Origin: an uncultured Verrucomicrobiales bacterium
GTDB taxonomy: Bacteria; Verrucomicrobiota; Verrucomicrobiia; Limisphaerales; UBA1100
DNA: 33,997 nucleotides
Direction: 5' to 3'
Assembly (NCBI GenBank): GCA_913041895.1
Contig: CAJWKQ010000011.1
Coordinates: forward strand, 1 to 33,997
A model generated the notes under the pieces. The model was not told where the DNA came from. It worked only from the letters and a program-made list of their open reading frames with translations, and searched no databases. Shown here piece after piece: positions 1-33,997 of this stretch. Numbering within the stretch: the first letter of the stretch is position 1; every line of letters begins with the position of its first letter. Made by a program: the position numbers and the translations under genes.

Positions 1-2020
1 CATTCAATGCCACCACTTCATGGGCATCTACTCGTGCAACCAGAAGCTTGTTTTCTGCTATGGTCACTGCGCTAAGCTTGCCTTTCAGTTCTGATGTCCA
101 TTTGGACTTGAGTTGGTCAGACACTTTCGATTGAGAAAAACCACTGCGACGATTGTCGTGACGGTAAGTTGGCCAATCTGAATCTGCAGCACCTGCTGAG
201 TCAGTTGCTTTCCCGTAAGCAGGCCCTTTTTCCAATCGGTTGGACTCATTGACTTCTCCTAATTTCCGGGAAGGAGCAGCCGGCGCCAATGCATTGAAAC
301 CAAAAAGCTTAGCTTCCGGATAACAAGCGCAGTTATGAGGGGGAGCATAAGTAAGCCCATTAGCCGGCATTACCCCATACAAACAGCCGCCTCGAACCCA
401 GTGGTTAATATCCCAATCTTTGGTTGAAGGATCAACAAACTCAATTCCTGTGCGCGAAGGCATGAGAAAATTATCAGTGGCCTTGGCGATATAGCAGCGG
501 TGATGGAACCAGTAGGTGCTTACGTTTGGAGGAAACTCAACTTTCACTTCACCGGTCCGTAAATCACGCCCGGTGAATACGCCGGTATCCCGACCACTTG
601 TTGTTGGAGCACTCCAGACCATACCCTGCATAACCAGTAAATCTTCTGGGGATTGATAACCTCCTCGAGCATGAGGCGCTTCCCAGAGCTGCTTACCGGT
701 TTTGGAATCAAACGCCTTCATAAGGCGATCTCCGCCCGCATAAAGGACAACTCCATCGTAAGTAACAAGCTTGGGGCCAAAATTGAAACGCACCTGCTCC
801 GGTATGAATGTTTTGCCACTTGTCCACGCGATGTCTCCGGATGAACGATTCCTAGCCTGAACTTTCTCTCCATCGTGAAAATAGAGGTGGTTTTGGTCGG
901 CTGATAAGGTTAATGGAGCGACCTTGGAGTCATCTCCCCACAACCTTTTACCAGTAACCACATCGTAGGCTTTCACCTCCCGCGGTTTTTCATTCCATGC
1001 AAAGTCTTTCCTAACTCTAGCCTGATCCCCAGTATTATGAAAGGGCAGGAATGAGTTCAATTCCCATTCCGCTGGGCTTTCCAGGACAAATACCTGCCCT
1101 CCATCCACTACCACTTCTTCAGCGCCTTTGCTTCCGGGTAGTTCGTGGATCAATTTCCCCGTTGCCGCGTCCAAAACACTTACCGGCTCATCTACTCCCA
1201 GCGTAATGAAGACACGACCATCAACCGCCACCAAACGGCGTGCCAATTGTGTTGGACCGCTTTTCAACGGCCAAAGGTGGCTGTGCCATTTTTTCATCGG
1301 CTTCTTCCAGAGAATTACTCCGTTGAACGCATCACGAGCAACCAGTGTCCAGCGTGCAGGTAATTGAATAGAAACCCGCGAACCCTCATCCATTACATAA
1401 AAGACGCGACCACCTGATGAAACCAAAGCACTCATGCTTGCCATACGATCATGATGCCTTGACCACCGAGGGCTCCCCAACCACTGGAGATGACGTGGTG
1501 GTCCAACCTTTTTATCATGAGCAACGGCATTACCCCCCGGGCCGTGCAAAAAATGCGTCCAATCATCAATATCATCGGGGCGAGGTTTAACCGTTGTTTC
1601 CCATTTGCCACCATGATTCACATAAGCAACTCCCTTGGGGGCGAGGACCCTCATAACTTCACTCATAGGTATTTCGCCTAACTTCTCAACCACCACCAAA
1701 TTCACCATGTCATCAATGTAAGGCAGCGTTTTACCAGCGAGTCGATCGATGGAAACCGGGCCATATACTCCTGCTGCCTTCACTTTCGCCCGAGCCTGAC
1801 TGACATTCCTTGGATCCTCATCCAGCCCGTGAACCTGATAACGTTCATTAGGCCTAAGGTCTAAGGTGCGCTCGCCCTTCCCGCAGCCCAAATGCACAAT
1901 GAATCCGCCTTGTACGTTAAGGGATTCAGGAATACTGGCCGCCTCTACACGCATTATGGCTGTCGATATAAAAAGGATACCGGACAACACTAGCCCGGAA
2001 AGGGAACAAAGGGTCTGCAT
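1..2020 (-). CDS. Exported methyltransferase-like / PQQ-type beta-propeller protein, 3' end outside window
   Basis: The frame is open from ATG at 2020 to the window edge, giving 673 codons without a stop, so the C-terminus is missing. Residues 1-30 form a hydrophobic export signal or anchor. Residues about 38-135 resemble a class I SAM-methyltransferase Rossmann fold: a glycine loop reading VHLGCGKGE, an acidic residue after strand 2 (GLDEDP), and VLAPKG at the end. The rest has propeller strands of the type 'Y-x-V-x-TGKRLW' and 'AFDSKTGKQLWE', typical of PQQ/BamB-like repeats. Near residue 546 lies RGGC...MPANGL followed by CAC (C564, C566), a motif shared with the two large propeller proteins to the right. 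At about residue 598 a second segment starts with DWPTYRHDNRRSG, which resembles the mature N-termini of those proteins. The gene is divergent from 2157. Export of a SAM-type fold is puzzling, so the domain may not be catalytic. Family is confident, function unknown. Confidence 0.85.
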   Translation of the reverse strand, partial: MQTLCSLSGLVLSGILFISTAIMRVEAASIPESLNVQGGFIVHLGCGKGERTLDLRPNERYQVHGLDEDPRNVSQARAKVKAAGVYGPVSIDRLAGKTLPYIDDMVNLVVVEKLGEIPMSEVMRVLAPKGVAYVNHGGKWETTVKPRPDDIDDWTHFLHGPGGNAVAHDKKVGPPRHLQWLGSPRWSRHHDRMASMSALVSSGGRVFYVMDEGSRVSIQLPARWTLVARDAFNGVILWKKPMKKWHSHLWPLKSGPTQLARRLVAVDGRVFITLGVDEPVSVLDAATGKLIHELPGSKGAEEVVVDGGQVFVLESPAEWELNSFLPFHNTGDQARVRKDFAWNEKPREVKAYDVVTGKRLWGDDSKVAPLTLSADQNHLYFHDGEKVQARNRSSGDIAWTSGKTFIPEQVRFNFGPKLVTYDGVVLYAGGDRLMKAFDSKTGKQLWEAPHARGGYQSPEDLLVMQGMVWSAPTTSGRDTGVFTGRDLRTGEVKVEFPPNVSTYWFHHRCYIAKATDNFLMPSRTGIEFVDPSTKDWDINHWVRGGCLYGVMPANGLTYAPPHNCACYPEAKLFGFNALAPAAPSRKLGEVNESNRLEKGPAYGKATDSAGAADSDWPTYRHDNRRSGFSQSKVSDQLKSKWTSELKGKLSAVTIAENKLLVARVDAHEVVALN

Positions 2021-2156
2021 GGGGCAATTGTAAAGGGTCAGCACAATTGAGCAAGCTTAGGGAATGAGGCTTGCCAATCAGGCTATTTTTGGTGAAGTAC
2101 CTAGGTTCCAACTGAAGAATCCATGCATGAGTAATCCACTCTTCCAACTAGCCAAT
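2021..2156. promoter_or_regulatory. Divergent intergenic region between two propeller genes
   Basis: These 136 bases separate two divergently read genes and must hold at least one promoter for each. I see a 6-bp inverted repeat, GCAAGC at 2051-2056 and GCTTGC at 2069-2074, and two copies of CAATTG (2024-2029 and 2044-2049). Neither a convincing -35/-10 pair nor a Shine-Dalgarno sequence stands out. The inverted repeat could be an operator, but nothing beyond its position supports this. Confidence 0.35.
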
Positions 2157-5100
2157 ATGAAAACTACCTCAATAGCTTTTTTCCTTCTGTTCAACACCCT
2201 TGTTTCCGCCAATGACTGGCCAACCTATCGCCACGACGGAAAACGCTCTGGGGTAACATCAGCCAATTTGCCCTCTCAACTATTTCCACAATGGAAGTTT
2301 CAATCCCTCCACGCCCCGCGCACAGCCTGGCCATTGCCCGGGGAGGAAACACTCCGGATGCATAGTGATCGAGCTTACCAAGTAGTATCCGCAGGAAAAA
2401 CACTTTACTTTGGTAACAACGTAGACAACCACGTTCATGCTCACGATACACGAACCGGCAAACGCAAATGGAGCTTTGCCACCGACGGGTCAGTTCGATT
2501 TGCACCATTCATCAATGAGGAACGAATATATTTTGGCTCAGACGATGGCCACATCTATTGTGTGGATGCCGAAAAGGGCACTCAAATATGGAAATACCGA
2601 CTCGGTCCCAGTGGAGAGCAGATTATTGGAAGGGGCCGCATGGTTTCCCTTTGGCCAGTAAGGACCGGTGTCTTGGTGGAAGATGGGGTTCTATATGCCG
2701 CCGCGGGAATTTTCCCTCACGAAGGTCTATATATTGTAGCCATAAATATCAAGACAGGTCGACCAATCTGGGTAAATGACACGGTTGGTGATCAAGCCTG
2801 GGGGTTGCTGTATGGAGGCGTAGCCCCACAGGGCTACGTGGTAGCTTCTGATGATACAGTTTTTATACCTGCGGGACGAAGTATGCCCGTAGCCTTCGAC
2901 AAGCGCACCGGCAAATTCAAACGTTTTCTCTCTGGCGGCGGCAAAACCGGCGGATCATGGACTATGATAGATCAAGGCCAGCTATTTGCTGGAAACAATA
3001 ATCAAGGAACAGATACTAAAATTGCCTTTAATGCCAATAGTGGTTCAAGACAAAGCGACCAATTTTCCAGCTTTCCTTCCAATGATATGGTATTGACCAA
3101 AAACACCGCATTTATTGCCACAGAAAAAGGCATCTACTGCATTGATCGTGCTGCCAATCTCAAAGCTAACTCCGTAGTCCCAAAATTGGATAAAGAATCA
3201 ACAACACTGGCAAAAAACATCGTTGAGATTCGAAAGAGACATAAGGCCGCAAGTGATAAGCCTGAGGAGCTCGAAAAAATAACGAGTGAACTCAATAAGG
3301 CCACCAATCGACTCACAACCATAGCTAAAGAAAAAAGTGCCCTCAATTCAGCTCGCGTGAAGTGGTTCACCCCCCGAAAAGGACTTGCCACAATGTCGCT
3401 CGCCGGCAAAACGCTTTTTGCTGGAGGAAATGGATTTGTGATTTCACTGGAAGTCGCATCAGGCAAACTTGTGATGGATCATCCTATTGAAGGCAACGCG
3501 GTTAGCATGGCGGTTGCCGATAATCGGCTATTTGTCAGTGGCGACAATGGATTCATCCATTGCCTAGGAGCTCAAGCCTCTCAGGGAAATGGGCGATTAA
3601 TCAAAGAAGCATCACAACCCATTGACGATCAAGGTATCAAGGATCAAGCAGATAAGATATTGGAATTATCTGATATCAATCAAGGCTGGTGTCTTGTAGC
3701 CGGTGCACGTGACGGAAGATTAGCTGAGTATCTGGCCTCAAATACAAAGCTCAATTTTGTAGTAATTGAACAGGATGCCAAAAGGCTCGCAGCAATCCGC
3801 GCGCGATTGATGAAAACTGGATTATTGGGAGACCGTGTGATTGCCGTTAACTGGCCGTATAGTGATTTACCTGATTACTTTGCCAATCTGATTACTTCGG
3901 AGCGCGCCATATTGGGTGAAGAAGTCAATTTGCCCATAAGCCAACTTGCTCGAGTTCTGCGCCCCTCCGGAGGAAAACTGGTGTTGGGGCCAGTAAACAA
4001 ATGGGCACCTACAGCTCTGGAAAAAATCAAAAATGGGCTATCGGCAAATGCCGCTTCAGAAACTAAATCTCAAACCATAGATAACTACTTCCTTTTTACT
4101 CGCGGAAAACTTAATGGCGCAGGGAGCTGGACTGGACTTTACGGAAATACAGCCAACACCTCTTCAACCCCTGATAAGCTCGTTAAAGGGCCTCTCGGTG
4201 TGCTGTGGTACGGTGAGCCTGGAAGTGAAGATATGGTTGGGCGCCACGCGCGCGCGGCCAGTCCATTAGCGATTAATGGTCGACTCTTTATGCAGGGAGC
4301 GGAAGTGGTGATGGCCTATGATGCCTATAATGGAACATTTCTGTGGAAACGTAAAATTCAAGGAGCCGTAAGAGTGCGAGTAGATGTGGATGGCTCTAAT
4401 ATTACTGCAACTGATGAGTCCATCTTCGTGGCCACCCACAACCGAGTCCTTCAGTTGGATGCACAAACAGGAAAGACAACTCGCGAATTTCAAGTCCCAA
4501 GGAAAGAAACCGATAAGGCATTGCGCTGGGGATATATCGCTGTACATGACAACATTTTAATCGGCACAGGCGCAACTCCTCTGGCGCAGGAATATGGTTA
4601 TCTCTGGAACTCACTCGTAAAAGATGGCAAATGGGTTGATGAAAAAAATGCCCCCAAGTCAGCTTTGTCCACATTGAAAAAAGTAAAGGGATTACATGCC
4701 CTTCCTGATAAGCGTGCCTTTGCCTATTTCCAGCGTAACGACCTTCACTGGCGCTCAATGATTGCCAATGCTCCTGGTTGGCTGCCAGACCACAACCCTT
4801 CACCAGTAGATGAAAAGAAGATCATGACCAGCGAAAAGGTGTTCGCCTACAATATCACCACAGGTGAAAAATTGTGGGAACATGAGGGCAAAGACATTCC
4901 GAATATCTCATTGGTCATTGGTGAAGGCCGGGTTTATTTATTGAAAAATGATCTAGATGCACGGGAAAAAGCACAGGCCAAAGCCGCTACCGAGGCAAAC
5001 ATTTCTGCGGGCGTGTTCAAAGTGGAGCGCGAACAAAGAATGGATGAGAATACCAGAGATTATCGCCGAGTAGTGTGTCTTGATATCAAGACGGGTCACA

Positions 5101-6680
5101 CGCTGTGGAGTCGTCCGTACGACCTAACCGGTAGTGGTGGCACAAAACTTGGCCTAGCTTACCAGAGCGGCAAGTTGCTCGCATTTGGCCATTATAGCAA
5201 TCACGACGAAGGCCCTTTCAATAACACTAAGGATAAAGATAAAGATGGTTATGCTGAAAACCTCAATTGGCGCCGCATTACCGTCATTGATGGTGGGGGC
5301 GGTAGTTTAATGTGGAGTAAACCTCTTAATTATCGCAGACGCCCAACAATTATGGGTAACACGATTTATATCGAACCGCGTCGATGTGATCTGGAAACCG
5401 GTGAAATCCAACAACGCAAACATCCGATTACCGGAGAGTCTGTCGAATGGGAATTCCTGCGCCCCGGTCACAGTTGTGGAATTGTGACAGCGACACCTCA
5501 CAATCTTTTCTTCCGCTCTTACAGTGGAGCTATTGTGAATACCGAGCAGGATTCTGGCCTTCAGCTTTTTGGAGGCCTTCGACCGGGTTGCTGGAACAGT
5601 ATGATACCGGCTAATGGCTTGTTAAGTATGCAGGAAGCAAGTGCCGGCTGTACCTGTAGCTATTCATTACGCACAACGGTGGTGCTAAAGAATAAGCCAC
5701 AAAAAGGCCATGCTGAATGGGCAGTATTTATTTCACAGGCAGCCACTAAGCCCGTTGAACATATGGCAATTAATTTTGGGGCTCCTGGTGATATGCGTGA
5801 TCGCGCAGGCACCGTCTGGTTTGGATACCCACGGCCAATAACAAACAAAGGGCAAGGGGGTTTTAATAATTATGGAATCAAATTTAATTTAAAGGAGGAG
5901 GGTGCCACCGAAGTGATTCAGCGTGATTGGCGTAACGTAAAATTGAATGGAACACAAAAACCTTGGATTTATACATCTGCCTTGAAAGGAATGACTAAGC
6001 TTAGCGTGCCTCTCTTGGATAAAGGGAAAGCAGGTAAATACACAGTTCGCTTAGGCTTTACGCCATTGCCGAATGATAAACCCGGCAGTCGTGTTTTTGA
6101 TATTAAACTCCAAAGTAAAGTGGTTTTACGCAATTTTGATGTGATGAAAAGTACTGGAGGAATAGGCAAAGTAATCATTAAAGAGTTCGAAGGAATCAAT
6201 GTTGAAGAAAATCTATTGATAGATTTGATCGTTCCAAACTTAAAGAGTTCTACCGCCATTGACGTTGACAAAACGCTGCATCATTTGGGTGATAACGTAG
6301 TTGCTGGATGGACTGAATCATCTCCCGAGCCAAAAGGTTTTGAGCTAAAGATACCCTTTGAGTTTGAGGGCTCCGAAGATGCTTATTCGTTGGCAATCGA
6401 GCAGCATGATGTACATAACGATTGGGCCGTGAAATTAAATGGCCGTGAAATTGGACGTTTGAAAAGGGATACAACCAAGCAAATAACTATGCTTACAGTT
6501 CCTGAGGGGCTGTTAAAACAGGGAGGCAATCAGCTATTCATCAATGTCCTAGGAAGCAGCAAGGATGATATTCAAGTGGGTAGAATAAAGTTGGTTTCAG
6601 GGCACCCTGCGTCGACCGTTATTCAGTCGCTTGAAGTTATTCGCGAGGATGGCCCAAGAAAAGTTGCCAATAAGCCCTAG
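2157..6680 (+). CDS. Giant exported propeller / methyltransferase-like / propeller / malectin-like protein
   Basis: The start at 2157 is preferred over in-frame ATGs at 2064 and 2127 because it places a clean signal peptide (MKTTSIAFFLLFNTLVSA) directly before NDWPTYRHDGKRSGV, the same mature N-terminus as the protein at 14025. The 1507 residues divide into an N-terminal PQQ-type propeller (about 19-480) interrupted by a charged coiled coil (about 342-402), a methyltransferase-like Rossmann domain (about 495-620, loop VAGARDGRLAEYL, then VIEQD), a second propeller (about 650-1170), a malectin-like segment (about 1220-1400, YTVRLGFTPLP) and a final jelly-roll-like domain with an LNGREIG strand. 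RPGC (C1145) and CTC (C1165, C1167) close the second propeller. The methyltransferase glycine loop is degenerate, so SAM binding is doubtful. No terminator follows, and the next gene starts 53 bases on, so it probably heads the operon. Likely a periplasmic or surface protein; its substrate is unknown. Confidence 0.88.
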   Translation: MKTTSIAFFLLFNTLVSANDWPTYRHDGKRSGVTSANLPSQLFPQWKFQSLHAPRTAWPLPGEETLRMHSDRAYQVVSAGKTLYFGNNVDNHVHAHDTRTGKRKWSFATDGSVRFAPFINEERIYFGSDDGHIYCVDAEKGTQIWKYRLGPSGEQIIGRGRMVSLWPVRTGVLVEDGVLYAAAGIFPHEGLYIVAINIKTGRPIWVNDTVGDQAWGLLYGGVAPQGYVVASDDTVFIPAGRSMPVAFDKRTGKFKRFLSGGGKTGGSWTMIDQGQLFAGNNNQGTDTKIAFNANSGSRQSDQFSSFPSNDMVLTKNTAFIATEKGIYCIDRAANLKANSVVPKLDKESTTLAKNIVEIRKRHKAASDKPEELEKITSELNKATNRLTTIAKEKSALNSARVKWFTPRKGLATMSLAGKTLFAGGNGFVISLEVASGKLVMDHPIEGNAVSMAVADNRLFVSGDNGFIHCLGAQASQGNGRLIKEASQPIDDQGIKDQADKILELSDINQGWCLVAGARDGRLAEYLASNTKLNFVVIEQDAKRLAAIRARLMKTGLLGDRVIAVNWPYSDLPDYFANLITSERAILGEEVNLPISQLARVLRPSGGKLVLGPVNKWAPTALEKIKNGLSANAASETKSQTIDNYFLFTRGKLNGAGSWTGLYGNTANTSSTPDKLVKGPLGVLWYGEPGSEDMVGRHARAASPLAINGRLFMQGAEVVMAYDAYNGTFLWKRKIQGAVRVRVDVDGSNITATDESIFVATHNRVLQLDAQTGKTTREFQVPRKETDKALRWGYIAVHDNILIGTGATPLAQEYGYLWNSLVKDGKWVDEKNAPKSALSTLKKVKGLHALPDKRAFAYFQRNDLHWRSMIANAPGWLPDHNPSPVDEKKIMTSEKVFAYNITTGEKLWEHEGKDIPNISLVIGEGRVYLLKNDLDAREKAQAKAATEANISAGVFKVEREQRMDENTRDYRRVVCLDIKTGHTLWSRPYDLTGSGGTKLGLAYQSGKLLAFGHYSNHDEGPFNNTKDKDKDGYAENLNWRRITVIDGGGGSLMWSKPLNYRRRPTIMGNTIYIEPRRCDLETGEIQQRKHPITGESVEWEFLRPGHSCGIVTATPHNLFFRSYSGAIVNTEQDSGLQLFGGLRPGCWNSMIPANGLLSMQEASAGCTCSYSLRTTVVLKNKPQKGHAEWAVFISQAATKPVEHMAINFGAPGDMRDRAGTVWFGYPRPITNKGQGGFNNYGIKFNLKEEGATEVIQRDWRNVKLNGTQKPWIYTSALKGMTKLSVPLLDKGKAGKYTVRLGFTPLPNDKPGSRVFDIKLQSKVVLRNFDVMKSTGGIGKVIIKEFEGINVEENLLIDLIVPNLKSSTAIDVDKTLHHLGDNVVAGWTESSPEPKGFELKIPFEFEGSEDAYSLAIEQHDVHNDWAVKLNGREIGRLKRDTTKQITMLTVPEGLLKQGGNQLFINVLGSSKDDIQVGRIKLVSGHPASTVIQSLEVIREDGPRKVANKP

Positions 6681-6733
6681 AGTGGTTAGTGATTTCGCCC
6701 GATTGATTAGTTGCAGCAGTTGATTATATTGAG

Positions 6734-8266
6734 ATGAAGACCCCCGTTAAATTCGCCGCTGTCTCGTTAGTAGTTATTATTGGCCTAGTGGCTTACATGG
6801 CACGAGATACCCATTCCGTTGATGAACGAATCTCCTCAGGCTCCACTTCATCTTCAGATGCCAATACCATTGAGTTCTATTGTGCGGCGGGAATGTCTAA
6901 ACCCGTGGATGAGATCATTGCAGCTTACCAAAAAGATTATCCGGATCGTAAAGTTGAGGTGAGTTACAGTGGGTCGGGTACGTTACTCACGAAAATCAGG
7001 GCGCAAAACAGCGGCGATTTATACCTGGCAGCAGATTCCAGCTATGTTCATATTGCACAAGAAAAGGGAATCGCTGAAGAATCTATTCCTGTAGCCCGCT
7101 TGTGGCCGGTTATTGTGGTGAAAAAAGGTAATCCTAAGAAAATTCTTAAGGTTGATGACCTACTGCGTGAAGATGTTCGAGTAAATCTTGGAAACCCTGA
7201 AGCAGCCAGCGTCGGTAAAAAAACAAAAAAACTAATGACCAATCTAGGCAAGTGGGGACCTTTACTTGAAGCAGTCGATGCCCGAGGAAACTTCAAACCA
7301 ACTGTTAATGAAATCGCCAATGATGTAAAAATTGATGCTGCGGATGCTGCCATTGTATGGAACTCAATTGCCAGTCAATATCCCGAACTAGAATCAGTTG
7401 AAATCGAAGGTGCCCCAATAGGGGTTGTAACAGTTTGCGTGCTAAAGTATGCAACTCTCCCGCGTGCAACACTACACTTCGCACGGTACTTATGTGCAGT
7501 TGATAAAGGTCTGAATATTTTCAGGAAACACGGCTTTGAAGCAGCCGAGGGGGATGTATGGGATGAGCAGCCCAATATAGTTTACTTTGCTGGCGGACTT
7601 AACCGCCATGCTGCTGAACCCATTATTTCCGCATTCGAAAAACGCGAAGGTTGCACTGTTGAAACAACTTGGATGGGTTGTGGGCTTCTGGTGAGTAAAA
7701 TGAAGGGCGGTGAAACACCGGACGTATACCATACCTGTGACGCTTCGTTTCATACCATGGTTGAAGATCGGTTCGGAAAGCTAATTAATATTTCGCAAAC
7801 GGACATAATCATTTTAGTACCGAAAGAAAACCCCAAAAACATAAAGTCATTGGAAGATTTAACAAAGCCGGGAATGAAGGTGGGAATTGGTGATCCTGAA
7901 AAAACTGCGATGGGCAAACTCACGATAGACCTGTTGAAGGACGAAGAAATCTATAACGAAATTAAGCCAAATATTGGCAATCCTTTTCCTGAAGCGCCGA
8001 TGGTTGTAGGACAGGTTACCCAAGGCGCATTGGATGCCGGATTGGTGTACGTAGCTAATGCCCATGCCCAGCGTGACAAGGTAAAAATGATCCGCATTGA
8101 TAATCCTCTTTCGAGTGCTACTCAAACTTATGCCATCAGTAAAACTTCGAAGCACAAACATCTAATGCAGCGCTTGCTGAGTCGTCTGCAATCATCAACC
8201 GGTCAGGAGAACTTCATTAACGCGGGCTTTGAGATAATCGAAAACCTCGGTTTAGACAATGAGTAG
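6734..8266 (+). CDS. Membrane-anchored tandem ModA-like substrate-binding protein
   Basis: An N-terminal hydrophobic helix (residues about 7-24, no lipobox) is followed by two consecutive ModA/type II periplasmic-binding domains, at about 45-262 and 280-505. Domain 1 has the usual ModA landmarks: strand EFYCAAGMSKPV, an SYSGSG loop near residue 77, and LYLAADSSY. Domain 2 repeats the layout (IVYFAGGLNRHAAEPI) but has MGCG (C316) where domain 1 has SGSG, and YHTCD (C335) where domain 1 has YLAAD. Normal ModA proteins are single-domain and about 250 residues, so this is a duplication or fusion. It should deliver an oxyanion-like or metal-containing ligand to the permease encoded next, whose gene it overlaps by 8 bases. 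Molybdate or tungstate is a family-based guess. The cysteine changes argue that domain 2 binds something else or has another role. Confidence 0.9.
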   Translation: MKTPVKFAAVSLVVIIGLVAYMARDTHSVDERISSGSTSSSDANTIEFYCAAGMSKPVDEIIAAYQKDYPDRKVEVSYSGSGTLLTKIRAQNSGDLYLAADSSYVHIAQEKGIAEESIPVARLWPVIVVKKGNPKKILKVDDLLREDVRVNLGNPEAASVGKKTKKLMTNLGKWGPLLEAVDARGNFKPTVNEIANDVKIDAADAAIVWNSIASQYPELESVEIEGAPIGVVTVCVLKYATLPRATLHFARYLCAVDKGLNIFRKHGFEAAEGDVWDEQPNIVYFAGGLNRHAAEPIISAFEKREGCTVETTWMGCGLLVSKMKGGETPDVYHTCDASFHTMVEDRFGKLINISQTDIIILVPKENPKNIKSLEDLTKPGMKVGIGDPEKTAMGKLTIDLLKDEEIYNEIKPNIGNPFPEAPMVVGQVTQGALDAGLVYVANAHAQRDKVKMIRIDNPLSSATQTYAISKTSKHKHLMQRLLSRLQSSTGQENFINAGFEIIENLGLDNE

Positions 8267-9518
8267 CACGCCGACCCCGGACTCTCCTTCTCAGTTTCGA
8301 CCTAAATCCGACACGGCTTTCTTTTTTGGATTAGGTTCTCTAGGTGGTTTCTATTTGTTTCTGATCATATCTTTAATCTTGGCGCTGGTAATTGTTCCGC
8401 GTTGGGGCAAGAGCGACGAAACTAAATTATTATTAATGTCTCCTTCCATTAGGGAAGCCATTAAATACCTTGAGGCTGCCAATCAAAAAGCAAATGGAAC
8501 GGTTGTGGCAATTGGGTTGGAGCAAGCTCTTAAAGAAACGCGTCTATTAGACGAACCTCCATTTGATGGGCGGTCCATGGCCGACCGAATCAATTACATT
8601 TCCGCTGAGGCCCGGTCATTAGCCAATATCAAACTTAGTGAGCTGGTTAAAAAGGCTGAATCTGGAAACGTGGACATTGAAAGAGAACTTGGTTTGGCAA
8701 AAAACTCCCTTCTTGATGCTGTTGCAATTGATCGCCCAAGTGATTATTCGGCTGTATTTAATGATCCCAGGATTCGGTCATCTGCCAAGCTCAGCTTTGT
8801 TTCCTGTACCATTTCCGCACTATTATCACTATGGGTTGCCGTCCCCATTGGGTACACCATGTCGCGCTTCCAGTTTCGCGGCAAAAACTTTATCGACACC
8901 ATTCTTGATGTTCCTATCGTGCTGCCTCCGCTTGTTATCGGGCTCGGATTATTGATTCTCTTTAACAACATCTCGTTTGGAACCATGGATGTCACCTACT
9001 TTGATCGTGATGGAAGCCAATATATTGTTCAGGAAAACCGCACAATTGAGCGCATGATCAAACAAGCCGGTGAATCCTTTGGCCTTCAATTGAGAATTAC
9101 CAATGGGGCTGCGGGTGTGGTGTTAGCACAGTTTATGGTTGCCTGTGCCTTTGCCGTACGCACCATGCGCAACACTTTTGATCAAATAAGCCCACGCCAG
9201 GAAGAAGTAGCAATGACATTGGGCAGTTCACGTGGTGAGGCCTTTTGGAGCATTGTCCTGCCACAAGGTTATCGTGGACTAATGGCTGCAGGCACCTTGG
9301 CTTGGGCAAGATCTCTCGGAGAATTCGGTCCTATTTTAATTTTTTGTGGTATCAATGCACACCGCACTGAAGTGATGTCTTCTTCAGTCTATCTACAGTT
9401 CAGCATCGGTGAAATTGAAAAGGCTGCGGTAGTCTCACTCCTAATGATTGCCCTTGCCTTCGTAGTCCTCCTGCTTGTTCGTAACTTAGGCAAAAGTGAT
9501 GCCGCACCCCAACGATGA
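8259..9518 (+). CDS. ModB-like ABC transporter permease with long N-terminal extension
   Basis: This is an inner-membrane permease of the binding-protein-dependent transport family. Its C-terminal half holds the cytoplasmic coupling (EAA) loop: EEVAMTLGSSRGEAFWSIVL, followed by ARSLGEFGP, which closely resembles ModB/CysT permeases. ModB is usually about 230 residues. This protein has 419, with an extra first transmembrane helix (about 22-48) and a soluble, helical segment (about 49-168) that probably lies in the periplasm. There is also an extra hydrophilic loop (about 233-275) between core helices. These additions could dock the unusual two-domain binding protein. The ATG overlaps the end of the upstream gene, and the stop overlaps the ATPase start (ATGA), so translation is probably coupled across all three. 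The permease family is certain; the transported ligand is not. Confidence 0.92.
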   Translation: MSSTPTPDSPSQFRPKSDTAFFFGLGSLGGFYLFLIISLILALVIVPRWGKSDETKLLLMSPSIREAIKYLEAANQKANGTVVAIGLEQALKETRLLDEPPFDGRSMADRINYISAEARSLANIKLSELVKKAESGNVDIERELGLAKNSLLDAVAIDRPSDYSAVFNDPRIRSSAKLSFVSCTISALLSLWVAVPIGYTMSRFQFRGKNFIDTILDVPIVLPPLVIGLGLLILFNNISFGTMDVTYFDRDGSQYIVQENRTIERMIKQAGESFGLQLRITNGAAGVVLAQFMVACAFAVRTMRNTFDQISPRQEEVAMTLGSSRGEAFWSIVLPQGYRGLMAAGTLAWARSLGEFGPILIFCGINAHRTEVMSSSVYLQFSIGEIEKAAVVSLLMIALAFVVLLLVRNLGKSDAAPQR

Positions 9519-10165
9519 TTCAGCTCGAAAACCTTTGTCTTCGCAATGGCTCCTTTGAGCTGAATGATCTGTCTGTAAAGATTACCAACGGGTCCTATGG
9601 GATTCTTATGGGACGCACGGGTTGCGGTAAGACAACCATCTTGGAAGCTATTTGTGGTCTCCGGCCTCATGTCATGAGTGGCACCATCTGGCTAAATAAC
9701 AACGATGTTACTGAGCTGAAGCCTGCCGAACGTGGCATCGGATATGTTCCGCAAGATAGTGCCCTATTTGAAACAATGTCGATCTTTGATAATGTTGCCT
9801 TTGCACTTAACCTACGCAATTGGAACGAGGCTGATATCCAAAAACGTGTTTATGAACTGGCGGAGTTGATGGCTATAACGAAACTTCTTGATCGTCTGCC
9901 CTTTGGATTGAGTGGGGGAGAATCTAAACGGGTTGCTTTAGCTCGTGCGTTAGCTGCATCACCCGGCGTCCTCTGCCTTGATGAACCCTTGAGTGCATTA
10001 GACGAGCAAACTCATGGTGAAATTTGTGATCTACTCGTTGAACTTCATCGCGAAATAGATGTTACAATTCTTCATATCACGCATAGTTCTGCTGAGGCCA
10101 AGAGACTTGGGGAAACCTTTATACGACTTGAGGATGGACAGCTTAATGAAGGAAGCCTTGAATGA
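9515..10165 (+). CDS. ModC-like ABC transporter ATPase, minimal form
   Basis: This is the cytoplasmic ATPase that should drive the permease encoded just upstream. Visible motifs are Walker A GRTGCGKTT (residues about 33-41), Q-loop YVPQDSALF, signature LSGGESKRVALARAL, Walker B VLCLDEPLSALD and the switch histidine in ILHITHS. The signature has ESK where most importers have ERQ. At 216 residues it lacks the C-terminal MOP/TOBE domain that senses molybdate in classical ModC (about 350 residues), so regulation by bound oxyanion is not expected. It shares four bases with the upstream gene and three with the MoeB-like gene downstream, placing an adenylyltransferase inside the transporter operon. 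The ATPase assignment is secure; the ModC label is by gene order and similarity only. Confidence 0.93.
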   Translation: MIQLENLCLRNGSFELNDLSVKITNGSYGILMGRTGCGKTTILEAICGLRPHVMSGTIWLNNNDVTELKPAERGIGYVPQDSALFETMSIFDNVAFALNLRNWNEADIQKRVYELAELMAITKLLDRLPFGLSGGESKRVALARALAASPGVLCLDEPLSALDEQTHGEICDLLVELHREIDVTILHITHSSAEAKRLGETFIRLEDGQLNEGSLE

Positions 10166-10929
10166 TGAATGGATCTGAAAATCTTCCCGAATTAAACGAT
10201 GCTGAGAGGGAAATTTATTCCTGGCAAACCACGGTGGATGGATTCGGAGAGGAAGGTCAGCGCAGGTTAAAGAATGCGAGCGTAATGATCAGCCGAATCG
10301 GAGGGCTTGGAGGATTGGTTGCCTATGAGCTGGCAGCTGCGGGGATTGGAAAGTTAATTCTTGCGCATGGAGGTAACCTGAAGCCATCTGACTTGAACCG
10401 CCAGTTACTGATGAAGGATGAAGCGTTGGGTTCTCCACGCATCAACTGCGCGATGGAGCGCTTAAAGGAACTCAACCCGAGATTGGAAATCATTGGTTTA
10501 GCTGAAAATGTTACTGATTCAAACATCTCCAGCCTAGTATCGGAGTCGGATATTGTCGTAGATTGTGCCCCATTATTTGAAGAGCGTTATTTGATGAACC
10601 ACGAAGCGTTTGCACAGGGTAAACCTATTGTGGAATGCTCTATGTTTGAAATGGAGGCGCATATCACCAGTTTCAAACCGGGTTTAACAGGATGCTTGAA
10701 ATGTCTTTATCCTGAAAAACCCGATTATTGGCAGCGTCGTTTCCCGGTTTTCGGAGCTGTCTCAGGTATGGTCGGTTGCTTGGGGGCAATGGAAGTAATT
10801 AAAATAATTGTTGAATTGGGAGAACCTTTGTTCGGTCGATTATTGACCTGCGATTTGAAATCAATGAAATTTCAACAGGTGCGCATACAGCCAGTTGCTG
10901 ACTGCACAGTGTGTGCCGCTGCAAAATGA
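10162..10929 (+). CDS. MoeB/ThiF/HesA-family E1-like adenylyltransferase
   Basis: Family members activate the C-terminus of a ubiquitin-like sulfur carrier (MoaD, ThiS) with ATP. The N-terminal Rossmann part has ISRIGGLGG (residues 43-51). The usual first glycine of GxGGxG is R45 here. The substrate arm retains LNRQLLM (R80, Q81), and DIVVDCAPLFEERYLMN matches the conserved E1 aspartate region. Zinc ligands are visible as CLKC (C178, C181) and CTVC (C248, C251). The segment PVFGAVSGMVGCLGAMEVIKI is typical of MoeB. Length (255) is normal for MoeB. No ThiS/MoaD-like small protein ending in GG occurs in this window, so its partner is elsewhere, or the enzyme acts on something else. Linkage to a ModABC-like importer suggests metal-cofactor chemistry, but this is inference. 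A second ATG lies at 10165. Confidence 0.9.
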   Translation: MMNGSENLPELNDAEREIYSWQTTVDGFGEEGQRRLKNASVMISRIGGLGGLVAYELAAAGIGKLILAHGGNLKPSDLNRQLLMKDEALGSPRINCAMERLKELNPRLEIIGLAENVTDSNISSLVSESDIVVDCAPLFEERYLMNHEAFAQGKPIVECSMFEMEAHITSFKPGLTGCLKCLYPEKPDYWQRRFPVFGAVSGMVGCLGAMEVIKIIVELGEPLFGRLLTCDLKSMKFQQVRIQPVADCTVCAAAK

Positions 10930-12119
10930 AAAAACTAGCTCTCATTTTTGCCTGCTTGATTTCAATAGACGCACTGGCATGCCGTTTTAATGTCAGAGAT
11001 GTAGGTTTTGTGGATTTGGGTTCTGAGCCTTACCGTTTGTTTATATTTGTTCCAGAAGGAACCCCAACCTCTGAAATGGAATTACTCGAGTCAACCGCGT
11101 ATGCCACTTATCTTGATTCCAATGTAAAGGCTTCGGTCCTAAGTCCAAAGGATGCCTTCAAAGGCAAAGCTGCACAATTTGTCCCGAGGGAATTAACACA
11201 GGCACAAGCGGTGTTGGTATCACCTGATGGAAAACAGTCATTACCGGTAAAGTTATCCGCAGAAGGAAAGCCTCTAGCGGTATCTGCTTGGGATGGACTT
11301 GAGTCGGTGTTTGATTCGGAGCGCCGCAATTCAGTTATTTCAAAGGTGTACGAACACTATTGTGTGATTCTGATCATGGAAGGCAAAAACATTGAGGAAA
11401 ACCAAAGAATTCGGGACCTAGCCAATAGGGTTGTGAAATCGATAAGCGGTCAGATGGACAAACTCGAGAAAGAAATCCGAGAACCCCCGGTAGTAGAGAT
11501 TATTTCAATCAAGGACTTCAATTCTGAAAAGGCGTTTCTTTGGAGCATGGGAATCACTGAGATATCGGAAACTCCACAGGTCGCCATACTGTATGGCCGT
11601 GGCCGAATGATTGGCCCAGTCTTGCGTGATGAGCGACTGGATGAGCGCTCGCTTAAAGCGATAGTCAACACGATCGGCCTAAACTGTGAGTGTGGCTTGG
11701 ATCGTAAATGGATGCAGGGAACCATGGTGCCGCAAAAATGGGATGAAGATTTACAAAAGCGATTTGCCAACCAACTCGGTTTTGACCCCGAAAGCCCAGC
11801 AATTCGATTGGAAATGAGTCAAATCTTAGCTAAAGGTGGCAAGGGTCAAGGAACCAACAGACAAACACCCATCGGAGGCTCACTTGATGATTTACTGATG
11901 GGCTATCGTGAAGGATCATTAAAAGAACCTGAAGCCCAAGAACCACAAACATCTGTTGAGCAGAAAAACACCGATCCCGAGAAACCCATCACCACAGAAG
12001 TAAAACCGACAAAACCACCTCAATCACGTTCAATGATTGGATGGATAATGATTGCTGGAGCTCCTATCCTTTTGGCCGGCTGCGCTATATTAATTTTCGC
12101 ACGTAACAAAAACTCATGA
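10926..12119 (+). CDS. Periplasmic, C-terminally anchored protein of unknown family
   Basis: The start at 10926 (ATGA overlap with the upstream stop) gives a clean signal peptide, MKKLALIFACLISIDALA; an ATG at 10911 would spoil it. The mature protein begins CRFNVRDVGFVDLGSEPYRL. This is not a canonical lipobox. Residues about 20-330 are soluble and alpha/beta in character, with two halves that each end in a beta-rich, possibly thioredoxin-like run (for example QVAILYGRGRMIGPVL). A CECGLDR motif sits near residue 260. A Pro/Thr/Glu-rich linker (about 330-370) leads to one transmembrane helix near the C-terminus (SMIGWIMIAGAPILLAGCAI) and a short tail. This topology puts the body in the periplasm, held to the inner membrane. 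It lies between the MoeB-like gene and an FtsX-type permease and overlaps both, so it probably belongs to the same machine. I do not recognise the family. Confidence 0.85.
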   Translation: MKKLALIFACLISIDALACRFNVRDVGFVDLGSEPYRLFIFVPEGTPTSEMELLESTAYATYLDSNVKASVLSPKDAFKGKAAQFVPRELTQAQAVLVSPDGKQSLPVKLSAEGKPLAVSAWDGLESVFDSERRNSVISKVYEHYCVILIMEGKNIEENQRIRDLANRVVKSISGQMDKLEKEIREPPVVEIISIKDFNSEKAFLWSMGITEISETPQVAILYGRGRMIGPVLRDERLDERSLKAIVNTIGLNCECGLDRKWMQGTMVPQKWDEDLQKRFANQLGFDPESPAIRLEMSQILAKGGKGQGTNRQTPIGGSLDDLLMGYREGSLKEPEAQEPQTSVEQKNTDPEKPITTEVKPTKPPQSRSMIGWIMIAGAPILLAGCAILIFARNKNS

Positions 12120-13402
12120 ATCCACTAACGCTGATTGTTAAGGAAATTACCCATCGCAAAGCGAATGCGCTTTTGAGTTTGCTTGCGATAACTATAGCAG
12201 TAGCTTTAGTCGTAATATTTTTTAGCGTTAGTCAGGGAACGCAACGTGAGCAAGCAGAGATCCTCGATGACATGAATGCATCAACGGATGAAATATCACA
12301 ATCCACCCAGAAAAAAACAAAGAGGATTCAACGAGATATGGGTCAAAACCTCCGTATTGTCTCCGAAGAAACCGATTTAGCACATTTTTGGGATGAAGGG
12401 TTTTCAAAAACAACTTTTCCAGAGGACTGGCTCCAACAATTTACAAACGTTACCAAGCAGATCAACTATTCCCATCTATCAGCCATTTTAAAATGGAAGA
12501 TCGATTGGCGCGGTTCACCAGCCATGATTTATGGCCTAGCCCCTCGCGAAGTCGCCCCACCTGGCCGGGAAAAACCGATCATGATTACACCGGTAAAGCG
12601 AGGGACTGTACAGCTAGGCAAAACAATTGCCGAAATCCACAATGTTAAGCGTGATGATGTGGTAAAAGTTGAAAACGGAGAATTCGAGGTAGACCGCGTG
12701 TTAGCAGAAAAAGGAAGCGGTGCTGAAATTCGGATCTATATGCACTTGGCAGATGCGCAATCGGTATTAGGCCGAGAAGGATTAATTAATGAAATCCAAG
12801 CACTCGATTGCTACTGCGCCGATGAATCACAGGATACTTTAACGCTACTACGCGAGCAACTGGCTCCAATTTTACCTAAAGCTAAAGTGTTTCGAATGCA
12901 GGATATGGCGGAGGCCCGTGAACAACAAAGGCGTCTGATGGAGGCTCAATTAGGAAAGGCCATGCCTAAAGTGATTGATGAGGCAATCCAGTCACAAACT
13001 AATAATTTGGAGAAGACTTTTACCAAAATACTTCCGGTGATGGTCTTTCTCTGCGGTTTGTCCGTCGCTACTTTAGCGATGCTTAACACACGGGATCGAA
13101 GACAAGAAATCGGTGTTTTTAGAGCCCTTGGGCATGGAGGTATGCACATCGCCATATTATTCCTTGGTAAAGCAGTTGCCATTGGGATTGCCGGCGCAAT
13201 CATTGGCTATGGGGTTGGTGGATATTTAACTTTAAACTTTGGACAGGAGCTATTCGCTTTAACAAAAGCTCAATTGGGATGGGAACCTTCCCTGCTTATT
13301 GAAGCACTGTGGTTGGCCCCGGCCTTTGCAGCTCTTGCGACATTCATCCCAGCGATGTTGGCTGTAGTCCAGGATCCTGCCGATACTCTACGTCACGATT
13401 GA
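12116..13402 (+). CDS. FtsX/LolC/MacB-like ABC permease
   Basis: The protein has one N-terminal transmembrane helix (about 15-40), a large periplasmic domain (about 41-300) and three C-terminal helices, the standard layout of the FtsX-like permease family. The C-terminal part contains NTRDRRQEIGVFRALG, the conserved segment after the second helix that contacts the ATPase. Such permeases pair with LolD-type ATPases and work in lipoprotein extraction, macrolide or peptide efflux, or mechanical signalling across the envelope. They rarely act as importers. The periplasmic domain has a helical, glutamine-rich region (residues about 260-300) and a DCYC motif near residue 237. The gene overlaps its upstream neighbour by four bases and the next gene, the cognate ATPase, by one. 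A role in handling the exported propeller proteins or their ligand is possible but unproven. Confidence 0.92.
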   Translation: MNPLTLIVKEITHRKANALLSLLAITIAVALVVIFFSVSQGTQREQAEILDDMNASTDEISQSTQKKTKRIQRDMGQNLRIVSEETDLAHFWDEGFSKTTFPEDWLQQFTNVTKQINYSHLSAILKWKIDWRGSPAMIYGLAPREVAPPGREKPIMITPVKRGTVQLGKTIAEIHNVKRDDVVKVENGEFEVDRVLAEKGSGAEIRIYMHLADAQSVLGREGLINEIQALDCYCADESQDTLTLLREQLAPILPKAKVFRMQDMAEAREQQRRLMEAQLGKAMPKVIDEAIQSQTNNLEKTFTKILPVMVFLCGLSVATLAMLNTRDRRQEIGVFRALGHGGMHIAILFLGKAVAIGIAGAIIGYGVGGYLTLNFGQELFALTKAQLGWEPSLLIEALWLAPAFAALATFIPAMLAVVQDPADTLRHD

Positions 13403-14025
13403 TGATCACCTGCACACAAGTTACGAAACGTTTTGGTGATGTCACTGCGCTAGCACCTTTTGATCTCAATATGGAGAAGGGTGAATTTGTGGCTATTAAA
13501 GGCGCAAGTGGAAGCGGAAAAACAACCCTCCTTCTCGCCTTGGGTGGAATGCTTCGACCCACTGAAGGAGAAATCAAATACAAAGGTGCTAATTTATATG
13601 AGTTATCATCTTCGGAACTCGGAAATTACCGATCCAATGAGGTAGGCTTTGTATTCCAAATGTTTCACTTGGTGCCTTACTTAAATGTCGAGGAAAACGT
13701 GCTGCTCGCAGTTTCAAATGGTAATCAAGCAAGCCAGCCACTTGAGTTATTGAACCAATTTGGTTTATCTGACCGTTTAACGCATACTCCGAGCGAACTT
13801 AGTGCTGGAGAAAGGCAACGCGTAGCTCTGGCCCGCGCATTAATAAACCAGCCAGAAATCATTTTGGCTGATGAACCTACCGGCAACTTGGATCCTGAAA
13901 ATGACCGGCAGGTCTTTAAACACCTGTCTGAATACCATAAAAAAGGTGGTACGGTAGCTGTTGTAACCCATGGTTCGACTGCGGATGAATTTGCTGATAG
14001 AATAGTAAGTTTGAAAGCTGGATAG
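13402..14025 (+). CDS. LolD/MacB-type ABC transporter ATPase
   Basis: The start is set at 13402, where ATG overlaps the upstream TGA by one base (TGATG). An in-frame ATG at 13309 would extend far into the permease gene and give a sequence unlike the family. The 207-residue protein has Walker A GASGSGKTTL, Q-loop FVFQMFHLVPYLNVEENV, signature LSAGERQRVALARAL, Walker B IILADEPTGNLD and switch histidine VVTHG. The Q-loop pattern and the DEPTGNLD Walker B are characteristic of LolD/MacB/FtsE ATPases, which fits the FtsX-type permease immediately upstream. The signature has LSAGE in place of LSGGE, a common variant in this subfamily. The stop codon shares its last base with the GTG start of the following propeller gene. 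Confidence 0.93.
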   Translation: MITCTQVTKRFGDVTALAPFDLNMEKGEFVAIKGASGSGKTTLLLALGGMLRPTEGEIKYKGANLYELSSSELGNYRSNEVGFVFQMFHLVPYLNVEENVLLAVSNGNQASQPLELLNQFGLSDRLTHTPSELSAGERQRVALARALINQPEIILADEPTGNLDPENDRQVFKHLSEYHKKGGTVAVVTHGSTADEFADRIVSLKAG

Positions 14026-15377
14026 TGAGGATTTTACTAATATTTATTGCTGTTTGCACCCATGCAGCTGATTGGCCAACCTATCGTGGAGATGATGCTC
14101 GCAGTGGGGTTTCCCTAGAGCAATTGAATCTCCCTCTGGAGCAATCGTGGATTCACCAACCCCTTCATGCTCCTCGCCCGGCATGGCGCGGTCCAGCCAA
14201 GGCAGATCTATATAATAAACAGTTTAACCTTAAGAATCGTCAATTGTTTGACCACGCGTTTCATGTAATTGCAGATGGACAATCAGTATATTTTGGCTCT
14301 TCTGCTGATGATCAAGTCCATTGTCTTGATTTCAATTCAGGAAAAAAACGTTGGTCTTATTTTACTGAAGGCCCTGTCCGTTTTGCTCCCACCTTGTATG
14401 AGGGGCGTCTTTTCGTCGGCTCAGATGATGGCTACGCATACTGCCTTTCCACAGAGGGAAAATTAATTTGGAAAAAAATGCTGTCTCCTCGTGAGTATCG
14501 TATTGTCGGCAATAACCGTATGATTTCGGCGTGGCCACTGCGAACAGGTATTTTGGTTAGAGATGGTGTTGCTTATGCTGGAGCAGGAATGTTCCCAAAG
14601 GAAGGAATGCATATTGTGGCCTTTGATCCCAAAAACGGCACAGATCGTTGGCGAACTATTCAGAATTCGTGGCCTTTTCAAGGGTATTTATTACTTTCAG
14701 AAAACCGCGTATACGTACCTACCGGCCGAAGCAACCCTATCGTATACAATCGTAACAATGGCAAATTCTTCAGAGATCTATCTAAAACAAACGACGCATT
14801 CACCTTAATTAAGTGGAACGGAAAACCACTGCCAAATCCACGCCAAAACAGTCGAGTTCTTGGGGTGTTTGGTGAGGGAAATGGTGACTCCTTTGCAACC
14901 TTTACCGGCAATCACATGATTGTGGCCGATGGCAAATCCTACCTGCAAGCGAACGGTGAATTAAGTGTTCTTGATCGCATGCGCTATATCAAACTGGAAC
15001 GCGACTACAAAGCGCAAGCGGCAAAACGTGAACAACTTGGCAAGACACTGGCTCAACTACGAAAGCAGAAATCACCAGAGGTACCCAAGGTACAACAACA
15101 ACTCATAGCATCGGGTCAGGCATTAGGAGAGATCCAAAAAGGTATAGATAATTGTGTCCTTTGGAAAACACCTTGTAATCAGTCTTATGCAATGATTCTA
15201 GCCGGAAACATGCTATTTGCAGGAGGTAATAGTGAGATAGTCGCCTATTCAGCAAACGATGGAAATAGGGTTTGGAGCGCGCCAGTTAACGGACGTGCTT
15301 TGGGTATTGCAGTTGCACATGGTCGACTCCTTGTAAGTACAGATAAGGGAACCATTCACTGTTTTGAATCAAAATGA
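14025..15377 (+). CDS. Exported PQQ-type beta-propeller protein, counterpart of the N-terminal half of the 2157 protein
   Basis: The start is a GTG sharing one base with the upstream TAG. It gives a short signal peptide (MRILLIFIAVCTHA) before ADWPTYRGDDARSGV. The whole 450-residue protein aligns by eye with residues 19-480 of the protein at 2157: LHAPRPAW, VRFAPTLYEGRLFVGSDDG, MISAWPLRTGILVRDGVAYAG and a C-terminal 'S-x-DKGTIHCF' match in order. It keeps the charged coiled-coil insertion (about 319-380) between propeller blades. Glycine-aspartate-tryptophan repeat strands such as 'NGTDRWR' and 'DGNRVWSAP' are typical of BamB/PQQ-like propellers. No dehydrogenase catalytic motif was seen, so PQQ binding should not be assumed. 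It overlaps the next gene by four bases, and the two products probably form a complex corresponding to the fused protein. Confidence 0.9.
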   Translation: MRILLIFIAVCTHAADWPTYRGDDARSGVSLEQLNLPLEQSWIHQPLHAPRPAWRGPAKADLYNKQFNLKNRQLFDHAFHVIADGQSVYFGSSADDQVHCLDFNSGKKRWSYFTEGPVRFAPTLYEGRLFVGSDDGYAYCLSTEGKLIWKKMLSPREYRIVGNNRMISAWPLRTGILVRDGVAYAGAGMFPKEGMHIVAFDPKNGTDRWRTIQNSWPFQGYLLLSENRVYVPTGRSNPIVYNRNNGKFFRDLSKTNDAFTLIKWNGKPLPNPRQNSRVLGVFGEGNGDSFATFTGNHMIVADGKSYLQANGELSVLDRMRYIKLERDYKAQAAKREQLGKTLAQLRKQKSPEVPKVQQQLIASGQALGEIQKGIDNCVLWKTPCNQSYAMILAGNMLFAGGNSEIVAYSANDGNRVWSAPVNGRALGIAVAHGRLLVSTDKGTIHCFESK

Positions 15378-18274
15378 AGAAACTATTGGCCATCTTACTT
15401 TTGCTCAGCCTCAACCTTTCCGCGGCGGAGGAAGGACTGCTACATCAGTGGCGTTTTGACCAAACAAAGAACGGGAAAGTTCCAGCTAAAATTGGAAATC
15501 CAGCAAACTATAGCGGTGCGGTTCAACTGATAAAAGAAAATGGCTTAAGCCGATTGCAACTCAAAGGTACAGACAGTCGAGTCTGGGTAACTGATGATTT
15601 TAATACGGTTAAGGTACCTCAAAAAGCCATTACCGTTGAAGCGTGGATAAACCCAGCTGCTAGCATGCGCTGGGGAGGGATAGCAGGAGTTATTCAGGAT
15701 AACGGAAGCTATGAACGCGGCTGGTTACTAGGTTATGTAAATCGTAAATTCTCTTTTGCCCTCGCTAGCGAGGGACATAAACTTTTAACGTATTTACAGG
15801 GAACCACTGATTTTAAGGATAATTTCTGGTATCATGTCGTAGGAACCTATGATGGCAAAACCTTAAAAGTATTTGTTAATGGCAAACTCGAAGCCAACGA
15901 GGAGAAGCATTCGGGAAATATCATTTATCCTCCGAAAGCAACATTTGAACTGGGAGGTTACAAGGATGATAATGAATTTTACCGTGGAGCTCTCAGTCTT
16001 CACGAGGTTTCCGTTTATGAGAAAGCTCTGAGTGCAGAAGCCATCTCCAAAAGATTTAGAACTCGCAAAAACGAGTTCCCATTACCCCCTGAACCATTAA
16101 CTTTTAGTTCCTACCCCCAATTGCGATGGAAAAACAGGGATACTCTGCAAATGGAGTGGGAGTTACACGATCCATTGCCAGTGGAAATTGAATGGAAACA
16201 CACTGGCGAAGCAGAAGTAAGAAAACTTAAGACTAAAGCAGGTAAAAAAGGCTTAGGCCTTATTGACCAACTTCAATCGGAAGGGGAGCACCTTTACCGC
16301 CTTACAGCACGAAATCAAGCTGGGGCAACATTTGCCAGCGAATGGTATAAATTTGATACTTCTTTTTATTACCGGCTTCCCCCAAAACCCAAAATACCCA
16401 ATCCCTTTTTAGATGACAGTAAGATGAAGATGGCAGCGTCTGCTGCCAAAAGAATCCTCTCGAAAGATAATATAAACCAAGGTTACGCGTTAGTAATCGG
16501 GAGTGCTGAAGGGCGGCTGGCGTATGAATTGGCCAAACAAACAGAATTACAGGTGGTAGTGGTGGAACCGGATAAAACCAAAGCAGAGGCTGCCCGAAAT
16601 GCACTTGCCCAAGCCGGATTGTATGGGAATCGCGTAAGTGTTCACCAGCGTGATCTCAATCATCTTCCTTATGGGCCTTATTTTGCAAACCTAATTACAT
16701 CAGGCAGTATGCTTAGTGAAGGTAGTTTACCCATTGAAGATGCTTCGCAATTAATGCATCTACTAAGACCTGCTGGTGGGATTTTGATGCTAGGGCACAT
16801 GAGCGGAAAACTGAATGACCAACTAATCAAATCTTGGCTCAAGAAAACTGGTGTTCAATACACTGTTTCCCAGAACGATGAAGGACTTTGGGCATATGTA
16901 AAACGTCCCAAACTGGAAGGCGCTGGAGATTGGACCCATCAATACGGATCAGCCGATAATACAACCAATAGCCGTGATGACCTTGTCCGGGGGGAGATGG
17001 AAATTTTATGGTGGGGCGAGCCCGGCCCACGCCCGATGCCTGATCGAGGAGGTCGTAACCCTGCTCCTTTAGCTGCCAATGGGCGCATGTTCGTGCAGGG
17101 TGATCGTGTGCTTTTCGGACTGGATGCTTATAACGGCACCGTTCTATGGACATTTTTCTCGCCTGAAATGCGCCGCTCAAATATGCCTCGCGATGGATCC
17201 AACATGGTGGCAACGGATGACACGCTCTTTATTTCTATAGGTGGTGAATGCATTGCACTCGATGCTCAAACCGGCAAGAGAAGACTTTCAATAAAGACAC
17301 CGAAAGACCGGGAAGTAGGCTGGGCATCAGCTACCAATAAGCAACTGCTCACCACCACAGTAAAGCCAGGTTCAGAATATAGAGCTGATGTAGGCGAATG
17401 GTATGATGCTGCGAAGAAAGCCAGCGATATTGCCCGTATGGTTTCTGATTCACTGGTGAGCCACGATTCGGTTACCGGAAAGCAACAATGGTCCTATCAA
17501 GGTGGTGCAGTCATGAACTCTACCATTACCATTGCCGAGGAGATCATCTATTTTGTTGAGAGCCGGAATGCAAAATTAAGCCAATCATCTAACAGCCGGG
17601 TTGCCCCGGCAGAACTAACATCCCAATACCTCGTTGCTTTAAATAGCGTGAGCGGAGAAAAGCTTTGGGAGAAACCCGTAAACTTCTCCAAGTGCGAGAA
17701 CATGCTTTATCTCATTCATTCTCAGGGAACATTGGTTGCCTCAGGGAGCGATCAAAACAAGAAGTACCATATCTATGCTTATGATGTCAGCTCACCTGCA
17801 TTACGCTTTGGCACAGAGAATCCTGAAATCCCCGAATTATGGCGTAAGAGTGCCGAGGGATCTGGGTCCAAAGGAGATGGGAATAGATACAATCATCATG
17901 GAGGTCATCTACAACACCCCTTGGTGGTTGGTCAGACCTTGTATTCAGATTGGCGCGCTTTTGATCTCCGCAGCGGTGATCGTAAGAATATTACCGTCCC
18001 GGAAAGACGGGGGTGCGGCAACATGGCTGCCAGTAATCATAGCATGTTTTACCGGCATCATTCCCAAACAATGTGGGATTTGAATACCGGCAAAACAACA
18101 ACCCTTCAGGGCTCCCGTACCGGATGCTGGCTGGGAATGATCCCTGCACAAGGATTAATGTTGGCCCCTGAAAGCAGCGGAGGTTGCTCTTGTGATAAGA
18201 GCGATATATCAATCCAAACTTCAGCAGCCTGGATCCCCAAAGCCAGCCTCTTTAGACCCAAAAAGGATCAGTAA
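15374..18274 (+). CDS. Exported LamG / methyltransferase-like / PQQ-type propeller protein
   Basis: The signal peptide is MKKLLAILLLLSLNLSAAEE. Residues about 25-225 form a LamG/concanavalin-like lectin domain (AITVEAWINPAASMRWGG, VGTYDGKTLKVFVNGKLE, YRGALSLHEVSVYEKALS). A short beta-rich linker domain follows (about 235-330). Residues about 350-475 form a methyltransferase-like Rossmann domain with a degenerate glycine loop, ALVIGSAEGRLAYEL, then VVVEPD. Residues about 500-960 form a PQQ-type propeller ending in RTGC (C918)...PAQGL...CSC (C938, C940). From the Rossmann domain onward it is collinear with residues 495-1190 of the protein at 2157, but it lacks that protein's malectin-like tail. 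LamG domains bind glycans or proteins outside the cell. This is the last gene of the overlapping operon; no hairpin terminator follows. The biochemical role is unknown. Confidence 0.9.
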   Translation: MKKLLAILLLLSLNLSAAEEGLLHQWRFDQTKNGKVPAKIGNPANYSGAVQLIKENGLSRLQLKGTDSRVWVTDDFNTVKVPQKAITVEAWINPAASMRWGGIAGVIQDNGSYERGWLLGYVNRKFSFALASEGHKLLTYLQGTTDFKDNFWYHVVGTYDGKTLKVFVNGKLEANEEKHSGNIIYPPKATFELGGYKDDNEFYRGALSLHEVSVYEKALSAEAISKRFRTRKNEFPLPPEPLTFSSYPQLRWKNRDTLQMEWELHDPLPVEIEWKHTGEAEVRKLKTKAGKKGLGLIDQLQSEGEHLYRLTARNQAGATFASEWYKFDTSFYYRLPPKPKIPNPFLDDSKMKMAASAAKRILSKDNINQGYALVIGSAEGRLAYELAKQTELQVVVVEPDKTKAEAARNALAQAGLYGNRVSVHQRDLNHLPYGPYFANLITSGSMLSEGSLPIEDASQLMHLLRPAGGILMLGHMSGKLNDQLIKSWLKKTGVQYTVSQNDEGLWAYVKRPKLEGAGDWTHQYGSADNTTNSRDDLVRGEMEILWWGEPGPRPMPDRGGRNPAPLAANGRMFVQGDRVLFGLDAYNGTVLWTFFSPEMRRSNMPRDGSNMVATDDTLFISIGGECIALDAQTGKRRLSIKTPKDREVGWASATNKQLLTTTVKPGSEYRADVGEWYDAAKKASDIARMVSDSLVSHDSVTGKQQWSYQGGAVMNSTITIAEEIIYFVESRNAKLSQSSNSRVAPAELTSQYLVALNSVSGEKLWEKPVNFSKCENMLYLIHSQGTLVASGSDQNKKYHIYAYDVSSPALRFGTENPEIPELWRKSAEGSGSKGDGNRYNHHGGHLQHPLVVGQTLYSDWRAFDLRSGDRKNITVPERRGCGNMAASNHSMFYRHHSQTMWDLNTGKTTTLQGSRTGCWLGMIPAQGLMLAPESSGGCSCDKSDISIQTSAAWIPKASLFRPKKDQ

Positions 18275-18441
18275 CACCACACTGACTCGATTGTCCGTTG
18301 GGTTCGATTCCCATCACCCGCTCGATCTCGATTTTGGTGCACAAAACAGGACTAATTTACTAGTTCGGACTGTTTTAATGACTGAATAAATTCGACCCTT
18401 CTGAGGTCTTAATATATAATTATGCCTGATTTAAAGGGGTG
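18275..18441. other. Intergenic region with tRNA-Gly 3'-end fragment (18295-18325)
   Basis: Bases 18299-18323 read like the T-arm and 3' acceptor strand of a bacterial tRNA-Gly: TGGG stem, TTCGATT loop, CCCA stem, then CACCCGCTC. The expected 5' half (GCGGGTG and D-arm) is absent upstream, so this is not a tRNA gene. Such 3' fragments are often left by elements that integrate into tRNA genes, or mark one end of an island. No integrase or second copy is present in this window. The rest of the gap is AT-rich near 18408-18422 (AATATATAATTATG) and could hold the promoter of the DUF1552 operon. An AAAGGGG stretch at 18433-18439 could serve as its ribosome binding site. Confidence 0.5.
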
Positions 18442-19749
18442 ATGATTAATCGAAGAAAACTGCTACAGAAAATGGCTACGGCAGCTATTGCTGCTCCTTT
18501 ATTGCCAGATCTTGGTCAGGCCACCATTAAAAAGGGTAGCCCTAAGCGGGTAATTTTCTTCATGCAGAATCAGGGGTTTGATCCAGCGACGGCAATTCCC
18601 GCCGGTATGAAGAGTAGCGGTTCCTTAGCTAAGGTTAAGCTGCCCGAGCCGATTGAACCACTGGAGCCTTACAAGGAACGGCTGCATATCATCAATGGTT
18701 TACATGGTACGCACACTAGCCCATCGCACAGCGCTTTCTTTGGCGCACTAGGTGGTTATCGCGGCAGCGACGGAGTTCCGCCGAGTGGCCCTACCATTGA
18801 TTATACTTTAAGCAAGGTGTTGCCGGAAACGTTGTTGCCTCATCTTTGTATAGGCATGGATTCACTGGAGAACATGAAGGCCAAGCCGACGGTGGCCAAT
18901 CTCTCTGCGAGTGGCGCAGGTCAACCGATCTTCATGCACTCTAATCCAAATCTCCTGTACCAAATGCTCTTTGGAGGCATTTCGGCGGGGGCTATTCGTA
19001 AGCGGCATGAGGCGCAGTCCAGCATGTTTGATCGCATTGAGCAGCTAGCAGCAGTCAAAGGCGGTTCGTTGCCCGTTTCTGAAAAGCGGCGCTACGGCCA
19101 ATACGTTCAGGGGTTCAACGATATCAACGGGCTGCGCGAACGTCTGGGCAAGGTGTCCAGTCATCTGCGGAGGTTTGCGCCCGAAGTGGACGGAGGCTAT
19201 GCCAATCCGAAATTTGAAACCGACTGGCACGATCGCCTGTTGGATCTTGGCATCTCCGCGCTCAAGTCAGGTATCACCAGCGTTCTCACCATCGGCTCTG
19301 GCCGCGGCGAAATTTTTGGCTCGTGGAAGGGAGTCGGCGTGGAGCAGCAGGGGCATAATCTTGGCCACATGAAGCAGCCGAATAATCCCATTTGGATTAA
19401 GATTCGTCAGTACAATAGTCGTATGCTGGCCAAGCTCGTACACGAACTTGAGAGCGTGCCCGAAGGCAGCGGCAACATGATGGACAATACCTTGATCGTT
19501 TACACAAGTAACAATGCCGATTACCAACACACCTCCGGTAAGAACTGGCCGGTAATGCTGTTGGGTAATTATGACGGCGCGTTCAAAACCGGTTGCTTCA
19601 CGCAGTTGGATGGAAAACGCCCAATCAATGCACTCTACACCTCCATTCTGCGGGCTTCAGGTGTTGAGGTAGATCGCTACAACATGTCCGATAAAATGGC
19701 AGCCAAGTTTGATTCCGGTACGGGTCCTATCAAAGAAATTCTTACATGA
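18442..19749 (+). CDS. Exported DUF1552 family protein
   Basis: The N-terminus [27 protein letters not shown] is a twin-arginine-type signal (NRRKLLQK, then a hydrophobic run). The body matches the DUF1552 family, abundant in Planctomycetota and Verrucomicrobiota and distantly related to the alkaline phosphatase/sulfatase-like DUF1501 group: [27 protein letters not shown] near residue 80, and a C-terminal [26 protein letters not shown]. Its function is not established. These genes are routinely paired with DUF1592 genes, as here, where the stop overlaps the next ATG (ATGA). The start could also be GTG at 18439, but ATG at 18442 gives the better signal. This gene and the next look more GC-rich by eye than the operon before them, consistent with a different origin or expression class. 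Confidence 0.92.
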
Positions 19750-22349
19750 ACCGGCTGGCTCTCGTCCTTGCGGTCTTTGCCTTGCCCGGTACGGTCACGC
19801 AGGCCGCGCAGATCTATACGCCAGGCAAGTCGGTGCGTGGAGACTTCAAAACTTTTGCCCGCGGCTTCCTTGAGAACAACTGTTTCGACTGCCACGATTC
19901 CGACACCCTCAAGGGTAATCTCAACCTGGTCGAACTCGGGCCGGTGGATGAGACCAACGCAGCCGTTTGGAAATCTATTTGGGCGCAAGTGACGTTGCAG
20001 GAGATGCCGCCTAAGAATAAGTCTCAAGTTGAGATCATTGATAGATTACGCTTCTCCGACTGGATCGTTATGGAACTTCAGCGCGTGATGAAAGACAAAG
20101 GCGGGTTTCAGGCTCATCTTGATCCTAACAAGGGAAACTTTGTCGCGCATGATTTACTCTTTGGTTCATTGCCCAAAGGCATCCGTCTTGTGCCTACCTC
20201 TTCACCTGCGCGCATCTGGCGCGTCACACCGCAGGAACACATCACTCGGCTTAACGAACTGATCAATACTGAGCCGGCCTTCGACCCCGCCAAACCCGGC
20301 CTGCGCACGCGTGGTGACATGGTTCCCACCAATCACGGCGGCGAATTAAAACTCTACTTTGGTACTGACCGCATTATTCGTTGGGAGGGCGGTACAGTCG
20401 CTTATGCGACTGCCGTCAAGAGTGTGCCCGTGGTTCTTTCCTCCAAGCGTAAGCATGGCTTGGAGAACTATCCGAGTTTTTACACCGTCAATAGCTCCGA
20501 GGCTACGCAGATTCTGGATAAAGCGGAGGACATTCTGCGTTATATGGCTTATGGCCCAATGAGTCTGGTTGGTTTTCCTGAACAAATCACCGATGACCCT
20601 AAGACCTACGACAAGATTAAACCTAAGGGCGATATTCGCGGTACGCCCATTGCCATTGTTTACAACACCAAGATCGTACGCCCCTTGACTCCCATCCACG
20701 ATCTAATGAAGGAAGAAGGCATTACCGATGAACGCCTTCGTCAGACCGTTGATTTCCTGTTTGAAGCAGTGACCTTCCGTCCTCCGACCAAAAAGGAAGC
20801 GGACGACTACCTCCAGATTGTTAAAGATTCCATCGCCAAGGTCGGTAAAGAGAATGGTGTATTTATGGGGCTTTCGGCTATTTTTTTGGATCGCGATGCG
20901 CTCTTCCGTCCTGAGCTGGCCGCCAGTGGAAAACCTGATGCGTACGGCCGCGTGATGTTGCAGGATTGGGAACTGGGTTTGGCGTTGAATCATGCCTTGA
21001 GCTACATCCAACCCGATCCTCAACTTCGTAAGGCTATTGTCGAGGGGCGTATGCGCACGCGAGAGGATGTGCGCCGCGAGGTCACCCGCATGCTCACCAA
21101 TGATAACATTCGTAAGCCGCGCGTCTTACAATTCTTCCGGGACTACTTCGACTACGACCTCGGGGGTTACATCTGCAAGGACGCCAAGGCACTGTCCTCT
21201 TCGGGTGCCATTACTGGAAGAGGCCCAACCCAGCACTACCGCTCCATGTTTAGTGCCACCGCCAGCACCGATCGACTGATTGAGTTGATCCTCGAGAATG
21301 ACAAAAATGTACTCAAGGAACTGCTGACCACGCAACAGTTTGTTGCCGAAACTGCTGACGGAACTTATTTCGGTCGTAAGAATAGCCCTGAGGAACGGAC
21401 TGCGGCTATTGCCGCCAAGAAGATTGCAGATGAAGCGCAGGGTAAAAAAGAAGTGGCTGAAGTTGCTGTATTGGAGGCAGAGGTCGCCAAGTTGGAAGCC
21501 AAGATTAAGGCAGATCCTAAAGATAAAGACGCCAAGAAATCGTTTGCCCAGAAAAAGAAAGCGCTCGCCGACACTAAGAAGCGCGTCGCGAACGCGAAAA
21601 AGCAACGATTGCGTGGCATGGATAATGTTAATGTGGCGCAGGCAAATATCAGTGGCTCCAAAATCTACGCCCGTGTTAGTCGGCGTTCCTTCGGTGCTGG
21701 ATCCATGAAACCAAGCCGTACTTTGGTCACCGCCCCTGAAGGCCAGCGCCTTGGTTTACTCACCCACCCCTCTTGGCTCGTATCACACTCCGATGCCATG
21801 GATAACCATGCTATTCTTCGCGGCCGCTGGATTCGTGAACGTCTCTTGGGCGGTGGCATTCCCGATGTACCCATCACTGTAGACGCGATGCTGCCAGACG
21901 AACCTAAGAACACACTTCGTAAACGCATGCGTGTTACGCGCGAGGCATATTGTTGGACTTGTCACGAGAAAATGGATCCTCTCGGTCTCCCCTTCGAGAT
22001 GTATAATCATGCGGGACTCTTTCGCACTACTGAATTGGATAAGCCCGTTGACACCACCGGCGAAATTATTAATAGCGGCGTCCCTGATCTTGATGGACCT
22101 GTGAAAAACGCCATTGAAATGATTGATCGGCTAGCCAAGAGCGAACACGTCGAGCAGGTCTTCGTTCGCCACGCTTTCCGATTTTGGATGGGGCGCAACG
22201 AGACTATTAATGATGGACCTGTCCTTCAAGCAGCACACAAGGCCTATCGTGATAATGATGGCAGTATGAAAGCACTCCTTACTTCATTACTTACTTCTGA
22301 TGCTTTCCTTTACCGTAAAGTAGAACAGGCTGATCCGCTAAAAAAATAA
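19746..22349 (+). CDS. Exported DUF1592/DUF1588/DUF1585 protein with planctomycete cytochrome c motif
   Basis: A signal peptide (to about residue 20, ending VTQAAQ) is followed by a planctomycete-type cytochrome c motif, [16 protein letters not shown] (residues about 48-63). A DUF1592 region comes next ([33 protein letters not shown]). DUF1588 follows ([17 protein letters not shown]), containing a second CxxCH motif in [18 protein letters not shown], and then C-terminal DUF1585 ([15 protein letters not shown]). A Lys/Ala/Glu-rich coiled coil of about 80 residues (542-621) lies between DUF1592 and DUF1588. The two CxxCH motifs suggest covalent haem c and electron transfer outside the cytoplasm, but haem attachment is not shown. 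The family is found together with DUF1552 in PVC bacteria; the substrate is unknown. The gene ends ten bases from the convergent S41 peptidase gene. Confidence 0.92.
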
Positions 22350-22367
22350 TAACTCAAAATTATTTTT
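22342..22367. terminator. AT-rich hairpin between convergent genes
   Basis: AAAAATAAT at 22342-22350 and ATTATTTTT at 22359-22367 are perfectly complementary (9 bp, 8-base loop) and overlap the stop codons of both converging genes. The T-run on each strand fits a bidirectional intrinsic terminator. The stem has no G-C pair, so it is weak and may depend on help or be fortuitous. Confidence 0.35.
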
Positions 22368-25300
22368 GCCTGCTGGTTGCGTTCTTTAGTTCAGGTTGAG
22401 GTCGGTTGTTATATTTTTTAACCTCTTTTTTAAGAACGCCGATTGCCTTGCGCAGTTGGGTGTCTCTGCCGGCAGGTAACTCACCGGGTTTAGGCCAGAG
22501 GACATAGTGGGGAACTGCGCCGTGCAATTCCATATCTTCTCCAGTACCCATTAGATACCAGCCCCGGAAGGGCATCCGCAGGAAGCCCATATCCATAATA
22601 CTGCGGCCACCAGTACTGATGACTCCTCCTGCTGTAGGCACTCCTACAACCTTACCTCTCTTAAGGTGCTTGATCGCATGGCTGAAAATTTCTGCGTTAC
22701 TGTAGCTATTCTGGTTGCAGAGTACGACAACGGGTTTGTGCCAGGAGGCGTATACCTTACGATCTTGCGGGTAACCACGCCCACCACCTCTGGGGACTGT
22801 AATGGCGTGTTGCGGTTGTGTTAGAATGGTAAGCAAATGGTCAGTGGTTGAGCCGCCTCCATTTTCGCGTACATCGATAATGATTCCCTCCTTGCCTGCC
22901 CCGACTGAGTAAAGTTCCTCTTCAAAACGGAAGAAGCTCGTCATATTCATCCCAGCAATATGCATGTATCCCAATTTACCTTCAGATAATTTAGACACCT
23001 CAGCCCGATTAAAATGGATCCACTTCTCATAAAGGCGACTGCGAGCTGAAGAGAAGGAGGTGGGGCGCAAGGTGACTTCACGAACCTGTTTTTTGCGGCG
23101 GTTACCTGATTGTACCTTTAGGACTATATCCCGATCAGGTCGTCCTGTTAGCAGTGAGGTTAAGTCAGATTCGAGGCTTACTTTTTTTCCATCGATATGA
23201 GTGATAATTTCATTAGGTTTAATACGACTGGTTTCCCGGTCGGCAGGTCCCTTTGGGATGATGTCGCGTACTTTCAACCCGGGCCCTTTATGATTTGAAG
23301 TAAAACGTACTCCAAGGTGGGCAGTCGTATCTGTCCATCCTTGCTTCGGTGCAGTTGGTGTCAGTTCGGGGCCGCGATAGGAAAAACCGAGATGAGATCC
23401 ATTCAGTTCTCCCAGCATGAGGTTGATCACTAGACCCAGTGTGTAACCATCAGTGGAAGCAGCAGCCATGGGGCCATATTTTTTTCGTACTGCATCCCAA
23501 TTGCGGTTGCCCATGGCTGGGTCATACCAGTAATCGCGCATGGCGCGCCAACAAAGATCAAAAGCCGCGTGGTAAGTCTTTCCGAGATCGATTTCCTGTT
23601 TAGCGCTAAAACTATAGGAGGTAGGTCTACCGGTTGAACTCATGATGGCAGGCACGCCACTCACCAGCCAACGGATACTGGAACCCGCCCATTGGGCTTT
23701 ACTGCCCGAAGTCGAGGTTAAGAGCGTGGGTTTTAAACCGTCAGGAAAGGAGACGGCATAAGTTCCTCGTTTACCGTCAACATTAGCACTGAAAGCCAAT
23801 CTTTTGGAGTCGGGAGACCAGAGCAGGCTGGATTCGCTGCTATCAGGTATAGAAATGCTGCGTATACGCTCGTGAATCCCTTCAAAGTCTATTTTTAATG
23901 CGGGCTTCTTTGGGGGAGCAGCTGGAGGCTTTGGTTTGGCTTCAGGTTTTGCCGGCTTTGGCTTGTCTGCCTTTTTTGGTTCTTCATCTTTTGGAACAGC
24001 CTTAACCGGTTTTGCCGGAGGTGGAGGTGTTGCTGGTTTTGCAGGTCTTCCTTTCTGCATTTTTTCAAGAGCCTTTGCTAGCTTCCGTGCGCGGCTATTT
24101 TTTTGGTCATCTTCAGCTCTAAGATAGACGTAAAAAATATCCACCTCTTGATCTCTCCTACGTCCGGTGAAGGCGATGACCTTGCCATCTGGCGACCAGC
24201 GTGGGCTGTACTCATTATCTGGATGGCGCGATAAGTTGAAGGGTTCTCTGCTGCCGTCAATGGGGCGTATCCAGATATCACGGTTAAAGTCATTATCTGA
24301 AACAGCATAGACAATCCACTTTCCGTCCGGACTCCAGTCGTATTGCGAAGAATTCCAGCTCTCAAAGAGGCGTTTGGATTTCTGAGTTTTGGCATCCATC
24401 ACCCAGAAGTCTCCACGATCCTTGAAATATGCAAACGTGCCTCCATCTGGGCTCAGAGATAATCCATATTCGGTTGAATCATCATTGGTGAGGCGCTTGG
24501 GTTTGAACGATTTGTTTTGCCACCAGTATTTCTTTGTGTCTGCTCTTTCAACTAGCCAAAGATCTTCTTGGCCGCCTTGGCTGCTAAGAAATATCAGTTG
24601 ATTACCGTCCTTAGACCAGATCGGTTCGCTTTCCTCTTCAGGCGTATTGGTTATTTGGATGGGTTCGCGCAGTTCGGTGTCCATGATCCAAACATCTCCA
24701 CCCGCAATAAAGGCGATCTCTAGGCCATCCTTGCTGAAGGCTACATCCGTTGCCTTGTTTAAAACACGCCTCTGTGTTTTAGTTATGGAGACATCACCAG
24801 GCGCCCAAAGATTAATTTTAACGGGTTTCTCCGCTTTACCGGGTTTAAGTTGATAAAAATCAAAGAGATGACGGAAGGCAATGACCGATCCGTCTCTTGA
24901 AACGGTTGGAAAAACCACGCTGTCGTCTTTGAACTTTGTAATTTGCCTGTCTTTTTTGCTCGCTAACTCGTACTCACGCAAATTCAGGACTCCGTTGGGT
25001 GCGCCGATATAATAAAATCCTTTCCCATCGGGTTTCCAGAGTGGCCACCGGGAATCTGCCTCACTCAGGATCTTGGTGTGTTTGTTACCATTTGAATCCC
25101 ACAACCAAATCTGGGATGTGCGGCTACCCGTATAACCTTTGCGCCACCACCTTTCACCTTCACGATTGTAGAGGACTTGTTTTCCATCCGGCGAAACGCT
25201 GGGATATTGTCCGTAGTCATCAAATAAAACCTGTTCGGCTTTTTGTTTTCCATCAGATTGAATAATTGAAAACCGTTCTCCACGCCTCCAAAAGTGATCG

Positions 25301-25683
25301 CGAGTGATACTAGTTAGCAGGCTTTTTGCATCAGGCATCCATTCCTCGAGGATAAACCCTTCAGTATGCAGGGTGATCTTTCTGGGTGCTCCGCCCCAAG
25401 CAGGCATTACCCACACCTGTTGGCCGCCTTCCCGTTCACTGACAAAAGCGATGTGTTTTCCGTCCGGTGACCAAGCGGGTTGACGATCGATGGCTGGGTG
25501 CCTTGTAAGCTGACGAGCCCCTCCGCCTTCAACTGGCGCTGTCCACACGTCTCCTCTCCAGAAAAATGCGATCTGTTTTCCATCGGGTGACAGAGCTGGA
25601 TCTGATGCCATCCGAATTGGAACCTTTGCTTGTGCTAACAATGGCAGGAAGAAGAGTAATAACCCGAGATACGCCCTCATCAT
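22360..25683 (-). CDS. Exported tricorn-like S41 peptidase with PD40 propeller and PDZ domain
   Basis: The start at 25683 is chosen because MMRAYLGLLLFFLPLLAQA is a clear signal peptide; an in-frame ATG at 25728 would bury it. About ten PD40/TolB-like repeats (such as ALSPDGKQIAFFWRGDVW and RWSPDGKVIAFTGRR) fill residues 25-700. They are broken by a Pro/Lys/Ala-rich low-complexity linker at about 541-597. A PDZ domain (about 784-850, AHLGVRFTS...IKPNEIITHIDGKKV) precedes the S41 peptidase core (about 899-1040), which has the oxyanion-side motif IIIDVRENGGGSTTDHLL and a nucleophile region NSYSNAEIFSHA with the likely catalytic serine near residue 994. The arrangement matches bacterial tricorn-like proteases, which degrade peptides. 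With a signal peptide this copy should act in the periplasm. It stands apart from its neighbours; the regulator gene upstream on the same strand ends 110 bases away. Confidence 0.92.
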   Translation of the reverse strand: MMRAYLGLLLFFLPLLAQAKVPIRMASDPALSPDGKQIAFFWRGDVWTAPVEGGGARQLTRHPAIDRQPAWSPDGKHIAFVSEREGGQQVWVMPAWGGAPRKITLHTEGFILEEWMPDAKSLLTSITRDHFWRRGERFSIIQSDGKQKAEQVLFDDYGQYPSVSPDGKQVLYNREGERWWRKGYTGSRTSQIWLWDSNGNKHTKILSEADSRWPLWKPDGKGFYYIGAPNGVLNLREYELASKKDRQITKFKDDSVVFPTVSRDGSVIAFRHLFDFYQLKPGKAEKPVKINLWAPGDVSITKTQRRVLNKATDVAFSKDGLEIAFIAGGDVWIMDTELREPIQITNTPEEESEPIWSKDGNQLIFLSSQGGQEDLWLVERADTKKYWWQNKSFKPKRLTNDDSTEYGLSLSPDGGTFAYFKDRGDFWVMDAKTQKSKRLFESWNSSQYDWSPDGKWIVYAVSDNDFNRDIWIRPIDGSREPFNLSRHPDNEYSPRWSPDGKVIAFTGRRRDQEVDIFYVYLRAEDDQKNSRARKLAKALEKMQKGRPAKPATPPPPAKPVKAVPKDEEPKKADKPKPAKPEAKPKPPAAPPKKPALKIDFEGIHERIRSISIPDSSESSLLWSPDSKRLAFSANVDGKRGTYAVSFPDGLKPTLLTSTSGSKAQWAGSSIRWLVSGVPAIMSSTGRPTSYSFSAKQEIDLGKTYHAAFDLCWRAMRDYWYDPAMGNRNWDAVRKKYGPMAAASTDGYTLGLVINLMLGELNGSHLGFSYRGPELTPTAPKQGWTDTTAHLGVRFTSNHKGPGLKVRDIIPKGPADRETSRIKPNEIITHIDGKKVSLESDLTSLLTGRPDRDIVLKVQSGNRRKKQVREVTLRPTSFSSARSRLYEKWIHFNRAEVSKLSEGKLGYMHIAGMNMTSFFRFEEELYSVGAGKEGIIIDVRENGGGSTTDHLLTILTQPQHAITVPRGGGRGYPQDRKVYASWHKPVVVLCNQNSYSNAEIFSHAIKHLKRGKVVGVPTAGGVISTGGRSIMDMGFLRMPFRGWYLMGTGEDMELHGAVPHYVLWPKPGELPAGRDTQLRKAIGVLKKEVKKYNNRPQPELKNATSRQK

Positions 25684-25793
25684 AATGCTGGAGGGTAATA
25701 GCGATATAATTGCCGAAAAGCAATCCAATTAGGCCTTTAAATTAGGTATGAATTGAATTTCGGATGTTGGGGAAATATGGCAAAAATTACTTT

Positions 25794-26954
25794 TTACTGA
25801 CGCTGCTTTCGATATTTATGTGGGGTAATACCTTCACTGCGCGCGAAGACTTTGTGGAAGTAATCTGCGTTTCGAAAACCGCAATCTCGTGCCACAGTTT
25901 TTATGGGTGAATTTGATTCGACTAACTGCCTTTTTGCGCGTGCCAGTCTCAGTCTTGTAATCTCGCTTGCAATACTCCGCCCTATCGATTTGCTGAATCG
26001 ACGTTCCAAAGAACGCCTGTTTATTCCTGTTTCACTGGCTACTTCATTCACCTTAATATGTTTATGGGTATTCTCAGCGATATATCTCAAAGCAGAAGAA
26101 ACAATCGGATCATCGGCTGCATAAGAATCGGTGGATTGGCGTGGGATTAATTCAATGGGGGGCACTAGCTCAGGCTTTTTTTTGGGGCTACCCCCTTTCA
26201 TCATTCTATCCAGAAGAAAAGCTGCTCGATAGCCTATTTGCTCAAAACCTAAATCGATACTGGTTAGTGTAGGGGGAGGAGAGGCGCAAATGGTTGGTTC
26301 ATTGCTGGATCCTACAATTCCAACATCTTGTGATACGTGTAGATCTTTTGCCCGACACACATCAATTAGATAGCGACAAAAGAGATCGTTAACAACAAAG
26401 ATCCCGACGGGAGGCTTCCAGGAATCAACCCATTCTCCTAACCCATCAATAAAAGTTTTCCAACCCCGAGCTTTTTCAGTGACGCTCGCGCGCGAAAAAC
26501 GGTGGGCTGCACATCGAAATCCCTCTATTTTGAGTCGGCTTTGAAATCCGGTAAGTTGTAGCTCTGCATCTTTGTCTCGCAAAAAACCCAAATAGCAAAA
26601 TCGCTTGAACCCTCGCCCGATAAGATGTTCTGCAGCCATCGTTCCTGAAGATTCAAAATCTGCAAAAACACCGGGAAGGTTTTGAGCCGGCGAATTAAGC
26701 CAAAGATTGACCAAGGGCACCTTCATTCGTTTGGCTGTTGATGCCAAAGCAGGTGTGGCTCGGGCAAGAATCCCATCAAAACTCGGCTTTCCCTTTTGCA
26801 TTTTTAACAGGCGGGTTGTGGTAGGAGTGATGGAGCAGTCCCATCCTGCTTCATCAGCATAACGTTGGCAGCCGGCATAGGTTTCCAGATGTCGCTTGTA
26901 ACCCCACTGAACCTCTAGGGCGATGGCTACTCGCTTGGTCTTGCCACGTTGCAT
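25794..26954 (-). CDS. XylR-type AraC family transcriptional regulator
   Basis: Residues 1-270 form a LacI/periplasmic-binding-like sensor domain (VAIALEVQWGYKRHLETYAG at the start, then GTMAAEHLIGRGFKRFCYLGF and DVGIVGSSNEPTICASPPPT). The C-terminal ~100 residues are an AraC-type double helix-turn-helix: VNEVASETGINRRSLERRFS for the first helix pair, and IKTVARDCGFRNADYFHKVF with the family-typical GITPHKYR end. This matches the XylR group common in Verrucomicrobiota and Planctomycetota, whose known members sense a sugar and bind tandem direct repeats. It is read away from the ankyrin/GH128/sulfatase operon and probably controls it, as well as itself, through the element at 27002-27036. That sits 48 bases from its own start codon. 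The ligand is unknown; a breakdown sugar of the locus substrate is likely. Confidence 0.94.
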   Translation of the reverse strand: MQRGKTKRVAIALEVQWGYKRHLETYAGCQRYADEAGWDCSITPTTTRLLKMQKGKPSFDGILARATPALASTAKRMKVPLVNLWLNSPAQNLPGVFADFESSGTMAAEHLIGRGFKRFCYLGFLRDKDAELQLTGFQSRLKIEGFRCAAHRFSRASVTEKARGWKTFIDGLGEWVDSWKPPVGIFVVNDLFCRYLIDVCRAKDLHVSQDVGIVGSSNEPTICASPPPTLTSIDLGFEQIGYRAAFLLDRMMKGGSPKKKPELVPPIELIPRQSTDSYAADDPIVSSALRYIAENTHKHIKVNEVASETGINRRSLERRFSKSIGRSIASEITRLRLARAKRQLVESNSPIKTVARDCGFRNADYFHKVFARSEGITPHKYRKQRQ

Positions 26955-27001
26955 GTCTTAAGTTAGTGCTCCATTAATATAACATGAGCAATAACAAATG
27001 T

Positions 27002-27036
27002 CGTAAAAAAACATAAAAAATACGCAAAAAAACATA
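27002..27036. promoter_or_regulatory. Candidate XylR/AraC operator, direct repeat with 21-bp phasing
   Basis: CGTAAAAAAACATA at 27002-27015 and CGCAAAAAAACATA at 27023-27036 differ by one base and start exactly 21 bp apart. This is two helical turns, the spacing used by AraC-family activators. A second copy of the whole element lies at 33406-33440. Bases 26999-27033 and 33403-33437 match at 33 of 35 positions, spacer included. The position between the divergent regulator and the ankyrin/GH128/sulfatase operon fits a shared operator. The second half-site runs into CATAATAT, which could act as a -10 element. Confidence 0.65.
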
Positions 27037-27131
27037 ATATATTTTTTGCCGGAAACGGCCCATGCAAAGTAGTTTGCGAATGCCTTGTTTGAAAAAGTGT
27101 GCGACGTGTTGGGTACGTTATGGCAAGGTGT
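27037..27131 (+). ncRNA. Possible structured leader or small RNA between operator and terminator
   Basis: Transcription starting at the operator would cross a small GCCG-GAAA-CGGC hairpin at 27048-27059 (a GNRA-type tetraloop) and then reach the strong terminator at 27132-27174, about 100 nt on. No gene with a credible start fits inside. The region could be an attenuated leader of the ankyrin/GH128/sulfatase operon or an independent small RNA. Evidence is positional only; a frame opening at 27062 runs through the terminator and is cysteine-rich and unlike a signal peptide. Confidence 0.3.
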
Positions 27132-27174
27132 CGCCCCACAAACCCCTTGGTCGGGTAGTTTGTGGGGCGTTTTT
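27132..27174 (+). terminator. Strong Rho-independent terminator upstream of the ankyrin gene
   Basis: CGCCCCACAAAC at 27132-27143 pairs perfectly with GTTTGTGGGGCG at 27158-27169 (12 bp, 14-base loop), followed by TTTTT at 27170-27174. The T-run exists only on the plus strand. No plus-strand gene ends nearby, so it should stop a leader or small RNA, or act as a switch in front of the operon. Confidence 0.75.
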
Positions 27175-27181
27175 CTTATTT

Positions 27182-27991
27182 ATGAATGCTAAGTATTGGA
27201 TTAATTGCGTAGTGAAAAAATATTTTATTACAATATTTGCAGCTGTTATCTTGGCTGGTTGTGACTATCACTCAGATTCCGTTTACCTTGGCCGAAAGGA
27301 AGCAAAATTTCTCGGTTACGTAAACAGTGGAGACCTTGCGGCAGTAAAGAAGTTCCTTGATCAAGGTGTAAACGTGAACTTGCAGGATGAACCGGGCATG
27401 ACACCGTTGCACCATGCTGTAAATACTGATTGGCAAGGGAGTCGCTTTAAAATGGTTAAACTGCTGATTGATCGAGGAGCTAACGTAAAGGCAATCGATG
27501 ATACTCATCATACCCCATTGCATTTGGCGAGTAATAAGGAAACCGCCGGATTACTGATTGCTGCAGGAGCGGATGTGAATGCCAAGACAAAACGTACGGG
27601 GGAAACATCGTTATTCTCGGCAGCACACGGTGCGGCTCAGGGGGCTTCTAAAAGTTATGAAATGTATTTGGGTTTAACTAAGCTGCTGTTAGACAAAGGA
27701 GCGGATGTAAACGTTAAACTTAAATCGGGAAGTATGCTTAAAGATAACAAACCGTATCATGAGAAAATAGGAGAAACAGTTTTGCATCAAGTGGTTCGGA
27801 GTTATTCTGAAAAACATGCGACTGAGGTTTCTCAGCTACTCATAGCCAACGGAGCAAAGGTCAATGAACTTAATGGAAAAGGCCAAACTCCACTCGATGA
27901 AGCTTTGGTGAATGGGCGTAAAAAGACCGCTGAATTCCTCCGTAAACACGGAGCCAAGACGGATGAAGAATTAAAAGCTAAAGAGAAATGA
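27182..27991 (+). CDS. Ankyrin-repeat lipoprotein
   Basis: A lipoprotein signal with lipobox LAGC (FAAVILAGCDYHSDS) directs the protein to the membrane. About five ankyrin repeats follow, with the usual TPLHHAV, TPLHLAS and GADVN signatures, ending in GKGQTPLDEALVNGRKKTAEFL and a charged tail. Ankyrin repeats mediate protein-protein contacts, so this is probably a scaffold on the periplasmic face. The frame is open from 27062, but that start would lie upstream of a strong terminator. Start candidates are therefore ATG at 27182 (used here) or GTG at 27212, which gives an even neater signal (MKKYFITIFAAVILAGC); neither has an obvious ribosome binding site. The stop overlaps the next gene by four bases, so it leads the glycosidase/sulfatase operon. 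Confidence 0.85.
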   Translation: MNAKYWINCVVKKYFITIFAAVILAGCDYHSDSVYLGRKEAKFLGYVNSGDLAAVKKFLDQGVNVNLQDEPGMTPLHHAVNTDWQGSRFKMVKLLIDRGANVKAIDDTHHTPLHLASNKETAGLLIAAGADVNAKTKRTGETSLFSAAHGAAQGASKSYEMYLGLTKLLLDKGADVNVKLKSGSMLKDNKPYHEKIGETVLHQVVRSYSEKHATEVSQLLIANGAKVNELNGKGQTPLDEALVNGRKKTAEFLRKHGAKTDEELKAKEK

Positions 27992-28434
27992 AACAACTCC
28001 TCGGAATAATTACGGTCTTTGCGCTTGGGACGGTTGTTCTTCAGGCCGCCAAGGTGCCGATGAGTCCAAAAGAGCTGGAAAAAGAGTCGAGCCATATCGT
28101 CTCGGGCAAGGTTATTTCAGTGACTACTAAGGTGCAAAAGTCCAAGGTTGAGCGGGCCTTGGGCCTGCACCGCGACCGGGTGTACACCATTAAGCTGAAG
28201 GTGACATCGGTCTTGAAGGGAAACGGGGTGAAAGTGGATCAGGAAATCTTGATTGAGGCTTGGCAGCCCTCAACACGGATCCCGCCATTACCCGGGTTAC
28301 AAGGTCATGAACCGGTTCCCAGACAAGGGGACGAGGTGAAAATGCACCTGTTGAAAAACAAAAAAGAAAAAGCCTACCAACCGCTTTTGCCTAACGGAAT
28401 TGAGATTATAAAAAAGGCGAAGAAGTTAAAGTGA
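27988..28434 (+). CDS. Small exported beta-rich protein, unknown family
   Basis: The signal peptide is MKQLLGIITVFALGTVVLQA. The mature ~128 residues alternate hydrophobic and charged positions: SSHIVSGKVISVTTKV, VYTIKLKVTSVLKG, IEAWQPSTRIPPLPGLQGH, and a late VPRQGDEVKMHLLK. This 'secreted protein confers a gain/flux through a strand pair' pattern is seen in many OB-like or TIMP-like extracellular domains, but no family can be named. It overlaps the ankyrin gene by four bases and the GH128 gene by four bases, so it should be made together with both. It may assist the glycosidase or bind its substrate; that is inference from position only. Confidence 0.8.
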   Translation: MKQLLGIITVFALGTVVLQAAKVPMSPKELEKESSHIVSGKVISVTTKVQKSKVERALGLHRDRVYTIKLKVTSVLKGNGVKVDQEILIEAWQPSTRIPPLPGLQGHEPVPRQGDEVKMHLLKNKKEKAYQPLLPNGIEIIKKAKKLK

Positions 28435-29756
28435 AGAGACAGATTATATCTTTTGTGATGCTGGTGTCGATTTGTGCCGCCAACGCGGAGGAAGCTTATC
28501 AAGTCACCGCCAAGGTATGGGAAGCGATGGGGCGTAAGGATTGGAATACCGCAATTACTTACGCTGACAGAGTGATTCGTATTTGGGGGCCACAGGCCAG
28601 ACGTTCCAATAACCAGCTTAAAGGATATGCGCCAGCCAAGGAGGCTCAAAAATACGGTAGTCTAAACGAAGTGGGTCTTTCCCTTTTATTGAAAGGAGAT
28701 GCCTTGAGTAAAAAGGGGGATAAAGCTGGTGCCAGAGCTTCCTATCAGTTGTTGATTAATCAATACGCCTATGCCCAAGTTTGGGATCCCAAAGGTTGGT
28801 TTTGGAGGCCTGCTGAAGAGGCTCGCAAAAAACTCGTTTCGATAAAAAAAGAGACGGCGCCGAATCTGAAAATGGCAAAGCCAAATTTCCCAATTGCAAG
28901 GTTGAAGCTGCCTGGAAAAAAGGGGATTTGTTTTTCCATGCGAGCTTCTGGTGAGCCGGGATCTGCTGAGGTGAACTTACCTAGATTGAAAAAGGTTAAT
29001 CCCTACTGGAGTTATTCCTGGGGGTGGGATCAGGTGGCCGGTCAACCTTCGCAGGTGGAATTCGTCCCCATGGCTTGGGGTGCGTGGTCGACTGATGATT
29101 TAAGAAAAGGTCTGGCCGAAAAAGTTGTACCTCATATCAAGTCGGGGAAGGTGAAACGGTTACTGGGCTTCAATGAGCCGGATAAAAAAGAGCAGGCCAA
29201 TATGCCTTATAAGAATGCATTAAAGTATTGGCCAATTCTCCAGTCCCTCAATGTGCCGCTTTGCAGTCCCGGCTGTGCGAACCCTGAAGGATTGAATGAT
29301 GGAACGGTTCAAGGAGTGAACAGTTCTTGGATGGTTGATTTTATGAGGGAGGCCGACCGTTTGGGGTATCGGGTAGATTATGTGGGTGTGCATTGGTATG
29401 GCGGAACCGATGTAGCGGACTTCAAGATTAAGATGAGGCGTATTTATGAAAAGTATGGAAGAAGGCCTCTGTTGATTACTGAGTTTGCCCCGGCCGATTG
29501 GCAGGCCAAAACCCATTCCCAAAACCGGATGAAAGCACCCTACGTTTTGGCATTTATGAAGGAAGTGCTTCCGTGGCTGGAAAAGCAGAACTGGGTGGCA
29601 GGTTATGCCTGGTTTTCCTTTGAGCCACATGAGCCACACGGGCATACCTCCTCATTGTTTGATAAAAATGGAGATTTATCTCCTCTTGGTCGTTTCTACC
29701 AAAGTGTCACAACTCAAAACCCGAATGGAGATCAATCCATCAAAATTATAAAGTAA
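28431..29756 (+). CDS. Exported GH128-like glycoside hydrolase with N-terminal helical repeat domain
   Basis: The GTG start overlaps the upstream stop and gives the signal peptide MKRQIISFVMLVSICAANA. Residues about 20-140 form an all-helical, TPR-like region (YQVTAKVWEAMGRKDWNTAI, GDALSKKGDKAGARASYQLL). Residues about 160-430 match the glycosyl hydrolase catalytic core family (Glyco_hydro_cc, CAZy GH128): WSYSWGWD, LLGFNEPDKKEQANM with E249 as likely acid/base, VGVHWYGG, LLITEFAPADW with E351 as likely nucleophile, and YAWFSFEPHEPHG. GH128 enzymes cleave beta-1,3-glucans such as laminarin or curdlan. With two sulfatases downstream the substrate may be a sulfated or mixed glycan. No carbohydrate importer is encoded in the window. 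The N-terminal helical domain is an unusual addition and may anchor it to partner proteins. Confidence 0.88.
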   Translation: MKRQIISFVMLVSICAANAEEAYQVTAKVWEAMGRKDWNTAITYADRVIRIWGPQARRSNNQLKGYAPAKEAQKYGSLNEVGLSLLLKGDALSKKGDKAGARASYQLLINQYAYAQVWDPKGWFWRPAEEARKKLVSIKKETAPNLKMAKPNFPIARLKLPGKKGICFSMRASGEPGSAEVNLPRLKKVNPYWSYSWGWDQVAGQPSQVEFVPMAWGAWSTDDLRKGLAEKVVPHIKSGKVKRLLGFNEPDKKEQANMPYKNALKYWPILQSLNVPLCSPGCANPEGLNDGTVQGVNSSWMVDFMREADRLGYRVDYVGVHWYGGTDVADFKIKMRRIYEKYGRRPLLITEFAPADWQAKTHSQNRMKAPYVLAFMKEVLPWLEKQNWVAGYAWFSFEPHEPHGHTSSLFDKNGDLSPLGRFYQSVTTQNPNGDQSIKIIK

Positions 29757-29791
29757 AAAAAGAGAACCAAGAATTAAAACCGAAATATAAA

Positions 29792-30448
29792 ATGAAAAAG
29801 ATAATATTTATTCTATTTACCCTTACTCTTGTTCTTTCCTCTTATGGATTTGAGAGAGAATACGTGAAGCGTGCGGTCCTTACAAAAGATCAAGAAAAAG
29901 AGGTAATTGCCCTGGCGCAAAAGTGTGGGATCAAGAAGGTTGCAAAGATCTCGACCCACAACATGTTCCCGACCCCGTTCCGTGGGATAAGTGTTCAAGG
30001 TGCTGAAGAGGTTAAAGGGCGTGAAGTATCCTATCAGGTTTTGAGCGTCAGTCACGGTGAATGGCTGCAGGAGGGAGCAAAGCCCGGTAAAGGTCAGGTG
30101 CAGTTGGGCGACTTCTGGGCGGGTAAGCCTTATGCACGTAAGCAAACTATTCTTAAGGTAAACAAAAAGGAATACCGGGTCGGATCTATAAACAAAATGA
30201 AACCTGAAGAATGTGAGACCATTTTGGGTATGTTTCTCAATGGGGAATTTGACCATACCCCTGTTGTTAGGGAAAAGAGCCTGAATCAGGTTGACTGGAC
30301 AAAGCCCAGGCGTTTTTCAAAACGAGGTGAAAATATTTCCATAGGGTTTTTACACAAAGCCGGTCCCGGAGGAGGGTTTTTTGATCTTCAAGTGAAACTG
30401 GTGGGCAATGAGTTAACCATCGTCCAAATGTTTCAGGCGGTCCCCTAG
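29792..30448 (+). CDS. Exported protein of unknown function
   Basis: The signal peptide is MKKIIFILFTLTLVLSSYG. The mature ~200 residues are basic and mixed alpha/beta: a helical LTKDQEKEVIALAQKCGIKK at the start, then GREVSYQVLSVSHGEW, RKQTILKVNKKEYRVG, MKPEECETILGMFLNGEF and a glycine-rich GFLHKAGPGGGFFDLQVKL before the C-terminus. I do not recognise the family and see no catalytic motif. It sits 35 bases after the GH128 gene and 21 bases before the first sulfatase gene, both on the same strand, so it is probably co-transcribed and used in the same process. Confidence 0.8.
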   Translation: MKKIIFILFTLTLVLSSYGFEREYVKRAVLTKDQEKEVIALAQKCGIKKVAKISTHNMFPTPFRGISVQGAEEVKGREVSYQVLSVSHGEWLQEGAKPGKGQVQLGDFWAGKPYARKQTILKVNKKEYRVGSINKMKPEECETILGMFLNGEFDHTPVVREKSLNQVDWTKPRRFSKRGENISIGFLHKAGPGGGFFDLQVKLVGNELTIVQMFQAVP

Positions 30449-30469
30449 TAATGATCGACATAGGTTCTG

Positions 30470-31966
30470 ATGAATAGTTTTTCAGCATTTTTGCTGGTAC
30501 TCGTTTCGCCGCTTTTTGCAAAGGAGTCACCGCCTAATGTTATTTTTTTTGCGGTAGATGATTTGTGCGATTGGGTTGGAGCAATGGGACATGCTCAGGC
30601 AAAGACGCCCAACATAGACAAATTGGCTGGCCGAGGGGTTTCCTTTAGCAATGCGCATTCTCCTGGAGTGTTTTGCACCCCATCAAGGAGTGCCATCTTT
30701 ACCGGGCAATTTGCTTCCACCACAGGATGCTATGGGACTGAAATCTATTTCCATAACCACCCTGAATTACGTCCTATTCAAGTCAGCTTTGCAAAGGCGG
30801 GATATTCGACCTATGGGGCAGGAAAACTTTTTCATCATCAGGCCGGATACATTGATCAACGCGGCTGGTCTCAGTTTTTTCTGCGTAATGCTGATAATAA
30901 GCGAAAAGGTTGGCCGTTAGATTCGTGGGGCAGTGACACCCCGTTACCAAATCCATTTCCAAACAGTATCTACAACCGTGGGAGGCAAATTACTGGAGGG
31001 ATGTTTCTAGAATGGGCGGGTCTTGCCAATAGTCAGGAAGAACAAATGGCTGATACCAAGCGCGTGAATTGGGCCTGCAGTTTATTGAAGCAAAAACATG
31101 ATAAGCCTTTCTTTCTGGCTGTAGGGCTTTATGCGCCGCATTTCCCAAACTACGTGCCAAAAAAATATTTTGATTTATATGATGCCGATCGAATAAAGGC
31201 TCCGCCTTATAAGGAGGATGACCTTGATGATTTGCCTCCTCTTATAAAGCGCAAAAAGATAAACAGAAAGCGTCAACACCATGACCGGTTGGTTGAGTTG
31301 GGAGCTGTTGAAAAAGCCATTCATGGTTATCTTGCGGCTGTTTCCTATGCTGATGCGATGTTAGGTCGTTTGCTTGATGTATTGGAACAAAGTGCCTATG
31401 CAAAAAATACTGTTGTGGTTCTTTGGAGTGACCATGGTTTTCAGCATGGCCAGAAAGGTGATTGGGGTAAACATACCCTCTGGGAGCGCACCTCCAATGT
31501 GCCTTTTATCTGGGCAGGGCCGGGCGTTGCAAAGGGTAAGACTATTAATGCAACTGTTAGTCTTATTGATATGTATCCAACCTTTGTGGAGATGTGTGAC
31601 TTGCCGCCCGTTCAAGGGTTGGAAGGGATTTCGCTGGCCTCTATATTAGAGAATCCTGGTAGGGCAACTGACCGTGATGTTTTTTTACCATATCTGGATC
31701 CGGGGGGGTATGCGATCGTTAACCAGAATTGGCGCTATATTCATTACAGTGATGGTACAGAGGAGTTATATGATGTACGTAACGACCCTCATGAATGGAA
31801 TAATTTGGCAGGTAAGTCAAATTTGGAAGAAATCAAAAAGAAACTAAAAGCAAGCGCTCCAAAATCGTTTGCTCCAGTTGGGATATCAAGAAATCGACTC
31901 AGATTAATTAATGAAGGCGAGAGTTACAGGTGGGAACTCAAGCAGCGACCGCCACGCAAGAAGTAG
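30470..31966 (+). CDS. Exported sulfatase, iduronate-2-sulfatase-like
   Basis: Type I sulfatases remove sulfate esters from sugars using a formylglycine made from an active-site cysteine. The signal peptide is [17 protein letters not shown]. Metal-ligand DD in [12 protein letters not shown], the modification motif CTPSRSA (C69) and [26 protein letters not shown] match the family; the latter block is typical of iduronate-2-sulfatase and related enzymes. It ends with [16 protein letters not shown], the usual C-terminal subdomain. Length (498) is normal. CxPSR is the form modified by the anaerobic-independent formylglycine-generating enzyme or by anSME; neither maturase is in the window. Substrate is likely a sulfated polysaccharide, but the exact bond cannot be read from sequence. 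It lies 21 bases upstream of a second sulfatase gene. Confidence 0.95.
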
Positions 31967-31987
31967 AATTTTTATCTGAAAAGAATA

Positions 31988-33385
31988 ATGATGAACCTAA
32001 AATATATTACGGTATTTTTACTGTCACTCAACTTTATATTGGGGGTTGGAGTTTCCGCCAAGGACGCGCCAACCAATATTATTTTCATTTTTGCCGATGA
32101 TTGGGGGTGGGGTGATCTAAGTTGCCATGGTCATCCCTATGTCAAAACACCGAATATCGACCGGCTGGCAAGAGAGGGAACAGACTTTCACCGGTTTACT
32201 ACTGCCAGTGGCGTGTGTTCCCCTAGTCGCACAGCGATCATGACCGGGCATTTCCCAGCTCGCTACAATATTGACGGGCACTTCGCCTGGGTGCCCAGTA
32301 ATGCTAGGCGTAACATGCCTGATTGGCTGGATCCCAAGGCCCCGCTTTTATCGCGCTTCCTTAAAAGTGCTGGTTATGCGACTGCCCACTTTGGTAAATG
32401 GCACTTGGCCAATGACATGATCCCTGATGCACCTTTTCCCAGCGAATATGGGTTTGATGAATATGGAGCCTTCAATTGTTCCGGACCCCAGATGTATGTG
32501 CACGATGACGTCAAAAGCGCCATCCCTTTCATTGAGAAAAGCCATAAAACGGATAAACCCTTCTTTATCAACCTCTGGATTCATGAGCCACACACTCCCT
32601 TTCACGTTGACCCCAAGTTGCAAAAGCGCTTTGCTAATCTAGGGGAGAAGGATGCGATCTATGCGGCGACTCTTTTTCATGCCGACTTGAGGATAGGTCA
32701 ATTGCTCGACGCCTTGGACCGGTTGAACTTGACCAATAATACACTGGTTGTTTTCAGTTCAGACAATGGACCTGCCCGCGGAGCTCCAGATACACCCTTG
32801 AGCCTCGGTTATGATTCCGCAACAGGACTGGGCTATGGAATAGCAGCGGCAAGGGGTATTACCGGAGGGCGCAAGGGATACAAGGCCGCCCTCTTTGAGG
32901 GTGGAGTAGGGGTGCCTTTTATTGTCCGTTGGCCCGGTAAGATTGCCGCCGGCAAGGTGGATAAAACCTCCATTTTTTCAGCGGTGGATTTACTGCCTAC
33001 CTTTTGTGAAATTGCAGATGTAAAGTTACCGGCTTCCTACCGGCCTGATGGAGTCAGTCAGGTGGCGACCCTGAAAGGAAAAGGGAAAGTGCTTCGTGAA
33101 AAACCGCTCTTCTGGAAAACGGTTGCCCCTTGGCCAGCTCGTAAAACCAAGCCTGACCATTGGGTGTCTTATGCGGTGGTAAATAAAAACTGGAAATTGG
33201 TGGCTAACCGGGATGCCCAGTACGTCGAACTCTATGATTTGGTGACTGACCCGCTGGAAAAGAACGATCTCAAGGAGAAATTTCCAGACACGGTAAATCA
33301 ACTCAAAAAAATGCTTACTAAATGGCAAGGTGCTCTGCCGGCCAAGCCCACTGGGAACGTGTTTTCAAATTTACGTAAAAAATAA
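31988..33385 (+). CDS. Exported sulfatase, arylsulfatase A / GalNAc-6-sulfatase-like
   Basis: The signal peptide is MMNLKYITVFLLSLNFILGVGVSA (a second ATG lies at 31991). The metal-binding IIFIFADDWGWGDLSCHGHP, the formylglycine motif CSPSRTA (C77), GKWHLA and VVFSSDNGPARGAP are canonical for arylsulfatase A-like enzymes. RKGYKAALFEGGVGVPFIVRW and ELYDLVTDPLEKNDL complete the core. At 465 residues it is full length. It differs clearly from the preceding sulfatase in the SDNGP/SDHGF block, so the pair probably removes sulfate from different positions of the same glycan. No hairpin terminator follows; the second direct-repeat element begins 20 bases after its stop. Confidence 0.95.
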   Translation: MMNLKYITVFLLSLNFILGVGVSAKDAPTNIIFIFADDWGWGDLSCHGHPYVKTPNIDRLAREGTDFHRFTTASGVCSPSRTAIMTGHFPARYNIDGHFAWVPSNARRNMPDWLDPKAPLLSRFLKSAGYATAHFGKWHLANDMIPDAPFPSEYGFDEYGAFNCSGPQMYVHDDVKSAIPFIEKSHKTDKPFFINLWIHEPHTPFHVDPKLQKRFANLGEKDAIYAATLFHADLRIGQLLDALDRLNLTNNTLVVFSSDNGPARGAPDTPLSLGYDSATGLGYGIAAARGITGGRKGYKAALFEGGVGVPFIVRWPGKIAAGKVDKTSIFSAVDLLPTFCEIADVKLPASYRPDGVSQVATLKGKGKVLREKPLFWKTVAPWPARKTKPDHWVSYAVVNKNWKLVANRDAQYVELYDLVTDPLEKNDLKEKFPDTVNQLKKMLTKWQGALPAKPTGNVFSNLRKK

Positions 33386-33405
33386 AAAATTTTCAGTTCA
33401 GCTGT

Positions 33406-33440
33406 CGTAAAAAAGCATAATAAATACGCAAAAAAACGAT
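33406..33440. promoter_or_regulatory. Second candidate XylR/AraC operator
   Basis: CGTAAAAAAGCATA at 33406-33419 and CGCAAAAAAACGAT at 33427-33440 start 21 bp apart and repeat the element at 27002-27036 almost exactly, including the spacer. It lies 64 bases before the 75-residue secreted protein gene. The same regulator therefore probably controls this gene as a separate transcription unit. Confidence 0.62.
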
Positions 33441-33492
33441 TCTCTTTATTTGTTGTCTTGAATAGATCGGGGTAGCCTCTCACAGACTGGAC

Positions 33493-33497
33493 GGAGG
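33493..33497 (+). promoter_or_regulatory. Strong Shine-Dalgarno sequence GGAGG
   Basis: GGAGG ends six bases before the ATG at 33504, an ideal spacing. It is the clearest ribosome binding site in the window. Most other starts here rely on overlap with an upstream stop or have only weak purine runs, so this small gene may be highly translated. Confidence 0.75.
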
Positions 33498-33503
33498 AAA
33501 TTC

Positions 33504-33731
33504 ATGAAACCCACAAATAAACTCATCCAAATTATTTTTGCCGCCACCCTGTTGATTGCTTTAACCCTGCCGGTTTCGGCTCAAGAAATGCCCGACCCAA
33601 TGGATGAGTACGACTTGGTCAACCGGGAAGACCTTAAAGCTCTTTTTGCTAATGCAAAATTAGGGAAGGGTTTTGTGGCAGGAAAACCGTCCAGTGAATT
33701 AATTCGGGCTAAGGCCGTTGATAATAATTAG
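33504..33731 (+). CDS. Small secreted protein, 75 residues, unknown family
   Basis: A long signal peptide (MKPTNKLIQIIFAATLLIAL, cleaved after about VSA) leaves a mature peptide of about 48 residues: QEMPDPMDEYDLVNREDLK, then ALFANAKLGKGFVAGKPSS and a charged end. It has no cysteine, no membrane anchor and no recognised motif. It has its own strong ribosome binding site and a copy of the candidate regulator operator, so it should be induced with the glycosidase/sulfatase operon, probably at higher level. It could be a small substrate-binding, signalling or surface protein. It could also be the preserved N-terminus of a longer gene, though the sequence after its stop shows no continuing frame. 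Confidence 0.72.
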   Translation: MKPTNKLIQIIFAATLLIALTLPVSAQEMPDPMDEYDLVNREDLKALFANAKLGKGFVAGKPSSELIRAKAVDNN

Positions 33732-33761
33732 AAACAAAAATAGCACACAGCACGAATCCAA

Positions 33762-33997
33762 TTAAATAGAAATTATGAAATTGAAAAAATGTCTTCCAAA
33801 AACACAAATCAAAATGAGGTCTAATTTTACTGTATTGTTTGTGAAGAAATGGTGATTTTGAATCCCAACATTGTCAGACCTTCTCAATCTATCTAACGCA
33901 TTCTGAACCAATTCTGCAGCTGTTTCGCCGTGATAGAGCTCCCAATCCCAAGTATTGTTGTTGCAAACGCATCTAGAAATCATGTAATCGTTGAGAA
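33762..33997 (-). CDS. Possible partial gene entering from the right edge
   Basis: On the minus strand a frame is open from the window edge to a stop at 33762 (78 codons). The part nearest the edge, NTWDWELYHGETAAELVQNA then LDRLRRSDNVG, reads like a helical protein segment, while the last 25 residues are hydrophobic and low in quality. It may be the 3' end of a gene starting outside the window, or a degraded one. No family is recognised. The plus strand of 33732-33997 holds no credible gene. Confidence 0.25.
   Translation of the reverse strand, partial: LNDYMISRCVCNNNTWDWELYHGETAAELVQNALDRLRRSDNVGIQNHHFFTNNTVKLDLILICVFGRHFFNFIISI

Follow-up and report, generated by a model that had tools for sequence, protein, structure and literature searches.

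Gene content and arrangement of the locus

The window, by which we mean the whole stretch of 33,997 nucleotides analyzed here, is one contig (C11) of an 81.5%-complete, 3.17-Mb draft genome of an uncultured Verrucomicrobiales bacterium. A run of ten forward-strand genes opens with prop1 (2157–6680), which encodes a giant exported protein containing PQQ-fold repeats, a methyltransferase-like Rossmann stretch, a malectin domain, and a GCxC motif (~5649–5657). A gap of 53 bp separates it from nine overlapping genes, the first three of which specify an importer of the ModABC type: a membrane-anchored tandem ModA-like binding protein, ModA2, with two SBP_bac_11 domains (6734–8266), a ModB-like permease extended near its N-terminus by ~120 amino acids (8259–9518), and a ModC-like ATPase of 216 amino acids (9515–10165). 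These are followed by a HesA-like protein of the E1-like fold family, earlier read as MoeB/ThiF-like, in which the zinc CxxC pairs are kept and the catalytic residues of MoeB are replaced (10162–10929). The next three genes encode peri (10926–12119), an exported protein with a C-terminal membrane anchor, an invariant Cys19 (10980–10982), and a CxC pair (11685–11693); an FtsX-type, MacB/LolC-like permease (12116–13402) with an invariant DCxC motif (12806–12817) in its extracytoplasmic domain; and a LolD/FtsE-like ATPase (13402–14025). Two further exported proteins complete the run, prop2 (14025–15377), a PQQ-fold propeller without CxC, and prop3 (15374–18274), which combines LamG, a methyltransferase-like stretch, and a PQQ-fold propeller with a GCxC motif (18185–18193). 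From ModA2 through prop3, consecutive genes overlap by 8, 4, 4, 4, 4, 1, 1, and 4 bases. The order, strands, domain types, and 1–8-base overlaps described in the first-pass annotation were reproduced when the coordinates were recomputed on the window.

A fourth propeller gene, truncated by the contig end, diverges from the run on the reverse strand (2–2044) and encodes a methyltransferase-like domain, PQQ-fold repeats, and a CxC near the C-terminus; its membership in the unit is uncertain. It is also divergent in two relatives that share the gene order. One, L033, was assembled from a single cell of an uncultured Verrucomicrobia bacterium and has all ten genes at 92–99% identity per protein; in the other, a metagenome-assembled genome (MAG; L034), the contig ends after the seventh. 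Because the single-cell assembly is separate and the MAG independent, the arrangement is no assembly artefact, and the gene run is very likely real and conserved. Promoter and terminator scans of the locus gave signals no clearer than those of shuffled sequences, and an Rfam scan of the window and 16 related loci returned a single tRNA and no riboswitch or metal-regulatory RNA.

A DUF1552/PSCyt pair (18439–22349) starts 164 bp downstream of prop3. Its genes are 66% and 55–60% identical to genes flanking the cluster in a family of another lineage, f41 (L118 16789–19999; L119 2–1468), and were not matched at the cluster loci of their own order, Limisphaerales; the likeness may reflect linkage, transfer, or chance. 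Farther 3′ lie genes for a Tricorn-like protease, an AraC-type regulator with a sugar-receptor domain, an ankyrin protein, a glycoside hydrolase-like protein, and two sulfatases (22360–25728 on the reverse strand and 25794–33385), none of them conserved with the unit.

Conservation and co-occurrence across Verrucomicrobiota

A seven-gene core (tandem ModA, ModB, ModC, HesA-like protein, peri, FtsX, and LolD) is present, sometimes permuted, at 15 loci, of which nine belong to Limisphaerales (seven families plus the single-cell assembly) and six to other lineages; the neighbors flanking the core are unrelated between loci. Permuted versions with all seven genes occur in another class (L082, L083, L087, and L089) and in family f41 (L117 and L119). 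The nine-gene run from ModA2 to prop3 is colinear in several families (four loci, ~30–60% identity), a fifth such run is interrupted by a contig end, and two loci hold the same genes in a different order. A shorter version, HesA-like–peri–FtsX–LolD with no adjacent ModABC, is found at three loci. Clear peri relatives occur in 29 of 146 Limisphaerales genomes, two more matches being marginal, and a divergent peri, adjoining FtsX and LolD and often near tandem or split ModA, ModB, and ModC, in 38 of 193 genomes of the other class. The HesA-like gene is accompanied by ModB and ModC at 41 of the 57 retrieved loci that hold it, and several of the remainder end at contig ends. This census comprises loci retrieved by a peri or HesA-like match and is conditional on that choice; HMM cut-offs were set by the analyst and gene calls were mechanical.

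Apart from a MoeB-rhodanese gene at a few loci, no further conserved gene was found around the unit. A single-sequence peri search over the phylum, in a sample holding just two genomes of the order, returned only the source genome; a plasmid collection yielded no relative of peri or ModA2, and viral contigs none of the HesA-like protein. One weak peri match (L073) has no system genes adjoining and was left out of the case count.

Co-occurrence was assessed by Fisher tests in the 146 Limisphaerales genomes, with values that ignore shared ancestry and draft gaps. The HesA-like gene is present in 46 genomes and peri in 29, all 29 of them within the 46 (p = 5e-19, shared ancestry ignored). Propellers, scored as prop2 query matches with E up to 1e-60, occur in 43 genomes, 38 of which also bear the HesA-like gene (p = 1e-21, again ignoring shared ancestry). 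Both the co-occurrence and the conserved gene sets bear out the earlier proposal that the modules belong together. The contrary pattern, relatives with the parts in unrelated places, was seen only to a limited extent: in family f82, three separate pieces (ModABC–HesA, peri–FtsX–LolD, and prop1–peri) sit on separate contigs, but still within the same genomes.

The MoeB-like protein groups with HesA

In E. coli MoeB, R14, D62, K86, D130, and Cys187 are ATP-site and catalytic residues of MoeB/ThiF adenylation. Relative to that enzyme, the window protein has R14 replaced by W, a nucleotide-loop Gly by R, D62 by H, K86 by R, and D130 by P, and the catalytic Cys (C187) is absent; R73 and the zinc CxxC pairs are retained. 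The replacements are invariant in 14 sequences of Limisphaerales, motif checks concur in nearly all loci, and other lineages show the same changes, the zinc pairs being missing in three copies from the other class. All NCBIfam MoeB/ThiF cut-offs are missed (best score, 202 bits versus 449; TIGR02355, 148 versus 376). A search of the plasmid collection found its closest relatives among the HesA proteins of Nostoc and Pseudanabaena (46% identity), whose plasmid-borne genes adjoin modA, modB, and genes for molybdate-binding proteins or ModD and lie near nif genes. A 27-sequence tree places the window protein in a joint clade with HesA (support 100/100) that is separate from MoeB, ThiF, and UbaA. 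The protein is thus almost certainly HesA-like rather than MoeB, judging from its sequence, and a MoeB/ThiF adenylyltransferase identity is contradicted by the replaced residues, sub-cut-off scores, and HesA clade. The MoeB-like activation chemistry proposed in the first-pass annotation is therefore not supported, the catalytic residues being replaced throughout the family.

Cyanobacterial HesA (L131–L133) itself lacks the MoeB residues D62, K86, D130, and the catalytic Cys, which makes it unlikely that HesA takes part in FeMo-cofactor synthesis by MoeB-type adenylation. Nitrogenase in P. polymyxa depends on HesA; high molybdate or cystine partly suppresses the effect of losing this protein, for which E. 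coli moeB does not fully substitute (PMC6361004). This phenotype, taken with the HesA kinship, suggests handling of Mo and S that would dispense with MoeB-type adenylation, the best-supported analogy for the window protein. The window family resembles the HesA proteins of cyanobacterial, Paenibacillus, and Frankia nif regions in its link to modA/modB and in the loss of D62, K86, D130, and C187; it differs in the additional R14-to-W and nucleotide-loop Gly-to-Arg changes and in that most tested bearers lack nifD. In other lineages, HesA-like genes were read by eye near genes resembling CO dehydrogenase/acetyl-CoA synthase (L130 6252–13999) and near a cobalamin-type TonB/ABC uptake set (L129 11081–15635).

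Independence from molybdopterin and nitrogenase

A row of Mod-like genes ending in a ThiF-family gene invites the reading that the locus is an ordinary molybdenum-cofactor supply operon (ModABC plus MoeB) to which unrelated genes have become attached. MoaC is indeed present in most Limisphaerales genomes and shows a weak excess among bearers of the HesA-like gene (39/46 versus 69/100 others, p = 0.03). Two nearly complete bearers of ModB–ModC–HesA, however, G398 (97% complete) and G454 (98%), lack both MoaC and MoeA, and three same-genus or same-family genomes have MoaC and no HesA-like gene or cluster. In the source genome, an incomplete draft, MoeA is present, MoaC was not found, and the sole other ThiF-family protein is TcdA-like by sequence. 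Together with the HesA clade, the replaced MoeB residues, and the conservation of the supposedly attached genes, the bearers without MoaC and MoeA contradict molybdopterin supply, a reading that we reject as scarcely credible. As to nitrogenase, nifD is present in three of 22 tested bearers, G454 among them, and absent from the source genome, and the window contains no nif genes. The HesA-like gene is tied neither to molybdopterin nor to nitrogenase.

The ModABC-type importer

In E. coli ModA, molybdate is bound by the serines S12 and S39. Glycines align to both positions in domain 1 of ModA2, cysteines close to these loops are kept, and ModA2 also matches receptors of the PEB3/AcfC type. ModB and ModC are Mod/Wtp-like with scores below the equivalog cut-offs, and the 216 residues of ModC gave ATPase-type matches only, with no C-terminal regulatory TOBE/Mop domain found. 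The binding protein, permease, and ATPase accordingly match the families of the ModABC molybdate and WtpABC tungstate importers but depart from them in the fused tandem ModA, the glycines in place of serines, and the short ModC. The long form of ModB (8259–9518) is shared with L033–L035 and f82, where the protein is also ~420 amino acids, most others having 260–310. At L035 (6806–8227), ModA2 is just 34% identical to that of the window, its neighbors from ModC onward being 60–74% identical, a contrast that might result from a swap of the binding protein.

Because its partner is HesA-like, a molybdate-type oxyanion is the favored candidate for the imported ligand; because glycines replace the ModA serines and PEB3/AcfC receptors match, the ligand may instead be another anion. 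The latter observation opens the possibility of a system that would link import of an organic or sugar-type anion to the use of surface polysaccharide, in which lectin-like propellers would capture the substrate and the HesA-like protein would be a substrate-binding or regulatory leftover. The malectin domain of prop1, the LamG domain of prop3, and the sulfatases downstream in the window fit such a role. The unit has no conserved glycoside hydrolase partner, however, and the relationship to HesA and modAB speaks for molybdenum, so that this proposal seems to us improbable.

The envelope module

The FtsX-type protein has a C-terminal permease domain (PF02687, above cut-off) and a large extracytoplasmic domain, which places it in the type VII ABC (FtsX/MacB) superfamily. 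Its profile matches PDB chains of MacB, LolC, LolF, and YbbP, and the ATPase matches LolD; the cut-offs for LolCDE lipoprotein release are missed (LolD, 196 versus 307.75; LolCE, 30.6 versus 362). The pair thus resembles MacB, LolCDE, YbbAP, and FtsEX in family, but differs from them in the invariant CxC of FtsX, in its orphan CxC-bearing partner, and in scores below the LolD, FtsE, and MacB cut-offs. The D-C-x-C motif of FtsX is invariant in Limisphaerales. Elsewhere, 10 of 14 copies keep CxC; of those that lack it, all but one come from loci with duplicated FtsX genes. The N-terminal Cys of peri is likewise invariant in the order, and its CxC is present in 38/38 and 21/22 sequences. Of the secreted-like background ORFs from the same loci, 1/97 has CxC.

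Peri reached no Pfam cut-off, and a sequence search of the PDB gave no credible relative. An AlphaFold model built on three near-identical sequences is poor (mean pLDDT 47.5) and matches mostly tandem thioredoxin-fold proteins, a lead that peri is perhaps tandem thioredoxin-like. The CxC pairs may be metal sites, or they could form disulfides. Under the second option, peri, FtsX, and LolD would transport thiols or take part in their exchange and would introduce disulfides into the exported propellers, the importer serving as an accessory for a sulfur compound. The CxC pairs, the thioredoxin-fold matches, and the MoeB-rhodanese and ThiS-ThiF neighbors of some loci (L077, L082, L083, L087, and L089) speak for such a thiol-disulfide system. 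The confidence of the peri model is poor, though, the CxC in that model is not where a thioredoxin active site usually lies, and the kinship of HesA and modAB favors molybdenum; we judge the proposal rather improbable.

In the Zrg system, zinc is taken up with the help of MacB-like permease pairs (PMC9820375). Zrg (ZrgABCDE) and PA4063–PA4066 each couple an ABC pair having a MacB-like 4-TM permease to periplasmic metal-binding partners in metal acquisition (PMC9820375, PMC8561739). By these published descriptions, Zrg is comparable to the envelope module in its ABC pair, MacB-like permease, and periplasmic partners, and is distinguished by a His-rich ZrgA and the lack of ModABC, HesA, and propellers.

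The propeller proteins

Prop1, prop3, and the divergent propeller each carry CxC near the C-terminus, and prop1 and prop3 share a conserved cysteine set (C-G, GCW, and GCxC). Prop1 misses the cut-off for PQQ-dependent dehydrogenases (TIGR03075, 47 versus 480 bits), and the BamB cut-off is missed as well (69.5 versus 285). Propeller genes also lie within the cluster at five loci of other lineages.

By analogy with N2O reductase, a propeller enzyme for which NosDFY is the presumed helper ABC complex, one could propose that FtsX/LolD and peri build a metal or metal-sulfur center at the propeller cysteines, with Mo, W, or S supplied by ModABC and the HesA-like protein. The conserved cysteine set and the association of propellers with the HesA-like gene, including within clusters of other lineages, agree with such a maturation role. 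Prop2, however, lacks CxC; the divergent propeller shares it, so the motif may be general to this protein type; and in the other class, propellers are missing beside many of the clusters. We consider propeller maturation unlikely. Quite unlikely, too, is its fullest version, a dedicated non-pterin, non-nitrogenase pathway in which imported Mo or W would pass via a non-adenylating HesA-like protein and FtsX/LolD to a metal or metal-sulfur center on exported, cysteine-bearing propellers.

A proposed function for the three modules

Uptake of a metal or oxyanion linked to envelope proteins, as proposed in the first-pass annotation, is still the best frame for the locus. Within it, we assign a probability of about 0.4 to the reading that three modules couple the handling of a molybdate-type oxyanion to an envelope machine for metal or thiol chemistry. 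ModA2–ModB–ModC would import the oxyanion, which might be molybdate, tungstate, or similar, and the HesA-like protein would receive it or load it with sulfur in the cytoplasm, with no MoeB-type adenylation. The CxC-bearing peri, FtsX, and LolD would form a type VII (mechanotransmission) ABC machine for periplasmic metal or thiol chemistry, and the exported propellers, the large ones bearing CxC, would be its capture proteins or clients. The proposed substrate, flow direction, envelope-machine action, and propeller role are drawn from gene content and sequence.

We count in favor of this three-module reading the conserved seven-gene core, the co-occurrence values, the frequent company of ModB and ModC with the HesA-like gene, the plasmid-borne HesA relatives and the P. 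polymyxa phenotype, the CxC conservation, and the Zrg precedent, as well as the neighbors of some distant versions, namely a TonB receptor at two loci (L072 and L077), a CbiM-type protein at a third, FeoB and a DtxR-type regulator at a fourth, and MoeB-rhodanese; several of these neighbor names rest on sequence reading and not on family searches. We count against it the loss of the ModA serines, the PEB3/AcfC matches, the disulfide option for CxC, the shared ancestry that the co-occurrence values ignore, the Rfam result for riboswitches and metal-regulatory RNAs, and the separability of the modules in some genomes.

Implications

A literature search for this gene set found nothing. The parts belong to known families; as far as the searched literature shows, apparently neither their combination nor its breadth nor the altered HesA has been described before. 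The range of HesA-type proteins extends beyond nitrogen fixation: Verrucomicrobiota, in which most tested bearers have no nitrogenase, possess relatives whose active sites are altered further and which are tied to Mod importers. The locus offers a concrete gene set that links putative cytoplasmic handling of Mo and S to an envelope ABC machine and giant propeller proteins. If Mo or W were confirmed as the substrate, this would point to a use of the metal outside the two known cofactors.
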